Below the pieces are notes generated by a model. The model had not been told where the DNA came from, searched no databases, and saw only the letters and a list, made by a program, of their open reading frames with translations. Shown here one piece after another: positions 1 through 64,000 of a stretch of DNA of 64,000 bases. Each line of letters begins with the position of its first letter. The first letter of the stretch is position 1. The position numbers and the translations under genes were made by a program. Origin of the DNA: a methane-oxidizing endosymbiont of Gigantopelta aegis (GTDB taxonomy: Bacteria > Pseudomonadota > Gammaproteobacteria > Methylococcales > Methylomonadaceae); NCBI RefSeq assembly GCF_016097405.1, contig NZ_JAEHGD010000001.1, positions 1,313,831 through 1,377,830 on the forward strand. Reading direction: 5' to 3'.

Positions 1-327
1 GGGGAGCGTCGACGCCAGTTTAAACAATTGTGTCAACGTATTGAACAAACGGTCCCTGCAACGGCACCTTTGATAGTGGCGGGTGATTTTAATGACTGGA
101 CAAGACAGGCCGGAAAATATTTTTATTCACATTTGAATTTAAAAGAGGCCTATCAGACTCTCCATCAGCGCTATGCCCGCACATTTCCGTCCTGGATGCC
201 TTTTTTAACGATGGATCGGATTTATTTTCGTGGTTTTAACGCGTTACACTGTGAACGCTTACACGACAGCCCCTGGAATCATTTGTCAGATCACGCCCCG
301 CTTGTCGCAACATTGGAATTATGTTGA
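1..327 (+). CDS. Endonuclease/exonuclease/phosphatase family protein, C-terminal part
   Basis: The frame is open from the first base, so the gene starts outside the window. The visible 108 residues carry the family motif VAGDFNDW (metal and phosphate binding, Asp/Asn) and the C-terminal SDHAPLVATL motif with the catalytic Asp-His pair, which together mark the EEP (DNase I/exonuclease III-like) fold. Its stop codon overlaps the start of the following CDP-alcohol phosphatidyltransferase gene, so the two are probably cotranscribed. In enterobacteria a YbhP-type EEP protein sits next to a phospholipid synthase gene, so a lipid-related phosphodiesterase role is possible, but this is inference. Substrate cannot be told from the fragment. 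Confidence 0.85.
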   Translation, partial: GERRRQFKQLCQRIEQTVPATAPLIVAGDFNDWTRQAGKYFYSHLNLKEAYQTLHQRYARTFPSWMPFLTMDRIYFRGFNALHCERLHDSPWNHLSDHAPLVATLELC

Positions 328-911
328 AAATAGATCTCCAACAACTCTTTACCTTACCTAATTTACTGACGCTGTATCGCTTTTTATGTGTTCCGTTCTT
401 GTTAGGGTTGGCCTGGAATGGCGAGGAAATGCTGTTTTTAGTACTGTTGTTGACGACCTTTATCAGCGATGTATTAGATGGCCTGGCAGCTCGTTTATTA
501 CATCAGGAAAGTGATCTTGGTGCGTTATTAGATAGCTGGGCCGATATTCTTGTGTACAGTTCGGTAACCTTGGCCACCACTTGGTTGCGACCTGAATTAC
601 TCAAGACTGAAAAAGCCTATGTAATATTGATTGTATTAAGTTATCTGTTACCCATCCTGGTGGGGTGGATGAAATTTAAAGATTTTACCCGTTACCACAC
701 CTGGCTGGTTAAACTAGCTGTTGCAACTATGGGAGGAAGTTATTTTTTACTGATGTGGTTTGATCTGTCGCTGCCATTTCATTTGGCTAGTTTTCTGTGT
801 GCATTGGCGGCTGTCGAAGAAATCGCACTTACCCTGATGCTAGATACCATTCAATCCAATGTAAAAACAATCTGGCATGTCTTGCGGCAACAGGAAAAAC
901 ATAACAATTAA
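321..911 (+). CDS. CDP-alcohol phosphatidyltransferase family membrane protein
   Basis: This 196-residue integral membrane protein has the family signature DVLDGLAAR followed by GALLDSWAD (the D-x2-D-G-x2-A-R...G-x3-D-x3-D pattern, residues about 50-75), which binds CDP-alcohol and the metal. Such enzymes move a phosphatidyl group from CDP-diacylglycerol to an alcohol in phospholipid synthesis at the inner membrane. Several hydrophobic segments surround the motif, as expected. The ATG at 321 overlaps the stop of the upstream EEP gene, supporting translational coupling. The alcohol substrate (glycerol phosphate, inositol, other) cannot be decided. Its stop codon overlaps the convergent end of the broken asparaginase gene. 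Confidence 0.9.
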   Translation: MLKIDLQQLFTLPNLLTLYRFLCVPFLLGLAWNGEEMLFLVLLLTTFISDVLDGLAARLLHQESDLGALLDSWADILVYSSVTLATTWLRPELLKTEKAYVILIVLSYLLPILVGWMKFKDFTRYHTWLVKLAVATMGGSYFLLMWFDLSLPFHLASFLCALAAVEEIALTLMLDTIQSNVKTIWHVLRQQEKHNN

Positions 912-1053
912 AAAATTATCTTTTCACCCGCGATATTACTGTCCAGAAATTGGCGGCGGGCCTTATCAGAATCAAAATTACCAAAGGCCAATGACAACTT
1001 GGCATAGGCGGCCTCTAATGTCATATTCCAGATAAATTCAGCACCGTTTTCTA

Positions 1054-1899
1054 GGGGCTGTTGCCGTTTTGAAAATCCCCCTTGAAATTCAATAACTCCG
1101 CCACATAGATTGTTTATTTTGACTCAAAAACAAGCAAACTATGCCGCGACAACTGCTTACGGATGAACTTTGGGAGAAACTGAAGATAATTATGTTGAAA
1201 ATGGGAATTTATGACAAACCTTGTCTTCGAAAAACAGTCGAAGGTATTTTTATCGCTTGCGAGTAGGTTGTCCCTGGAGATTTACCCACGGCTTTTGGTA
1301 ATTGGAATGCGGTATATAAACGATTCAATGACTGGTCTCGTAAAGAAAAACTGATGGGTATTTTTAACGCCTTGGTTGTTGATCCAGACCTGGAATGGGA
1401 ATTTATTGATGGGAGTATTGTGAAAGCACATCAGCATAGTAGTGGTGCGGCCTGTGAACAAGAAACAGCGATAGGGAAATCTGTCGCCGGGAACACCAGT
1501 AAAATTCATATGGCCGTTGATGCCTGTGGTCTTCCTATTCATTTCTCAGTGACAGGCGGCGAAGTTCATGACTGTAAAGAAGCACCGAAATTAGTTGCAG
1601 AGCTCCCAAAAGGTGACTATATAGTTGCTGACAGAGGCTATGACAGTGAAGCATTACGTCTTCAAATTAAAGACAAAGGGCTGTTCCTGTTATCCCAAGA
1701 AAAAGAATTCAACTCGGGAAATGATGAAATGGATTGGTGTCTCTACAAATATCGCCATCTCGTTGAAAATGTGTTTGCAAGACTTAAGCATTTCAGAGCG
1801 ATCGCCACGCGATATGACAAACTCAAACGAAATTTTGAAGGCTCTATCGCTCTGGCTTGCGCCTTTTTATGGTTACCTATGTGAAATGGCAACAGCCCC
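1054..1899 (+). mobile_element. IS5-family (IS427-group-like) element, copy A, in ansA
   Basis: The ends are GGGGCTGTTGCC on the left and GGCAACAGCCCC on the right, and a TA dinucleotide is duplicated on both sides (1052-1053, 1900-1901). The 12-bp perfect inverted repeat and TA duplication suit the IS427 group of the IS5 family. The transposase frame (1141-1884) has lost bases at several points relative to the intact copy at 26513-27262: one T near 1249 and two bases near 1279, giving an early TAG, plus three single-base losses near 1680-1720. The DDE residues remain, but the element is not autonomous. It is one of six copies or fragments in this window. Confidence 0.93.
1141..1884 (+). pseudogene. 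Transposase of IS copy A (frameshifted)
   Basis: The start MPRQ matches the intact 249-residue transposase at 26513. Small deletions throw a short stretch out of frame and create a TAG near 1265, after which the original frame returns. A second cluster of three single-base deletions changes about a dozen residues near residue 180. The catalytic motifs FIDGSIVKAHQH, VADRGYD and LVENVFARLK (D, D, E) are still visible. Confidence 0.85.
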
Positions 1900-2821
1900 T
1901 AATAGTTTCTGCGTTGTGATATAGACCGAAGTGCGTTTTTCAATGGGTGCAAAATAAACCGCTAATCCTTGCTTTTGACATTGATTTAATAAATACAAGG
2001 CAGACTGCGGATTTTTTTCATCAAGCGCACAGGCAGTACCGGAATGGTAAAGATCATGCAAAACACAATCGATACCGGTCAACTTTAGCTGACGGTAATC
2101 CAGTCCAGGGTAAGGGCGAATCAATAAAATGCGTGGACTGAAAATGGGCTTGAGATGGAGAGCCTGTTGTTGATAAGGTATTGTATCGACGTGAATGAAT
2201 TGGCCGGCCTCATAACGCATATAACTGGAAAACCGAGCACTGATAAAATCACTGCTTAAGGGTAGAGAGGATAATAAGTGTACGCCTCGGTGGAGTGTCA
2301 TGCCTTGATTCGGGTTTTGATACGGTACAAAAACACCCGCTGGATGATTTTGCACAATATAATCGACGGCACAGATGAAATTATCAAAGCCATTGGCATC
2401 AGGGTGTTGTAATGGTAAGTGACTCGACACTAATAACAAGGGAATGCTGAGCGCATTAAAATACAAACCTAGCGCAGCTGCAGTATAGGCGAGGGTGTCT
2501 GTGCCGTGGGTGATGATGATGCCATCATAGTTTTCTATCGTTTTAGATTCTATACACTGAACTAGACTTTGCCAGAATTCAGGCTGTAAATTTTCACTCA
2601 AGAGGGATGTTAATTGTACCGTTTTGAAGTGAATTTGATCAGCTTTTGCGTAATCTGTATTAAATCGCTGTAATAAGCTATACGTAGCGGCATCCGAGGT
2701 ATCGACAGTATTTTTTTTAATACTTGAGCCAATGGTGCCACCCGTCATTACAAGCAAAATATTTTTCATAGTATGATGGGCGTTTACAGGTTATTGAATG
2801 ACAGCATATTAAACAAATTTT

Positions 2822-3343
2822 ATGAAAATATCATTGATTGTCGCCATGGCGGAAAATAGAGTGATTGGTTTGAACAATCAAATGCCTTGGCATTTATCGG
2901 CTGATTTGAAAAATTTCAAAAAAATCACCATGGGTTCGCCGATTATTATGGGGCGTAAAACATTTGAGGCGATTGGCAGGCCCTTGCCGGGCAGAACCAA
3001 TATTATTGTCAGTCGTAATCCACAGTACCAGGCAGAAAATTGTTTGTTGTTTCCACAGCTTGATATAGCGTTAAACCACTGCTCCCAACATGATGAAGTT
3101 TTTATTATCGGAGGAGCAACTTTGTATGAACAAACTTTAGAGCGGGCACATCGACTTTATTTAACCCAAATACATCAGGCCTTTTCGGGAGATACTTATT
3201 TTCCTGAAATCGATAAACAGGCATGGGTTGAACTCGAAAAAACAACCATACACGATGATCCGGCGGTTGATTTTTCTTATAGTTTTATTTGTCTAGAAAA
3301 GAAAGTAGCGGATGATTTTGCTAATCAGAATGTGGGGTGTTGA
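2822..3343 (+). CDS. folA: Dihydrofolate reductase
   Basis: This 173-residue protein reduces dihydrofolate to tetrahydrofolate with NADPH in the cytoplasm. The N-terminus ISLIVAMAENRVIGLNNQMPWHL carries the conserved substrate site (PWHLSADLKNF, with the acidic Asp of the family at about residue 27), and MGRKTFEAIGRPLPGRTNIIVS and FIIGGATLYEQ are the cofactor-binding segments. It is about 14 residues longer than the E. coli enzyme because of a polar C-terminal tail. The ATG at 2822 lies 52 bp from the divergent asparaginase start. No frameshift or missing key residue is visible. Confidence 0.97.
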   Translation: MKISLIVAMAENRVIGLNNQMPWHLSADLKNFKKITMGSPIIMGRKTFEAIGRPLPGRTNIIVSRNPQYQAENCLLFPQLDIALNHCSQHDEVFIIGGATLYEQTLERAHRLYLTQIHQAFSGDTYFPEIDKQAWVELEKTTIHDDPAVDFSYSFICLEKKVADDFANQNVGC

Positions 3344-3423
3344 GTATAAATACTGAGTGTAAAGCTGGGTTGAAAGATAGAGTAAAAAAGCGTATTTTCA
3401 GAGAATAATAAAATACTTATATT

Positions 3424-3442
3424 ACCTTAAAGTACTTAAGGT
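3424..3442 (+). promoter_or_regulatory. 19-bp palindrome upstream of the multicopper oxidase gene
   Basis: ACCTTAAAGTACTTAAGGT is a perfect palindrome ending 20 bp before the ATG of the oxidase gene. A plausible -10 (TATATT, 3418-3423) with a weak -35 (TTTTCA, 3395-3400) lies directly upstream, so the palindrome would fall at or just after the transcription start. The ACCTT...AAGGT half-sites resemble MerR-family (CueR-like) operators, which control copper oxidases in other bacteria. The geometry is not that of a classical MerR spacer, and no regulator gene is adjacent. Confidence 0.45.
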
Positions 3443-3462
3443 ATCTCTGACGGAGGAAGGCT

Positions 3463-5130
3463 ATGTCAACACGAAATCTATATAACAGACGCCATTTTAT
3501 GCAGCTTTCAGCATTTACCGCAGCTGCAGCAGCTATACCCGGTTTAGCCTGGTCAAATACCGGGCGCATTAAATCGGCGCCAACTCCGGGATTTAATCCA
3601 GATGTGGAAATTGAGTTTACAACCCGCAATGCACATATCCAGGTTTTAAAAAACGGTCCGACCACCAATGTACAAAAATATTACGCTCGCCTGTTAAAAG
3701 GTCCTGAAAATACGTTGATACCTTTAAGAGGTAATTATCTTGGTCCGATTTTAAATTATGAAAAAGGTCAGAAAGTCAGAATTTATTTTCATAACCGTTT
3801 AAATGAACCCTCCATCATTCATTGGCATGGATTACATGTTCCACAAAAAAGTGATGGTCATCCCATGTATTCGATTGCACCGGGAGAACGCTTTGTTTAT
3901 GAATTTGAAGTGATGAATCGGGCCGGAACCAGTTTTTATCATTCGCATACCCATGAATTGACGGCTGAACAGGTGTATCAGGGACTCGCGGGTATGATTA
4001 CAGTGACTGACGATGAGGAAAAGAAACTGGAATTGCCCGATGGCGAATTTAATATGCCGTTAGTGATTCAGGACAGAAGCTTCTCTAGCCGTAACCAGCT
4101 GCGTTATGTGCATGGGATGCACGGCAAGATGTTAGGTTTTTTAGGTGATACTATTTTGGTCAATGGGCAGCCTAATGTGACGTTTAATGTTAAATCACGC
4201 GCGTATCGTTTCCGCGCTTTAAATGGCTCAAATTCAAGAATTTACAAGTTGGGTTGGGATGATGGTACACCTTTGACGGCGATAGGTACTGATGCTGGCT
4301 TATTGGAAAAACCAGAAACCCGGCCTTATATCATGTTGGCACCCGGTGAACGGGTCGATTTATGGCTGGATTTTAGTGGTCGTCCGGTAGGGTCTGAATT
4401 AGTTTTGTACAGCTTGCCGTTTCGTGGTGCCATGCCGCCGATGTATGAAAGAATGCGTAAAGGTGGCGGCATGATGCGTGGTGGTATGGGAATGATGGGG
4501 AGTCGTTTAGCCCAAGGTGAAAAATTCGTGATAACACGTTTTAACGTGACAGAAAACGTGAGTGATTCTCCCCGTTTACCTAAAAAATTGGTTAATTTTC
4601 AACGTTTTACGGAAAATGACGTGGATAATGCACATCATCCAATTCCGATTGGCATCTCAATGAAGCCAATGGCGCCACAATTAAATGGCAAATCGTTTTC
4701 TTTGGATAGGATTATGAATTTTGAAAAAGTGCCTGTGGGCTCCATTAAGAAAATAAAGATATTCCATGATCATGGTATGAAAAAAGATGAACATGAGGCC
4801 GAAGGCGGAAAAATGGCTATGCGCGGTGGCATGGGAGGAATGGGGATGATGGGGGGCGGTATGATGTTATCTATGGCCCATCCTATTCATTTGCATGGAC
4901 AACAGTATCAAGTTATTTCGCGCAAAATGGAAGGTATGCGCAAGGCTGAATATGACACCGTTAAAGATGGATTTATTGATACAGGCTGGAAAGATACCGT
5001 TCTAGTGATGCCGGGTGAAGAAATTGAAATCATCAAACCATTCCAGGATTATAAAGGCTTGTTTTTATATCATTGTCATAATCTGGAGCATGAAGATTTA
5101 GGTATGATGCGCCAATTTTTGGTCAGCTGA
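3463..5130 (+). CDS. Tat-exported multicopper oxidase with Met-rich inserts (CopA/CueO-like)
   Basis: This 555-residue protein begins with a twin-arginine signal (NRRHFMQLSAF, hydrophobic run, then GLAWSN). Four copper-binding segments are present: IIHWHGLHVP (about residue 120), FYHSHTHEL, HPIHLHG (about 473) and the C-terminal HCHNLEHEDLGMM (about 537), giving the type 1 and trinuclear sites, with Met as the likely axial ligand. Two Met/Gly-rich stretches (about residues 330-345 and 445-470) resemble the copper-binding inserts of CueO and CopA. It is likely a periplasmic cuprous oxidase in copper detoxification. A good ribosome-binding site (GGAGGA, 3452-3457) sets the start. It is monocistronic, with a hairpin after the stop. 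Confidence 0.92.
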   Translation: MSTRNLYNRRHFMQLSAFTAAAAAIPGLAWSNTGRIKSAPTPGFNPDVEIEFTTRNAHIQVLKNGPTTNVQKYYARLLKGPENTLIPLRGNYLGPILNYEKGQKVRIYFHNRLNEPSIIHWHGLHVPQKSDGHPMYSIAPGERFVYEFEVMNRAGTSFYHSHTHELTAEQVYQGLAGMITVTDDEEKKLELPDGEFNMPLVIQDRSFSSRNQLRYVHGMHGKMLGFLGDTILVNGQPNVTFNVKSRAYRFRALNGSNSRIYKLGWDDGTPLTAIGTDAGLLEKPETRPYIMLAPGERVDLWLDFSGRPVGSELVLYSLPFRGAMPPMYERMRKGGGMMRGGMGMMGSRLAQGEKFVITRFNVTENVSDSPRLPKKLVNFQRFTENDVDNAHHPIPIGISMKPMAPQLNGKSFSLDRIMNFEKVPVGSIKKIKIFHDHGMKKDEHEAEGGKMAMRGGMGGMGMMGGGMMLSMAHPIHLHGQQYQVISRKMEGMRKAEYDTVKDGFIDTGWKDTVLVMPGEEIEIIKPFQDYKGLFLYHCHNLEHEDLGMMRQFLVS

Positions 5131-5139
5131 TATAAACTA

Positions 5140-5170
5140 CTCCGTTCTTGTTATAAGAGCAAGAACGGAG
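5140..5170 (+). terminator. Perfect 11-bp hairpin after the oxidase gene
   Basis: CTCCGTTCTTG (5140-5150) pairs perfectly with CAAGAACGGAG (5160-5170) over a 9-base loop, 9 bases after the oxidase stop codon. No strong U-run follows, so termination may be partial or the structure may protect the 3' end of the mRNA. Confidence 0.65.
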
Positions 5171-5234
5171 ACGCATTATTAATGTTTGGCGGCAGTACCG
5201 AATGATTCGGTGGTATAGCGATATACTTTAATAC

Positions 5235-6280
5235 GGCTTTGTTGCATAAATAATCCACAGCGTACTCTTTTCTTAAATTCCAGTCTTTATTCATGAAACA
5301 GAATAACTTTCAGGCATACCCAGGCCTGTCATTTTATTCATTGCGCCGACGCGGAGATACGCCTCAACCATCTGAGCCGCAAAGGTCCGGTTTTTTAATT
5401 GGCCACTAAAGAGCGTTTTGATGCGAAACATAGCCGTTTCAGCCAGGCTGCGTTGATGATAACCACTTTCTTGTTTCCATGCCTTTCTCCCGATTTCAGC
5501 GCAACGTTGAACAATCGCTGTTCTTGGATGAGTTCTCCCATCTTCATCACTCGGCCATTCCACCGCCCCTTCCCGCGGCGGTATCAATGCATCGGCGCCT
5601 TTGTTACGAATCGCCTGATGACACTGGATCGTATCATAAGCGCCATCCGCCGCCACACTGGCAACTTGGTCGTGTTCATCCAGCTGCTCTAATAAATCCG
5701 GCAAGACTTCGGAATCACCAACAAAATTAGCCGTCATCTCAACTGCCACGACTTCCTGCGTTTGTGCATCAACCATGATATGGAGTTTACGCCAGGTTCT
5801 GCGCTTGCTGGCACCATGTTTGCGAACTTTCCACTCGCCTTCACCGTAGACTTTTAAGCCGGTCGAATCGACGACTAAGTGTCTTGGCGTTCGACTGCTT
5901 GAACGAGGCAGCCGAACCTCCAGAGTTTGCTGGCGGCGACTTAATGTACTGTAATGAGGAATCTGGATAGACAGCTTTAATAACTGGACTAACGACAACA
6001 AACATCCCTGTGTCGCTCTCAACGGCAGCTTAAAGAGTTCTCTCAGGGTCAATGCGCATTGAATAGCAGTATCAGAATACGTCATCGGGCTTCCTCTATA
6101 GCCTGTCTTTTCAGGCTGATGCCATTGCTTGATCATGGATTCTTCGAACCATAGCGTTAATGAACCTCGATTGATCAAGGCTTGATTGTAATTCGACCAA
6201 TTCTTTAGTTTGTAGCGTTGTTTCTTTTTCTTGTCCATGCCCTATAATATGGGGATCCTTATGATTTATGCAACAAAGCC
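5235..6280 (-). mobile_element. IS5-family, IS903-group element
   Basis: The ends are GGCTTTGTTGCATAAAT (5235) and its complement ATTTATGCAACAAAGCC (to 6280), the terminal sequence typical of the IS903 group. The single transposase gene fills the element. The expected 9-bp target duplication is absent: the flanks CTTTAATAC (5226-5234) and TAAAAGACC (6281-6289) differ, so flanking DNA was probably deleted or recombined after insertion. Confidence 0.93.
5291..6238 (-). CDS. IS903-group transposase, apparently intact
   Basis: This 315-residue DDE transposase has its acidic residues in VVDSTGLKVYG, AADGAYDT and RSLAETAMFRIKTLF. The basic N-terminus (MDKKKKQRYKLKNWSNYNQ) and the length fit intact IS903-type enzymes. 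No frameshift is seen, so unlike most IS copies here this element may still be mobile. Confidence 0.93.
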   Translation of the reverse strand: MDKKKKQRYKLKNWSNYNQALINRGSLTLWFEESMIKQWHQPEKTGYRGSPMTYSDTAIQCALTLRELFKLPLRATQGCLLSLVQLLKLSIQIPHYSTLSRRQQTLEVRLPRSSSRTPRHLVVDSTGLKVYGEGEWKVRKHGASKRRTWRKLHIMVDAQTQEVVAVEMTANFVGDSEVLPDLLEQLDEHDQVASVAADGAYDTIQCHQAIRNKGADALIPPREGAVEWPSDEDGRTHPRTAIVQRCAEIGRKAWKQESGYHQRSLAETAMFRIKTLFSGQLKNRTFAAQMVEAYLRVGAMNKMTGLGMPESYSVS

Positions 6281-6506
6281 TAAAAGACCTATCATTGACG
6301 CCCATCACGCCTAATATTTCGCTGTTGTCATCAATTACAATACAACAACTATCTTCATGGTTTTGGTATGGTGTTTTTATAAACTGCCAGTTATAAAATT
6401 TATTGTCGCCAAGACTAATTGGCCTAGTCCACTCATTTTTAAAAAAAGCTGTGACTTTTTCGCTATTTACTGATAGCTCACTTGGGCTACCTACACGTAT
6501 ATTCAT
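6281..6506 (-). pseudogene. GNAT-type acetyltransferase-like N-terminal fragment cut by the IS903-group element
   Basis: Reading from the ATG at 6506, 75 residues precede the IS end, after which the frame runs into IS DNA. The stretch around VTAFFKNEW, KFYNWQFIKTPY and IVIDDNSEILGVMGV resembles the N-terminus of GNAT-fold acyltransferases, ending in the beta strands before the acetyl-CoA loop. The CoA-binding half is missing and is not found on the other side of the IS. The family call is tentative because the diagnostic region is gone. Confidence 0.5.
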
Positions 6507-6879
6507 TGTTTTTCCTCCCAGATTATTTTAAAGCATAATAGTTAACTATATTGAATCAGATAATAAAGTGCTAGACAGCGTTCTGTCTAGCGCAATAAGA
6601 TAATCTTATGCAAAAAAATTTAAATCCTTCGAAAAGTATAGCTAAATCTTCGCAATCTGGGTGGAATATTTATTTATCCGCATTGCTAGACCGAAAAATT
6701 GCTGAGAAAGTGGAATAACGGGGGCGGGTCTTTGAGTTATGATTTTTCCGCAAGCGTGATGTCCTGCATCGTTTACATTAAGGGAGTGGCCTTAGGATGT
6801 TAAAGCCGTGCGATTGGGGTTTGATTAGAGTTACACCGGTTCCCAGACCAAGCTGTGATTGTCTCTCTGGACGTCATCC
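6507..6879. other. 373-bp intergenic stretch with a 9-bp perfect hairpin
   Basis: No convincing gene is present. GCTAGACAG (6570-6578) and CTGTCTAGC (6583-6591) form a perfect hairpin with a CGTT loop, about 65 bp upstream of the truncated acetyltransferase start, which could be an operator or a terminator. A 36-codon plus-strand ORF at 6608-6718 lacks a ribosome-binding site. The right part is the region after the ybhR-like stop codon. Confidence 0.5.
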
Positions 6880-8028
6880 TTACTGAATTTGAAATCGCCA
6901 AATACCAAGACTGAAGATGATGCTGCCTAACACTGTCAAGCCTAATAGTGAATCCCACAATATTTCAAGGTCTGCGCCTTTAAGTAAAATGCCGTAGCCC
7001 ATTTCAATAAAGTAGGATAACGGTGAAATATACATGGCGTATCGAAGCCCGGTCGGCATAGCTTCCGGCGGCGTCCAGGCGCCGGACAATAATATGATGG
7101 GCATGATGATCAACAGAACCAGCATGGATACCTGACCGAGATTACGACTGATTGAGGCAATAAAAAGGCCGATACCGGATGTGGCGAAGACATACAGGGC
7201 GGTTACGGCAAAAAACAGGCCTGTACTGCCTTGAATAGGAACATGAAATGCCGGTTGCATGATGCCATATAAACTCACGGCAACCGCGAATAAAATGACC
7301 AACCCCATCGCCAATACCTTGGGCAATAATATCTGTATCGGTGTTAATGGCGAAACCATCAGCTGTTCTATCGTACCGCGCTCTTTTTCGCGCACTGCAG
7401 CGGCGGCCGGCAACATCATCGACAACATGGTGATGACGGTCAACAATTCTGAAATAGACATGAACCAGCTGTCGGTTTGATTGGGGTTATAAAGAACCCG
7501 GTGGCGATCGTCGATTATCGGGACAGTTTGTATGTGTTCGGTGCTCAGACCCAGTTGCTGTAAACTGTAATTTTGTCCATATCGTCCGACCAGTTCAGCG
7601 CTATAGTCGCTCATCAACGTAGCCAGTGACATATTGCTGGCATCAAGTCGTAATTGTAATGCGACCGGCTTGCCCTGCAATAAATCATGTTGAAAATGGT
7701 TGGGAATATCCAGTATTGCCAGAATCTCGCCATTGTTCAGCAGTTTTTCAGCACTCCTGGCATCAGCCAGTTCGCCCTGGAAGTCAAAATAAGGCGGCCG
7801 AAACGCATATATCAATTCTCGAGATGCCGCACTGTGGTCATGATCGATAACGACAAAGGTTGCATTATAGAGTGTTATTTTGGCGCCACTACCTGCTAAA
7901 TAAACGTCTGCGGTAAAAAAATAGGCAATTATGACCAACAATACCGGATCTCGATAGAGTTGCTTTAATTCTTTGATGATCATAACAGCCATTCTGCGCC
8001 ACCATAGCGCCGTTCGTTGCATGCTCAT
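6880..8028 (-). CDS. ybhR: ABC-2 type transport permease (YbhR-like)
   Basis: This 382-residue inner-membrane protein is the last gene of a tolC-ybhGFSR-like operon. It has one N-terminal membrane segment (IKELKQLYRDPVLLVIIAYFF), a large soluble domain of about 150 residues, and a C-terminal block of five hydrophobic segments with the conserved VREKERGTIEQLMVSPLTP motif of drug/lipid ABC-2 permeases. Its ATG overlaps the upstream permease stop by 4 bp, so the two are translationally coupled. With the second permease and the dual ATPase it would form a MacB-unrelated, TolC-dependent exporter. The gene is intact, but upstream partners are broken. Confidence 0.9.
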   Translation of the reverse strand: MSMQRTALWWRRMAVMIIKELKQLYRDPVLLVIIAYFFTADVYLAGSGAKITLYNATFVVIDHDHSAASRELIYAFRPPYFDFQGELADARSAEKLLNNGEILAILDIPNHFQHDLLQGKPVALQLRLDASNMSLATLMSDYSAELVGRYGQNYSLQQLGLSTEHIQTVPIIDDRHRVLYNPNQTDSWFMSISELLTVITMLSMMLPAAAAVREKERGTIEQLMVSPLTPIQILLPKVLAMGLVILFAVAVSLYGIMQPAFHVPIQGSTGLFFAVTALYVFATSGIGLFIASISRNLGQVSMLVLLIIMPIILLSGAWTPPEAMPTGLRYAMYISPLSYFIEMGYGILLKGADLEILWDSLLGLTVLGSIIFSLGIWRFQIQ

Positions 8029-9179
8029 TGCCGTGGTCTTTTATGAAAATTAAGATAGGCGATGATCCACAGCAGTCCGGCATAGAGCATTAAGGCGACC
8101 ACATTTCCCCATAATGCATCCCAGCCCAGGCCTTTTAAAAAACTGCCCCAGGTCAGCCGTAAATAATACATGGCAGGGAAGGCATGGGCTAGAAGTTGGG
8201 TACTGTCACTGAGCGATGATAGTGGCATCATGAGCCCTGAATAAAGCATGGCGGGCACAAAGGTAATGACCATGGTCAACATAACCGCCGCTACCTGTGT
8301 GTTTACCAAAAATGAAATCAACAAACCAATGCCCGTCGTACAAATTACATACAAAACCGATACGGCAAAATAAAACAGTGGATTGCCTTTAAACGGCGCA
8401 TTAAACAGAAAAATGACAATGCTCCACAGAATCAAAATATTGATGCATGAAATCAAGAAATAAGGCAGTAGCTTGCCCAGGATAAATTCGCCCCTACTGA
8501 TGGTGGAGGCATAAATATTATAGATTGAGCCATTTTCTTTTTCTCTGACCACACCTAAAACCGTCAGCATTGGTGGGGTAATCATTAACACCAGCATCAT
8601 CAGGCCCGATGCCATCGACCAGCTACTACGCAAAGCCTGATTAAATAAATATCGCGGATGCAAGTGCACCGGGTTTATCAAAGCCAGCGCCTGTTCTTGA
8701 GATATACCTCTTGTTCGAGCGATAAAATCGGCCAGTGAATGCGCGTTAAAATTGTTAATGATGGCCGATACATAGCCTTTTGCAACCTGCGCCCGATAGG
8801 GGAAAACACCATCAATAATACTTTGCACTGCTGTCGATTGGCCGGCCAGCAATTTTTCTTGGAATTTATCAGGAATAATCAAGGCGAAGCGAATATCACT
8901 ATGTGCCAACAATGTATCCAATTGTTCGGCTTTCTGTACATCGCCACGGTAGGAAAAATAGCGCGAATCAATGAAGCGATGCAGAAAATCCCGGCTCAAG
9001 TGGCTTTTATCTTGGTCCAATACCGCAAACGGAATATTTTCCACATCGAGCGAGATTCCCCAGCCTAGGACCATCAGCATCAATACGGGCAATAAAAATG
9101 CCATGCTGAAAAACAAGCGATCCCGTAATATTTCTCGCCATTCCTTATAGGCTACGGCCCAGATTCGTTTTCTGTTCAT
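8025..9179 (-). CDS. ybhS: ABC-2 type transport permease (YbhS-like)
   Basis: This permease has the same architecture as its neighbour: N-terminal KEWREILRDRLFFSMAFLLPVLM membrane segment, large extracytoplasmic domain, then five C-terminal membrane segments preceded by VVREKENGSIYNIYAS. I start it at the ATG at 9179 (MNRKRIWAV) because that overlaps the ATPase stop as ATGA; a longer frame upstream lies inside the ATPase gene. The product has 384 residues. It should pair with the downstream permease as a heterodimer. Confidence 0.9.
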   Translation of the reverse strand: MNRKRIWAVAYKEWREILRDRLFFSMAFLLPVLMLMVLGWGISLDVENIPFAVLDQDKSHLSRDFLHRFIDSRYFSYRGDVQKAEQLDTLLAHSDIRFALIIPDKFQEKLLAGQSTAVQSIIDGVFPYRAQVAKGYVSAIINNFNAHSLADFIARTRGISQEQALALINPVHLHPRYLFNQALRSSWSMASGLMMLVLMITPPMLTVLGVVREKENGSIYNIYASTISRGEFILGKLLPYFLISCINILILWSIVIFLFNAPFKGNPLFYFAVSVLYVICTTGIGLLISFLVNTQVAAVMLTMVITFVPAMLYSGLMMPLSSLSDSTQLLAHAFPAMYYLRLTWGSFLKGLGWDALWGNVVALMLYAGLLWIIAYLNFHKRPRQ

Positions 9180-9915
9180 CCTTTCTGCGCCTGTCTTTCC
9201 AGTGCTAAAATTCGATACACAAACACATCTTCTAAGGTCAGCGGCAACACCTTGCAATGGCTCAATGCCATGCCCTGTCGTGATAATAATTGCCGCAGCT
9301 GCTGTAGGGTCTGCTCGGTATCGTGCGTTAGCATATGAATATGATTACCAAACAAGGCGGCATCCTTAAACCCAGCCTGCTGTAGCGCTTGCAGGGCAGC
9401 CAGGGGCTGATCAACGCGAATGTCCAACAACTTTCCCGCTTCTTTTTCCAATGCCAGCTTCATATTCTGTGGCGAGTCATCGGCTATGATTTTACCGGCG
9501 TACATCAATGCCAGATGGTCGCAATGTTCGGCTTCGCTCATGTAATGGGTCGTCACCAGAATGGCAACCCGGTCAATCTTGGCTAGATGCACGAGAATCT
9601 CCCAAAACTGCCGCCTGCCAACGGGGTCGACGCCTGATGTCGGTTCATCCAGAAACAATACTCGGGGATGGTGCACCAAAGCACAGCTTAATGCTAGTCG
9701 CTGCCGCATACCCATCGGTAATGTGTTGACTAAGGTATGGCTAACCGTTTTAAGTTCAGCCAAATCAAGCAATTCGTTGATACGCTGCTTGATCGCTTTT
9801 CGTGGTACACCATAGATATTGGCGTAAAGTTGCAGGTTTTCCAGTACCGTCAAATCCTGATACAGGGAAAAGGCTTGCGACATATACTCTCCGCACATGA
9901 AAATAGAGCAAACCA

Positions 9916-10671
9916 TCATGCACCGATAATTTGAAAATTCTCAGTTAAAAGTGAGCGCAAATTGTCGACATGCTTTTCTGGCTCAGAAAAGAATGTCTCG
10001 CAGGCTATTTTGAATTCTTTGAATGTTTCATAATACTGGTCATATAAGATTTCTTTCTTGAAATATCGCCAGTACCGTTCAATCAAATTAAGATTCGGCG
10101 CATACGGCGGTAAAAACACTAATTCAATTCGCGACATTTCAAGAAATTGTCTGACAGCCTTTGATCGGTAGTAGCGTGCATTATCGCAAATGATGTAAAT
10201 AGTCCCAGCCTTCGGGTAACGTTCTTCAATCGCCTTACAAAGATCAATCGTTGCCTCGCCATTGATGGTGTCATAGAAGCGGCAGACAGTATCCAGAGAA
10301 TCGATATTGACTGCACCGTTGACATTGAGACGTTGACGCCCGGTATTACTCTGAATCGTGAATTCCACACCACGCTTAATCCAACCACAAGCCATTACAG
10401 GATTATGTTGTGGATGAACACCATCCATGAACAATATCAAGTCTTCGGGCTGCTTGTCTTCCTTTAGTTGTTGATATTTCTCAAGGAACTCCAGTTGGGC
10501 TTTTGCATTAGCTTTGCCGGGTATCAGCTTGGGCTTTTTATAGACATAACCCAAGCGATGCAGCAAGGCTGTCACACCGCGTTCACTATAGCGAACCTGC
10601 CAACGCTCTTTAATGTAAGCTGCAACCGATTTAGCGGTTAAGTGAAGATTTTTCTGCAGATATTCATCCAA
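9916..10671 (-). CDS. IS630 transposase, catalytic frame (DDE)
   Basis: This 251-residue frame carries the three acidic residues in LILFMDGVHPQH, IYIICDNARYYRSK and LPPYAPNLNLIERYWRYFKK, the standard DDE triad of IS630/Tc1-mariner enzymes. Its N-terminus continues the winged-helix region of the preceding frame. No internal stop is seen, so the element may be active if frameshifting occurs. Confidence 0.9.
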   Translation of the reverse strand: MDEYLQKNLHLTAKSVAAYIKERWQVRYSERGVTALLHRLGYVYKKPKLIPGKANAKAQLEFLEKYQQLKEDKQPEDLILFMDGVHPQHNPVMACGWIKRGVEFTIQSNTGRQRLNVNGAVNIDSLDTVCRFYDTINGEATIDLCKAIEERYPKAGTIYIICDNARYYRSKAVRQFLEMSRIELVFLPPYAPNLNLIERYWRYFKKEILYDQYYETFKEFKIACETFFSEPEKHVDNLRSLLTENFQIIGA

Positions 10672-10940
10672 CTCGGTCGCTTCTGAAACCGATAAGAAAC
10701 TGGCACTTCCAACATGCTGAGTTTGTAGGAGTTAGCAAGACCACCTTTCTTATATTTTCGATAGTAGGTACGGATTGTATTGCGGTCAATGAGAAGTGCT
10801 TCGGCAACGTTTGTTGCTGACCAGCCTGAACCTAAAAGAATGATGGCTTTAACTCGGTCTGCATCACGTTTTTCTCGAAGCTCACCATGGGCTTCGCGCA
10901 AATCGGCTAATTCAGTCTCTGGAAGGGTGTAATTCGACAT
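10638..10940 (-). CDS. IS630 transposase, N-terminal frame (helix-turn-helix)
   Basis: This 100-residue frame contains the DNA-binding part: WSATNVAEALLIDRNTIRTYYRKYKKGG is a winged-helix/HTH segment typical of IS630 transposases. It overlaps the catalytic frame by 34 bp, and the full enzyme needs a frameshift in the overlap near 10640-10671, programmed or mutational. Confidence 0.85.
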   Translation of the reverse strand: MSNYTLPETELADLREAHGELREKRDADRVKAIILLGSGWSATNVAEALLIDRNTIRTYYRKYKKGGLANSYKLSMLEVPVSYRFQKRPSWMNICRKIFT

Positions 10941-12256
10941 GGCCTTATTTTATATATTTCACTCCATTACGTCATCTTTTTATGCTAAATTCTCATTTGC
11001 GAAGAGTATATAACCAATACGTTCCTTGATCATTTGCCCTGCAAAACGCATATTAGCACCGGCCACTTCGCCTTCACCTGCCGTAGGCGGCAAGATGCCG
11101 GTCAGCATTTTGATCACCGTAGTTTTACCGGCACCATTGGCGCCTAACAAGCCAAATATTTCCCCTTGTCGTACGCTGAAGCTAATGTTATCGACTGCCC
11201 GAAATGCGCCAAAATCACGACATAACTCCCGCGCCGCGATAGCAACGCCAGATGGCCGCTTAAGCGGATTGGCGGTGTTGACGGGGATGGAGTGATGAGC
11301 GGTTCGGTCGACTTGTTTTTTGTGTCGAAGCTGTGCAATGAAGGTATCTTCTAAAGTGGGTTCTATGGCGAGGATGGATTTAAGGGGGATGTCTGGCACA
11401 GTTTGCGTGACTAAATTCGCAGCATCGTCCAGCGACTGCCGGTCGATGAATACTCTGATGGTATTGCCCATCACATCGACTTGCTCGAAACGGCTTTTGA
11501 TGCCTTCGAGTGCCTTAGTCAGTGTTTCAGCTTCCAGTTCCACCACACTGCCCGGGATCTGCCTTTGAATGTCGTCTGGCTCACCAGACGCCAGAACCTG
11601 ACCTTCATGCATCATCGATAGGCGATGAAAGCGGCTGGCTTCGTCCATATAAGCGGTTGAAATCAAAGCTGTCATGCCATGTTCTTGCAACAGCTCGGCC
11701 AGAATAGCCCAAAAATCCCGCCGCGAAACTGGATCGACACCAGTTGTTGGCTCATCCAAAATTACCAGTTCCGGTTGGTGAATCAGCGTACAGACCAGTC
11801 CTAACTTTTGCTTCATTCCGCCCGACAGGTTTTTCATGGCACGATCGCGGAATTGTTCCAGCCGGGTCATTTTGAGCAGTTTCTGTTTACGTTCAGTAAG
11901 CAGCTCTGGCGTTACAAGTCGAAGCTGGGCGAAAAAATCAATATTTTCTTCAACGGATAAGTCTGCGTACAAATTCAATCCTAGTCCTTGCGGCATAAAC
12001 CCTAAGCGTTCTTTTACCCGTTCCGCCGCCGCTTCTGAATCAAGATTCACATTAAACACCTGCAGCTGACCCTGTTCGAATGCCAACACGCCGGCAATGG
12101 CCTTCATCACACTGCTTTTACCGCTGCCATCCGGGCCAATCAGACCATAAATTTCGCCACGCCTGACGGTTAAATCTAAATTCTGAATGGCAATCTGCTG
12201 TTTATAGCACTTGCCAAGGCCTTGCGCCCGAACAACAATTTCAGCCGACGGGGCAG

Positions 12257-13096
12257 CTACCATTGCGGCCTGGCCCAAGGTGTCTGTTGGCGCCAGCGAA
12301 TGATGGCATCGGCTGGAAGCCCGGGTGTAAAACGATGCGCCGGGTTTTCATCCAGATACAGTTTAACGGCATACACCAGCTTGACGCGCTCATCGGGTGT
12401 TTGCACTTCTTTAGGGGTAAATTCGGCCTGCGAGGCAATATAACGCACAGTGGCAGGCAAGGGCTGGTCGGGGAAGGCATCGGTATAAATTTTGGCGGGT
12501 AGATGTAAGCGAACCTTGCCGATTTTATTTTCTGCCACATAGACCTTTAAATACAGCTTATCCAGATCGACAATATCAAATAAAGGACTGCCTGCCGTCA
12601 CGACTTCACCGACATCGGCAATGCGGGTGGTAATCATGCCGCTGACTGGCGCCTTGATGGTTAAATCATCAAGCATGCTTTGGATTTCTGTCACCGCAGC
12701 GTGAGTTTGTTTGAGCTGGGCGGCAACGGCGTTGACGTCATCTTTCCGAGCTTCGATTTGTTCCCTGCCCAGTTGTGCTTCGGCCAATTGTTTTTCAGCC
12801 TGAATTAAAGCGGCCTAGGCTTGTTGCAGTTTTGCTCGAATTTGCGCATCATCCAGTTTAATCAATGGCTGGCCAGCCTGGACCTGATCACCTTCTCGCG
12901 CCAATAACGCGATGATGCGACCAGGCCATTTACTGGCGACCGTGTAATGGTCACCTTCTATGCGCCCATTGGCTTGCACCAGTCCTTCTGGTAATGGTGG
13001 TTGACGCTGGCTAAGCCACCACAGTACAAAAAACAGCGCAATGATAAAAAGTCCCGCTATTACGATAATGCTTGTTTTGTTGCTGTTTTTCATCAT
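12257..13096 (-). pseudogene. ybhG: YbhG/HlyD-type periplasmic adaptor with an in-frame amber codon
   Basis: From 13096 the frame reads a membrane anchor (SIIVIAGLFIIALFFVLWWL) and the first lipoyl half (WPGRIIALLAREGDQVQAGQPLIKLDD), then a TAG at 12815-12817 in LQQA*AALIQAEKQLAEAQ. The same frame continues without interruption through the hairpin, second lipoyl half (IKAPVSGMITTRIADVGEVV) and barrel to the stop at 12257. A single CAG-to-TAG change would explain the break. Total length would be about 279 residues. The adaptor should link the YbhFSR complex to TolC. An internal start at 12787 gives only the C-terminal half. The last codons overlap the ybhF start. Confidence 0.92.
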
Positions 13097-13126
13097 GACT
13101 GTTCTTTTTATCGTGAAAAGGCCGGG

Positions 13127-14425
13127 TTACAGAATCCCAATCGCCCAGCGTAGATTGATCTTGGCCTGCTGGTGATCAAAATACGCCGTGTTGTAGTTAT
13201 CGTGCGTTGTTGTGCGTAGCTCCTCTGCTTTTAATACGTCGGTATTGGTTGAAAGCCCCTGTTGGTAGCGGTTGGTGGTGACTTTCAGATTTTCTTCGGC
13301 CTGTTCGATAGCCTGTTGGGTCACTTCTAAGCGTTTTTGGGTTTCTTGTACATCCAGCCAAGCCTGCCTGACCTGCAAAGCGATTTGGGTGGTGACATCG
13401 TTAAGTTGTTGCTTCAAGGCTAATGCTTGTGTCGCCAACGCATTGCCTTGATGACGGGTGCTGCCATCAAATAATTTCCAATCCATACCGACGCCGACCT
13501 GCCACATGCCTTCAAAGGCTTGATAACGGTTTTCCTGATATTTATAGCCGCCGTTGATTGCAATTTGGGGTAGGAGGGTCGCCTTGACACTCTTGGCCTG
13601 CTGCTCAAATGAGGTCATTTGCTGGGTTAACAGAGTGATTTCCGGTCTCATTTTCAACGCCTGTTGCGACAGTTCTTCCAAGGTACCAAGAGGGGCTTTG
13701 GGAAAATCGGTGGACACGGTAACCTGGGTTGTCAAGTCACGCACCAGTAGTTGATTGTATTGTGCTCGCATGATATCCAGCGTATTTTTAGCCTGCACCA
13801 CCTGCTGCTCGGCATTAGCCAGTTCTACGCTCGCCGCCAATTTGTCATTACGAGCGACCATGCCTTGAGCATAGAGATTATTGACATCCTGGGCATGGGA
13901 TTGGAGTGAATCGGCATGACTTTGCGCCACTTTCACACTGCTTTCTGCTCGTAACACATTGATATAGGCCTGCGCCACACGCTGTTTGATGGCTTGCAAA
14001 GTCACCGCCTGCTGTTGCTTGGTGGCGGCAAGATTCGCCTTGGCAGATTCAATAGTATGGCTAATTCGGCCGCTGGTAAAAACCGGCAGGGTGACCAGTG
14101 CTTTGGCGTTGCCGCTGCTCGGTTCACTCATGTTGAAAGTTGCCGTGCGTCCTGCAATCTGGGTTTTGGCCGCGGGCGTTTCACTGAGTTGAGTATAAGA
14201 ACCGCCAATAGTGAGTTGTGGCAGACGCAAGCCCTGTGCAGAATCAAGCTGCTGCTGAGAAGACAGGGTCTGAGCTTCGGCCGATTTTAGTCGATAGTTA
14301 TGTTCAATTGCCTGTTGCCAGGCCTGCTGTAAGGTTTCTGCCTGGATGTTGCCGGCAAATAACAAAATCATCAGACTGTTGAATAAAAGTGGAAGGATCA
14401 CTCTATGAATATTATGCCGTAACAT
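13127..14425 (-). CDS. TolC-family outer-membrane efflux protein
   Basis: This protein of about 432 residues has a signal peptide (VILPLLFNSLMILLFAGNIQAE) followed by two repeats of the TolC helical hairpin domain rich in Ala/Gln, as in AYINVLRAESSVKVAQSHADSL and ending QAKINLRWAIGIL. I place the start at ATG 14425 (MLRHNIHR); the open frame upstream belongs to an IS. The IS ends only 2 bp before this ATG, so the native ribosome-binding site and promoter lie on the far side of 805 bp of IS DNA. It is first in the operon with the ybhGFSR-like genes. Confidence 0.9.
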   Translation of the reverse strand: MLRHNIHRVILPLLFNSLMILLFAGNIQAETLQQAWQQAIEHNYRLKSAEAQTLSSQQQLDSAQGLRLPQLTIGGSYTQLSETPAAKTQIAGRTATFNMSEPSSGNAKALVTLPVFTSGRISHTIESAKANLAATKQQQAVTLQAIKQRVAQAYINVLRAESSVKVAQSHADSLQSHAQDVNNLYAQGMVARNDKLAASVELANAEQQVVQAKNTLDIMRAQYNQLLVRDLTTQVTVSTDFPKAPLGTLEELSQQALKMRPEITLLTQQMTSFEQQAKSVKATLLPQIAINGGYKYQENRYQAFEGMWQVGVGMDWKLFDGSTRHQGNALATQALALKQQLNDVTTQIALQVRQAWLDVQETQKRLEVTQQAIEQAEENLKVTTNRYQQGLSTNTDVLKAEELRTTTHDNYNTAYFDHQQAKINLRWAIGIL

Positions 14426-14427
14426 TA

Positions 14428-15232
14428 GGGGCTGTTGCCATTTCACATAGGTAACCATAAAAAGGCGCAAGCCAGAGCGATAGAGCCTTCAAAATTTCGT
14501 TTGAGTTTGTCATATCGCGTGGCGATCGCTCTGAAATGCTTAAGTCTTGCAAACACATTTTCAACGAGATGGCGATATTTGTAGAGACACCAATCCATTT
14601 CATCATTTCCCCGAGTTGAATTCTTTTTCTTGGTCACTGTCATAGCCTCTGTCAGCAACTATATAGTCACCTTTTGGGAGCTCTGCAACTAATTTCGGTG
14701 CTTCTTTACAGTCATGAACTTCGCCGCCTGTCACTGAGAAATGAATAGGAAGACCACAGGCATCAACGGCCATATGAATTTTACTGGTGTTCCCGGCGAC
14801 AGATTTCCCTATCGCTGTTTCTTGTTCACAGGCCGCACCACTACTATGCTGATGTGCTTTCACAATACTCCCATCAATAAATTCCCATTCCAGGTCTGGA
14901 TCAACAACCAAGGCGTTAAAAATACCCATCAGTTTTTCTTTACGAGACCAGTCATTGAATCGTTTATATACCGCATTCCAATTACCAAAAGCCGTGGGTA
15001 AATCTCTCCAGGGACAACCTACTCGCAAGCGATAAAAAATACCTTCGACTGTTTTTCGAAGACAAGGTTTGTCATAAATTCCCATTTTCAACATAATTAT
15101 CTTCAGTTTCTCCCAAAGTTCATCCGTAAGCATTTGTCGGGGCATAGTTTGCTTGTTTTTGAGTCAAAATAAACAATCTATGTGGCGGAGTTATTGAATT
15201 TCAAGGGGGATTTTCAAAACGGCAACAGCCCC
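14428..15232 (-). mobile_element. IS427-group-like element, copy B, directly upstream of tolC
   Basis: Both 12-bp ends and the TA duplication (14426-14427, 15233-15234) are present. The transposase (start 15145, minus strand) is intact to GDYIVADRGYDS, then a deletion of about 45 bp removes the segment after this motif, and the frame is lost near 14610. The deleted piece includes an internal GGGGCTGTT that matches the element's own terminus. The element separates tolC from the shared divergent promoter region at 15235-15319. Confidence 0.93.
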
Positions 15233-15234
15233 TA

Positions 15235-15319
15235 TTGATACCTTGTAAATAAAACGTGAGCCTGTTTTACGATCTGCTGTAAACTGAAATGTATTGTTTA
15301 GTTTAACAAGGTTTTGAAT
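15235..15319. promoter_or_regulatory. Divergent promoter region of the emrA-like gene and, originally, tolC
   Basis: This AT-rich stretch ends with TTTAACAAGG just before the emrA-like ATG at 15320, where AAGG (15308-15311) is the likely ribosome-binding site. Before copy B inserted it would also have carried the promoter and ribosome-binding site of the tolC operon. No clear operator palindrome is seen. Confidence 0.5.
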
Positions 15320-16330
15320 ATGCGTGGACGCACGGCTGTTATCAGCCTCATTATTATTCTTATATTGGTGGCGATAGTTTACTGGTTATTACAGCGCCAG
15401 CAGTATGAAACGACCGATAATGCCTATTTGAAGGCCAACAAGGTTTTGATCAGCGCCAAGGTGCAGGGCTATGTCAGTCAACGCTTGATCGATGATAACC
15501 AGCGGGTCAAACAAGGGGATGTGCTGGTTGTGATCGATGATCGCGACTATCAGGCCCGGCTGGCACAAGCTGAAGCCAACATGCTCGCCCAAAAGGCACA
15601 AATCAACCGGCTAAAAGCCATGAAACAGGTGCAACAAGCGCGTATCAACAGTGCCAAAGCAGATGTTGAGGCGGCAAAAATCAAGCTGGCATTGTTGCGT
15701 AAAGATTTAAAGCGTTTTAACAACTTGATACGACAAGGTTCGGCCAGTACGCAATCACTGGACAACATACAGACCCAGGTCAAGCAGACTGCCGCTGAAT
15801 TGAGCAGCCATGAGGCACAGTTACTGGCAGAAAAAGGTCAGTTACTGACATTGGATAGCGACATCGAAGCGACGAAGGCCAATCTGAAAAGCGCCCAAGC
15901 GCAGTGGCAGCTGGCTAAACTGGATTTGGAAAACACCCGGGTTCGGGCGCCGTTTGATGGCATTATCGGACGCCGTGGCGTAGAAGTTGGGCAGCTGGTG
16001 ACACCAGGGTTGGCACTAGCTTATTTGGTGGAAGACAATAAAATCTGGCTGGAGGCTAATTTTAAAGAGACTCAGGTGGAATTTATGCGTCCAGGCCAGC
16101 CGGTTGAGATTCATGTTGATGCTTATCCCGATAAAACCTTTTACGGTGAGGTGAAAAGTTTTTCACCGGCCACAGGCTCAGAATTCAGTATTTTGCCACC
16201 CGAAAATGCGACCGGAAACTTCACTAAAATTGTTCGCCGCGTGCCGGTAAAAATTGTGTTTGATAGCGATCAGGACATCCGTCTACTCAAACCCGGTTTT
16301 TCCGTTGTTGTCAGTGTCAAGGTTCGGTAA
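15320..16330 (+). CDS. emrA: EmrA-like membrane-fusion adaptor (HlyD family)
   Basis: This protein of about 336 residues has one N-terminal membrane segment (AVISLIIILILVAIVYWLL), the lipoyl halves YVSQRLIDDNQRVKQGDVLVVID and VRAPFDGIIGRRGVEVGQLV, a long coiled-coil hairpin between them, and the EmrA-type IWLEANFKETQVEFMRPGQPV segment. I choose ATG 15320 over the TTG at 15314 for its better spacing from AAGG. It would couple the MFS pump encoded from 16748 to a TolC-type channel in multidrug export. A RAYT remnant now separates it from the pump gene. Confidence 0.9.
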   Translation: MRGRTAVISLIIILILVAIVYWLLQRQQYETTDNAYLKANKVLISAKVQGYVSQRLIDDNQRVKQGDVLVVIDDRDYQARLAQAEANMLAQKAQINRLKAMKQVQQARINSAKADVEAAKIKLALLRKDLKRFNNLIRQGSASTQSLDNIQTQVKQTAAELSSHEAQLLAEKGQLLTLDSDIEATKANLKSAQAQWQLAKLDLENTRVRAPFDGIIGRRGVEVGQLVTPGLALAYLVEDNKIWLEANFKETQVEFMRPGQPVEIHVDAYPDKTFYGEVKSFSPATGSEFSILPPENATGNFTKIVRRVPVKIVFDSDQDIRLLKPGFSVVVSVKVR

Positions 16331-16341
16331 TAATTATCACC

Positions 16342-16366
16342 GTAGGGGGCAATTCATGAATTGCCC
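16342..16366 (+). repeat. REP-type palindrome with GTAG head, copy 1
   Basis: GTAG (16342-16345) is followed by a palindrome centred on CAATTCATGAATTG with GGG/CCC arms (16347-16366). A GTAG tetranucleotide 5' of a hairpin is the hallmark of REPs recognised by TnpA-REP (RAYT) enzymes, and such a gene follows at 16414. Confidence 0.85.
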
Positions 16367-16413
16367 GGACAGATTTATGAATCGACCCGACATCTGTACG
16401 GTAATTTCGCACT

Positions 16414-16755
16414 ATGATAGGCTCAGTGAAACCAGCTAAACGAAATCGACGCTCGATACGTTTGAAAAATTATGATTACTCGCAGGCGGGAGTGTATTTT
16501 GTCACACTATGCACAGACAGGCATGTGTGTTTATTGGGTAATATTGTTGATAATGAAATGGTCTTGAATGATTTAGGGCGGATTGTGCATCAGGTGTGGA
16601 TTGATATGCCTTGTTATTATGACAATATTGAAATAGGAAATTTTGTCATAATGCCAAATCATTTTCATGGCATTGTCTATATCACACACCCCGTAGGGGC
16701 AATTCATGAATTGCCCCTGCCAGGTTATGAATTTTTCGTATTGATTCATGGCTGA
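16414..16755 (+). pseudogene. REP-associated tyrosine transposase (RAYT), truncated
   Basis: The N-terminal RRSIRLKNYDYSQAGVYFVTLC and the HUH motif in IMPNHFHGIV identify a Y1-type TnpA-REP single-strand transposase. The frame passes straight into REP copy 2 at residue 93 and ends at 113, so the helix with the catalytic Tyr is absent. Flanking REPs share its expected substrate. Its end overlaps the start of the MFS gene. This looks like a REP-RAYT unit that landed between emrA and emrB and lost its 3' part. Confidence 0.85.
16693..16717 (+). repeat. REP-type palindrome with GTAG head, copy 2
   Basis: GTAG (16693-16696) begins a 22-bp perfect palindrome (16696-16717) with GGGG/CCCC arms around CAATTCATGAATTG, in the same orientation as copy 1. 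It lies within the RAYT reading frame, 30 bp before the MFS start codon, so it may affect translation or stability of the emrA-emrB message. Confidence 0.88.
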
Positions 16756-18319
16756 AGTGATTGTAAAAACTGCAGAAAAACCACTCACTAGCGCCCAGTG
16801 GATTGGCTTTTTCAGTATGGCGGTTGGTGTCTTCATGGCGGTGCTGGATATTCAGATTGTCGCCAGTTCCTTGCAGGAAATTCAGGCCGGCCTGTCGGCG
16901 ACACAAGATGAAATTGCCTGGGTGCAAACCTCTTATCTAATTGCCGAAGTCATCATCATTCCATTATCCGGCTGGCTGGGCAAAGTGTTTTCCACTCGCT
17001 ATCTCTATGTGATTTCAGCCGGTGGCTTCACACTGGCCAGCTTAGCCTGTGCCTTTGCCTGGAATTTACCCAGCATGATTGTGTTCAGGGCTTTGCAAGG
17101 TTTTCTGGGCGGCGCCATGATTCCTATGACCTTCACCGTCATCTTCATCATGTTTCCAAAACGCTTGCATGGCCCAATGACAATTGTATTGGGTTTGATT
17201 GTCACCATCGCCCCGACCGTCGGCCCGGTTCTGGGTGGCTATTTAACCGCAACCTACAGTTGGGAAGTATTATTTTTAATCAATGTCTTACCCGGTCTTT
17301 TGGTTTGTATGCTGGTGTGGCGGTATGTCGATATTGATCAGCCAAACTGGCGCTTACTGAAAAAAATTGATTTTGTCGGCATTATTCTGATTGCCCTGTG
17401 TTTAGGTTGTATGCAGTTTGTGCTGGAAGAGGGGTTTCGCAAACAATGGTTTGAGGACTCCCTGATCGTAACATTGACATTTATTTCAGTTGTCAGCGGT
17501 ATTGCTATGCTCATTTGGGAGCTTAAAAATCCACATGCGATTATCGATTTATACGCCTTTCGCAATATCAATTTTGCCGTCGGTTGCTTATACAGCTTTG
17601 TGTTAGGTATCGGGTTATACACCATCATTTATTTAACCCCGATTTATCTGGCTAGCATTAAAGGTTTAAACAGCTTGCAAATTGGCTATTACCTGATGGT
17701 CGTTGGCTTGTTTCAATTGCTATCCGCTTTTATCGCCGGGCCGTTGGAAAAAAAGATGGATTTGCGCTGGATGCTGGCGCTGGGATTTGGTTTGTTTGCG
17801 CTCGGCTCGTGGATGAATACCGGCCTGACGGCCGAATCCGGTTACTGGGAATTTTTCTGGCCGCAAGCGGTACGCGGCACGGCGTTGATGTTATGTTTTT
17901 TGCCCATAAACACGCTGGCTTTAGGTCTGCTGCCGCCTGAAGAGGTCAATAATGCCAGTGGGTTATACAACCTGATGCGTAATCTAGGTGGAGCCATTGG
18001 CCTTGCGGTGGCCAATACCCAGATTATTTATTTCACCAAAGCCAATTACGCCATCTTTCGCGAATCAATTACGGCAACCGATTATCAAGCTCAGGCAATG
18101 TTACAGCAACTGACCGAGCTGATGGCTATGCACGGCCTGCCTGAGCCGCAGTTAGCTGCACTCAAACAACTCGCAGGGCTTGCCTTACGCGAGGCGGAAG
18201 TCATTACCTTTAACAACTTGTTTTTTGTTATTGCCATGATATTCGCAGGTTCTTTAGCTATTGCCCCGTTCCTGAAAAAAGTTGATCCCGAAAAAGTGGG
18301 TGAGAGACCAATGGAATAA
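16748..18319 (+). CDS. emrB: EmrB/QacA-family (DHA2) multidrug MFS transporter
   Basis: This 523-residue protein is built of about 14 hydrophobic segments. The DHA2 features are visible: AVLDIQIVASSLQEIQAGL in segment 1, the RALQGFLGGAMIPM motif after segment 3-4, and the antiporter motif C region LGLIVTIAPTVGPVLGGYL. It would export hydrophobic compounds by proton antiport with the EmrA-like adaptor. The ATG at 16748 overlaps the RAYT remnant, and no strong ribosome-binding site is visible, so expression may have changed when the REP-RAYT unit inserted. The gene itself is intact. Confidence 0.93.
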   Translation: MAEVIVKTAEKPLTSAQWIGFFSMAVGVFMAVLDIQIVASSLQEIQAGLSATQDEIAWVQTSYLIAEVIIIPLSGWLGKVFSTRYLYVISAGGFTLASLACAFAWNLPSMIVFRALQGFLGGAMIPMTFTVIFIMFPKRLHGPMTIVLGLIVTIAPTVGPVLGGYLTATYSWEVLFLINVLPGLLVCMLVWRYVDIDQPNWRLLKKIDFVGIILIALCLGCMQFVLEEGFRKQWFEDSLIVTLTFISVVSGIAMLIWELKNPHAIIDLYAFRNINFAVGCLYSFVLGIGLYTIIYLTPIYLASIKGLNSLQIGYYLMVVGLFQLLSAFIAGPLEKKMDLRWMLALGFGLFALGSWMNTGLTAESGYWEFFWPQAVRGTALMLCFLPINTLALGLLPPEEVNNASGLYNLMRNLGGAIGLAVANTQIIYFTKANYAIFRESITATDYQAQAMLQQLTELMAMHGLPEPQLAALKQLAGLALREAEVITFNNLFFVIAMIFAGSLAIAPFLKKVDPEKVGERPME

Positions 18320-18379
18320 TGGTTTGCCAAGGGTGAATCCAATCAATTAGGGGTTTACAGAAGCGACTCAATGTAAGAT

Positions 18380-18399
18380 GATAGTAACTAATTACTATC
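18380..18399 (+). promoter_or_regulatory. Candidate TetR operator
   Basis: GATAGTAA (18380-18387) and TTACTATC (18392-18399) form a perfect 8-bp inverted repeat with a 4-bp spacer, 15 bp before the TetR-family start codon. Its position and size suit autoregulation of the tetR-adaptor-RND operon. Confidence 0.6.
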
Positions 18400-18414
18400 T
18401 TTTTTGGATTAACC

Positions 18415-19023
18415 ATGTCATTGAATCGCAAACACCTTCCCGCCAATGAGCGTCGGGCTATCACCGTAGAAGCCGTCATTGAACTGGCCGCCAAACAAAA
18501 TCCTGGAGATATCACGACGGCAGCGATTGCCAAACATATGAATCTGACGCAGGGGGCATTGTTTCGGCATTTTCCAAATAAAGAAGCCATCTGGCAGGCT
18601 GTCATGGAATGGGTGAAAGAGCGCATGCTGGCGCGGATAGATAGGTCAGCAAAGGCGGCTGCGACGCCGCTTGCAGCATTAGAAGCAGTATTCATGGCCC
18701 ATATTGATTTTGTTTCCAGCTATCCGGGGGTCCCGCGTATGCTGTTTGGTGAGTTGCAGCGTTCTGAAGAAACGGCAGCCAAGTGTTTAGCGCGAGTATT
18801 GATAAAGAAATATGCCGAGCGTGTCGCTGAATTGATCGAAAAGGGTAAAAGCGAGGGTGAAATTGACCCGGCTGTGGACAAAGTGGCGGCCAGTATATTG
18901 TTTATCGGGAGCATACAAGGATTAGTGATGCAGTCATTGCTAGCCGGGGATATTGGCGGTATGAAAGACAAGGCGGTGGGTGTTTTTGCGATCTATCGCC
19001 GTGGCATCGAAGAAAAGTCATGA
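18415..19023 (+). CDS. TetR/AcrR-family transcriptional regulator
   Basis: This 202-residue protein has the N-terminal helix-turn-helix TTAAIAKHMNLTQGALFRHF (about residues 40-60) followed by an all-helical ligand domain with a TetR_C-like region (YPGVPRMLFGELQRSEET). It likely represses its own operon through the palindrome upstream and responds to a pump substrate. Its stop codon overlaps the adaptor start, so regulator and pump are one transcription unit. Confidence 0.92.
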   Translation: MSLNRKHLPANERRAITVEAVIELAAKQNPGDITTAAIAKHMNLTQGALFRHFPNKEAIWQAVMEWVKERMLARIDRSAKAAATPLAALEAVFMAHIDFVSSYPGVPRMLFGELQRSEETAAKCLARVLIKKYAERVAELIEKGKSEGEIDPAVDKVAASILFIGSIQGLVMQSLLAGDIGGMKDKAVGVFAIYRRGIEEKS

Positions 19024-20414
19024 AAAATTTTTTAAAAAAAGCGATTGTTCTTCCGCTGATTGTCTTTATCGCTTTGGCATGGGTGATGTACAAGGTGATA
19101 TCCAAACCACCGATTGAACATGAAAAACAGCATTTTCCCACTAAAACAGTGGAGATCATTAGCGCCAGGAAATTGCCTTTCCGTTATCATGCTACGGCGT
19201 ATGGCTCGGTAGAGCCGGTTGTTGCCTTGAACGTCAAAACAGAGACTAGCGGCAAGATCAGTTATATTCACCCCGCGTTTAAAAAAGGTGCCAGTCTGGC
19301 TAAGGGTACCGTGGTTTTACGCATTGAGCCCACGGCTTTTGAGTTTTCGCTGGATCAAAGTAAGGCGGTGCTAGACAGTAGCCAATATTCTCTCAAGCAA
19401 TTGGAGGCCGAAGAGAAAAGCCTTCGGCGTTCTGTCAAAATTGCCCAGAAAAATCTACAGATTGGCGAAAAAGAATTGGAACGCTTTCTAAAACTCTGGG
19501 AGAAGCGGCTTGTTCCTCGTTCCGCTGTTGATTCAGAAGAGCAAAAGGTTTTACAGCTCCGTCAACAACTTGAAGATTTACAGGGCAAACTTGCCAGCTA
19601 TTCCAGTCGTAAGTCTGCGACCTTAGCGCAAATCAAAAAATCCAGAACGCAGCTTGCACAAAGTAAGGATACCCTAGGGCGTACCGAAATCCGTCTGCCT
19701 TTTGATGCGCGTATCGGTCAGGTTGCGGTCGAAAAAGGTGAGTATGTCGCGGTCGGCGCTTTATTGTTTGAAGCCTTGGGTATTCAGGCTGTCGAGATTA
19801 AGACGCAACTGCCTATAAATCAGTTTTTAGCTTTGATCAGTGGGCTGGGCTGGGACAATCTGAATCTTAAAAAGCCGGAAGATTTACAGGCCGTATTTTC
19901 AAGGCTTCAATTAGAGGCTAATGTGCGTCTGGTCGGTGACAAAAGTAAATTGGCCAAATGGCAAGGTGAGTTGATTCGCATTGGCGAATCTGTTGACCCT
20001 GTCCGGCATACAATAGACCTGGTTGTTGTGGTCAATAACCCTTATGCCGACATCATTCCCGGTAAACGTCCCCCCTTATTGAAAGGCATGTATGTCGCGG
20101 TCGATTTTTTCACCCCGGCACAAGCGAGGCTAGTTGTACCCAGAAAGGCTATCCACCAGGGGCGTATTTATATCGCTAAAGAAAATGACCGACTTGAAAT
20201 TCGTTCGGTAGACATCCTTCATAAACAAGGGCCGCTGGTTGTGATCGAAACGGGAGTCAAAGCCGAGGAAAGCATTATTATTAGTGATGTGATTCCGGTC
20301 ATTGAAGGGTTGCCGCTAAAACCTGTGCGGGCGCGTGGTTATGAAAAACGACTGGCCTTAGAGGCGCTCGGCGAAGCCGAGCTAGATACTGCCAATAACA
20401 GGGGGACGGAATGA
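19020..20414 (+). CDS. RND efflux periplasmic adaptor (HlyD/MFP family)
   Basis: This 464-residue protein has a single N-terminal membrane segment (KAIVLPLIVFIALAWVMYKV), lipoyl, coiled-coil hairpin and barrel regions (for example AYGSVEPVVALNVKTETSGK and EIRLPFDARIGQVAVEKGEYV). It bridges the RND pump and an outer-membrane channel in the periplasm. It overlaps both neighbours by 4 bp (ATGA), which indicates translational coupling. No outer-membrane channel gene is in this operon. Confidence 0.9.
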   Translation: MKNFLKKAIVLPLIVFIALAWVMYKVISKPPIEHEKQHFPTKTVEIISARKLPFRYHATAYGSVEPVVALNVKTETSGKISYIHPAFKKGASLAKGTVVLRIEPTAFEFSLDQSKAVLDSSQYSLKQLEAEEKSLRRSVKIAQKNLQIGEKELERFLKLWEKRLVPRSAVDSEEQKVLQLRQQLEDLQGKLASYSSRKSATLAQIKKSRTQLAQSKDTLGRTEIRLPFDARIGQVAVEKGEYVAVGALLFEALGIQAVEIKTQLPINQFLALISGLGWDNLNLKKPEDLQAVFSRLQLEANVRLVGDKSKLAKWQGELIRIGESVDPVRHTIDLVVVVNNPYADIIPGKRPPLLKGMYVAVDFFTPAQARLVVPRKAIHQGRIYIAKENDRLEIRSVDILHKQGPLVVIETGVKAEESIIISDVIPVIEGLPLKPVRARGYEKRLALEALGEAELDTANNRGTE

Positions 20415-23400
20415 TTCGTTATTTTGCAGCCCATCCTACCCTCAGTAATATTTTAATGATGGCGATTATCGCCATTGGCCTTTATTCATTAGGTGGCTTA
20501 AATAAAGAATCCTTTCCGCTGCTCAAGCCCAGCAAGGTTCAGGTTAGCGTGGCTTACCCAGGCGCGAGTCCGGCGGATGTCGAAGATGGCATTTGCAAGC
20601 CGCTGGAAGATGCCACAGATGGCATCAGCTTTTTAAAAGAGCAGGAATGCGATGCCCGTGACAATATGGCTATTTTTACATTGGAAATGCAGGAAGCGGG
20701 CAATATACGACAATTTAGCGATGATATTAAAACAGAAATCGATGCCATCCAGAATTTTCCCGACAATATAGAGGAGCCTGTCATCAAGCAGTTGGGGCGA
20801 ACCAACCCGGTTGTCAATATCGCGCTCACCTCGGATAAATTGACATTGAGTGAATTAAAGGCCCTGGCGGAGCATTATCGTGATCGCCTGATTGCTATGC
20901 CGGAAATTCCCATTGTGACAATAGAGGGATTTTCGAGTCATCAATTACAGGTCTTGATCCACCCCGACACACAAAAAAAATACCGGCTCAGCGTCAAGGA
21001 GATTGCCGACTTGATTGCCGCTCAAGCATTGGAATTACCGTCCGGGACGCTGGAGACTTCGGAAGTCACTTATCAGATCCAATTTGATAATGCCAGAAAA
21101 ACAGTCGATGAATTGGCGGAACTGGTGATCCTCAATACGCCTACGGGTGGCGAAATCAAATTGAGCGATATTGCTATCATCAAGGATAAATTTGAAAAAC
21201 CGGAAGAACGTATTGAGTTGAATGGAAAGCCGGCGGCACTGCTTAAAATCAGTAAAAACACCATAGATGATACATTAAACGTTGCAGATGCCGTGGCCGC
21301 ATTTGTTGACAATGAGAATAGCATCCTCCCTGAAGGTACTCGGCTGACGATTGTCAATGATCATTCCACACTGGTACGCGACCGCTTACAGCTACTCCAG
21401 AGCAATGGTTGGCAGGGTCTTGTTCTGGCGACGCTTATGTTGCTGCTGTTTTTTTCATGGCGCTACACGTTTTGGATCGCTTTAGGATTGCCCATTTCAT
21501 TTTTGGGCGGGCTTGCCATCATGGTCATATTTGGTGTGAGTATCAATATGATCTCAATGGTTGCCTTGTTGATGGCGATTGGTATTTTAATGGATGATGC
21601 CATTGTATTGTCTGAGAGTATTGATCATGAATACCGAAAAGGAAAATCAACACTAGATGCGGTTGTCGATGGCAGTCGAAAAGTGTTTCGTGGTGTGTTT
21701 TCCTCTTACCTCACCTCTGCCTTTTTATTTGGTAGCCTGTTAATGATGAAAGGCGATCTAGGGCAGATATTAGGCGTATTGCCTGTCGTTTTGTTAGCGG
21801 TGTTGACTGTCAGTCTGATTGAAGCCTTTCTGGTATTGCCTCATCATTTGAAACAATCACTGAATCATGTGTCTGGTAAAAAACCACCCGCATGGCGGCA
21901 ACGATTTGAAGGCATGTTCAATCAACTTCGTCATGCGGTAGGGGGTGTCGCCCAAATGGCCATGCAGTACCGGTATCTGACCGTAGGGGTTGCACTGGCG
22001 ATGTTGATTTTTTCGGTGGGTTTTATTGCCACGGGTACGATTAAATTCAAGGCATTCCCAGATTTAGAAGGTAATACGCTGGAAGCCAGGGTTCTGCTGC
22101 CGCAGGGTACGCCATTGGCGGAAACTGAAAGAGTGGTGGATATATTGCTTGATGCATTGCAACGCACCAATGAAGCGCTTAGCCAAAATGAAGTCGAGCC
22201 CCTGATAAAAAATGTACAACTTTCGTATGGCAAACATGGCGATGTTCCCGAGCAGGGTACGCATCTGGCCACACTGAGTATCGATTTACTGAATACCGAA
22301 AAACGCAACACCCGCCTTCCTGAATTGATCCGGCTTTGGAAACAAAATACCGAACCATTACCGAATGTATTGAATATTCAATATAAAGAGCCTAAGTTAG
22401 GTCCTGCGGGACGTGCTATTCACATTCGTCTGAGTGGGCCTAATCTGGATGACTTATCAAAGGCATCATGGGCGGTACAAAACGCACTCAGAGGCTATAA
22501 GGGTGTCTATAATTTGCTGGATGATCTTCGTCCCGGCAAGCCACAATATACCATCACACTTAAGCCGGGGGCATTGGCTGCAGGTCTCGATTCACAAAGT
22601 GTCGCTTTACAACTGCGGGCGGCGTATCTGGAAGGTGAAGTCAGAGAGATTTACAACGGCCGTGAAGCCTATGAAATTATTGCCAAATTGGATAGTTCGC
22701 ATGGTCATGAATTATATGATTTTGACAATCTTAGCGTATTTTCAAAAACCGGCGAGGCTATTCCGCTGAGTCGAGTGGCCAATATTCGTGAAGAACGTGA
22801 CGTTTCCCGCATAGGCCATATCAATCATCAACGCACGGTCAATATATATGGCGATGTCGATGCGGATATTGCCAACACCTCAGAAATCATTGCTAGTCTC
22901 CAGCCGTTTTTAGAGATATTGCAAAAGAACTACCCTGAAATCAGCTTCAAAATTAAAGGAGAGGTTGAAAATGGCACAGAAACCAAACAATCCATACTCT
23001 CCGGCTTCGGCCTGGGCGCATTTGCCGTATTCCTTTTGTTAAGCCTGCAATTTCGTAATTACCGTGAACCACTTATCGTCATGATTAATATTCCTCTGGC
23101 CTTGATCGGTGCGATTTGGGGGCATTTGATCATGGGGCTGGATTTTACCCTGCCGAGCATGATTGGCTTTGTTTCTTTGGCAGGCGTCGTGGTGAATGAT
23201 TCGATTCTGTTGGTTGAGTTTGTAAAATATCGTGTCGCAGAAGGCATGATGCTTCACGATGCCGCCAGACAAGCGGTGCATGATCGGTTTCGCGCTATTT
23301 TTCTCACCTCTGTCACCACCATTGCCGGTATGACGCCCTTACTCTTTGAAACCAGCACGCAAGCCTTGATCCTGGTTCCTTTAGTTACTAGTATTGTGTT

Positions 23401-23521
23401 TGGTATGTTGACCTCCACGCTATTGATTATGATGGTATTGCCGGCGATGTATGCCATTATGGAAGACATCGGCTTTGTCACATTAACAACAAAGACACAG
23501 CAAACGGTAGCACATCTTTAG
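20411..23521 (+). CDS. RND-family efflux permease (AcrB/MexB superfamily)
   Basis: This 1036-residue inner-membrane pump has the normal length and two-fold layout: an N-terminal membrane helix, a large periplasmic loop, six helices, and the repeat. The proton-relay Asp pair is present in MDDAIVLSESID (Asp395/396). The PSKVQVSVAYPGASPADVE and LPSMIGFVSLAGVVVNDSILLVEF segments are typical of the HAE2/MdtABC-like branch. The gene is intact. Its stop is only 9 bp from a tRNA-Arg remnant that marks the left edge of the island. Confidence 0.95.
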   Translation: MIRYFAAHPTLSNILMMAIIAIGLYSLGGLNKESFPLLKPSKVQVSVAYPGASPADVEDGICKPLEDATDGISFLKEQECDARDNMAIFTLEMQEAGNIRQFSDDIKTEIDAIQNFPDNIEEPVIKQLGRTNPVVNIALTSDKLTLSELKALAEHYRDRLIAMPEIPIVTIEGFSSHQLQVLIHPDTQKKYRLSVKEIADLIAAQALELPSGTLETSEVTYQIQFDNARKTVDELAELVILNTPTGGEIKLSDIAIIKDKFEKPEERIELNGKPAALLKISKNTIDDTLNVADAVAAFVDNENSILPEGTRLTIVNDHSTLVRDRLQLLQSNGWQGLVLATLMLLLFFSWRYTFWIALGLPISFLGGLAIMVIFGVSINMISMVALLMAIGILMDDAIVLSESIDHEYRKGKSTLDAVVDGSRKVFRGVFSSYLTSAFLFGSLLMMKGDLGQILGVLPVVLLAVLTVSLIEAFLVLPHHLKQSLNHVSGKKPPAWRQRFEGMFNQLRHAVGGVAQMAMQYRYLTVGVALAMLIFSVGFIATGTIKFKAFPDLEGNTLEARVLLPQGTPLAETERVVDILLDALQRTNEALSQNEVEPLIKNVQLSYGKHGDVPEQGTHLATLSIDLLNTEKRNTRLPELIRLWKQNTEPLPNVLNIQYKEPKLGPAGRAIHIRLSGPNLDDLSKASWAVQNALRGYKGVYNLLDDLRPGKPQYTITLKPGALAAGLDSQSVALQLRAAYLEGEVREIYNGREAYEIIAKLDSSHGHELYDFDNLSVFSKTGEAIPLSRVANIREERDVSRIGHINHQRTVNIYGDVDADIANTSEIIASLQPFLEILQKNYPEISFKIKGEVENGTETKQSILSGFGLGAFAVFLLLSLQFRNYREPLIVMINIPLALIGAIWGHLIMGLDFTLPSMIGFVSLAGVVVNDSILLVEFVKYRVAEGMMLHDAARQAVHDRFRAIFLTSVTTIAGMTPLLFETSTQALILVPLVTSIVFGMLTSTLLIMMVLPAMYAIMEDIGFVTLTTKTQQTVAHL

Positions 23522-23529
23522 AAAAATAA

Positions 23530-23561
23530 AGGATTCGAGCCTCTGGCCTCGGCCTTCGGAG
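23530..23561 (-). other. tRNA-Arg 3' half remnant (candidate left attachment site)
   Basis: These 32 bases match 52636-52667 of the intact tRNA-Arg(CCG) at 30 of 32 positions and in the same orientation, covering anticodon loop, variable loop and most of the T arm. The acceptor stem is not present. Because the matching 5' half sits alone at 52786-52826, this is probably the displaced 3' half of the original host tRNA gene, now decayed. Confidence 0.7.
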
Positions 23562-23641
23562 TGCTAAAAAACAGAATGAGGCTGTTTGTGTTTGTATGAC
23601 GTTAAATTACATAATTAGATGTTTTAAAATGATTTTGTTTA

Positions 23642-24151
23642 GGGGCTGTTGCCATTTCACATAGGTAACCATAAAAAGGCGCAAGCCAGAGCGATAGAGC
23701 CTTCAAAATTTCGTTTGAGTTTGTCATATCGCGTGGCGATCGCTCTGAAATGCTTAAGTCTTGCAAACACATTTTCAACGAGATGGCGATATTTGTAGAG
23801 ACACCAATCCATTTCATCATTTCCCCGAGTTGAATTCTTTTTCTTGGGATAACAGGAACAGCCCCTTTGTCTTTAATTTGAAGACGTAATGCTTCACTGT
23901 CATAGCCTCTGTCAGCAACTATATAGTCACCTTTTGGGAGCTCTGCAACTAATTTCGGTGCTTCTTTACAGTCATGAACTTCGCCGCCTGTCACTGAGAA
24001 ATGAATAGGAAGACCACAGGCATCAACGGCCATATGAATTTTACTGGTGTTCCCGGCGACAGATTTCCCTATCGCTGTTTCTTGTTCACAGGCCGCACCA
24101 CTACTATGCTGATGTGCTTTCACAATACTCCCATCAATAAATTACAGCCCC
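23642..24151 (-). mobile_element. IS427-group-like fragment, copy C (internal deletion)
   Basis: The left end and transposase C-terminal two thirds are present; then the sequence jumps from the codons for FIDGSIVK directly to ACAGCCCC, the last bases of the other IS terminus. TA flanks both ends (23640-23641, 24152-24153). The transposase N-terminus (about 85 residues) and inner part of that repeat are gone. The remaining frame (to 23602) keeps the D, D, E residues. Confidence 0.9.
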
Positions 24152-24153
24152 TA

Positions 24154-24739
24154 GTGTTGACAGTTATCAATTATATGCGAATTGCGAAATGCTGATAGGC
24201 GGGAAAGAGATTACTCAAGAATATGATGTCGAACATTTTTTTGACCGTTTTAAAACTAGAGAATCAGCCATTGAACTTAAACATCCAAGTGATAAAAAAT
24301 ATTCAATTATTGGAACCGAATCGACAGTGGACTTGTTCAAATTAATGATTTGAATCTGAATGCTAATTTTGAACGGTTCGACTCAAGCACTGCACTTGGA
24401 ATAAAAGTAACAGGGAATAATGGTGCATTGAGGACGCATAATGTCTATATCTATCAATCTGCTGATTATTGCATATTCATCGCACAAGCGGTTCCGCCAG
24501 ACATCATCAATCAACTGCACGGTAAGCAGAAAGAGAAAAAGATTATCGAATACACTTGGGTTAGAAACCGTCATGCCGATGTCGTCGATTTCTTTTTAGA
24601 CGAGCACGGCAATATTAGCGGTAGAATTATTCATCCAGCCACTAGCCTGGATTGGGAAGAGTTTATATTTTATATCTATATCCTTGCCGTTGAGGCGGAC
24701 AGGTTGGAGTACGTTTTTTCACAGGAAGACATTTTATAG
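24154..24739 (+). pseudogene. Unrecognised protein in two frames
   Basis: One frame runs from the IS edge to the TGA at 24351 (IGGKEITQEYDVEHFFDRF, ending VDLFKLMI). A second, shifted frame starts at 24350 and ends at 24739 (129 residues, starting LNLNANFERFDSSTALG and including IIEYTWVRNRHADVVDFFLD). The reading frames abut, so they may be one frameshifted gene of about 190 residues whose 5' end was cut by copy C. I recognise no family. It looks hydrophilic, without signal peptide or membrane segments. Confidence 0.45.
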
Positions 24740-24744
24740 TGATA

Positions 24745-24762
24745 GTTTCATCATTATGAAAC
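24745..24762 (+). terminator. 7-bp hairpin after the unrecognised gene
   Basis: GTTTCAT (24745-24751) pairs with ATGAAAC (24756-24762) over CATT, 6 bp after the stop codon. There is no U-run. The rest of 24763-24953 shows no gene or repeat I can support. Confidence 0.4.
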
Positions 24763-24953
24763 TGACAAAGGCACAACTCTCTTGATGAAAACTATCAGGT
24801 GATATTGGATGTCCAAACTTAGGAAGTTATTGGGTTGACAGTCGCTTTTTTGTTAACTCGTAAGAGCAATTAACTTTTAGAATCAGCAACAAAGAAAAAT
24901 ACTACTGATCAGTAATTTCTAGGAACAGTATCCAATATTTCGCTATAATATTA

Positions 24954-25460
24954 GGGGCTGTTATTGATGGGAGTATTGTGAAAGCACATCAGCATAGTAG
25001 TGGTGCGGCCTGTGAACAAGAAACAGCGATAGGGAAATCTGTCGCCGGGAACACCAGTAAAATTCATATGGCCGTTGATGCCTGTGGTCTTCCTATTCAT
25101 TTCTCAGTGACAGGCGGCGAAGTTCATGACTGTAAAGAAGCACCGAAATTAGTTGCAGAGCTCCCAAAAGGTGACTATATAGTTGCTGACAGAGGCTATG
25201 ACAGTGAAGCATTACGTCTTCAAATTAAAGACAAAGGGGCTGTTCCTGTTATCCCAAGAAAAAAAGAATTCAACTCGGGGAAATGATGAAATGGATTGGT
25301 GTCTCTACAAATATCGCCATCTCGTTGAAAATGTGTTTGCAAGACTTAAGCATTTCAGAGCGATCGCCACGCGATATGACAAACTCAAACGAAATTTTGA
25401 AGGCTCTATCGCTCTGGCTTGCGCCTTTTATGGTTACCTATGTGAAATGGCAACAGCCCC
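24954..25460 (+). mobile_element. IS427-group-like fragment, copy D (internal deletion)
   Basis: It starts with GGGGCTGTT and jumps to ATTGATGGGAGTATTGTG inside the transposase gene, then runs to the complete right end at 25460. TA is present on both sides (24952-24953, 25461-25462). The 5' third of the transposase is missing and the remainder has an extra-A shift near 25265. The deletion endpoint is within a few bases of that in copy C but not identical. Confidence 0.9.
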
Positions 25461-25490
25461 TACTGCTCAGTAACTTATTTTCCTGTCATC

Positions 25491-25736
25491 ATGCAAAATT
25501 CCGAAAAAGTACCGTACGGTACGATTAAAAGTGTTTCCGAAATGGGCGCATTAGTGCGGCAACATCGAAAATCTCAGAAAATTCGTATTGAAGATTTATC
25601 CGATATGGCGATGATAAGTGCTCGTCTGATCGGTGAATTTGAACGTGGAAAAGAGACCTGCCAGATTGGGAAGGTTCTGCAGATTCTGAAGTTTCTAGGC
25701 TTGGAGATTCGCATCGTTCCCAGAGGCTCTGAATGA
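25491..25736 (+). CDS. hipB: HipB-like antitoxin (XRE helix-turn-helix)
   Basis: This 81-residue protein carries the helix-turn-helix GALVRQHRKSQKIRIEDLSDMAMISARLIGEFERGKE (about residues 20-55), as in HipB-type antitoxins that bind DNA and neutralise HipA. Its stop overlaps the hipA start (ATGA, 25733-25736), the standard order of type II hipBA operons. The gene is intact while its toxin partner is broken, so the antitoxin is an orphan. Confidence 0.85.
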   Translation: MQNSEKVPYGTIKSVSEMGALVRQHRKSQKIRIEDLSDMAMISARLIGEFERGKETCQIGKVLQILKFLGLEIRIVPRGSE

Positions 25737-26439
25737 TTGAAGACGAACTAAACGTCTGGTTTGAAGATCAGATTGTCGGTTATTTATGGCGAAATAACCG
25801 GGGAGCTATGTCGTTTAAATATGATGACAGCTGGAATAAATTTTCGCTATCCATCAGCCTGCCATTACACAAACCCCATGATGATTTAACAGCACACCGT
25901 TTCTTCGCTAATCTTTTACCCGAAGGTTCTGCCAGAGACAGGCTTTGTAGGCGATTCAGATGTCCTGATACAGATTTTGATTTATTACGTGAAATCGGCA
26001 GTGAATGTGCTGGCGCTATTGCTATTCTACCGATCGAAAAAGATCCGGACCTTGATCAAAGTTATCAAAAACTGAATGATCAGTCTTTAAAAAACTCATT
26101 GAAACACATGGCGCATCGATAAGCCTTGAAGATAAACCAAGACTGTCATTGGCTGGCGCCCAGGATAAGGTAACCGTCCATGTGAAAGACGACGGGATTT
26201 ACTTGCCAATCAATCAGACCCCTTCAACGCATATCCTGAAATTTGAGGTGAACGATTTTAAAAATGTTCCACTTTACGAGGTCTATACCACCTGGTTAGC
26301 CAAGGCTGTCGGACTTAATACCATCGATATACAACTGAAGGAGATGGATTACACCCGTTACACTCTTTCCAAGCGATATGATCGAAAAGAAGGGCAAAAG
26401 ATAACCCGCATTCATCAAGAAGATTTTTGTCAAGCATTA

Positions 26440-27277
26440 GGGGCTGTATCCCCTTGAAATTCAATAACTCCGCCACATAGATTGTTTATTTTGACTCAAA
26501 AACAAGCAAACTATGCCCCGACAAATGCTTACGGATGAACTTTGGGAGAAACTGAAGATAATTATGTTGAAAATGGGAATTTATGACAAACCTTGTCTTC
26601 GAAAAACAGTCGAAGGTATTTTTTATCGCTTGCGAGTAGGTTGTCCCTGGAGAGATTTACCCACGGCTTTTGGTAATTGGAATGCGGTATATAAACGATT
26701 CAATGACTGGTCTCGTAAAGAAAAACTGATGGGTATTTTTAACGCCTTGGTTGTTGATCCAGACCTGGAATGGGAATTTATTGATGGGAGTATTGTGAAA
26801 GCACATCAGCATAGTAGTGGTGCGGCCTGTGAACAAGAAACAGCGATAGGGAAATCTGTCGCCGGGAACACCAGTAAAATTCATATGGCCGTTGATGCCT
26901 GTGGTCTTCCTATTCATTTCTCAGTGACAGGCGGCGAAGTTCATGACTGTAAAGAAGCACCGAAATTAGTTGCAGAGCTCCCAAAAGGTGACTATATAGT
27001 TGCTGACAGAGGCTATGACAGTGAAGCATTACGTCTTCAAATTAAAGACAAAGGGGCTGTTCCTGTTATCCCAAGAAAAAAGAATTCAACTCGGGGAAAT
27101 GATGAAATGGATTGGTGTCTCTACAAATATCGCCATCTCGTTGAAAATGTGTTTGCAAGACTTAAGCATTTCAGAGCGATCGCCACGCGATATGACAAAC
27201 TCAAACGAAATTTTGAAGGCTCTATCGCTCTGGCTTGCGCCTTTTTATGGTTACCTATGTGAAATGGCAACAGCCCC
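26440..27277 (+). mobile_element. IS427-group-like element, copy F, in hipA (intact transposase)
   Basis: It is flanked by TA (26438-26439, 27278-27279). The right end is complete. The left end keeps only GGGGCTGT and then lacks about 14 bp present in copy A before continuing ATCCCCTTGAAATTC, so its inverted repeat is shortened to 8 bp. It carries the only uninterrupted transposase of this family in the window and could act in trans on the other copies, although its own left end may be inactive. Confidence 0.92.
26513..27262 (+). CDS. IS5-family (IS427-group) transposase, intact
   Basis: This 249-residue enzyme has an N-terminal IS5-type domain (LTDELWEKLKIIMLKMGIYD, RVGCPWRDLPTAFGNWNAV) and the DDE triad in FIDGSIVKAHQH, VADRGYDSEALR and YRHLVENVFARLK. 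It is the reference reading for all damaged copies. The gene contains an internal GGGGCTGTT (near 27053) identical to the first 9 bp of the element. Confidence 0.93.
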   Translation: MPRQMLTDELWEKLKIIMLKMGIYDKPCLRKTVEGIFYRLRVGCPWRDLPTAFGNWNAVYKRFNDWSRKEKLMGIFNALVVDPDLEWEFIDGSIVKAHQHSSGAACEQETAIGKSVAGNTSKIHMAVDACGLPIHFSVTGGEVHDCKEAPKLVAELPKGDYIVADRGYDSEALRLQIKDKGAVPVIPRKKNSTRGNDEMDWCLYKYRHLVENVFARLKHFRAIATRYDKLKRNFEGSIALACAFLWLPM

Positions 27278-27883
27278 TAGGCTTAAAAGAGAAATACCAG
27301 CGTAGAGAAACACCCAACTTCGCGCAATGCTACCACTTAATCATCGAACACTCTTCCAGTCCGTTAATCGATGCGGAACAGCTGGTCAAATGGCAAATAT
27401 TTAATTTAATCGTCGGAAATTCCGACGCCCATATTAAAAACATTTCCTTTATATATCATGAGCATGAGACACGGCTGGCGCCGTTTTACGATCTCGTCTG
27501 TACTCGAGCCATTGAGCACCTGGACGATACGCTGGCGTTATCGATTGGAAATCAGAATAACCCCAATCAAATAACCGAAAAAAACTTTTCGGAATGGGCC
27601 GAGCAATGTCATATTCGGCCCAAACGCATTATTCACATGGTTCATCAGATGCTAAGTGAGCTGGAAGAAAAGAGAGCTATTGTAAGAAGCACACTGGAAG
27701 AAAAGCACGGCGAACAACCAGCACTGCAACGCGTTGATCGCATTATTAAACAACAAACCAAGCGACTCAGAAAGAATCTATCATCTCTTTAATACAAACG
27801 AAAAAAATAAAAAAACGTTACCCATTCCCACAAGATTATGTAAAAATACGCTTCCTCAAATTTTCACTTCAACGGAGTCCGGT

Positions 27884-27973
27884 ATGAGTACGTCTAACTA
27901 TACCTATCAGCACAGCACAGTTGTGATGGCTTCGTTGTATCTACTGATTTCATCCGCCGCCATTACCGGCTGA
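27884..27973 (+). CDS. Possible 29-residue hydrophobic peptide
   Basis: ATG 27884 follows CGGAG with good spacing. The product MSTSNYTYQHSTVVMASLYL continues with a short hydrophobic run ending LISSAAITG. Nothing proves translation. It lies 115 bp before the AAA ATPase gene, in its probable leader, so it could be a leader peptide or a small membrane peptide. No family is recognised. Confidence 0.3.
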   Translation: MSTSNYTYQHSTVVMASLYLLISSAAITG

Positions 27974-28001
27974 ACGTTCCAGATTTGACTCATTCAATAC
28001 T

Positions 28002-28071
28002 GGGGCGTGTCCTCAGTATCAATCCTTTTATACTCTTACATTATTTGTCTGATTGACGAGGTACATGCCCC
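28002..28071 (+). promoter_or_regulatory. Structured leader upstream of the AAA ATPase gene
   Basis: GGGGCGTGTCCTC (28002-28014) can pair with GAGGTACATGCCCC (28058-28071) through 13 pairs with one bulge and one G-U. It encloses a smaller AGTAT/ATACT hairpin, and ends 6 nt before the AGGAGG ribosome-binding site (28078-28083). It matches no riboswitch I know, and may be an attenuator or an RNA-binding site. Confidence 0.4.
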
Positions 28072-28087
28072 AAATACAGGAGGGACC

Positions 28088-29191
28088 ATGTACGCACATA
28101 AACCAAACCGACATTTCAGAAACCTAATCCAACAACGCCTGTTAGCGCCGCAATCACTTCCGGTAGATAATCAGCCGGAGGTAGAACCGGATTGGGATGA
28201 TAGTTTGATCAAGGTCTTTGATGTGGACAGCATGCAAGACATGATCGATAAACATCCTAGCCGCAGTAATCTGGCCCGGAATCATAGCCGTTATCTGGAA
28301 TACCTAGGCGATACCGAAGGCTATCTGCAACAGGCGGTGGTGCCCGATGACATCTTCGCACAACTGGACCAGTTAGCGCATGATTTTCCCAATTTCCAGG
28401 AGGTGGTCGCCTTTTACCGCGAACAACTGGCCTTAATGGTTTACAGCGGCACCCAGGTTTTTGCGGCAACGCCTTTACTGCTGACCGGGCCGGCCGGAGT
28501 CGGCAAAACCGCGTTTTGTCATCGTTTGGCGCAGATCATACAGACCCATTTTGCCCTGATCTCATTCTCCTCTATGAGCGCTGGCTTCGTGTTGGTGGGG
28601 ATGTCCTCAAACTGGGCAGAGGGCAAACCTGGAAAAGTCGTTGAAGCGCTGGCTATAGGCCATTACGCCAATCCACTCATGGTACTGGATGAAATTGACA
28701 AAGCCGACGGTGATCCGCGTTACGACCCATTAGGCAGCCTTTATCAGCTGTTAGAATCGGAAACGGCGGCGCACTTTATCGATGAAGGACTGGAAGTTCC
28801 GGCTGATTGTTCGCACATCGTCTGGGTGGCGACCGCCAATGATTTGCAGCGGATACCGGAACCGATTGTCTCCCGTTTTGTGGTCATTCCTATCAAAGCG
28901 CCGAACCCGGAACAAATGCGCTCTGTATTGGCCTCGATTTATCGACAAGTCAGGAAAAAGCATCGCTGGGGAGTTCGTTTTACCGAGCAGTTATCCGAAC
29001 AACTGGTCGCCAAAATCACCACCAGTGAAATGGCCCCACGCCTGATCCAAAGGGAGCTGATCCGGGCCTGTGGTAGGGCCAGTCTGCGTCATAAGGATAA
29101 TCCGGACAACATTCAGCTCCAGACCGATGATTTTTATATCCAAAACCCGTGGATGGAAAAAGAACAACGGCCCATTGGATTTGTATATTAA
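28088..29191 (+). CDS. AAA ATPase, Lon-like/MoxR-like, without a protease domain
   Basis: This 367-residue protein starts at ATG 28088 (MYAHKPNRHF), chosen for the AGGAGG 5 bp upstream. It has Walker A GPAGVGKTAF (about residue 134), Walker B MVLDEIDKADGD (about 197), sensor 1 WVATANDLQRIPEPIVSRF and an arginine finger, as in Lon and related AAA+ ATPases. The Lon protease catalytic Ser-Lys domain is absent. An N-terminal region of about 100 residues is unassigned. The gene is followed at once by metallophosphoesterase genes, so it may serve in an island-encoded stress or defence function, which is inference. Confidence 0.8.
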   Translation: MYAHKPNRHFRNLIQQRLLAPQSLPVDNQPEVEPDWDDSLIKVFDVDSMQDMIDKHPSRSNLARNHSRYLEYLGDTEGYLQQAVVPDDIFAQLDQLAHDFPNFQEVVAFYREQLALMVYSGTQVFAATPLLLTGPAGVGKTAFCHRLAQIIQTHFALISFSSMSAGFVLVGMSSNWAEGKPGKVVEALAIGHYANPLMVLDEIDKADGDPRYDPLGSLYQLLESETAAHFIDEGLEVPADCSHIVWVATANDLQRIPEPIVSRFVVIPIKAPNPEQMRSVLASIYRQVRKKHRWGVRFTEQLSEQLVAKITTSEMAPRLIQRELIRACGRASLRHKDNPDNIQLQTDDFYIQNPWMEKEQRPIGFVY

Positions 29192-29220
29192 AAACCATAT
29201 GAAAGACCGGATACCCTGAG

Positions 29221-29691
29221 TTGAATCAACCTTCAGCGCTGAGTGATAACAATCAGCACATCAAAGTCGTCGATGTGGCCGGTTTTAGAATAGCTGGGCT
29301 AGGTGGTGTTTTTCTGGGTAGAAATTGGCGACCCGGGGAACTTCCAAAATGGCAAAACAGGAAGCATTGGCTTAAATTCACACCGAAAAACGTAAAAAAA
29401 ATACCCTTGAAATTGGATCATTCCATTTGGTATCACGAATTTGATCAGATGAAGAAAAAAATTAGGGCTGATATTTTAGTGACGCATGAAGCACCCAGTT
29501 GCCACCGATACGGATTTGAAGTGATTGATGAACTGGCTGAAGCGATAGGCGCACAAGCCATTTTTCATGGACATCACCATGAGTATTACAGAGATTCAGT
29601 GAACAATAACATTCAAGTAACGGGCGTAGCCATTGGTCGTGTCGTCAACCTGGCCGGTGATGAATTGATGACCATTATAGGAAACCATTAA
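29221..29691 (+). pseudogene. Metallophosphoesterase, C-terminal half only
   Basis: The fragment holds the calcineurin-like C-terminal motifs DILVTHEAPS and IFHGHHHEYYRDS, but the N-terminal D-x-H, GD and GNHD motifs of the two-metal site are missing. It starts from a TTG at 29221 with an in-frame TGA 20 bp upstream, so the 5' half was deleted, probably when the AAA gene came to lie beside it. The segment KVVDVAGFRIAGLGGVFLGR matches the middle of such enzymes. Probably inactive. Confidence 0.75.
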
Positions 29692-29692
29692 A

Positions 29693-30517
29693 GTGAAAAT
29701 TTATTTAACTTCTGATTTGCACACAGAACATGCTCAAGAAGATTTTGATCCATTCCATGACTACCCTTGTCTGCAATTTAATACACCTGATGAAGCGGAT
29801 GTCATTGTTTTAGCGGGTGATATTGGCAATAAAACCTGTGGATTGGAATGGGCGTCCCATCGTTTTAAGGGTAAAAAAATTATCTATGTGGCGGGTAATC
29901 ACGAATACTACGATGCCGACCTTAATATCCTGGAAGATTTGCGTTCCAAGGCTAAAGAACTGGGCATCTATTTTCTTGAAAATGAAGCGGTGATTATCGA
30001 GGACGTTCGCTTCTTAGGATGTACTTTGTGGACTAATTTTAATCAGTATTCACGATTAGAAACATTCATGGCGTGGAAAGTGATGAATGATTATTATTAC
30101 ATCACCTGTAAAGACTGGTGGGAAAACAAACAAAACAAAGAAAAAGCCTTATCTATCATGGATGATAAATTTGGGTTTGACTCAGAGCTTTTCTCTCCAG
30201 TGGTTGCTTATTGTCTTCATAGAAAATCGGTGGAATGGCTAGAACACAAACTTAATCAACCGTATGAGGGTAAAACCGTGGTGGTCACACATCATGCGCC
30301 CACCATGAATTTAACAGAAGATTATGCTTATGGTTCCCATTTAGAAAAATTCATTAAAAACAGAACCGATAAGATTGATGTTTGGATGCACGGACATATT
30401 CATGAGTCAGAAGATAGTGAAATAGCGGGTGTCAGGATTGTCAGTAATCCGCGTGGCTATCCCTTACCCGGACATTTATCTGAAAGTTTCGATGAAAAAA
30501 AATTAATATGGCTGTAA
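29693..30517 (+). CDS. Calcineurin-like metallophosphoesterase
   Basis: This 274-residue enzyme has every metal ligand motif: YLTSDLHTEH (D-x-H), IVLAGDIGN (GD), YVAGNHEYY (GNHE), VVTHHAPT and WMHGHIHE (GHxH). It should hydrolyse a phosphodiester or phosphoester with two divalent metals in the cytoplasm. It starts at GTG 29693, 2 bp after the stop of the truncated homologue; the ATG alternatives lie after the first motif. Substrate unknown. Confidence 0.88.
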   Translation: MKIYLTSDLHTEHAQEDFDPFHDYPCLQFNTPDEADVIVLAGDIGNKTCGLEWASHRFKGKKIIYVAGNHEYYDADLNILEDLRSKAKELGIYFLENEAVIIEDVRFLGCTLWTNFNQYSRLETFMAWKVMNDYYYITCKDWWENKQNKEKALSIMDDKFGFDSELFSPVVAYCLHRKSVEWLEHKLNQPYEGKTVVVTHHAPTMNLTEDYAYGSHLEKFIKNRTDKIDVWMHGHIHESEDSEIAGVRIVSNPRGYPLPGHLSESFDEKKLIWL

Positions 30518-30992
30518 CAACCTCCAGATTTTTAGATATTGAAGCCTCAAGTTCCCATAATCATGTCCGGTAGGGTGATAAGGCTTATCATCATGATTTA
30601 AAGGGTTCACCGGACGGGGATTCACATGCTGGCTCGCCTCAGCTGGAGAAGTTGTGGCAGTATTGACCGCAGGCTCGTCAGGTAAATTTCTGACGGAAGA
30701 AGCCCGACTTTGATCAAAAGATAAAGCATTAAACTCAGCTTGCAGACCATAAAACAAAAGTATGGCCTCTTTCGCTTGATTTTGTTGTTGAACGGATTGT
30801 CGTTTCTCCTGCAGTTTAGCCAAAAATAGTGGCAAACTTGTAGATTCAAAAGGATCGTGCTGATACTTATGACAAAAATCCCAATAAAATCGCAGCCATT
30901 TTTTTGTAAGAATACCGGACGTTGTCAGGACAGGGTTTATTCAGCAACAGCACATCGAAATGCTGTGACAAATCAACAGGAAGTTTAAGCAT
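30503..30992 (-). pseudogene. N-terminal fragment of an integron/phage-type tyrosine recombinase
   Basis: From ATG 30992 the frame reads LKLPVDLSQHFDVLLLNKP and breaks in an A-run near 30907. The shifted frame continues YKKWLRFYWDFCHKYQHDPF and LPLFLAKLQEKRQSVQQQNQ, which is the SAM-like core-binding N-terminus found in integron-type integrases. A Pro/Ser-rich linker follows and the frame stops at 30503. The whole catalytic domain with Arg-His-Arg-Tyr is absent. An IS66 copy starts 10 bp upstream of the start codon. 30836-31001 contains only this fragment's 5' part. Confidence 0.65.
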
Positions 30993-31001
30993 TGAATGTT
31001 A

Positions 31002-32504
31002 GTAACCGTTCACAACACTTGCCAAACCACCCAAAAAATCAGAAAATTCGTGTATGAGCAAACTCCCACTGGATTTCACCCAACCGCCACCTTTGCCTGA
31101 GACATTAGAAGAGTCTCACCAGGTGATTTTGACGTTGTGGGAAGCGATTAGGCAACTCCAAATCTGGAAAGAGGAACTGGAGGAACAATTAAATAATGGT
31201 TCCGACAATTCCTCAGCACCGCCCTCACAAGACAGCCCTAAAAACGCGCGGAACGCCACCGCAAAACCCCGACGGGGCGTAAAAAGGGGCGCAGACGGGC
31301 CACAAAAAGCACGAACGGACGTTATTGCCCGAAGACCAGGTCGACCACATCAAGCGCTACTATCCGCATGCAGTCTGTGGTTGTGGTGGAACAGTCCAGA
31401 TAGATCGTTACCAACGCCATCAAGTTTTTGATTTACCTGAAGTGCGCTATGAAGTCACCGAACATCAGTGCTACGCAGGTTGTTGTCAACGCTGTGGACA
31501 GCACCATAAAGCCCATCTGCCCGACGCCGTTCCTGCCGGCCAAATGGGGCCGGGTCTGATTGCCTGGATCAACCTGATAAATGGCCGTTACCACCTGACC
31601 TTAAGACAGATTGAAAGTCTGCTCCAGGAACAATGGGGCCTGACCTTCAGTTTAGGAGCTATCAGCCAAAGCCAGAAAAAGCTCAATGACTGGCTGGCCC
31701 CCGTCTATCAACAAATCGGTGAAGCGGTTCGTGCCGCGAATCTCGGCTATGCCGATGAAACCCGACACTACCGGAATCGCAGCACCTACTGGCTCTGGTC
31801 CTTATCCACCGACCAGGCCGCCTACTTTCTGACCCACTATTCGCGCGGTAAAGGCGCGGCCAACGCTTTACTCGGCAACTTCAATGGCGTCTTAGTCACC
31901 GACCGCCATGGTGCTTACAACGACTATGCAGCCAATAAACACCAATATTGCTGGGCGCATATCATCCGTAACTTGGAAAAAATAGCCCAACGCCGGGGAC
32001 AAGCAGGCAAAGACGGTCAAAAATTGCTGAGGCTGGCTCGATTAGGGGTACGATGCGCCAAACGCTGGCAACAAAGCGACTATCAAAGCCAGCATTATCG
32101 ACAGCGACTGGAAAAGCTCCGTCAACGCCTCAAAACCCAACTGGAACAGAGCGCACTCATCCATGGAAAAACCAAAACCGGCAACAGCTGCCGCAAACTG
32201 CTAAAGGATTTTCCAAGGCTCTGGACCTTTCTGGACCATCCCGGTGTGCCGCTGACCAACAATGCCGCGGAGAGGTCGTTGCGCCCTTATGTTATCTGGC
32301 GGAAAATCAGTTTTTCAGTCAATCACACCGCGGCGATCAGTTTCGGCCGATGATCTTGTCCGTGATCGAGACCTGTAGACGGTTAGGGCTTAATCTGTAT
32401 CAAACCCTCAGAACGATTTGCACTCAGGGTCTGACAGATGGCCAAGTCTCTTACCGCTTACCTATCCCTGAGCAGCAAGCGGTTATAAGGGTGTGAACGG
32501 TTAC
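31002..32504 (+). mobile_element. IS66-family element, copy 1
   Basis: The ends are GTAACCGTTCACA (31002) and TGTGAACGGTTAC (to 32504). A single TnpC-type transposase gene lies inside without TnpA/TnpB helpers, as in the ISBst12 subgroup. The 8-bp flanks GAATGTTA and GCAAGATA differ, so there is no target duplication and the element sits at a rearrangement junction: to its right an 843-residue recombinase is missing its start. Confidence 0.92.
31054..32496 (+). pseudogene. IS66 transposase (TnpC), two frameshifts
   Basis: The leucine-zipper-like N-terminus (QLQIWKEELEEQLNNGSDNSS) shifts frame at AAAAAGGGG near 31285, continues as QTGHKKHERTLLPEDQVDHI with the zinc-finger-like CGCGG and CCQRCGQ motifs, then the catalytic core YADETRH, VTDRHGAYN and NNAAERSLRPYVIWRK. 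A T lost near 32313 causes a second shift. The first shift is shared with copy 2; the second is not. Confidence 0.88.
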
Positions 32505-35100
32505 GCAAGATAAAGGAAAACAACTACGCCAGGAAAATGTATTACGCAGGCGTTGGTTTCCTGATTCAGTGACAGAATTACTATTGCTACGCTGGCAACA
32601 TCAGCAACTGGGCGAGTTTCCAGTTCCTGAAGGTATAAACCCTGACAAGGCAGAGACCTATTGTCAGTATTTAATCAATGCATTCTTGGGATCTGTTGGC
32701 TTTACTGAAAAAATCATTCCGACTCGAATGCTTATCGATGGCGCTGTTATAGCGGCTGGTCTTGAAATACCTGCCTTTCTGGTAAATTTTGCAAGCGGAA
32801 AAATACAAACAACATCGCTCCCTCCTCAAGCCTGGCAACGGCTTTACAGCAATTGTCGAGTTGGCCAGAGCAAACAGGAATTAAAACTCGAACAAACAGA
32901 ATTCAATTTGCAACTGGGTGAGCAATTGAATGGCAATGACAGCGTCATAAAGCGTTATGATCAATATCGACTCTATAAAAAACTCCGCAAACAACTGACC
33001 GATAAACGCGAGGATAAAAAACGATCTCATGCGCAATCGATCAAAATAATCGAGTCTTTTATGGATGAACATAAAGATCAAGTTGCCCCGCCGTTATATT
33101 ATTTATGTCAATGGGCTATAGAAATGTATCGCAATGGTAGTTATACCAAAGCGAGATTAGCAGTCAGTACAGTACCTAAATACCTGGGGCAGCTACAAGA
33201 ATTGGTTAACTTTGTTGGCAGTGAAGATTTGCTAACGCTTGATGCTGAAGAATTACTTGAAATTTACCAAGGTCTGGTGAATCGTAGTAAAACCCTCAAG
33301 GCGAAAGCCTATAAAGCCGGTCGTATTAAAGAATTCCACCACTTCTTGTTAAAATGCGGCTATTCCGGTCGTTTGAACTTAAACGAGCTGGAAGGTGTAA
33401 AAGCGCACGGAACAGCAGTTGATGCCAATTATCTTAATGAAACGGCATACCAGGCAACCTTAGTAGAACTAAACCGAGTAGATGCCAGACATTCACGCAT
33501 CGTGACCATTCGACGATTGATAACCATGCTGGGGTATCGTTGTGGTCTGCGCCGGACTGAAGCCTGGAAACTGAGACTCTGCGATATCCAAATTAGCCAT
33601 TATCCTGTGTTGTTGATACGGGCCAGCCAATACAAAACGGTCAAATCCCCACAATCCATACGACAACTTCCCTTAAAATCATTATTGACTCAACAGGAAC
33701 TGGATGAGTTTCTGCATTGGGTCGAACAAAGGCGATTGGAGCAAGGCTTAGATGATTTTGCAACCGATTCCAGCTTTCTATTTTGCCATGAGCATAATGG
33801 ATTAAGTCTCATTAAAGAAGATTTGATTTTTCCGGTGATACAAATGGTACTACGGGCCGTTACCGGTGACGATAGTATTCGCTATCATCATCTACGGCAT
33901 AGTTGTGGAAATAACCTGATGCTGCGATTTCAAAAGATTACCTGGTCTGAGTTAGCATTAGAGAAGATAGAGCCTGTTGAATCAGAAACGAACAATTTAT
34001 TCGGTTTGAGTGACCAATATCCATCACGAAAACATTTATTTCAAGTAAGCGCCTTGCTCGGTCATGCCAGTCCGGATATTACGCTGAGAAACTATATTCA
34101 TTGTTGCGATTATTTGCTTCGGCATTATTTAAACCAGGCTCATGACGATACTCTGCCAGTGACATCAATTACAGCTATTAGTGGTATTGGCCGGGAATCC
34201 TTATATAAAAGTAGACAGCGAAAATACCCAGAACTTTCCGTTCTGCAAATTGCTAAACATCAGTTGCGAGAGAAAACTCGGTTAGTAAAAGATGAAAACA
34301 GTGCGAAACAGAATGAGCCGATTGACTGGCCAGAAGAACTATTACAACTGCCTCAATTGCATTTATTGGAAGAACCTCCCATTTCCATTATGCATCAGTT
34401 GATCGAAAATTATGACCCTGAACAGAAGGATGCTCGTTATTGGGCGGGAAAAACCTGTTATTCTGAATACCAAATACAAAAATGGCTTGATGCAGCATTA
34501 TTTTTAGCACACATGAAAACCGGCAAGGGAGTGCCTAGACACATTCGTCCACAATGGTGGGGATTAGCGGATGCAGAACAAAAAAATGCTATCCTGATTC
34601 AAGAAACACGACAACAGCCACGTTGCATGCCCAAACCACATAATCAACAAGATGTTAAAGATGCCCAGTTAGCTTTACAACACTTGAAAACAATGAGAAA
34701 CAGTACCCCTGAACTGACTAGGTGGGGTATTCAGTATTACCTGGAGACAAATGTTTCATCCCATTCCCACTTGAGAATGAAAACACTCGATGATGCAAAA
34801 CGTTTTAAAGATTTTATTTTAGCGCTGGGTTTCACTAAAAAAAGAATCCATTGCCAACTAAAACCTCAAACCCGTCCAGGGAGCCTGCCAAAACATAAAC
34901 AGGTTGAATTCTGGGCAAAAGAACTATCCATTCAAACGAATCAGATTACCGTGAGAACGCCTATTGAAAAACGTGGTTCAGATTTTGGATCATTAAGTAT
35001 GCTTGTTGTACATGAAAATGGTCATGCATCATATGGTATTCGCTATGCGCTTTATATGACCGGCATTTTAATGTTGGTGGCAAATGAAATAAGTCTATAA
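32505..35100 (+). pseudogene. Large tyrosine recombinase, N-terminus removed by IS66 copy 1
   Basis: The frame is open from the IS66 edge, with a GTG at 32569 giving 843 residues. The tyrosine-recombinase catalytic residues are all present: CGLRRTEAWKLRL (Arg I, about 325), YHHLRHSCGNN (His-x2-Arg, about 440), and LLGHASPDITLRNYIH (His and nucleophile Tyr, about 497-510). About 330 further residues follow the catalytic Tyr, with an aromatic/basic segment (GVPRHIRPQWWGLADA); such an extension is unusual for integrases. Large recombinases of this type occur in multi-recombinase island modules, but membership is inference. The upstream in-frame codons (RRRWFPDS) show that the true start is lost. 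Confidence 0.8.
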
Positions 35101-35231
35101 ATCGATTCAATAAAACATAAGAATTATGAAAAATATGAATGCTCCACTGGCTAGAAGCTGGTCATTTCGCCTAAAGGCGATTTACAGCACACTAAAATCA
35201 TCGTCGGGTTCGTCCAGCTTCTGATTCTTGA

Positions 35232-35366
35232 TGTGTACTAGTTCAAACCCGCTCTGTCTCTACGCTTTCAGGCGGTGAATCCTTCATGGCGGCTTTATCT
35301 CTGGCGCTGCTGGATGTTATAAGTTCAAGAAACGGTAGTCGTGTTCGTACTGTTGGTATTTCCTGA
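35232..35366 (+). pseudogene. SbcC-like ATPase C-terminal remnant
   Basis: A 44-codon open stretch reads STLSGGESFMAALSLALLDV, the ABC signature region of SbcC/SMC-type nucleases, then stops at TGA 35364-35366 before a Walker B. No other part of the gene is found nearby. The rest of 35101-35419 contains no gene I can support. Confidence 0.6.
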
Positions 35367-35419
35367 AGCTGATAATCAGCGTTAAATATTTTTCTAATAG
35401 TCGGCGCTAAAATCGATTA

Positions 35420-35925
35420 GGCGCAAGCCAGAGCGATAGAGCCTTCAAAATTTCGTTTGAGTTTGTCATATCGCGTGGCGATCGCTCTGAAATGCTTAAG
35501 TCTTGCAAACACATTTTCAACGAGATGGCGATATTTGTAGAGACACCAATCCATTTCATCATTTCCCGAGTTGAATTCTTTTTTCTTGGGATAACAGGAA
35601 CAGCCCCTTTGTCTTTAATTTGAAGACGTAATGCTTCACTGTCATAGCCTCTGTCAGCAACTATATAGTCACCTTTTGGGAGCTCTGCAACTAATTTCGG
35701 TGCTTCTTTACAGTCATGAACTTCGCCGCCTGTCACTGAGAAATGAATAGGAAGACCACAGGCATCAACGGCCATATGAATTTTACTGGTGTTCCCGGCG
35801 ACAGATTTCCCTATCGCTGTTTCTTGTTCACAGGCCGCACCACTACTATGCTGATGTGCTTTCACAATACTCCCATCAATAAATTCCCATTCCAGGTCTG
35901 GATCAACAACCAAGGCGTCAGCCCC
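35420..35925 (-). mobile_element. IS427-group-like fragment, copy E (deleted at both ends)
   Basis: Reading on the minus strand it starts GGGGCTG and jumps to ACGCCTTGG in the transposase gene (about residue 79), keeps the DDE region, and ends at CGCAAGCC without the terminal 35 bp. TA remains on each side (35418-35419, 35926-35927). It is not autonomous. Confidence 0.88.
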
Positions 35926-35927
35926 TA

Positions 35928-36131
35928 GTAATAAATGATTTATTCATGTGTTGCTTCAATTAAGCAATTCTTGTAATGAAAATGGAGGGTCTATCTTGAC
36001 TTTTCAGCTCTTAGCACGTAGCTTTAAGCGGCTTTATCCCAGTAACAATAGGTAAAAACAATTATAGAGCTAGACTTGACTATTTGAATTTGCCATCGTC
36101 TAAGAAAGGGTGGGCAACCGGACTTAAGACA
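35928..36131. other. Short AT-rich intergenic stretch before the BREX cluster
   Basis: No gene or convincing promoter is recognised here. It would have to contain the promoter of the downstream operon unless transcription comes from further upstream. Confidence 0.3.
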
Positions 36132-36319
36132 ATGGCTAGTGTCGATGAAATTGAAGCCTGTTTCGGGATGAAGCGGGATACGGTCTAAAAAATGGATCAG
36201 CAAACAAACCAGCCAATCCACAAAATCGGTCGTCTCTGGAAATTCAGGAAAAAATTGACGAGTGGATGCGCAAAGACGGAACAAGTGAGACTAGTGGTGA
36301 GTATGACGGAAAAGAATAA
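36132..36319 (+). pseudogene. Excisionase/MerR-like helix-turn-helix protein, broken
   Basis: The pieces SVDEIEACFGMKRDTV, a stop at 36186, then QPIHKIGRLWKFR and, after a shift, KIDEWMRKDGTSETSGEYDG together spell an excisionase-type (HTH_17) DNA-binding protein of about 62 residues. There is one disruption around 36186 and a frameshift in the A-run near 36253. Its end overlaps the brxA start. Such small DNA-binding genes often stand at the head of defence operons. Confidence 0.7.
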
Positions 36320-37094
36320 ACAATTGACACGCTTCGGATTCAGTTTCGAACGAGGCGGCGCTCATACTTCCCGCACAATGATGCTTGAAGAGCTGAAATC
36401 GCTTTTATCCTATGTAAACCGTGTTGATGCTGTAAAACAAGATTACCTGCATGCGATAGACGATGAAAACTGCCTTGGTAAACGATCAGCCAAAACGCGT
36501 ATTCTGACTTACCGACACCTTGTGGATCTTTATTCACTTGATCCGTCTAACGTTCTTTTTCGAGCTTTATTATATTTTTGGGATCGTGATACGTCAGGAC
36601 AACCCTTACTTGCATTACTTTGCACTTATGCACGCGATCCTGTTTTTCGCTCTACCGCGTCTTTTATTTTAAAGTTCCCGGAAGGCGCAACTGTCTCACG
36701 TGAAGCTCTTGAGGAATATATTGATGACATTGAGCCAGGTCGTTTCAGTAAAGCAACGTTAAAATCCACAGCACAGAATATTAACTCGACCTGGACAAAA
36801 TCCGGGCATTTGCAAGGCCGTACCAGAAAGATTCGTACACCGGCTATTCCAACTGTGGGAAGTGTGTCTTATGCGTTGCTACTCGGTTACTTGTCCGGTG
36901 TACGCGGGCAATCACTCTTTCGAACAGAATACATCGAATTGCTTGACTGTTCTTTCGATAAAGCCATCGAGTTTGCTGAAGAAGCATCACGAAAAGGCTG
37001 GATAGTATTCAAACGCGTTGGTAATGTGATTGAAGTTCTTTTCCCAAACCTGATAAATCAGGAAGAAATGGAGTGGCTTCGTGAGCAAAGTTAA
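36303..37094 (+). CDS. brxA: BREX protein BrxA (DUF1819)
   Basis: This 263-residue protein begins at ATG 36303 (MTEKNKQLTRFGFSFERGGA), chosen because the frame upstream is the broken helix-turn-helix gene. The segments TRILTYRHLVDLYSLDP, FSKATLKSTAQNINSTW and ALLLGYLSGVRGQSLF are typical of the NusB-like DUF1819/BrxA family, the first gene of type 1 BREX phage-defence clusters. It overlaps brxB by 14 bp. It is the only BREX core gene here that still looks complete. Confidence 0.88.
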   Translation: MTEKNKQLTRFGFSFERGGAHTSRTMMLEELKSLLSYVNRVDAVKQDYLHAIDDENCLGKRSAKTRILTYRHLVDLYSLDPSNVLFRALLYFWDRDTSGQPLLALLCTYARDPVFRSTASFILKFPEGATVSREALEEYIDDIEPGRFSKATLKSTAQNINSTWTKSGHLQGRTRKIRTPAIPTVGSVSYALLLGYLSGVRGQSLFRTEYIELLDCSFDKAIEFAEEASRKGWIVFKRVGNVIEVLFPNLINQEEMEWLREQS

Positions 37095-37634
37095 GCGACT
37101 TATTCAATCTTATAGTAAACATATTGCTGTGCCATGGAGAGATGACGCAGCCGCAGCACAGCGGGTTATTTTTTTGCGTCTACAACGAAAATGAAGAACG
37201 CTGGCTGCGCGCCAGAATTGATGAATTTGAAATAGCCACCCGACAAGCTGAACATGATTGGGCAATTTTCGATTTAACGGATACATTTGCTGTCTGGTTA
37301 TCTTCAGGGCGTTATGCAAAAAGTTATTTTCAAAAACCCCATTTACTACACACACTTTTACCTAAATACCTGACATTTTTAACTAAAGAATTTGAAAACT
37401 TTCTCCAGAAAAACAAGGTAGATGAAAATACTGTGGTTGCCATTAAAGGCGTGGGATCATTATTTGGATTTCTGAAAGTAAAAGATGTTGTCGATAAGTT
37501 TGCACCGATGGTTAAAGGAAGACTTGTCGTCTTTTTTCCCGGGCAGCTTCGAAAATAATAATTACAGACTACTGGACGGTTATGACGGGTGGAACTATCT
37601 CGCCATACCTATCACTGCGAATAAGGAATATTGA
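37081..37634 (+). pseudogene. brxB: BREX protein BrxB (DUF1788), two frameshifts
   Basis: From GTG 37081 the frame reads KRLIQSYSKHIAVPWRDDAA and shifts in a seven-T run near 37170. The main frame continues NEERWLRARIDEFEIATRQA, HDWAIFDLTDTFAVWL and KGVGSLFGFLKVKDVVDKFA, the conserved DUF1788 core. It shifts again near 37545 and ends NNYRLLDGYDGWNYLAIPI to the stop at 37632-37634. With both shifts corrected the length (about 184) and ends fit BrxB. As it stands, the product is broken. Confidence 0.88.
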
Positions 37635-37644
37635 ACGGGGGTTA

Positions 37645-37759
37645 ATGATGAATAATCGAGATATTTACCAAACAGATCCAGCTACCCGTAAGTTGGTTAA
37701 TGAAGGTGTCGCCAGTGTTAATGACGAAAAAAAAACCAGTCAGGCGCTGGCCGTACTCC
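37645..37759 (+). pseudogene. brxC: BrxC, first 38 codons, cut by IS3-family copy 1
   Basis: ATG 37645 follows CGGGGG and reads NNRDIYQTDPATRKLVNEGV and on to SQALAVL, the BrxC N-terminus, then meets the IS. The continuation RYELETFVCDGQYQKG lies on the minus strand from 46387. CCGTACTCC (37751-37759) is repeated there as GGAGTACGG (46379-46387), the target duplication of the original insertion. Confidence 0.92.
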
Positions 37760-37764
37760 CCCTG

Positions 37765-39389
37765 TGTCAGACTAGTTGTCGCCTCTATTAAAACAGAGGA
37801 ATAAAACGATGTCCCAACGTTATAGTAAAGCATTTAAAGAACAAGCCATATCAAAAGTATTGCAACGTGGTGATAAAACGATACAGTGTATCGCTGATGA
37901 ATTGAATGTAAACTTGTTTACCCTTAAAAACTGGCTAAAGAAACCTCGTACAACGCCTATGACAGACACCCCGATGAATAAACGCCCAGCTGACTGGTCA
38001 ATGGCAGAGCGTTTTGCTTTATTAATGGAAAGCGTCGCTTTAGAAGGTGAGGCGTTAAATGCCTTTTGCCGTCAACACGGTATATTTCCGCATCATCTTG
38101 ATGTTTGGAAAGACGTTTATCAAGAAAACCGACAAAGCAGAACAATCAGGAAAATCCCGATCAGACAAGTCTTTACGGGATGAGATAAAACAACTGGAAA
38201 AAGAATTAAATCGCAAGGAAAAGGCCTTGGCAGAAGCCGCCGCCTTATTGGTGCTCAAAAAAGTGCCGAGCGTTCTGGGAGGAAAAGGCGTGATGATTTC
38301 TCTTGCAGAACGCGAACAATGGTTGGAATATTTTGATGAAGCCGTCGGCCTGGGCGCAAGAAAATCAAAAGCCGCCGAGATCATCGGCATCAGCTTACGC
38401 ACTTTGCAGCGTTGGCAAAAACTGAAACGCTATCCGTCGATGGCCGGACACAGCGTCAGTTTACCCCGAGCCATAAGCTCAGTGACGAGGAACGAGCCGA
38501 GATACTTGCTATCGCTAATTCGGACGAATTTAAAGACTGTACGCCGCATCAAATCGTGCCGATATTGGCCGAGCGTGGTCAATATATTGCTTCAGAATCC
38601 AGTTTTTATCGAGTTTTAAGGGAGGCCAATCAATTATCACACCGGCATACCAGTCGGACACCTAGCTCGCGCAGCAAACCGAAAGCCTTGACCGCAACAT
38701 CGCCCAATCAGATTTACACTTGGGATATCACCTATCTGGCAACGCAAGTCAAAGGACAGTTCTTTTATCTGTACCTGTTTATGGATATCTTTAGCCGTAA
38801 AATTGTCGGCTGGCAGGTCTACCAGGAAGAAAGCAGTCAGTATGCGGCCGATGTCATCACCGATATCTGCCAACGTGAATGCATTCAACGCGAGCAGGTG
38901 GTTTTGCATTCTGACAACGGTAGCCCAATGAAAGGCGCAACCATGCTGGCAACCTTGCAAAAACTGGGGGTAGCGACTTCACTCAGTCGGCCAGCGGTGA
39001 GTAATGACAATCCTTATTCCGAATCCCTATTCAGGACGCTTAAATATACGCCTAAATATCCTTCACAGCCCTTTGAGACAATAGCGGCTGCCAGGGAATG
39101 GGTCGCAGGCTTTTGGACTGGTACAATCACCAGCATCGGCATAGTGGTATTCAATTTGTCACACCGGCCCAACGCCATGAGGCTAAAGATCAGGCGATAT
39201 TAATCCAGCGTAAAGCGGTCTATGAGGCCGCTAAAGCTCAAAACCCCAAACGATGGAGTCAACATACCCGAAACTGGGATTGGCAATCTGACGTCTGCCT
39301 AAATCCTGATAAACCGAATGATTCGCGCTCAGTCAACAAGCCCAATATCATTCATTAATTTTCAACTTTTGGCGACAGTTACTTTGACA
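37765..39389 (+). mobile_element. IS3-family element, copy 1
   Basis: The ends are TGTCAGACTAGTTGTCGCC (37765) and the complement of TGTCAAAGTAACTGTCGCC (to 39389). Copy 2 lies inverted at 46392-48020. Both copies share CCCTG outside one end and TTTA outside the other, so the element may extend by those bases. The left flank is brxC and the right flank is pglX, so this copy is a recombinant of two insertions. Confidence 0.92.
37809..39358 (+). pseudogene. IS3-family transposase of copy 1 (orfA/orfB, frameshifted)
   Basis: OrfA starts MSQRYSKAFKEQAISKVLQ (helix-turn-helix, then a coiled coil). Compared with copy 2 it lacks AG near 38115 and one C near 38257. OrfB contains the rve core YTWDITYL, VVLHSDNGSPMKG and NPYSESLFRTLKY, and lacks one G near 39114, which truncates the C-terminus. 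Not functional alone. Confidence 0.85.
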
Positions 39390-41513
39390 TTTACCGAGAG
39401 CGGCAAGGGTACCTTTCTCTTGTTCCCAACGAATAACTTGTTCTCTACCGGAAAACCTAGCAATCTCGTTAATTGCAGTTTGAACTGGCTCCCAAATCCA
39501 GGAAAATTTTTCAACTTCCCAGTGCATCTTGAAAAATTGGTGCAAATCACCAGCGTGCAAGCCGCTTCTAGCCTCAGCAAATTCATTAAGCAAGGCAGCA
39601 TCAGACGCCAAATTAGTAATAAAACGCATGTCTGGATTGCCGCGTATATCAGCCACACTAACTCTATCTACAGAGCACCCAATGGCTGAATCCATGTTTT
39701 CTTGAAGTGACTTGTTAGCTGAACAATCCGACAGTGAAAATGAATCTCCTATCTTTTCGTCGACTGATGAGATCAATAATGCAGGGTTTGCTCGAATTGG
39801 CGTAGAAAATGCATTCCACCCAAGGCGCAACACAAAGAGCGGCCGATGTTTTTCAAGATAATTTTTTCTATACTGTGCGTACGGGCCAAGGTAAAGCCAC
39901 TCACCAAGAGAGACTAGCGCATAACTTCCAAAAGGCTTTATCCACTCACGAATCCTCTCAATAAACGCCATCGCCAAATCGTATTTGCCAACGGTGTACC
40001 ACTTTTCAATAAACTCAAGGAGTCTTGGATGATGCTTTGAAACACCCAAATAGGGAACGTTTGTTTCAACCAAATCGTATTTGTGGGAAAGCAGAAACGC
40101 CGCCTTTACTATCCCTTTTGCAACAATGCCAATTTCTGACCGTTCATCATCCTTTTCACCCGCCAACGCCTTTGTCAGAAGCGGCCCAACCTCTTCCCAC
40201 TTCAGTTCAAACAGCGATCCCTTGCCCAGACTGGCCTCCGGGTTAATAAGGCTACCGAGCACCGGCGCATCCTTAAATTGTTTGTAGAGCTCTTCCAGTG
40301 CCAGGCGCAGGTTGGTGTCGTCGCCAGCAAGAGCGAGCCACTCTTCCTTCTTGGCGCTGATTGCCAATCCAGAGCAGGCCACATTCAGTTCCGGCAATAC
40401 GCGATAGCCACCCGCATCGGGGTATTTCCAGGCGGTAAGCGCCAGGGCGAAGGCGGCCAGTTCCACGCAGCGTTGATCCAGTTCTAGGCCGTGAATATTC
40501 TCCTTCAATACCGCATCCACCGCTTCACGGGCAGACAGATCCTCCAGATCCATCCGCATCGGAACCAGCATCAGAAAGGCAGCGACCAGAAAGTGTCCGG
40601 AGCCGCAGCAGGGATCGAGGGTTTTCAAGTCGGAGAGCTGTTCCGGCCAGCCATCGAAGGTTCCCGCAGCCGGTGTCCAGGTACCATCTTCTTGCTGTAC
40701 AAAGCGCAGGTAATCCAGCGGTACACCCGGTATGGATGCCTTGCTGCGCAGTTCCTCTTCGCTGCAGGCGTTTTTCAGGTCCGATTCGGTGAGACGACGT
40801 GCCGCCCACCACGCCCCCAGGGAGTTATCCAACAGGAAGCTGACCATGTACGGTTCGGTGAAAAGCTGGGTAACGGCGGGCAGTTCCCTGCTACCTATCT
40901 TCACTTCGGAAGCGTTGACCTCATCTTTCTTTTTGGCCTGCCAGAATTGGTAGACCCAGCCCAGCGAGTCGGAAGCAGTAAAGACCTCAAGGGGCAGATC
41001 GGACACCAGGCGTTCCAGTTTTTGCTGATGCTCCGGTGGCAAAGTCAGTTGAAAGACCGGGGAGTCGAGACGGAAGATCTGCGGCAGCATGCGAGCGGCG
41101 AACCTAGCGGCTAGTTCCCAGCCATTGGCCGCATCTTCGTCGGCAGCCAAGTCTTCGCACTCTTCCAGGGTGATAGCTACCGGATCATCCGGGTCCGGGT
41201 ACATGAGCAGGTTATTCTCGGCCAGGAAGCGGGCAAACAACATGCGGTGCCAATGCTCGTAGGCCACTTCTTCCACCAGCCTCTCTATCTCTTGCTCTCC
41301 CCTGTCGTTACGCAAGTCACCCAGTTGACGACCATGAACACGTAACTTGCGGCGCAGTTCACGATCCTGTTCGCTTAAATGGGTAAACGGGGTGGCTTCA
41401 CCTACACCGAGTTGTTCCAGCGCAGCGCGGGCAGCCTCCTCGGCAGTGTCGCGGGCTTCCTTGATGGTTCGTTCGAGTTGATTGCGTAGTAATTTTTCAA
41501 GAGGCTGCATCAT
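39390..41513 (-). pseudogene. pglX: BREX adenine methyltransferase PglX, C-terminus removed by IS3-family copy 1
   Basis: From ATG 41513, about 708 residues remain of a protein usually near 1200. The N-terminal region is followed by the AdoMet motif DPCCGSGHFLVAAF (about residue 302) and the catalytic-site motif as TNVPYLG (about 483) in place of the usual NPPY. It should methylate adenine in the BREX recognition site. The start overlaps the preceding nuclease-like gene, with GGAGGA as ribosome-binding site. The frame runs into the IS after EKGTLAALGK, so the specificity half is lost. No pglZ or brxL is found in the window. Confidence 0.88.
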
Positions 41514-42007
41514 GCTCCTCCTGCTTTAAGACGACTCACCGGCCAATCTGGAAAACTGGCGTTCCAGCGGTCTATGTTGGCAACAACACAAGTTGCTGCG
41601 ATGGGCTGTTGCCACCTGTTTTTTGGCCCTTTTTCTGGAAGTTGCCTTTTTAATTCTTTCATCAATCGTGAAATTGATGCATTCTCCAATTCCATTAAGC
41701 AAAGGTATTTGATTGGTTTGTCGTTTTTGTTCTCTGCCCAACGGTAAATGAATGAGTCTCGAAATTTAGTGACAAGCACTTTAACAAGGTTGCTAAGTTT
41801 CGCACTATCCGTATATTGGTCTGAATTGTGGAAATCCTTTATTTCTACAAACAGATAACTATCATTTAACTCTACGACAAAGTCTACAGCCTTCATGCAA
41901 TGAGATAGCCCGTGAAACTTCGTGCTTGTTCTATCAGAATCATCAAACTTGAACCCATCCAGTGCATTTTGAAAGTTGATTCGAATATTTCCCTCTTCAA
42001 GTATCAT
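41510..42007 (-). CDS. Putative PD-(D/E)XK-type nuclease partner of an AAA ATPase, within BREX
   Basis: This 165-residue protein starts at ATG 42007 after GGAGGG. It contains AVDFVVELNDSYLFVEIKDF, in which Asp42, Glu55 and Lys57 match the D...E-x-K pattern of the restriction-endonuclease fold. I do not recognise a named family, so the nuclease call rests on this motif alone. It overlaps the ATPase stop by 11 bp and the pglX start by 3-4 bp, so all three are translationally coupled. Likely an effector working with the ATPase. No damage is visible. Confidence 0.6.
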   Translation of the reverse strand: MILEEGNIRINFQNALDGFKFDDSDRTSTKFHGLSHCMKAVDFVVELNDSYLFVEIKDFHNSDQYTDSAKLSNLVKVLVTKFRDSFIYRWAENKNDKPIKYLCLMELENASISRLMKELKRQLPEKGPKNRWQQPIAATCVVANIDRWNASFPDWPVSRLKAGGA

Positions 42008-43040
42008 TCTGCCCTCCTTCCATAGATTGCTTGATTTCCCGTTCAACCAAGAGGCCAAAAGTGTCATCAATCGCATTTGGAGAGATATTTAGGTAATTGT
42101 CTGTAGAAGTAACCTTAATTTCACCGATTTCCTGGTCTCGATACAGACTGTGATAGCGTATTTTATCTTCCGCTTTAGTTTGCAGATCAAACTCTTTCAG
42201 GATGACATAATCGTGAGTGGTGAGAAAAATCTGCACGCCCATGCGTTGCAGCTCGATGAGAATTTCTACCACGGTTTCCATCAGCTTTGGATTTAAATTG
42301 GTTTCCGGTTCATCCCAAAACAGTATGGAGCCATTCGTTAACGTTCCGTTTTGAATAAGAACCCATAAGAGCGCCAATTTGCGCAACCCTTCTGCCAAAA
42401 GGGTGAATTCCAGTTCACCTTGCTTGTTTTTTAGAAAAAACTCTTCATTTTTTGTGATTACCTTACCATCCATCGATTTCTGTAAGATGGCCAGTAATTG
42501 CTTGCGCGAAGCATCAATAGGACCTTTTAATGTTCCCAGAAAGGCCCTGTCAATAATGTCGGCATAGACCTCTTCAAAGTGGATATTCCGCAAGCTGTAA
42601 AGTGAACGAAACCCAGGTGCATTGGCCATCATGTCTTTAACCGGTATATAGACGGATTCGACAGGATGCTCTCTCCACTGTTTAGGGGTGCCACTTTCGG
42701 TTGCTTTTTCAGGTGTTTTTGTGTGGCTGGAAAGATTGAGTCGAATGCGTATTTTTTCTCCTTCTAAGGTTTTTCTCCAAACTTCAACAAAACCTTTACT
42801 GCTGACCGGAGAACGCTTGACCAAACGACCGATTTGATTTTTTGACGGAAGGTAAACTCTGTTGAGTTTTTCGGCCAGACCCTGTTGTGTTTTGGAAATA
42901 TCGCAAGCTGAGTAGAGTGCTTTAAGTATATGCGTTTTGCCGGTGCCATTTTCCCCCACAAAGATATTGATACCCAAAGAGAAACCAATTTCCAATTTCT
43001 CGAAGGCTGTAAATCGTTCAAGTTTTATTTTTTCAAGCAT
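41997..43040 (-). CDS. AAA_15/AAA_21-type ATPase (RecF/OLD-like) within the BREX operon
   Basis: This 347-residue protein opens with IKLERFTAFEKLEIGF and Walker A FVGENGTGKTHIL (residues 28-40), has a signature-like LLAEGLRKLALLW, Walker B ILFWDEPETNLNP and switch His IFLTTHDYVILKEF. This is the short-coiled-coil ABC ATPase class used by OLD, Septu, PARIS and related defence systems. It lies 9 bp after brxC and overlaps the nuclease-like gene, so it was inserted into the BREX operon as a two-gene cassette between brxC and pglX. The gene is intact. Confidence 0.85.
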   Translation of the reverse strand: MLEKIKLERFTAFEKLEIGFSLGINIFVGENGTGKTHILKALYSACDISKTQQGLAEKLNRVYLPSKNQIGRLVKRSPVSSKGFVEVWRKTLEGEKIRIRLNLSSHTKTPEKATESGTPKQWREHPVESVYIPVKDMMANAPGFRSLYSLRNIHFEEVYADIIDRAFLGTLKGPIDASRKQLLAILQKSMDGKVITKNEEFFLKNKQGELEFTLLAEGLRKLALLWVLIQNGTLTNGSILFWDEPETNLNPKLMETVVEILIELQRMGVQIFLTTHDYVILKEFDLQTKAEDKIRYHSLYRDQEIGEIKVTSTDNYLNISPNAIDDTFGLLVEREIKQSMEGGQNDT

Positions 43041-43049
43041 TTCAGCCTC

Positions 43050-46000
43050 CTATTGAATCACCACCGGACCTTGTTGCAGGGCGGCTTTTAACTGTTGTTT
43101 AACCTCTTCAGTCCAAGCCTCAATATCCTCATCCGTTTTGAGAGTACGACGAGGCACCTGAATAAACTGTGCCTTGGGTTCGCAAAGTTCTGCTGCACCC
43201 ATTGCGACATTATCAAAGCGGGCAGGCATAGCGGCAACACGATCGGCAAACATAGACAGAGCGCAGTTGTCGAGGGTTGAGAGTACATCAGCAGTGCTCT
43301 CAAGCTTTACCCCGGGTCGATCCTTAAATGTTAGTCGTTGTTCCGCTAACAACTGATTGCGCTGTTCAGGTTCCAGTTGCTGCCAGTTTGAATCATCTTC
43401 TAAACGTTCCATGCCTTGTTTGTGACTTGCCTCATATTGCTGATCCAGGCGATTGAGTTCATCCCGTAGTCGTTGAGTCAGGTTGGCAATGAGTGGTGTA
43501 ATCAAGTCGGGTTCTTCGAGCAGTTGGCGCTGTTGCTCAATGGTTTTGACTTGAGCAAGAATCACCTCTGCATCTGCAATACCGGTGGCGTGAGCCGCCA
43601 GGCGTGTTAAGACTTGCCAATTTGGCCAGCATTTGCTGATACGCTCGGCAAGAATAGTCCAGACATCAATATGGTTGCCAAGCTCCTCGCGCCGGTTGTA
43701 CAGGGACAGCAGTTGTTCATTGCCTGCGGTAAGGCGAATTTCATCGAGAAAAGTCGTTTCTGGCTGCTCTGGTTTAGGGGCTTCTCCGCCCGCTTGATTG
43801 GCGAGTTCGATCATTTTTTGCAGGAACTGCGGTACATAACTCAATTCTTCACCTTGTTTGACGGTTAGCCCAACTTTTTGTAACAGTTTACGAATCTGAA
43901 TCCGTTGAGCCGTGGTAACAGTAGCGGATTCTACCTTGAACATCACCTTGCCAATGGATTTACGTTCCAGTTCTTTCGGGTCCATGGTTTGACCACGCTC
44001 GTCCTGGGCTCGAATGAGTCCAGCTATTAACAGCGCTTGCAGACCACCATCGACGGCATCACGAGACCAGCCAAAAGGCGCTGATTCAAACTGGGCGCGA
44101 ATATCCGCACCCTTCTTGCCACCGGCAATGAAGCCCAGAATGGCTTTGCACACTGGATTCCTGACTGGTTCACCTTCATCGCCAACGGCCTTCAGCGCGT
44201 CAGGCGCGCCTTTTTTTGCTTTTTCATAGACTTTTGACCAACCGCTATGATCGGCGATATGAAACTGCGGGTAGAGCCGCTGTAACGAATTGCCTGCGGC
44301 TTCCAAAATCATATCCTGCAAATCATTGCCAAGAATTTCGTTACCGCCACCCTGGAAAACTCGGCTACCTGAGAATGCTTCTTCCAACAATTCGCGAATT
44401 TTCCCTTCAGCGGTTTGCTTGGTAGTCTCCATGGCTGCACGGGCTTCAGTACCTTCCGGCGTATTGGGGACGCCGCGTTTATCCAGGGTGGCGCTGGCCG
44501 CTTTGTAGTCGATCAGATGATGGCGCAGGTCATCGGCAGAGCGTTTTGGAATGAACACAAAAACCGTGGGTGATTGATTTCCAGCCTGGCGTGCATCGGC
44601 CCGCACGGAGTTTTCATCGATACTCCATCCATCGCGCACCCAGACGTATATGCGCTGATTGGCATCAGCCGGCAGGTTGGCATCAAACAGTGGGTAGATG
44701 TCACGCGTGACTTTTGAGTTACCCTGGGTCAGAGAGAGCTTGCGGACCATCTCACCGAATTTCTTGCGGATGCGGTCGTCACGCTCTGCTTCGATGCGAT
44801 GCGCTTCGTTAGAGAGCGCGGATCGTTGGCTCAAGAACTCATCGAGCCAGGCAGCGCTTTCCTCGGTCTGAATACGGTATTCATCCCCGACCTTCATCAG
44901 CAGTTCGCATTTGTCGAGTAGCCCCGGCAGTTTGCTGCGAAGTGCGCCGGAACCCTGTGACAGGTCTTCAACCAGCAGGTCGGCCAGGGTATCTATTGTG
45001 GCGTGGATACCGATTTCATGATTACTACTGGCGAGTTTGTTTATGAGGAATACCAGACCACAGGCACGCGCCATGAGTTTTTCGTCATCAGTACCCTTGC
45101 TCCAGCTCATGGTTTTTTCGTGCACCTTGCGAGGCAGAATGCGTGACTGTAACAATTTATCTGCGGAATCAAAGTAGAGATAGTCTGCTGGTACGACATT
45201 TCCCAGAGGGTCATTTAAATTCGTTTGGATGACCTTGTGAATCATACTGAGCTGGTTACGGAGTTGACTATCCGTACCGGTTTGGTCAAGTACACGTAAG
45301 GTGTTTTCCCAGAAGCGGCGACGAACTGGAAGAATAGGATAATCCTGTGGAAAATAGGGAATATCATCCTGCTGATGACCAATGGTGGTGCCAGCAAGGT
45401 GCCTGGAAATCTCGCCCAGGTTGGTTTGCATGATTTGTTCAATGGGCGCTTTTGCTTCAGGTTTTTTGGCAAGAATAACCTGCCGTATGACGGCATCGAC
45501 ATCGGCATCGGATAGTTCGACGCGAATGGTAAAACGGCCTTCCAGCTTTTTCAGGTTACTGGTGCCTGTTACGGCTGTCTGGCCTGTACCGATAAATAGC
45601 AGTTTGCCGCCAATATTCTTGCTACAGGCTTCGACTACTTCCTGGACATCAATCGAGCGTTGGCTGTCTTCTCCAATGTATTGTTGAACCTCATCGAGTA
45701 CCACAAGGGTCAACGGAAATTTGCCGTCATGGGTAAGCGCTTGACGAATGGTTTTGAGCATATCGTCGCTGGAGACATCCTGGACATAGGGATACAGATT
45801 GTTCAGGGTTTCGACACAGGAGGCAGGTGATGTGAATAGATTGGGTTTGGCCTTAACCAGGGCCTCATGCAAACCTTCGGCAACATAGAAATTGTCCAGC
45901 TCTTCTTCCCAGTCAAACCCACTTTGTTCTACCTGGCTACGGACTTGGTTCTCGATGCCTTCAGATTTAAGCCACATGACAAAACGGGCTACAGGGTACT

Positions 46001-46387
46001 GCTCTGGAAGCCCGACTGATTTAAAAATAATCCGTAAAAGAGCCAGGCGAACACTGCCGCTCGCACCAGCGCCCAGTGTGCCCGATGCGGCATGTAAACC
46101 ACCATGTCGTTTAGCCTGTGTGCTGAGTTCTTTTAAATGATCCTGAATATTTTGTGGCAAATTAGCGATGCCGCGAGCTGTAGCGCCATCTTCAAAAACC
46201 GTATCAACCCAAAGCGCACGGAGCATTTTCACCAGGTGTGATTTACCAGAACCGTAGAATCCACTTACCCAAACGGCAGGCTGTTGCGCCTGGTCTATAT
46301 TTTTTAAATAGGTTTCAAGGATGTGCTCCATTCCTTTTTGGTATTGACCATCACAAACGAAGGTTTCTAATTCATAACGGAGTACGG
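43050..46387 (-). pseudogene. brxC: BrxC, remainder of the gene, inverted relative to its first codons
   Basis: From the IS edge the frame reads RYELETFVCDGQYQKG, then Walker A VWVSGFYGSGKSHLVKML and Walker B LVVLDEVQQYIGEDSQRS, and continues about 1100 residues to the stop at 43050. This is the large P-loop ATPase of BREX (DUF6079-containing). Its first 38 codons are at 37645-37759 on the other strand. The open frame extends into IS DNA (to 46463) and could give a hybrid N-terminus, but without the native start and promoter. Apart from the split, no frameshift is visible. Confidence 0.92.
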
Positions 46388-46391
46388 TAAA

Positions 46392-48020
46392 TGTCAAAGT
46401 AACTGTCGCCAAAAGTTGAAAATTAATGAATGATATTGGGCTTGTTGACTGAGCGCGAATCATTCGGTTTATCAGGATTTAGGCAGACGTCAGATTGCCA
46501 ATCCCAGTTTCGGGTATGTTGACTCCATCGTTTGGGGTTTTGAGCTTTAGCGGCCTCATAGACCGCTTTACGCTGGATTAATATCGCCTGATCTTTAGCC
46601 TCATGGCGTTGGGCCGGTGTGACAAATTGAATACCACTATGCCGATGCTGGTGATTGTACCAGTCCACAAAGCCTGCGACCCATTCCCTGGCAGCCGCTA
46701 TTGTCTCAAAGGGCTGTGAAGGATATTTAGGCGTATATTTAAGCGTCCTGAATAGGGATTCGGAATAAGGATTGTCATTACTCACCGCTGGCCGACTGAG
46801 TGAAGTCGCTACCCCCAGTTTTTGCAAGGTTGCCAGCATGGTTGCGCCTTTCATTGGGCTACCGTTGTCAGAATGCAAAACCACCTGCTCGCGTTGAATG
46901 CATTCACGTTGGCAGATATCGGTGATGACATCGGCCGCATACTGACTGCTTTCTTCCTGGTAGACCTGCCAGCCGACAATTTTACGGCTAAAGATATCCA
47001 TAAACAGGTACAGATAAAAGAACTGTCCTTTGACTTGCGTTGCCAGATAGGTGATATCCCAAGTGTAAATCTGATTGGGCGATGTTGCGGTCAAGGCTTT
47101 CGGTTTGCTGCGCGAGCTAGGTGTCCGACTGGTATGCCGGTGTGATAATTGATTGGCCTCCCTTAAAACTCGATAAAAACTGGATTCTGAAGCAATATAT
47201 TGACCACGCTCGGCCAATATCGGCACGATTTGATGCGGCGTACAGTCTTTAAATTCGTCCGAATTAGCGATAGCAAGTATCTCGGCTCGTTCCTCGTCAC
47301 TGAGCTTATGGCTCGGGGTAAACTGACGCTGTGTCCGGCCATCGACGGATAGCGTTTCAGTTTTTGCCAACGCTGCAAAGTGCGTAAGCTGATGCCGATG
47401 ATCTCGGCGGCTTTTGATTTTCTTGCGCCCAGGCCGACGGCTTCATCAAAATATTCCAACCATTGTTCGCGTTCTGCAAGAGAAATCATCACGCCTTTTC
47501 CTCCCAGAACGCTCGGCACTTTTTTGGAGCACCAATAAGGCGGCGGCTTCTGCCAAGGCCTTTTCCTTGCGATTTAATTCTTTTTCCAGTTGTTTTATCT
47601 CATCCCGTAAAGACTTGTCTGATCGGGATTTTCCTGATTGTTCTGCTTTGTCGGTTTTCTTGATAAACTCGTCTTTCCAAACATCAAGATGATGCGGAAA
47701 TATACCGTGTTGACGGCAAAAGGCATTTAACGCCTCACCTTCTAAAGCGACGCTTTCCATTAATAAAGCAAAACGCTCTGCCATTGACCAGTCAGCTGGG
47801 CGTTTATTCATCGGGGTGTCTGTCATAGGCGTTGTACGAGGTTTCTTTAGCCAGTTTTTAAGGGTAAACAAGTTTACATTCAATTCATCAGCGATACACT
47901 GTATCGTTTTATCACCACGTTGCAATACTTTTGATATGGCTTGTTCTTTAAATGCTTTACTATAACGTTGGGACATCGTTTTATTCCTCTGTTTTAATAG
48001 AGGCGACAACTAGTCTGACA
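46392..48020 (-). mobile_element. IS3-family element, copy 2 (inverted relative to copy 1)
   Basis: It has the same ends as copy 1, in opposite orientation. On the brxC side the flank is TAAA then the duplicated GGAGTACGG. On the other side it cuts an HD/TraI_2-like gene. The transposase reads better than in copy 1. The two inverted copies bound the 7-kb segment carrying brxC to pglX. Confidence 0.92.
46423..47976 (-). CDS. IS3-family transposase of copy 2 (orfA and orfB frames)
   Basis: OrfA runs from ATG 47976 to 47446. A second frame (47519-47163) reads SLAEREQWLEYFDEAVGLGA, and a third (47370-46423, 315 residues) carries the complete rve core with YTWDITYL, HSDNGSPMKG and SESLFRTLKY (D, D, E) and an intact C-terminus. 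Two frame changes are needed. The A-run near 47523 could be a programmed -1 site, as usual in IS3. The change near 47365 is also in copy 1 and may be an old mutation. Confidence 0.75.
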
Positions 48021-48741
48021 CAGGGGCATCCGATTGGGACATCGTTTCAATCTTACCCAAGTCATGCAGCAAGGCCGCTACAAGGGTTAATTGCGCTTCA
48101 CGCTTTGACAGCGTTGAGAAGGCAATAGACTCCAGCCATTCGGCGCATTCCACACTGTGTAGCAACAACCCTCCGGGCATACTGTGATGGTGATTAAAAC
48201 TCGCTGGTAGTGATATAAAAGGAGCGGCAATGTCTATTCGCGAAAACAACGTCGTCAGCAGCTTCTGCAAGCGCTTATCCTGCAAACGGGCGATCAACGC
48301 CAGTAATCGCAACAAAGCGTGAGGCTTGGGTGTTTTGTCAAACAGCGTTTGCAAATAGCTCAACGAATAGTCCGATTCGATCGGTTGCCAATAACGCAAT
48401 AATCGCAGCGAATGCAGGGGTGCCGAAGACTTTGTGTTTCCCTTTAGCGGTCTTTGTAGCAATTCTGTTTCAACATATAGCACCGACTCCATCGCCGGTA
48501 ACGACACCTTGTCTGATGCGGGAAGCCACACGCGCATACGGTGCTGATGAGGTAATTGTAACGTCATGATATGGCCGTTTTGCTGTGCCGAATGCTTGGT
48601 CAACACCGACTCAAGCTGACAGACTTGGCTGACTCGATTTGTCGCATTTTGACCTGGGTCAGCATGTGTCATACTGTGTTCTGTGACAGCCTGGGTCACC
48701 GTAGAAAATACCGCGTCATGTTGTGTCATAGTCTGTCTCAT
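48021..48741 (-). pseudogene. HD-domain protein resembling TraI_2 relaxase-type proteins, C-terminus cut by IS3-family copy 2
   Basis: From ATG 48741, 240 residues precede the IS. The segment FNHHHSMPGGLLLHSVECAEW and LVAALLHDLGKIETM give the H...HD metal motif of the HD superfamily, in the form seen in TraI_2 (MOBH-related) proteins of integrative elements. An N-terminal region of about 130 residues is unassigned. Its start overlaps the end of the upstream small gene. It suggests that conjugative or mobilisation DNA was part of the island. Confidence 0.65.
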
Positions 48742-49102
48742 ACGTTGTCCCTCCGCTGATTGTTCAAGATGGCATCCAGTTGATTGGCCAGGTAATTGAA
48801 TAAGGCACTTGCATCGATGAATTTGATGCTCTGTGTTCAGTCAAAATCCAGGCTGACAGTGCATCGCGGTCACAAAGTGACTCAGGTAGACCCAGTCTGA
48901 CCGATAATGACCTTGTGTCATCGGTGACACAAGCAAATAGTAAACAATCAGTCAAATGTGCCAGCACACTTGGATTTGTTAGATCCGTTTTATCCATCGA
49001 GCTTGCGGAATTAAACGATGAATCCAAAGAGCACTGTGAAATAGCGCCAGGATGACTTCCAGATAAATTAAGTGGTTGTGAATGGCTGTTAGACATTGTC
49101 AT
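48738..49102 (-). pseudogene. Unrecognised small protein, frameshifted
   Basis: From ATG 49102 the frame reads MSNSHSQPLNLSGSHPGAIS and CLLFACVTDDTRSLSVRLGL. Near 48830 a shift is likely, because the alternative frame gives IDASALFNYLANQLDAILNN and ends RRDNV with a TGA overlapping the ATG of the HD gene, the coupling expected of an operon. No family recognised. Confidence 0.5.
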
Positions 49103-49190
49103 CCTCCTCGTAAATCGCCTCCTTACGATTACCTCGAGACGTGATGTGATACAAGGCACCTGCAAATTCCAGTCTTAAAGGTCTAGCCAT
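49089..49190 (-). pseudogene. RAYT-type transposase, N-terminal scrap
   Basis: ATG 49190 reads MARPLRLEFAGALYHITSRG followed by NRKEAIYEEDDNV and a stop. This is the very conserved start of TnpA-REP/Y1 transposases. Nothing of the HUH or Tyr motifs follows. It differs in type from the RAYT at 16414. Confidence 0.75.
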
Positions 49191-49228
49191 TTTTCTTGAT
49201 CATGAAAATTAAAAAAGAGCGTTGGTTG

Positions 49229-50735
49229 GTAACCGTTCACAACACTTGCCAAACCACCCAAAAAATCAGAAAATTCGTGTATGAGCAAACTCCCACTGGA
49301 TTTCACCCAACCGCCACCTTTGCCTGAGACATTAGAAGAGTCTCACCAGGTGATTTTGACGTTGTGGGAAGCGATTAGGCAACTCCAAATCTGGAAAGAG
49401 GAACTGGAGGAACAATTAAATAATGGTTCCGACAATTCCTCAGCACCGCCCTCACAAGACAGCCCTAAAAACGCGCGGAACGCCACCGCAAAACCCCGAC
49501 GGGGCGTAAAAAGGGGCGCAGACGGGCCACAAAAAGCACGAACGGACGTTATTGCCCGAAGACCAGGTCGACCACATCAAGCGCTACTATCCGCATGCAG
49601 TCTGTGGTTGTGGTGGAACAGTCCAGATAGATCGTTACCAACGCCATCAAGTTTTTGATTTACCTGAAGTGCGCTATGAAGTCACCGAACATCAGTGCTA
49701 CGCAGGTTGTTGTCAACGCTGTGGACAGCACCATAAAGCCCATCTGCCCGACGCCGTTCCTGCCGGCCAAATGGGGCCGGGTCTGATTGCCTGGATCAAC
49801 CTGATAAATGGCCGTTACCACCTGACCTTAAGACAGATTGAAAGTCTGCTCCAGGAACAATGGGGCCTGACCTTCAGTTTAGGAGCTATCAGCCAAAGCC
49901 AGAAAAAGCTCAATGACTGGCTGGCCCCGTCTATCTATCAACAAATCGGTGAAGCGGTTCGTGCCGCGAATCTCGGCTATGCCGATGAAACCCGACACTA
50001 CCGGAATCGCAGCACCTACTGGCTCTGGTCCTTATCCACCGACCAGGCCGCCTACTTTCTGACCCACTATTCGCGCGGTAAAGGCGCGGCCAACGCTTTA
50101 CTCGGCAACTTCAATGGCGTCTTAGTCACCGACCGCCATGGTGCTTACAACGACTATGCAGCCAATAAACACCAATATTGCTGGGCGCATATCATCCGTA
50201 ACTTGGAAAAAATAGCCCAACGCCGGGGACAAGCAGGCAAAGACGGTCAAAAATTGCTGAGGCTGGCTCGATTAGGGGTACGATGCGCCAAACGCTGGCA
50301 ACAAAGCGACTATCAAAGCCAGCATTATCGACAGCGACTGGAAAAGCTCCGTCAACGCCTCAAAACCCAACTGGAACAGAGCGCACTCATCCATGGAAAA
50401 ACCAAAACCGGCAACAGCTGCCGCAAACTGCTAAAGGATTTTCCAAGGCTCTGGACCTTTCTGGACCATCCCGGTGTGCCGCTGACCAACAATGCCGCGG
50501 AGAGGTCGTTGCGCCCTTATGTTATCTGGCGGAAAATCAGTTTTTTCAGTCAATCACACCGCGGCGATCAGTTTCGGCCGATGATCTTGTCCGTGATCGA
50601 GACCTGTAGACGGTTAGGGCTTAATCTGTATCAAACCCTCAGAACGATTTGCACTCAGGGTCTGACAGATGGCCAAGTCTCTTACCGCTTACCTATCCCT
50701 GAGCAGCAAGCGGTTATAAGGGTGTGAACGGTTAC
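49229..50735 (+). mobile_element. IS66-family element, copy 2, truncating the island integrase
   Basis: Same ends and content as copy 1 (31002-32504). The flanks GTTGGTTG and GCACCGTA are not a duplication, so this copy too sits at a junction. Its right end cuts the integrase gene. Compared with copy 1 it has 3 extra bases near 49935 and keeps the T missing from copy 1 near 32313. Confidence 0.92.
49281..50727 (+). CDS. IS66 transposase (TnpC), one frame change
   Basis: The first frame (49281-49658) gives the leucine-rich N-terminus. The second (from the TTG at 49552, 391 residues) is complete to VSYRLPIPEQQAVIRV, with the D, D, E residues in YADETRH, VTDRHGAYN and NNAAERSLRPY. Joining them needs a +1 step at AAAAAGGGG near 49512, exactly as in copy 1. 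That could be an inherited mutation or a recoding site. Confidence 0.8.
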
Positions 50736-51402
50736 GCACCGTATAATAAGCTTTGAAATCAGCCCGAACATTGGCCAGAATTAGGTTTACTTCATCCAGC
50801 GAAAATGGATCGATATGTGACTTTGGTTTTTTTAGCGGTTTAATTCCTCGGTAAGGTGACGTAAAATCAAACCTGTCAGCCGCTTCATTAAGAACCATCC
50901 GGAGAATCTTCATATACTTGTTGATGTATTCTGCAGATAACTGTTTGCCATTTTTGCGCGTCACTTTGGCGAGGGAAGCGCGAAATTTCAAAATATCTGC
51001 TTTAGTGATGTGGCTGACCTCCATTTCCCCGAACCATTCCATAATCCGGTCATTCAGCATCCGCTTCACCGTCACTTGATGCGAATGTCGCCAACCCACC
51101 TGCATTTCATCAAACCATTCGGCGGCAAAGTCCTTAAACTTGGGTTTGGCATCGCCGCTTAGAATTCGCTTGCGGGTTTCCAGTTGATCAAACTTAGCAA
51201 CCATCGAACTATTAGGAAAATAGGTACGATAGTTGAAGATTCCTAACGTGATTTCCGCATCAATTTTATCCATCACCTTCTGTAAACGGTTACGATTGAT
51301 TTTGGTATCTTCCAATGTGGTTTGTTCGCGGCAACGGATGTTTTGATATTTGAAGTCAAAGAACAATTTACCGGTTTCTCGACGTACTCGGATACTACCC
51401 AT
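50736..51402 (-). pseudogene. int: Phage-type integrase, N-terminal part, truncated by IS66 copy 2
   Basis: ATG 51402 opens GSIRVRRETGKLFFDFKYQN, an arm-binding domain of the DUF3596 type, followed by the core-binding SAM-like domain (FKDFAAEWFDEMQVGW, HITKADILKFRASLAKVTRK). After about 222 residues the IS66 end replaces the catalytic domain. The gene lies about 1.2 kb from tRNA-Arg, facing away from it, with an excisionase-like gene just upstream, the usual layout of a tRNA-integrated island. The island can no longer excise with its own integrase. Confidence 0.88.
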
Positions 51403-51625
51403 GGCAGAAACCTCCTTTGCTTAATGGAATAGCAAAATCGGACTCGGATTGAGTCATATCTGTTTCGATATGTTCCCAGATAAAAAGGATTTTGCGCCCA
51501 CCAAATGGACGAATATAGTGGCGACCTTCCAGCAATACACTGTCCTTCAATACATTGCGGATCGTACGTGGGTCATACTTGATTTTTTCTGATAATTCGG
51601 CAGTGGTTAAATAAGTTAAAGACAT
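51395..51625 (-). CDS. Excisionase-like small DNA-binding protein
   Basis: This 76-residue protein has a predicted helix-turn-helix YLTTAELSEKIKYDPRTIRN and a wing-like HYIRPFGGRKILFIWEHI, as in Xis/AlpA-type proteins. It overlaps the integrase start by 8 bp. Its likely promoter lies among the CTGYAG repeats, divergent from the XRE regulator. It would direct excision. Confidence 0.75.
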   Translation of the reverse strand: MSLTYLTTAELSEKIKYDPRTIRNVLKDSVLLEGRHYIRPFGGRKILFIWEHIETDMTQSESDFAIPLSKGGFCHG

Positions 51626-51649
51626 AATCTTTCTCCAAATTATAATGTT

Positions 51650-51753
51650 CTGTAGTAAAATTAATATTTAAATAGAAGAGTATTTTGCTCTCCTGTAGAG
51701 CATTATAGGGTCAAAAAAATCTTTTGCAAGTTATTTTGGTCTGCAGTAGATTA
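51650..51753. promoter_or_regulatory. Three CTGYAG-type repeats between xis/int and the XRE regulator
   Basis: CTGTAGTAAAATTA (51650-51663), CTGTAGAGCATTA (51693-51705) and CTGCAGTAGATTA (51741-51753) are direct repeats spaced 43 and 48 bp apart. They span the divergent promoter region. They fit operators of the adjacent XRE-type repressor controlling xis-int and itself. Confidence 0.55.
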
Positions 51754-51769
51754 TTTTTTGGAGTTTAAG

Positions 51770-51997
51770 ATGATTAAATGCCATCTATCTCGTATTATGG
51801 GCGAGAGAAAGTTAAAAATTAGTGATGTAGCAAAAGACACAAATATCAATAGAGGAACTATTACGCGCCTTTATCATGAAACCTATACAAGGATAGAAAA
51901 AGACGTAGTGGATACATTATGTGAATACTTTAATTGCGAAGTCGGCGATCTATTCGAGTATTTGCCCGATGAACATGTTACAAATGAGTCTGAATAG
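51770..51997 (+). CDS. Cro/CI-type (XRE, HTH_26-like) regulator
   Basis: This 75-residue protein, from ATG 51770 with GGAG 7 bp upstream, has a helix-turn-helix RKLKISDVAKDTNINRGTIT (about residues 14-33) and the VDTLCEYFNCEVGDLFEYLP segment of YozG/HTH_26-type repressors. It is divergent from xis-int and probably controls them through the repeats between. Intact. Confidence 0.85.
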   Translation: MIKCHLSRIMGERKLKISDVAKDTNINRGTITRLYHETYTRIEKDVVDTLCEYFNCEVGDLFEYLPDEHVTNESE

Positions 51998-52018
51998 TTT
52001 AGCCTTGAAATATGCAAA

Positions 52019-52046
52019 AGAGGATTAGTCGTGCAAGCTATCCTCT
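52019..52046 (+). terminator. Hairpin after the XRE gene
   Basis: AGAGGAT (52019-52025) pairs with ATCCTCT (52040-52046) over 14 bases, 22 bp after the stop, and a T-rich stretch (GTGTTTTT) follows 7 bp later. Confidence 0.6.
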
Positions 52047-52092
52047 AATAACGTGTTTTTGTGAGGTAAAACTGAAGAAGCTGTGGGGGGGC

Positions 52093-52149
52093 GATAATTA
52101 TCCGCACACATAGCGAAAGCGGAGTGGTACGGATAATATGACATTATCA
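52093..52149. repeat. Nested inverted repeat between convergent genes
   Basis: ATTATCCG (52097-52104) pairs with CGGATAAT (52130-52137), and outside it GATAAT (52093-52098) pairs with ATTATC (52144-52149). It separates the XRE gene from the convergent hypothetical gene. It may be a bidirectional terminator or part of a recombination site. Confidence 0.4.
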
Positions 52150-52458
52150 GTCAAAGGTGGTGGTTTGCAGTTCGGTACAATCCATGATGCCGATTCTGAT
52201 TTTTACCTTGTTAATAACAGGCTTCGGATTATTTTCTATTTTCTTGGGTTGATCATTGGTTTTTTCAACACTTGGTGTCAAAAGTTCAGGTTTTGTTAGC
52301 GATAAGTCTTGTAAGTTTTCAGTTTGACCGGGCGTACCGAAAATTGCCAGTCTCACCTGTATCAAGTTTTGGACGAACTTATCTAGAATTTTATCGAAAT
52401 CTGATTTAGTCGAAGCTTGAATCACGCTGCAGATTCCGAAAGTACTGGCAAAGAACAT
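52147..52458 (-). CDS. Unrecognised 103-residue protein
   Basis: The N-terminus MFFASTFGICSVIQAST could be a short membrane or signal segment; then LDKFVQNLIQVRLAIFG and a Lys/Pro/Asn-rich middle lead to a C-terminus VKIRIGIMDCTELQTTTFD. No family is recognised. It lies between the island's regulator and the tRNA, 165 bp from the tRNA 3' end. Confidence 0.5.
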   Translation of the reverse strand: MFFASTFGICSVIQASTKSDFDKILDKFVQNLIQVRLAIFGTPGQTENLQDLSLTKPELLTPSVEKTNDQPKKIENNPKPVINKVKIRIGIMDCTELQTTTFD

Positions 52459-52622
52459 TTTAGCTCTAATCAGACCGACTAGCTTTTAAATTAGCCGAAA
52501 ACAGAAATGAGGGTAAAGGTCAAAATCCTTAATTGAGATCAATGGGTTTTAATGGGCATGGCACAGATAGGGCACACACAGGGCACAGAGCAAAAATGGC
52601 CATTTGGGGGTAGAGGTCAAAA

Positions 52623-52699
52623 TGGCGCGCCCGAGAGGATTCGAACCTCTGGCCTCGGCCTCCGGAGGGCCGCGCTCTATCCAGCTGAGCTACGGGCGC
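52623..52699 (-). tRNA. tRNA-Arg (anticodon CCG), intact, CCA encoded
   Basis: On the minus strand the acceptor stem GCGCCCG/CGGGCGC, D arm (GCTC/GAGC), anticodon stem CGGCC/GGCCG with loop CTCCGGA (anticodon CCG), T arm AGAGG/CCTCT with TTCGAAT, discriminator G and CCA are all present. A TATAAT box (52718-52723 on the other strand) lies about 19 bp upstream. This copy lies inside the two halves of a second, broken tRNA-Arg. Confidence 0.96.
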
Positions 52700-52785
52700 A
52701 GTGTGAATTGCGATCAAATTATACAGTCTTTTGAGTCATTCAATGATGACTGTTACCCTAAAGCCCAAAAACCGGATGACTGTAA

Positions 52786-52826
52786 CCTCCGGAGGGCCGC
52801 GCTCTATCCAGCTGAGCTACGGGCGC
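52786..52826 (-). other. tRNA-Arg 5' half remnant (candidate right attachment site)
   Basis: These 41 bases are identical to 52659-52699, the 5' half of the intact tRNA-Arg from acceptor stem through the anticodon loop. The 3' half does not follow; instead there is unrelated DNA with two copies of GATGACTGT. A TATAAT box (52841-52846 complement) lies 15 bp upstream. It looks like the host tRNA gene cut within its anticodon loop. Confidence 0.9.
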
Positions 52827-52905
52827 GTGGTGAGCGGGTAATTATACCCAATTTTTTTGAGACTGTCTTGAAATCATTGCAGCTGAAGTGGGTTATAATA
52901 ATGCA

Positions 52906-54042
52906 ATGTCAACACCCATTCCACTTGGTCTTTATATCCATATTCCTTGGTGTATCCAAAAATGCCCTTATTGTGATTTTAACTCGCATGCGGTAAAAGA
53001 TGATTTCCCCGAGGCAGTTTATGTGGATGCGCTGTTGATGGATTTAAACCAAGACCTTGAACTGTTGGTAAAACCCAAGCCTGTCCAATCAATTTTTATC
53101 GGCGGCGGCACACCCAGCTTGTTTGCGCCAGAATCGTTGCATCGTTTGCTTGAGGGTGTTCGGCAGAAGATTCCATTTAGTGGTGATGTCGAGATTACTC
53201 TGGAGGCGAATCCCGGCACGTTTGAAAGCGGCAAGTTTGCTGATTTTAAGGCGCTGGGCATTAATCGTTTGTCGATAGGTATTCAGAGTTTCCAAGATAA
53301 GCATTTAAAGCGATTGGGCCGCGTGCATAACGCCCGTGAAGCAATGGCGGCGATTGAGATGGCGCAGCAGGCGGGTTTTGACAATATTAATCTGGATTTG
53401 ATGTTTGGCCTGCCAGAGCAAACAGAAGCTGAAGCTCTAGCGGACATTGAAACGGCCTTATCATTCAAAACGACTCACCTCTCCTATTATCAGTTAACCC
53501 TGGAACCGAATACGCTGTTTTATCGCTATCCACCACCTTTACCCGAACATGATGCGCTGTACCTGATTCAGAAAAGTTGCCAACAACGACTCATGGCAGC
53601 CGGTTTTCAGCACTATGAAATTTCAGCTTACAGCCAGCCAGGTAAAGAGTGTCAGCATAATCTGAATTATTGGCGTTTTGGTGATTATTTAGGGATAGGT
53701 GCCGGTGCGCACGGTAAAATCAGCCGTCAGTTACCCGGTGATATTATTCGTACGCTAAAAGCGAAAAATCCCCGGCAATATCTGTCTCAAGACTCGCTGC
53801 GTTCAATACAAAACATTGTAGATGAAGAATTACCTTTAGAATTTATGATGAATCAGTTGCGGTTGAAACAGGGTTTTGAATGGGTTGATTTTCAACAACG
53901 CACAGGTTTACCGGCCAGCCGGTTGGAGCCGGCCTTATCGCACTGTGTTGAACAAGGTCTGTTGGCGATTGAACAACAACGGGTTTTTTGTACCGCAAAA
54001 GGCTGGGATTTTCTGGATGCGATTCTGGAACGGTTTGTATAA
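52906..54042 (+). CDS. hemW: HemW, radical SAM heme chaperone
   Basis: This protein of about 378 residues has the radical-SAM cluster motif C-x3-C-x2-C in IHIPWCIQKCPYCDFNSH, the AdoMet GGTP motif in IFIGGGTPSLF, and HemW features such as LSIGIQSFQDKHLKRLGR. HemW binds heme and delivers it to respiratory enzymes; it was long misnamed a coproporphyrinogen oxidase. I use ATG 52906, where similarity to the family start (GLYIHIPWC) is best. A TATAAT (52894-52899) lies only 6 bp upstream, so the message may be leaderless. Confidence 0.93.
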   Translation: MSTPIPLGLYIHIPWCIQKCPYCDFNSHAVKDDFPEAVYVDALLMDLNQDLELLVKPKPVQSIFIGGGTPSLFAPESLHRLLEGVRQKIPFSGDVEITLEANPGTFESGKFADFKALGINRLSIGIQSFQDKHLKRLGRVHNAREAMAAIEMAQQAGFDNINLDLMFGLPEQTEAEALADIETALSFKTTHLSYYQLTLEPNTLFYRYPPPLPEHDALYLIQKSCQQRLMAAGFQHYEISAYSQPGKECQHNLNYWRFGDYLGIGAGAHGKISRQLPGDIIRTLKAKNPRQYLSQDSLRSIQNIVDEELPLEFMMNQLRLKQGFEWVDFQQRTGLPASRLEPALSHCVEQGLLAIEQQRVFCTAKGWDFLDAILERFV

Positions 54043-54601
54043 CAGCTTCTCAGGAACTTTTATTTGATTTTTTCATCACATAGCGCAGTTTTACCTTAAC
54101 AAACAGGGAACAGACATGACAGATTCTGTGCAAACACCGGCGCAGTTAGATTTTCAGCAACTTAATCAATTCATTGATGCGCATATTATCGGTCAGGAAA
54201 CATTGATTGAACGGATGTTGATCGCTTTGTTGGCCGATGGCCATATGTTGGTCGAGGGTGCGCCAGGGCTAGCTAAGACCCGAGCTATCAATGTACTGAG
54301 TAAAGGCATTGAAGCCGATTTTCACCGGGTTCAATTTACCCCGGATCTGCTACCGGCGGATTTAACCGGTACCGAAATTTTCCGACCACAACAAGGCATA
54401 TTTGAATTTCAAAAAGGGCCTTTGTTTCATAATCTGATTTTGGCCGATGAAATCAACCGTTCGCCAGCCAAAGTGCAGGCGGCGTTGCTGGAAGCGATGG
54501 CTGAAAGGCAAATCACGGTTGGCAGTACGACTTATCCATTAGCGCCATTATTTATGGTGATGGCGACACAAAACCCGTTAGAGCAGGAGGGTACCTACCC
54601 C

Positions 54602-56053
54602 ATAAGCGCCAACTTAAGCCATTAAATCATTGATTACGTGTTGAAAAATAAAGGTGTGGCCACCACATAGAGTCTTTTGCCGACAAAAGTGAAAACCCTA
54701 TGAAAAAGCAGCCACCTCACATAGATACTCGTTTTGAACAATTTGTGCAAGAACTTCCAGAAGATTATCAACAACAAGCCTATGAATTTAAAGCCTTCAC
54801 GCGTGCGCGCAAGATCCGTTCGCCCTTACAACTGTTACAGTTGGTGATGCTCTACTGTGGTCTGGATTTCTCCTTGCGGAGTTGCGCCGGCGAGGTGGCT
54901 CACTTACAGGGCTCACTTAAGTGATACGGCGGTAAAAAAGACTGGCGGCCTGCGTTCCTTGGGTAAAATCCTTGCTATCGGGCGTATTTGGGTTGCATCA
55001 GGTGGTTGACAGTGGTTCATTAAGCTTCGTTATTATTGATGGCTCGACCGTGCAGGAACCCGGTGCGACAGAAACCACGTATCGGCTACATATCGCGATA
55101 GATTTGATTTCACTGACATTGCGCCAGGTTGAAGTCAGTACGGACAAGATTGGCGAAAGCCTTGACCATTATGTGCTGGAATCGGGCGATGTCGTGTTGA
55201 TTGATCGTGGCTACAATCAACCGAAGTCGTTGGTGCCTTTTATTGACCGAGGTGGCGATATTGTGCTGCGCTATAACGCACACAGCATGAATTTATACGA
55301 GCTTGACGAGCACGGCAAAATGATAAAAATTGACTGGGAAACGAAATTACAACGTCTCGGGAAACAAGCGGGGGCTATTCCGGTTTATTTGTGCCATGAT
55401 ACTAAACGAATCGCCTGCACGGTACATGCGGTTCCGTTACCTGCCGAAAAAGCGGCGCAAGCCCGGCGTAAAGCGAAACTCAGAGCGCAGAACAAAGGAC
55501 GTACAGCCCAGGAAAAAACGCTCTATCTCAGTGAATGGGTCTTAATTTTAACGTCCGTGCCGGTCGAGTTGCTCAGCACCGAAACGGCTGCCGCGCTCTA
55601 TCGTGTACGCTGGCAGGTGGAATTGGTGATCAAACGGCTGAAAAGCCTGTTGGCGATCAATCAATTACGTGCCCGTAAAGACAGTCAATTGGCCGAATTG
55701 TATTTACAGGGCAAACTTCTGTATGCGGTGGTTACGGAAAAGATCGCGCAGCGGTGTTTTACCAAGGCCTTGACGAAAATGGATGGGCCGCGTGCATTGA
55801 CACCCTGGCGTTTGTATAAAACGATTGCTGAGGACATTAAATCAGGATTGAACGCCTGTTTTCCGAAGCAAGAACGCTTTCCCGAGCGTGATTATTTGAA
55901 ATGATTCGCGTTAGCGAACGCCTTATGGGGTACGAAGCGCAAACGTTCGTTGCAGAGTCTACCTGAACCGATTTTGGGAATGATTCGACAATGCAGAGAG
56001 CTGGGCGTAAGTCGTGTTTAATCAAGTGGTTGGGGGCTTAAGTTGGCGCTTAT
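54602..56053 (+). mobile_element. IS4-family element in moxR
   Basis: The ends ATAAGCGCCAACTTAAGCC (54602) and its complement (to 56053) form a perfect inverted repeat. The 13-bp target copy GGGTACCTACCCC occurs at 54589-54601 and 56055-56067. The duplication length suits IS4-family groups with long target repeats. Confidence 0.93.
54700..55904 (+). pseudogene. IS4-family transposase, frameshifted
   Basis: The N-terminal frame (54700-54924) ends at a TGA after an extra A near 54919, and a second shift occurs near 54943. The main frame reads VIIDGSTVQEPGA (first Asp), VVLIDRGYNQPK (second Asp) and YRVRWQVELVIKRLKSL, the Y-x2-R-x3-E-x6-K signature of the IS4 family. Without frameshift correction it is inactive. 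Confidence 0.88.
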
Positions 56054-56564
56054 GGGGTACCTACCCCTTGCCTGAAGCGCAACTGGATCGTTTTTTATTG
56101 TTCGTTAAGATCGATTACCCCGAAGCCGAGCATGAACAGGCTATCTTGCAACTGGCTAGACGTGAAGCGAAAGGCGAAAAAAGCACGCAAAAAACGCCGT
56201 TTACGCCAATCAGCCAACAGACCATTTTTAGTGCTCGACAAGAAGTGTTGGATATTTATATGGCCGAGCCTCTAGAGCAGTATTTATTGCAACTGGTGTT
56301 GGCGACGCGCAATCCTTCAACTTATGGAGAAGATTTGGCGAATTGGCTGCAATATGGTGCCAGTCCGCGGGCCAGCATTGCATTGGATCGATGTGCCCGT
56401 GCCCGCGCTTGGTTGCATCAGCGCGACTTTGTCAGCCCTGAAGATATTCAGGAAATCGCGTTTGATGTATTACGGCATCGCTTGATTTTGAGCTATGAAG
56501 CAGAAGCCGATGACATCAGCAGCGACCGCTTTATTCAAGAATTAATTAACCGCGTACCGGTGCC

Positions 56565-57452
56565 GTGAAGCCGATTATTCCGCGGCTTCCACAGCAACGT
56601 ATCCAGATCGACCTGCCCGGTTTAATCCGGCTTGGAGCCTATGCTCGGATGATAAAGGCCGATCGTTTTCGGGTGCGTGCCAGCCAGGGGACAGGTTATC
56701 TCTCGGCGTTCAAGGGGCGGGGCATGGAATATGATGAAAGCCGCTTGTATCAGCCTGGCGATGATATTCGCAGCATAGATTGGAAAGTCACAGCCCGAAC
56801 GGATAAACCCTATACCAAGGTTTACCGGGAAGAGCGGGAATGTCCGGTATTTATTTCCGTCGATAATCGGCAAACCATGCAATTTGCCACCCGCGGTGTA
56901 TTCAAAGTGGTGCAGGCCAAACAACTGGCGGCATTATTGGCCTGGGCTGCGTTGCAACGCAGTGATCGGGTCGGCGGGCAGATTTTTAGTGATAATACTT
57001 GTCGGGAAATAAAACCCGCGCATGGGCGCTCGGCGGTACTTAAATATCTTAAATTATTGAGTGATGGAAGTGCATCGGCGGTTACCGATTTGACGACGGT
57101 GTTGATGCGTTTGCAGCATCATGCTCGGCCTGGTAGCCGGATTTATTTAATCAGTGATTTTCGTGGCATTCAAAGTGCCGAAAAAGCCTTACTCAAATTG
57201 GCGCGACATTGTGATGTCGCGCTGATTCAGGTGTTTGATCCGTTGGAGAAAGCGTTGCCGCCATCAGGTCGGTATTATTTTACCGATGGTGAGCGAGAGT
57301 TGTTGGTTGACGCCAGAGACCGGCAGCGCTTGTTGTGCTATCAACAGAATTTTCAAGCCCGTAAGACCTACCTTGAGCACATCAGCCGCAAATACAATAT
57401 GCGCTTTGTGTCGTGCAGTACTCAGGATGACCCAGTCAGGATATTGAGCTGA
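56565..57452 (+). CDS. DUF58 domain protein
   Basis: This 295-residue protein starts at GTG 56565, overlapping the moxR stop. The segment [30 protein letters not shown] contains the DUF58 signature, followed by [19 protein letters not shown] and a vWA-like fold. DUF58 proteins accompany MoxR and Bat proteins as part of a membrane-associated complex linked to stress tolerance or protein maturation. Overlap with both neighbours indicates one operon. Confidence 0.9.
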
Positions 57453-57913
57453 TGGCGAATGCGTTACCGTTACAGGATATTGTGTTACCCCCGGCTATTA
57501 GTTGGTGGCCGCCGGCTATTGGCTGGTGGCTATTGGTGTTGTTAGTGCCTTTGCTGCTTTACGGGTTATGGCGCTTGATTAAACAACTCAGGCGCAAAAC
57601 GGCGGTTAAAGTGGCACGGAAGTTATTGCGACAGATTCAGCAGAACAAAGCCTTGACGCCTCGGCAAAAACTGGCGGCGCTATCCGCCTTATTGCGGCGG
57701 GTGGCCATCAGTACCCGGCAGGGGTCTGCGGTTGCGGGATTGACCGGTGAGCGCTGGCTGCATTATCTGGATCAGTCGCTGCCGGGGCAGTCGTTCAGCC
57801 AAGGTCCGGGGCGCTATCTGGCAGAGGCGCAATATCGTCCGGATGAGCCGGATGACTTGGATATGGCGGCTTTGTTTCAGCTTTGTGATCAGTGGATAAA
57901 ACGACAACGATGA
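57452..57913 (+). CDS. DUF4381 domain protein
   Basis: This 153-residue protein starts in the previous gene's stop (TGATG). It has one membrane segment near the N-terminus (WWLLVLLVPLLLYGLWRLI) and a cytoplasmic helical domain (LTPRQKLAALSALLRRVAIS), the usual DUF4381 layout between DUF58 and BatA genes. It overlaps the batA start by 4 bp. Confidence 0.88.
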   Translation: MANALPLQDIVLPPAISWWPPAIGWWLLVLLVPLLLYGLWRLIKQLRRKTAVKVARKLLRQIQQNKALTPRQKLAALSALLRRVAISTRQGSAVAGLTGERWLHYLDQSLPGQSFSQGPGRYLAEAQYRPDEPDDLDMAALFQLCDQWIKRQR

Positions 57914-58893
57914 TACATTTTGCATGGCCCTGGTTTTTATTGGCGTTGCCACTGCCGCTGCTGGTTCGTTATGGATTGAGCGAGGTTAGCAGCGAATCCG
58001 GGGCGGCTTTAAAAGTGCCTTTTCTGCAAGATTTTAATGTTTTGCAGGCCGATGCGCGGATACAGGTTAGGGCAGGACTGTTTTGGCTGGCATTTTTAGC
58101 CTGGTGTTTGTTGGTTGCCGCCGCAACCCGGCCGCAATGGCTGGGGGAACCGATAGAGCAGGCCGTCAGTGGTCGAGATTTGATGCTGGCGGTGGATGTT
58201 TCCGGCAGTATGGATGTGCAGGATTTTGTGATTGATGATTATCGTGTTGATCGCTTGACAGCCGTCAAAAAGGTCGCTAGCGAATTTATTGCGCGGCGGG
58301 TCGGTGACCGCATCGGTTTGATTTTGTTTGGTACGACACCCTATTTGCAGGCGCCTTTAACGTTCGACCGACAAACGGTTATTCGCTTGTTGAATGAGGC
58401 CTTTATTGGTATTACCGATGATGATCCGGCAACCTCGATTGGTGATGCGATCGGTCTGGCCGTTAAAAAACTTAAAAATCACCCGGCCGACAGTCGGGTA
58501 TTGATTTTACTGACCGACGGTGCCAATACTGCCGGTGCGGTTGACCCCTTGCAAGCGGCGGAGTTAGCCGCACAATTTAAGCTTAAAATCTACACCATCG
58601 GGATTGGCGCGGATGAAATGATCGTGCGTGATTTTTTTGGTGCACGGCGGGTGAATCCCTCTCGTGATCTGGATGAAAAAACCCTGAAAGCCATCGCGGC
58701 AAAAACCGGCGGACGTTATTTCAGGGCGCGAGACAGTCAGGAAATGGCGCAGATTTATCATATCCTCGACCAATTGGAACCGGTGGAAACCGATCAGGTG
58801 TATTTTAGGCCGCGCAGTGAATTGTTTTATTGGCCTTTGTCGCTGGCCTTACTGTTTGCCACGATTGTCGTGGTGGCGAGGGCGCGTACATGA
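57910..58893 (+). CDS. batA: BatA-like von Willebrand factor A protein
   Basis: This protein of about 327 residues starts at ATG 57910. It has an N-terminal membrane segment, a vWA domain with a complete MIDAS motif (AVDVSGSMDVQDF and LILLTDGANTAG), and a C-terminal membrane helix (FYWPLSLALLFATIVVV). It would expose the vWA domain in the periplasm and bind partners in a metal-dependent way. It overlaps batB by 4 bp. Confidence 0.92.
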   Translation: MIHFAWPWFLLALPLPLLVRYGLSEVSSESGAALKVPFLQDFNVLQADARIQVRAGLFWLAFLAWCLLVAAATRPQWLGEPIEQAVSGRDLMLAVDVSGSMDVQDFVIDDYRVDRLTAVKKVASEFIARRVGDRIGLILFGTTPYLQAPLTFDRQTVIRLLNEAFIGITDDDPATSIGDAIGLAVKKLKNHPADSRVLILLTDGANTAGAVDPLQAAELAAQFKLKIYTIGIGADEMIVRDFFGARRVNPSRDLDEKTLKAIAAKTGGRYFRARDSQEMAQIYHILDQLEPVETDQVYFRPRSELFYWPLSLALLFATIVVVARART

Positions 58894-60692
58894 TTAACAG
58901 TGATTTTCATTTTCTCCGGCCGGAGTGGCTGCTGGCCTTGCTTCCATTAGCGGTTTTGGCGCTGTGGTTATTGCGTCAGCATAAACGACAGGGTAATTGG
59001 CTGAATGTGTGTGATGCCGAATTATTACCCTATCTGTTGCAAACACGCGCTGGTGGTCGGGCGAAGGCGCGCGTGTTCTGGCCGTTGAGCTTGGCTTTTG
59101 TGTTAGCGGTAATTGCCCTCGCTGGGCCGACCTGGCAGCGGTTACCTGCACCGGCATTTCGTAACGATACCGGTTTGGTGATTGCACTGAATTTGTCGGT
59201 TAGCATGGATGCCGACGATATCAAACCGAGCCGCTTGCTACGCAGCCGCTACAAAATCACCGATTTACTGCGTCAGCGCAAAGATGGGCAAAGTGCCTTG
59301 CTCGTATACACCCGACAGGCGTTTGTGGTGACACCATTAACCGATGATGTGGAAACTATTTTAAATCTAGTTAGCGGTGTCAATACCGATATTATGCCGA
59401 TACAGGGGCGTAATACACTGGCGGCCATTCGGCAGAGTGTCGATTTGTTAAAGCAGGCTGGCATTCAACAGGGCGATATTTTATTGGTCACCGATGCGGT
59501 TGAAGCGATAGATCCTGCGGCGTTGGAAAAGACACGTGGTCCTTATCGTATATCGGTATTGGCGGTGGGTACTGAAACGGGCGCACCGATTAAACAAACA
59601 GGCGGTGGTTTTCTGAAGGATAAAAACGGCAACATCATCGTTGCGCGTCTACAGGTGAAGCCGATGAAAAAGCTGGCCAGTCTGAGTGGCGGTATATTTC
59701 AAAGTATGACTGCCGATGATCGTGATATTCAAACCTTGACGCATTTTTTCGATCGTGCTGCGAAAGCTCAGGGGGCTAAAGATGCTCAGTTAAAACTCAA
59801 TGTATGGCGCGACTTTGGACCGTATCTGTTGTGGCTGGTTGTACCGCTAGCAGCTTTAGGTTTTCGCAAAGGTCTGTTGTGTTTAGCCTTGTTGGTGTTA
59901 TTGCCGCTGCCGCAAAGCAGTTGGGCGACAGAACACTCGGAAGTGTGGCAAAAATTATGGAAAACCGATGATCAGCGTGGGCAACAGGCGTTTAAGCAGC
60001 AACAATTTGAGAGGGCCGCTGAATTGTTTAAACAGCCAGATTGGCGAGCAGCGGCATTGTACAAGGCTGGGAAATATGAACAGGCCGCAAAGATTTGGCA
60101 GCAACAAAACAGTGCCGAGGCGGATTATAATCGAGGCAATGCGCTGGCGCAGGCTGGAAAATTGAAGGCGGCGATTGAAGCCTATCAGCAGGCGTTGGCC
60201 AAAAAGCCAGGTTTTGAGGCTGCGAAGAAAAATAAAGAACTGATTGAAAAATTGTTGAAACAACAGCAACAGAAGCAACAACAGTCGTCGGATTCAAAAA
60301 AATCAGAGTCGCAAAAAAATCAGCAAAATCAGAATCAACAGGACTCGTCTGATACGTCACAGAATGCTGAACAAAACTCAGTGCAGGATCAATCTAAATC
60401 GGATAACGGCGAACAACTGAAAGATCAGCGGGGCGATAGTTCTAAACAAACGGAAAGTTCGCCTAAAGATAAAAAAGAATCGGTACGAGATGAAGAAAAG
60501 CAGGCTAAGGCTAAACAACCGGCGGATGAATCTAAAGCTGACGCCGAACAAAAAGCGGTGACAACATCGGAAGCGAAAAAACCCAATGAAGATCAGCAGG
60601 CCGTTGAGCAGTGGCTCAATCGCATTCCGGATGAGCCATCGGGCCTGTTAAGGCGGAAGTTTCGCTATCAATATCAACAGCGGCGGCAATAA
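58890..60692 (+). CDS. batB: BatB-like vWA protein fused to a TPR (BatC-like) region
   Basis: This 600-residue protein (ATG 58890) has N-terminal membrane segments, a vWA domain with the MIDAS motif as ALNLSVSMDADD (Asn in place of the first Asp), a further membrane region (LLCLALLVLLPLPQSSWA), and TPR repeats (RAAELFKQPDWRAAALYKAG, YNRGNALAQAGKLKAAIEAY). A highly charged Gln/Ser/Lys tail of about 130 residues follows. BatB and BatC functions are thus joined in one chain. The low-complexity tail is probably disordered. Confidence 0.92.
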   Translation: MINSDFHFLRPEWLLALLPLAVLALWLLRQHKRQGNWLNVCDAELLPYLLQTRAGGRAKARVFWPLSLAFVLAVIALAGPTWQRLPAPAFRNDTGLVIALNLSVSMDADDIKPSRLLRSRYKITDLLRQRKDGQSALLVYTRQAFVVTPLTDDVETILNLVSGVNTDIMPIQGRNTLAAIRQSVDLLKQAGIQQGDILLVTDAVEAIDPAALEKTRGPYRISVLAVGTETGAPIKQTGGGFLKDKNGNIIVARLQVKPMKKLASLSGGIFQSMTADDRDIQTLTHFFDRAAKAQGAKDAQLKLNVWRDFGPYLLWLVVPLAALGFRKGLLCLALLVLLPLPQSSWATEHSEVWQKLWKTDDQRGQQAFKQQQFERAAELFKQPDWRAAALYKAGKYEQAAKIWQQQNSAEADYNRGNALAQAGKLKAAIEAYQQALAKKPGFEAAKKNKELIEKLLKQQQQKQQQSSDSKKSESQKNQQNQNQQDSSDTSQNAEQNSVQDQSKSDNGEQLKDQRGDSSKQTESSPKDKKESVRDEEKQAKAKQPADESKADAEQKAVTTSEAKKPNEDQQAVEQWLNRIPDEPSGLLRRKFRYQYQQRRQ

Positions 60693-62375
60693 ATGTACAG
60701 AGTTATTATTTTAATGATCAGTTTTTTGATGCCGGTCGGTGCTGTTTTTTCAGCGACGATTACGGCGACGGTCGATCGCAATCCGGTGGCCTTGAATGAA
60801 TCGTTTCAGCTTGTTTTTAGTGCGAATGAATCACCGGACGGCGAGCCTGATTTTTCGCCATTACGACAGGATTTTACCATTATCAATCAAGCACAAAATA
60901 ATCAGATACAACGGATAAATGGTAAAACCAGCCGCTTGATACAATGGACGCTGGTATTGATGGCAAAGCGTATAGGGCGGCTCGAGATTCCGCCAATTGC
61001 ATTTGGTGATGATAGTTCCAATCCACTTACGATTGACGTCATGTCACCACAAAATGTCAGCGAAGATCGTGATTTGTTTTTAACGGTGGATGTGAATACG
61101 CGTGCGCCTTATGTGCAGAGTCAATTGCTTTACACGCTGCGCTTTTATCGCAAAGTGGCTATCAGTCAGGCCAGTCTGGACGAGCCGGAACTGGATGATG
61201 CGGTGATCGAGCGCTTGGGTGAAGATAAAAACTTTGATACTGCCATCAAGGGTGTGCGGTATCGGGTCACCGAACGGCGTTATGCGATATTTCCACAAAA
61301 AAGTGGTCGGCAAGTGATAAAGCCTGTGATTTTAATAGCTGAAGTCATTAGCGGACGGCAGCGTCGTTTCGGTTTTTTTGGTTCGCAGCTCACCGTACCT
61401 AAGCGCATACTATCTGAGTCTGTCGAATTAAATGTCAAAGCTATTCCGAATGATTATCATGGTCATTGGTTGCCGGCCGAGCAAGTTGTGTTACAGGAAC
61501 AATGGTCAGAAGGCAGCTTGACTGTCAATGTTGGTGAGCCTTTGACGCGCACCTTAACGCTGCTAGCTAAAGGCGCGACGGATAGCCAATTACCCACATT
61601 GTGGCCCGATATTGAGATTGAGGGCTTGAAAAGTTATCCCGATCAGCCGGTATTACGTGAACAAAAAAAAGCAGATGGTCTGATTGCCTTCCGGGAAGAA
61701 AAGATTGCCTTGATTCCATCGAAACCCGGGGAATATCGATTACCTGAAATTAAAATCCATTGGTTTAACAGTAAAACTGAGCAGGAAGAAGTCTTGAGTC
61801 TGCCAGCGGTGACGATACAGGCGTTGGCAGTTAAAATGGCACCGGCATCGTCGCCAGCTGCACAAGACAGCACAGGCACGTTGCCAACAGCACCGCAAAA
61901 AACAGCAGCTAACGTGTGTCCTGAGCTATCTGCTCAGTCATCTGGAAATGCTAGCCTGTGGCGCGGATTGGCGGTATTTTTCGGCAGTGCCTGGCTGTTG
62001 ACACTGGGGGGTGTGTTCTGGCACAGAAAAAAACATACGGAAAAGCCTGAACAAAAAACAGCTGATACGCAGGATTTTTCTGTGTTGAACAAGACTTTAA
62101 AACAGGTATGTTATGACAATGATGCTCAGGCGGCGAAGAAGATTCTATTGGAATGGGGGAAGCAGGCCTTTGGTGTCAGCAGTTTAAGTGCGATCAAGGC
62201 ACATTGCGAAGCACGGCTGCGCGATCAGATCGATGTGTTGATGGCTAGTCTGTACGCGCCGGAAACAAAGCCTTGGGACGGTAAAAAGCTGTATCAGGCA
62301 TTTGCTGAAAACAATGCTCGACAAAAAACGCGAAAAACGCAGAATGAAGGTGAATTGAAAGATTTATATCAATAA
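60693..62375 (+). CDS. batD: BatD-like membrane-anchored protein
   Basis: This 560-residue protein has a signal peptide (VIILMISFLMPVGAVFSA), beta-rich repeats with TATVDRNPVALNESFQLVFS and YTLRFYRKVAISQASLDEPE, a C-terminal membrane helix (LWRGLAVFFGSAWLLTLGG), and a cytoplasmic tail. This is the BatD/OB-like oxygen-tolerance protein family. It starts directly after the batB stop and is last in the operon. Confidence 0.9.
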   Translation: MYRVIILMISFLMPVGAVFSATITATVDRNPVALNESFQLVFSANESPDGEPDFSPLRQDFTIINQAQNNQIQRINGKTSRLIQWTLVLMAKRIGRLEIPPIAFGDDSSNPLTIDVMSPQNVSEDRDLFLTVDVNTRAPYVQSQLLYTLRFYRKVAISQASLDEPELDDAVIERLGEDKNFDTAIKGVRYRVTERRYAIFPQKSGRQVIKPVILIAEVISGRQRRFGFFGSQLTVPKRILSESVELNVKAIPNDYHGHWLPAEQVVLQEQWSEGSLTVNVGEPLTRTLTLLAKGATDSQLPTLWPDIEIEGLKSYPDQPVLREQKKADGLIAFREEKIALIPSKPGEYRLPEIKIHWFNSKTEQEEVLSLPAVTIQALAVKMAPASSPAAQDSTGTLPTAPQKTAANVCPELSAQSSGNASLWRGLAVFFGSAWLLTLGGVFWHRKKHTEKPEQKTADTQDFSVLNKTLKQVCYDNDAQAAKKILLEWGKQAFGVSSLSAIKAHCEARLRDQIDVLMASLYAPETKPWDGKKLYQAFAENNARQKTRKTQNEGELKDLYQ

Positions 62376-62377
62376 GG

Positions 62378-63421
62378 TTATTGATTATTGGCCAATTGAC
62401 CTTCGGTTTTGGATAAGATGCTGGGAACGAGTTTTTCAGAAAAACCAGCGATAAAGCTCCAGATTATCAAGGTAAAGTAACTTTTAGAATTGAGGTCAAT
62501 TTCTTCAGGTTTAGTGAAGTCAGGGAAAACGCTGCCGGTTATGACGCGGGCGCGGAAAAAATAATAACAAATCAAGGCGGCACCGACTCCGGTAATAATT
62601 CGAGTTACAATAAAATGTAATTTATGCAGGTTTTCCAGTTCTTTAAGTGTGATGGTTTCGATTCTGCTTTTTAAAGAAATCAGCATGCTGAAGCATGCTC
62701 CCATATAGCCGGTCATCAGAGCGGTAATCGCAAAATGGAGTTGGATTTTGGCAGATTTGGTTTCGGCAAGATCTGGCGTATCGGCGGTAATGGAGTTTAA
62801 CCAAGTAAATTCGGGGCAATAATTTGTGCAATATTGATAAATACCATCGGGATGTAAAATGCCAATGGCGAGTAAAAATACACTGAGGATGATCGATAAG
62901 CCAAATAGTAAGCCGATTTTAAAGCGTGCTTTATTAGCAAAAATACTGCGCAGTTGTCGGTCTTCGTAAAACTTCTGCAAACTAATTAATAATTTTGTCA
63001 ATAAGGCTTGTTTGTGGCTTAAAGCATCTGATTCTGTATCGACTGAATTTTGTGATGATTCTAAAGGTTGAGCGTGACGCTCAAATTGGTTTTTAAAAAA
63101 GCTATATTCATATTCAGGCAAGTAAAGTTCGGCATAATGGAGTCGGTATTGTAATTCCAGATTCAAATCGTCTGGGTCGAGTAAAGGCACTATGAGTAAC
63201 TCGATGGCCTTAACCTTATCCCAGTCACCCGTATGGTTTAGTTCGTCCAGCTGTTTTTGAATGCAGGGAATCAGTGGATGGTCTTTATGTTTAAATTTTA
63301 CGCGTTCAAAGTAGGCCGATAAGCGAGTGGCATTTTGGCGTGTAATTTGGTCAAAAAATGAACGCCCAAACCATTGATTAACCCATTTTTTGGCACACAG
63401 TAGCCAATCTTCAAAGCGCAT
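62378..63421 (-). CDS. Unrecognised membrane protein, 347 residues
   Basis: The N-terminal 165 residues are soluble, with helical, charged stretches (PLIPCIQKQLDELNHTGDW, LQYRLHYAELYLPEYEYSFF). Then come about four hydrophobic segments: GLLFGLSIILSVFLLAIGIL, FAITALMTGYMGACFSMLIS, IITGVGAALICYYFF and FTLIIWSFIAGFSEKLVP. I do not recognise the family. It converges on batD with 2 bp between stops, so there is no room for a separate terminator. Confidence 0.8.
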   Translation of the reverse strand: MRFEDWLLCAKKWVNQWFGRSFFDQITRQNATRLSAYFERVKFKHKDHPLIPCIQKQLDELNHTGDWDKVKAIELLIVPLLDPDDLNLELQYRLHYAELYLPEYEYSFFKNQFERHAQPLESSQNSVDTESDALSHKQALLTKLLISLQKFYEDRQLRSIFANKARFKIGLLFGLSIILSVFLLAIGILHPDGIYQYCTNYCPEFTWLNSITADTPDLAETKSAKIQLHFAITALMTGYMGACFSMLISLKSRIETITLKELENLHKLHFIVTRIITGVGAALICYYFFRARVITGSVFPDFTKPEEIDLNSKSYFTLIIWSFIAGFSEKLVPSILSKTEGQLANNQ

Positions 63422-63472
63422 TAGTTTTACCTTTTTCTAGTGGGCAAGATGATTCTCTTGTGATTAAAGGAA

Positions 63473-63531
63473 GGAGCTTTTTCCAGTTGTCTTAATTTAC
63501 TATGCCCGTTAAGACAATTGGAAAAGGCTCC
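63473..63531. other. 23-bp hairpin overlapping the end of the small basic ORF
   Basis: 63473-63495 and 63509-63531 are complementary over 23 positions, with G-U pairs at two positions in the plus-strand RNA and A/C mismatches at the same positions in the minus-strand RNA. The loop is 13 bases. It spans codon 47 to the stop of the minus-strand ORF. No strong U-run follows on either strand. Confidence 0.75.
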
Positions 63532-63671
63532 TGGCCTTTATGTTTGTTGTGGCGTTGATAGCGCGTTTTGTCTTTAAAAATATGCGCTTTGTTAAATTTT
63601 CGGGCGTATTTTGCCACCGGGTTCTGTTGGCCGAAGCTCGGCAACGGATTCGATTTGTTTCGTTTTTTCAT
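63492..63671 (-). CDS. Small basic protein with a hairpin in its 3' coding end (ArfA-like architecture; possibly DUF7230-type)
   Basis: This 59-residue protein starts at ATG 63671 after GAGG. It is strongly basic: MKKRNKSNP, NPVAKYARKFNKAHIFKDK and RYQRHNKHKGQEPF. Codon 47 onward lies in a long hairpin, so the RNA would fold over the stop codon. In arfA, the alternative ribosome-rescue gene, a hairpin at this place causes truncation of the message and limits protein made when tmRNA works. The basic K/R-rich tail before the hairpin is similar in character, but I cannot prove ArfA homology from sequence alone. Confidence 0.6.
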   Translation of the reverse strand: MKKRNKSNPLPSFGQQNPVAKYARKFNKAHIFKDKTRYQRHNKHKGQEPFPIVLTGIVN

Positions 63672-63797
63672 GATTTTTTCCTCATAAACCATTAAGATAT
63701 ACAGTTCTCTGACTGTGAAACCGGGCAGATAATTCCTTATATGAGTTGCTTTTCCTTGAGATAAAGTATCTTATTCCCATTTGAAGTGTATTGACCA

Positions 63798-64000
63798 GTG
63801 AATTTCCAAAAAAAATTTGACGTAATTGTAATCGGGGGCGGGCATGCCGGCACAGAGGCGGCTCTGGCGGCGGCGCGTAGTGGTGCAAAAACACTGTTGC
63901 TGACACAAAATCTCGATACATTGGGGCAAATGAGTTGTAACCCAGCCATTGGTGGTATTGGGAAAGGGCATTTGGTAAAAGAGGTTGATGCGCTGGGCGG
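63798..64000 (+). CDS. mnmG: MnmG (GidA), N-terminal part
   Basis: The gene runs off the window. From GTG 63798 it reads [20 protein letters not shown] (FAD-binding GxGxxG), then [20 protein letters not shown] and [14 protein letters not shown], the near-invariant MnmG start. With MnmE it installs the 5-carboxymethylaminomethyl group on U34 of some tRNAs. The start codon appears to be GTG. Confidence 0.96.

Follow-up and report, generated by a model that had tools for sequence, protein, structure and literature searches.

A truncated long tyrosine recombinase from a putative three-gene module in a tRNA-associated BREX island

The open reading frame that follows an IS66-family copy in the window (the whole stretch of 64,000 nucleotides analysed here, from a methane-oxidizing endosymbiont of Gigantopelta aegis) is, as judged from its sequence, a truncated copy of B, the catalytic long member of an operon referred to here as X-A-B. 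In our main reading, to which we assign a probability of roughly 0.5, X-A-B helps to insert or excise islands at tRNA genes, and the island in the window was crippled by a loss associated with IS66. Genomes and loci are cited below by working labels (G and L numbers) where they need to be told apart.

The truncated recombinase in the window

The frame is open from 32500 to 35100 on the forward strand (866 codons), and its first start, a GTG at 32569, would give a protein of 843 residues. Residue numbers of the B relic were counted from position 32500. The relic comprises the following features:

32505..35100, forward strand: B relic, a long tyrosine recombinase reduced to its C-terminal ~78%, in a frame open from 32500
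33550..34095, forward strand: catalytic stretch of B, Arg351 to Tyr532, from direct reading and alignment columns
34096..35097, forward strand: C-terminal tail of B, 334 residues in length after Tyr532

The relic matched PF00589 (E 5.5e-9; 36.5 bits against a gathering score of 27.1) and was the single match of such kind in its own genome. It had been predicted that all catalytic residues are visible, and the complete active site of a tyrosine recombinase was indeed found, consisting of Arg351 (CGLRRTE), Lys382, His463 and Arg466 (YHHLRHS), His522 and Tyr532 (LGHASPDITLRNYIH). The Arg-Lys-His-Arg-His/Trp-Tyr set of the tyrosine recombinase superfamily is present within the Phage_integrase domain of B, and across the 35 aligned family members the catalytic columns contained R in 35, K in 35, H in 32 (Y 2, G 1), R in 35, H in 34 (Q 1) and Y in 35.

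The missing N-terminus had been attributed to IS66, and in substance this holds: IS66 has its right inverted repeat ending at 32504, and the match to full-length relatives sets in within a few bases of that point, at about the next codons. Judged against two full-length close relatives, ~235 N-terminal residues have been lost. A tblastn comparison of these two relatives and protein A with the whole window returned no further piece, only two chance-level matches (E 0.42 and 0.59).

The search for full-length homologues and their neighbours, as the original prediction had proposed, yielded these two close relatives and the X-A-B operon. A match to B was found in 7 of 301 genomes of the order, two of them close. 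The full-length relative in G125 is an ORF of 1,111 aa with 62% identity to window B, and that in G195 an ORF of 1,121 aa with 58% identity; full-length B proteins measure about 1,000-1,200 aa. The G195 locus, on contig JABFRC010000103.1 of a Methylococcaceae MAG, was the one locus returned when the genome contigs were searched with a 3-row alignment, and the window protein alone as query returned no related locus from such contigs. Viral contigs searched with four queries gave no match and the B tail had no match in phages, and a prophage origin of B was rejected on these results. A profile of 1,066 positions and function not known, phrog_33072, matched B of G294 (E 6e-17) and G412 (E 3e-4) (L014/L055) and is possibly a phage-derived relative of B. 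A tRNA-Arg island of the same plan as that in the window, with two consecutive integrase-like genes, was seen in G152 (L086 5287-9581; G152:C1:771758-771901), where B is a remnant with two stops.

The X-A-B operon and protein A

The operon is ordered as small X, recombinase-like A and long B. As a separate gene, A encodes about 740-910 aa and lies upstream of B, while X, defined by position, is the small ORF upstream of A in most loci examined. A profile of A built from 11 rows was searched in 398 genomes of the phylum, which gave 26 matches in 19 genomes and none in the genome of the window; this spread among the sampled genomes indicates that the module is common. Twenty of the 26 matches were taken as loci and six were left out. 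In 20/20 of these loci B was next to A or fused to it: the two genes are adjacent or overlapping on one strand in 17, and 3 have a fusion. A further A-B fusion of 1,784 aa (L015) was read by eye. The suggestion that the frame belongs to a multi-recombinase module of an island, and that its partners were lost, is borne out: A and X, present in relatives, are missing here. In L057 (G355), brxA lies at 309-1148, a few kb from the A-B pair, as in the window.

The A proteins of G195 and G294 had no match at E <= 1 in Pfam and NCBIfam. A nonetheless appears recombinase-like by its motifs and by profile cross-matches in fused ORFs. In an alignment of 32 proteins, in which one row was gapped in three pocket columns, the pocket was fully conserved: R 31/31, K 31/31, hairpin R 31/31, R 32/32 and H 32/32. 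The tyrosine column held Y in 9, F in 8, H in 5, A in 2, T in 2, and one each of N, Q, I, L, R and gap; A as a family therefore falls outside the tyrosine recombinase superfamily as defined by a Tyr together with the Arg-Lys-Arg-His pocket. The residue after this column was S in 28, A in 3 and N in 1. The spacing from GH to the Tyr site was nearly gap-free in the first 12 A proteins, with the remoter rows aligned less surely.

A bolder reading, which we hold to be unlikely, is that X-A-B represents a distinct split tyrosine recombinase. B would give the nucleophile, and A, Tyr-less with a full phosphate pocket (GH-x10-[YFH]-S, Ser in 28/32), would act either as an obligate non-cleaving reader of the tRNA anticodon-stem core or as a Ser-using enzyme, with the B tail coupling both.

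The C-terminal tail

About 330 residues had been predicted after the catalytic Tyr, and 334 were counted. The unusual length was thus confirmed for the relic; it is not universal in the family, in which 28 of 35 members continue for 269-456 residues after the Tyr and 7 of 35 for 15-68. The existence of these tail-less forms would agree with a tail that began as an independent gene and became part of the recombinase here when a stop codon was lost. The wide distribution of the tail speaks against this, since it is present in members down to about 20% identity and the tails of three close and nine distant members were profile-aligned over 287 columns (hhalign probability 99.6%, E 1.7e-22, in a single comparison). 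A tail that is family-wide and homologous points to an old domain and not to a lost stop; a local fusion, the finding by which the original prediction would have been overturned, was rejected as next to impossible. On this sequence evidence, the tail is an old feature of the B family.

In a quick tree of B, four short-tail members were placed outside (97), and the short-tail pair G355/G544 was nested among long-tail members, which suggests that the tail was lost in this pair; many branches of the tree are long, and several around the short-tail members are weak.

Prediction of the tail structure, also proposed originally, gave no confident fold: AlphaFold2 with a 2-row alignment reached a mean pLDDT of 53.4 for the tail and 38.1 for the full relic. 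The last ~145 residues (about 716-859, alpha/beta) nevertheless showed the same order of elements in both models, namely helix, helix, strand, helix, strand, helix, strand, strand, helix. An HTH-like stretch in mid-tail, at about residues 622-675, is weakly indicated from three sides. VIA-align gave a best Z of 5.9 over 54 residues at 2.0 A to a POU/homeodomain-type HTH, a level that may mean a mere common arrangement. In Pfam, HTH_28 and HTH_Tnp_1 were each matched by 2 of 12 tails (best E 0.0059 and 0.015) and FdhE_N once (E 0.0011), while the window tail itself matched PF21716 only (E 0.23). The best match of the tail profile to PDB sequences was a homeobox protein (E 0.11). Foldseek against the PDB returned IspF-like matches for the predicted tail (best E 0.21), which were taken as chance, and a LAGLIDADG-like fold, guessed from the element pattern, was absent among the listed VIA-align rows.

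The window island

The island lies between two tRNA-derived ends; the features in and beside it are as follows:

23530..23561, reverse strand: degenerate direct repeat of the tRNA-Arg(CCG) 3' half, the other island end, 30/32 bases identical
28007..29191, forward strand: Lon-like AAA protein; by eye, a similar protein stands beside the G125-island integrase
31002..32504, forward strand: IS66-family copy 1, whose 13-bp end repeats (GTAACCGTTCACA) are perfect and whose 8-bp flanks differ, abutting truncated B
36192..37094, forward strand: brxA, island cargo
37124..37558, forward strand: brxB, incomplete (profile positions 29-158 of 184)
39348..41513, reverse strand: pglX, incomplete (profile positions 1-711 of 1125)
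43050..46463, reverse strand: brxC, near full length
48010..48741, reverse strand: HD / TraI_2-domain protein, a neighbour of the arm-type integrase in related islands
49229..50735, forward strand: IS66-family copy 2 with unlike 8-bp flanks, abutting a truncated integrase
50736..51411, reverse strand: arm-type tyrosine integrase (Arm-DNA-bind_2), N-terminal 226 aa, 90% identical to the G125-island integrase
52623..52699, reverse strand: tRNA-Arg(CCG), intact att site at the island end
52787..52826, reverse strand: another 5' half of tRNA-Arg, lying upstream of the intact gene, with the anticodon core CTCCGGAGG at its end

The repeat at 23530-23561 is in direct orientation with 52636-52667 and sits 9 bp past the end of an AcrB-type ORF. 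The site at 52787-52826 is of the type held by the X-A-B element in G195, and a 41-bp copy akin to it occurs upstream of tRNA-Arg in G125 (4806308-4806348). Insertion sequences and genes for AAA and phosphoesterase proteins also lie between the island ends. The island genes are flanked by several IS5-family copies or fragments that are nearly identical (23602-27279, 35407-35913), and a HEC-02-like pair (41513-43040) and insertion sequences lie within the damaged BREX region (36192-46463).

Each of the two IS66 copies borders on a truncated recombinase gene, and its flanks differ, whereas matching 8-bp flank repeats were observed at two other copies (L102 and L103). We infer from the missing flank repeats an IS66-mediated deletion beside these elements. 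The C-terminal part of the arm-type integrase was not found within the window. A further IS66 copy 214 kb away (L101) and window copy 2 have ~130 bp of flanking sequence in common (49099-49228), a sign of rearrangement through IS66. The BREX-bearing island, at about 23530-52699, is probably immobile.

tRNA sites at island ends in relatives

A tRNA fragment lay within 400 bp of the X/A end in 9 of 33 entries, at a distance of 176-394 bp. Five were among the 14 first-set entries (G125, G195, G412, Aeromonas and G294b), in which Apit and pDETAB13 are near-identical modules, and four among 19 second-set loci (L133, L134, L140 and L143), a count outside which L137 falls for want of upstream DNA and in which L152 has only 150 bp upstream. 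The remaining 24 of 33 entries, including the Acinetobacter plasmid loci, had no tRNA fragment near X. As background, 11 strict tRNA motifs occurred in 686,558 strand-bases, hits included, so that ~0.09 would be expected in 19 x 300 bases. In 8 of the 9 cases the fragment started at or beside the anticodon and pointed away from X; in the exception, G195, the anticodon core CTCCGGAGG was followed by a spacer and then by almost the whole tRNA-Arg. Arg, Asp and Val were named by ARAGORN, and His and Gly by eye. The nine intervals between X and the tRNA fragment shared the motifs TGTGAC (5 copies) and TGTGCC (3 copies), with 0 of 300 single-base shuffles as high, and nothing clear emerged from them.

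Direct repeats of the 3' part of a tRNA at both ends, the mark of a tRNA-targeted island, were found in the window, in Aeromonas and in G125. The island of Aeromonas caviae has 61-bp direct repeats at tRNA-Asp, 46.4 kb apart. NZ_AP026896.1 is labelled as plasmid pKAM479_3, yet at 4.94 Mb it has the size of a chromosome. The G125 island has 419-bp direct repeats at tRNA-Arg(CCG), 61.8 kb apart, a repeat too long for a simple att core, which suggests tandem islands. G976 has two tRNA-Val genes in tandem, with X-side DNA in place of the first gene's 5' half, and both genes were whole in 6/6 relatives examined as empty sites. The corresponding comparison for tRNA-Gly in G890 gave a match confined to the tRNA part. 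Given the proximity seen in 9/33 loci, the module can mark an island terminus, and its sequence context shows that X-A-B can be placed within a tRNA-inserted island, a few hundred bases from one of the junctions.

The arm-type integrase and the choice of site

Seven of the 15 first-set loci and 7 of the 20 second-set loci contained an arm-type integrase, in many cases accompanied by an HD/TraI_2 protein. Among these 14 loci it faced B in 11, ran in the same direction in 2 (L134, L139) and lay beyond X in 1 (L147). The window, G125, G152 and G412 have tRNA-Arg(CCG) and related integrases in common, with identities of 90% over 226 aa between the window and G125, 79% between G152 and G125, and 55% between G152 and G412. 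The B of G412 is remote despite the shared target, with 16% identity in the tail. Since the shared tRNA-Arg target follows the integrase while this B is remote, the comparison favours the arm-type integrase as the site chooser, and this is the main point against X-A-B as sole integrase.

The arm-type integrase might then move the islands alone, and X-A-B would be a separate module retained at the far end, for instance to resolve multimers or to capture cargo, or as an element nested in the island. We regard this as a serious possibility, somewhat less probable than our main reading. The target tracks the arm-type integrase more closely than it tracks B; the G152 integrase follows tRNA-Arg although B there is a remnant; and X-A-B occurs on Acinetobacter plasmids with no arm-type integrase in the flanks examined. 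These points are countered by the end of X, which lies 176-394 bp from fragments of several tRNA types, and by loci with no arm-type integrase in the ~19 kb examined of L140 and L143 or in 14 kb of L133, where it may lie farther away, as in G125.

Proposed role of X-A-B

According to the main reading, X, A and B would jointly help island insertion or excision. B would cut and rejoin DNA, A together with X would serve as its partner, mostly without cleaving, and read or hold the core of the anticodon stem in the tRNA site, and the B tail might supply extra DNA or partner contacts. In the window, the IS66-associated loss would have taken X, A and the start of B, and the second IS66 copy would have truncated the arm-type integrase of the island. 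By analogy, the role of X-A-B may be that of a multi-subunit integration/excision system, like GInts or Tsy and filed under neither. The original interpretation is, overall, partly supported.

Tyrosine recombinases are usually recognised as one short catalytic gene. The X-A-B family combines a very long catalytic partner that has an ancient tail with a large partner that automated libraries missed for the A proteins scanned. The module can serve to pinpoint where islands end in tRNA genes, and it offers a way to test how a recombinase-like protein that lacks the nucleophile joins in site choice. The broken X-A-B and integrase would further explain why the BREX defence island in this genome is likely fixed in place.

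Comparison with known multi-recombinase systems

Gamma-Mobile-Trio (GmtX/Y/Z) is a three-gene recombinase module on defence-rich islands. It was considered, together with GInt (ginABCD) and Tsy, as a described system to which X-A-B might belong and which our searches failed to recognise, a reading that we judge improbable. The general plan is the same, with several recombinase-like genes and a small protein. X-A-B has two, not three, recombinase-like genes, its A lacks the Tyr rather than the first Arg, and its target is a tRNA gene, not ssb/ABC genes or comM. The NCBIfam GmtY model NF040693 (441 positions) gave no match to window B, and 0/61 genomes scored over its curated cut-off, so that a GmtY identity for B was rejected. 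NCBIfam scans of A (G195, G294) and X (G125, G195, G294) returned no match named GmtZ or GmtX. A literature search that covered few subscription papers listed no recognised description of X-A-B.

Overlong recombinases and paired or trio arrangements (long TBSSRs, BIM, RIT) are on record (PMC3414803). The long TBSSRs of 611-828 aa reported there carry their extra part at the N-terminus, in contrast to the C-terminal extension of B, and RIT consists of three catalytic recombinases (PMC3414803); X-A-B does not contain three adjacent catalytic recombinases. The X-A-B-like locus of pDETAB13 has a 465-bp gene, a 780-aa hypothetical protein and a 1,066-aa site-specific integrase. Acinetobacter GR13 plasmids are reported to carry the core tyrosine recombinase tyr13 (PMC9455709). 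The plasmid pDETAB13 also has an arm-type integrase (31848-33047), and tyr13 could be either candidate gene.

GInts are islands in which a single operon at one end holds several recombinase-type genes and that of a small protein, comprising three integrases, one of them degenerate without its first Arg, and GinD; their cargo often includes restriction systems, their targets include ssb and an ABC-transporter gene among others, and their products are poorly conserved, at 24-40% or less (PMC5385486), which would make a missed relationship easier to understand. X-A-B resembles them in having a multi-recombinase operon with a small protein at an island end and one degenerate active site. It is set apart from that description (PMC5385486) by its two recombinase-like genes in place of three integrases and GinD, by the small ORF, which lies upstream where found and so comes first, by an A without Tyr and by the tRNA target.

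Tsy has two recombinases, both of which need activity, together with an HTH protein and a GIY-YIG nuclease, and targets comM, while Tn6022 has a TnsF relative without the catalytic part that selects the target (PMC10293859). The likeness of X-A-B to Tsy/TnsF lies in two tyrosine-recombinase-type proteins and an HTH protein (PMC10293859). It differs in that A keeps the whole phosphate pocket, which sets it apart from TnsF as described there (PMC10293859), and in its targets: those systems insert in comM and have a GIY-YIG nuclease and zinc-finger TnsF, and the targets seen for X-A-B are tRNA genes. By analogy, the nearest parallels to X-A-B are Tsy/TnsF (PMC10293859) and the GInts (PMC5385486).

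Follow-up and report, generated by a model that had tools for sequence, protein, structure and literature searches.

A small DUF7230 gene at one end of the window (the whole 64-kb stretch of DNA analysed here) probably encodes an ArfA-like backup ribosome-rescue factor that is controlled by tmRNA. The gene very likely has the architecture for tmRNA-dependent control through nonstop mRNA, for which the support is about as good as sequence can provide. Such control would be explained most economically if the product were a rescue factor, and from this, together with missing ArfA and ArfB proteins and a KH-type basic tail, we infer the rescue function. Bacteria devoid of ArfA and ArfB have been predicted to possess undiscovered rescue factors, which are difficult to recognize from sequence (PMC8012679, PMC6881298). 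In the present case the lead to a candidate for a whole methanotroph group comes from an RNA signature and not from the protein, and a function for a DUF family becomes testable.

The gene lies on the minus strand (63492–63671) and comprises 59 codons and a TAA stop (MKKRNKSNPLPSFGQQNPVAKYARKFNKAHIFKDKTRYQRHNKHKGQEPFPIVLTGIVN). It encodes the 59-residue Lys/Arg-rich protein of the preliminary description. This start is preferred over one that would give 66 residues because a Shine–Dalgarno-like GAGGAA, read from the sequence, is present upstream of the ATG at 63671 (63678–63683, minus strand). By profile comparison the protein is a clear member of DUF7230 (Pfam PF23876; E 3.6e-19; 69 bits against a curated cut-off of 27), a family that has no assigned function in Pfam. 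The match covers a core at residues 15–53 (NPVAKYARKFNKAHIFKDKTRYQRHNKHKGQE..., 63513–63629, minus strand). Among 43 homologues compared, N17, A20, A23, D34, Y38 and R40 are invariant and K43-H44 nearly so, and the core NPVAK...FNKA is without a counterpart of known function. The protein matched no NCBIfam family and no PDB sequence. Its AlphaFold model (mean pLDDT 64) predicts only a weak helix at residues 18–29, and Foldseek searches with this model gave no PDB relative by fold. In the literature found, which comes largely from outside subscription journals, DUF7230 is not mentioned and its control by a hairpin is undescribed; titles and abstracts likewise yielded no such rescue factor from Methylococcales or from a phage. 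The next gene on the same strand begins 70 nt downstream (62378–63421, minus strand) and encodes a 347-residue protein with likely membrane segments, which scored above no family cut-off and weakly matched ECF_trnsprt.

Folding and an inverted-repeat search reveal a long hairpin that overlaps the last codons of the gene and extends past its stop. Its 5′ arm spans codons 44–55 (63509–63541, minus strand) and is separated by a 13-nt loop (63496–63508, minus strand) from a 3′ arm (63463–63495, minus strand) that includes the stop codon (63492–63494). The arms are 33 nt long and 82% complementary. The repeat had been described as running from codon 47 through the stop, and codon 47 is indeed where its inner part begins; the TAA, however, occupies only positions 2–4 of the 3′ arm, which continues for about 29 nt beyond it. 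The predicted folding energy is −33.3 kcal/mol compared with a mean of −13.9 for shuffled sequences (z −6.8), and none of 200 shuffles equalled it. No other inverted repeat of this kind in the window is as strong, and its stem score of 18 exceeds those of all 1607 background windows from related loci. Searches of Rfam gave only sub-threshold matches, mostly to miRNA-like hairpins.

The hairpin is conserved at the same site throughout the family. We compared 105 distinct homologous genes, nearly all from Methylococcales, drawn from a sample of relatives (61 genomes), a class-wide sample (369 genomes) and named genomes. A stem scoring at least 12 starts 5–22 nt past the invariant Y-x-R in 103 of the 105 genes (median score 20, length 18–36 positions); the two genes without one (L044 and L045) are distant members. 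Five further loci that were missed by the search pattern (L131, L137, L149, L156 and L157) also have a stem. The 1607 background windows from the same loci have a median score of 7.5 and a maximum of 16. Synonymous recodings of the same peptides likewise have a median of 7.5, and in only 4 of 86 genes did any of 50 recodings reach the score of the real stem. In one genome with two DUF7230 copies (L016 and L035 in G022), both copies carry the hairpin, and their sequences agree up to it and diverge after it.

Base pairing in the stem has been maintained by compensatory change. When 42 genes are aligned without gaps, 25 of the 26 pairs have changed on both sides, giving 235 double-change cells as against 72 in shuffles (0 of 500 shuffles reached the observed number), and this signal collapses when the pairing partner is slid by one column. 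Double changes occur at codon positions 1, 2 and 3, which argues that the RNA structure is kept and not the peptide. G-U pairs outnumber A-C pairs by 248 to 56, even though the stem finder treats both alike, and are in excess in 77 stems, with the reverse in 10 (p 6e-14), indicating that the hairpin is under selection in the sense RNA. These observations bear on whether the inverted repeat might be a REP- or MITE-like mobile palindrome, a DNA-binding site or a product of chance. In the window copy the antisense strand does pair slightly better than the sense strand, as such an origin would allow, but the family-wide G-U bias, the fixed position within one gene family, the compensatory changes and the strong excess over background make this explanation extremely improbable. 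Chance and a mobile palindrome are rejected on the covariation and the background scans.

The position of the hairpin relative to the stop codon and to the conserved part of the protein suggests that the hairpin marks the end of the normal product. In hairpin-bearing genes the 5′ arm is part of the coding sequence. The stop lies past the entire hairpin in 86 of the 105 genes (2 to 93 nt downstream); 13 genes have it within the 3′ arm and 5 in the loop. Between N17 and E48 the amino-acid sequence is strongly conserved, conservation drops where the hairpin starts, and the protein tails beyond it share no common length, as expected if translation normally yields a product that stops there. The pattern that would speak against this reading, a protein C terminus conserved past the hairpin in homologues that lack the hairpin itself, is not what we find.

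We also considered that the hairpin might be an RNase III processing site, an element governing mRNA stability or a terminator that shields the following gene, overlapping the coding end by chance and having no part in tmRNA control. A T-rich stretch (six or more T in eight) follows the stem in 41 of the 105 genes, compared with 5.9% of the background, so that some of the hairpins may be terminators, and the proximity of the downstream gene fits with insulation. An ordinary terminator would, however, be expected after the stop rather than in front of it with its 5′ arm in coding sequence, the conservation of the DUF7230 protein ceases exactly at the hairpin, and the window copy has no T-run. 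We therefore regard an element of this type as unlikely. Under the preferred reading of control through nonstop mRNA, the enrichment of T-rich ends suggests that relatives may use both cutting and termination. In the window copy a transcript terminated at the hairpin's end would still contain the stop, which makes cutting of the stem the more probable route.

The arrangement resembles that of arfA in E. coli and relatives, in which nonstop mRNA arises from RNase III cleavage or from termination (PMC8012679). ArfA and DUF7230 share a small basic protein, a hairpin across the coding 3′ end, a non-conserved tail after the hairpin and an expected truncated product. Scanning 30 ArfA (PF03889) genes with the script used for DUF7230 gave stems scoring 11–24.5 (12 or more in 26 of the 30) that start mostly 10–39 nt past KGKGSYxR. 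The arfA-like layout that had been proposed for the window gene is thus strongly supported: the hairpin is conserved, covaries and is placed as in arfA relative to a similar basic motif. That motif, KTRYQRHNKH (residues 35–44; 63540–63569, minus strand), aligns over 14 columns with KGSYQRKxKH, the segment of ArfA that binds the mRNA channel (hhalign E 3e-4).

At the level of the protein the likeness to ArfA is confined to this stretch. A profile search had been suggested as a check, and it recovers DUF7230 and not ArfA: the PF03889 model found nothing at E values up to 10 in the window protein or in 42 homologues. Comparison of the two family profiles gives a single local match of 14 columns (DKTRYQRHNKHKGQ on GKGSYQRKDKHAGR, E 3e-4), which none of 300 and none of 200 column shuffles reached. 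The match strengthens to E 4e-5 with 103 sequences and fades when phage members join. It is restricted to hairpin-bearing copies and comprises the YxRxxKH part of the ArfA sequence KGKGSYxRKxKH, with KGKG missing. DUF7230 also differs from ArfA in its N-terminal core NPVAK...FNKA, and falls below detection by the ArfA model. A KH motif that touches the mRNA entry channel is common to ArfA and BrfA, two factors regarded as independent in origin (PMC8012679), so convergence would explain the 14-column match as well as homology would, and its origin may be convergent. Searching by HMM for direct ArfA homology gave no match in the window protein, its homologues or the host genome; membership of DUF7230 in ArfA is not established on these comparisons, and we do not file the protein there.

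ArfA recruits RF2 through its N-terminal part, including F25. Three short DUF7230-like proteins (L050, L052 and L168) contain RTPRFRxRVV, a sequence similar to that around F25 in some ArfA proteins (RTPRFKMQQQ in L054), and two of the genomes that encode such proteins (G321 and G415) possess ArfB. These proteins are a possible bridge between DUF7230 and ArfA by sequence. For L050 and L052, Pfam gives DUF7230 only, just below its cut-off, and we do not take them as an established link.

The rescue genes of the host are in keeping with a need for a backup factor. Named relatives of the gene come almost entirely from Methylococcales, which marks the host as a methanotroph. The near-complete 2.93-Mb genome encodes a tmRNA (221 bits, tag ANDENYSVALAA) and RNase III, which together with the hairpin provide the tmRNA and the potential route to nonstop mRNA that characterize the ArfA/BrfA class. 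The ArfA model found no match in this genome, and the ArfB model (NF006718) matched only RF1/RF2-type proteins. ArfB (YaeJ) is an alternative rescue factor for the same niche, a catalytic GGQ protein of about 140 residues; the 59-residue window protein has no GGQ.

A similar picture holds among related genomes. In the sample of relatives, DUF7230 homologues occur in 39 of 61 genomes (counting the host itself), ArfA in none and ArfB, over its cut-off, in 15. ArfB is present in 5 of the 39 genomes with DUF7230 compared with 10 of the 22 without (Fisher p 0.011), so that the two tend towards mutual exclusion, a trend confounded by phylogeny; 34 of the 39 DUF7230-bearing genomes have neither ArfA nor ArfB. 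ArfB and DUF7230 occur together in four genomes of the window's own family. ArfA and ArfB are absent from two more families with hairpin-bearing DUF7230 genes (G171/G287 and G172/G288). Across the class-wide sample of 369 genomes DUF7230 was found in 13 and ArfA in 6, with no co-occurrence, numbers small enough to make this weak evidence. In five genomes of one genus of the same order (G041, G047, G052, G055 and G058), ArfA, ArfB and DUF7230 were all undetected; these bacteria either cannot do without tmRNA or have a further rescue factor that has gone unrecognized.

We propose that most transcripts lose their stop codon on account of the long hairpin at the end of the coding region. In the window copy, with the stop in the 3′ arm, the only obvious route would be cutting of the stem by RNase III, and in some relatives the stop could also be lost by termination at the hairpin. 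On such nonstop mRNA ribosomes would come to a halt some 45–55 codons into the gene, which corresponds to the end of the conserved protein. With tmRNA–SmpB working, the DUF7230 peptide would be tagged and degraded, and the backup factor, with its presumed release-factor recruitment and rescue activity, would be produced only when the main rescue system fails.

Two further rescue systems offer parallels. In Bacillus subtilis, a hairpin inside the brfA reading frame leads to nonstop mRNA, brfA is repressed by tmRNA, and BrfA has a KH motif in its basic tail (PMC6881298, PMC8012679). DUF7230 shares both the hairpin within the coding region and the KH in a basic tail, although BrfA comes from a different phylum and the likeness is one of gene layout and of the KH motif. 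ArfT of Francisella is a 40-residue protein with a KKGGSTNKK motif, no hairpin in its reading frame and no nonstop control (PMC6299226). Like DUF7230, it is a very small basic protein from a gammaproteobacterium that lacks ArfA and ArfB; its gene is hairpin-free like the DUF7230 genes of phages, and unlike those of Methylococcales.

A BrfA-like scheme is found in a separate bacterial family, in which the coding regions of two DUF7230 genes (L047, 1452–1662; L048, 1476–1662) contain perfect stems of 13 and 15 bp with T-rich sequence behind them, more than 30 nt ahead of the stop. A terminator scan called the L048 hairpin and not that of L047; the arrangement in both genes is intrinsic-terminator-like. 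Some bacterial members have no hairpin, and this is also the case for most of the viral DUF7230 genes, which we found on 68 IMG/VR contigs (L178–L245), some longer than 100 kb. The viral proteins mostly end shortly past the basic stretch, and phage genes (L178–L245 and H1–H32) mostly encode 35–60 residues. An in-gene hairpin followed by T-rich sequence in three viral copies (L193, L194 and L203) is suggestive only, since the scan did not call those of L193 and L194.

The phage copies also bear on whether the gene might be under genuine nonstop control by tmRNA and yet encode something other than a rescue factor, such as a hibernation or translation shut-off factor or another small RNA- or ribosome-binding protein that is wanted when trans-translation is saturated. 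The DUF7230 core is common to many phage proteins of unknown function that have no hairpin, and the ArfA likeness, limited to a short basic stretch, is absent from the phage members. Against this, the published cases of nonstop control driven by a hairpin or terminator that we considered, ArfA and BrfA, are rescue factors (PMC8012679, PMC6881298), and most of the hairpin-bearing genomes lack both ArfA and ArfB. We consider such an alternative role rather unlikely, and favour a rescue factor.

More tentatively, DUF7230 could be a separate and widespread rescue-factor family, in which hairpins (long stems in Methylococcales and an intrinsic terminator in the other lineage) place the chromosomal copies under repression by tmRNA and the copy found in many large phages has no hairpin and is unregulated. 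The phage copy might keep translation going when mRNAs are broken during infection, raising the possibility that phages bring rescue factors of their own. The family also suggests a rule for future searches, namely to look in small basic genes for a covarying hairpin that lies within the 3′ end of the coding sequence.

Phage neighbourhoods of DUF7230 genes consist of early or hypothetical genes and gave no functional hint. The phage proteins fall into five families, all of unknown function (phrog_6310, phrog_1359, phrog_4586, phrog_2701 and phrog_5724), of which phrog_6310 and phrog_1359 are the same protein family as DUF7230 (PF23876). A phage member matches 35 named phage records, mostly phages of Aeromonas, Citrobacter, Cronobacter and Erwinia, some of them jumbo phages.
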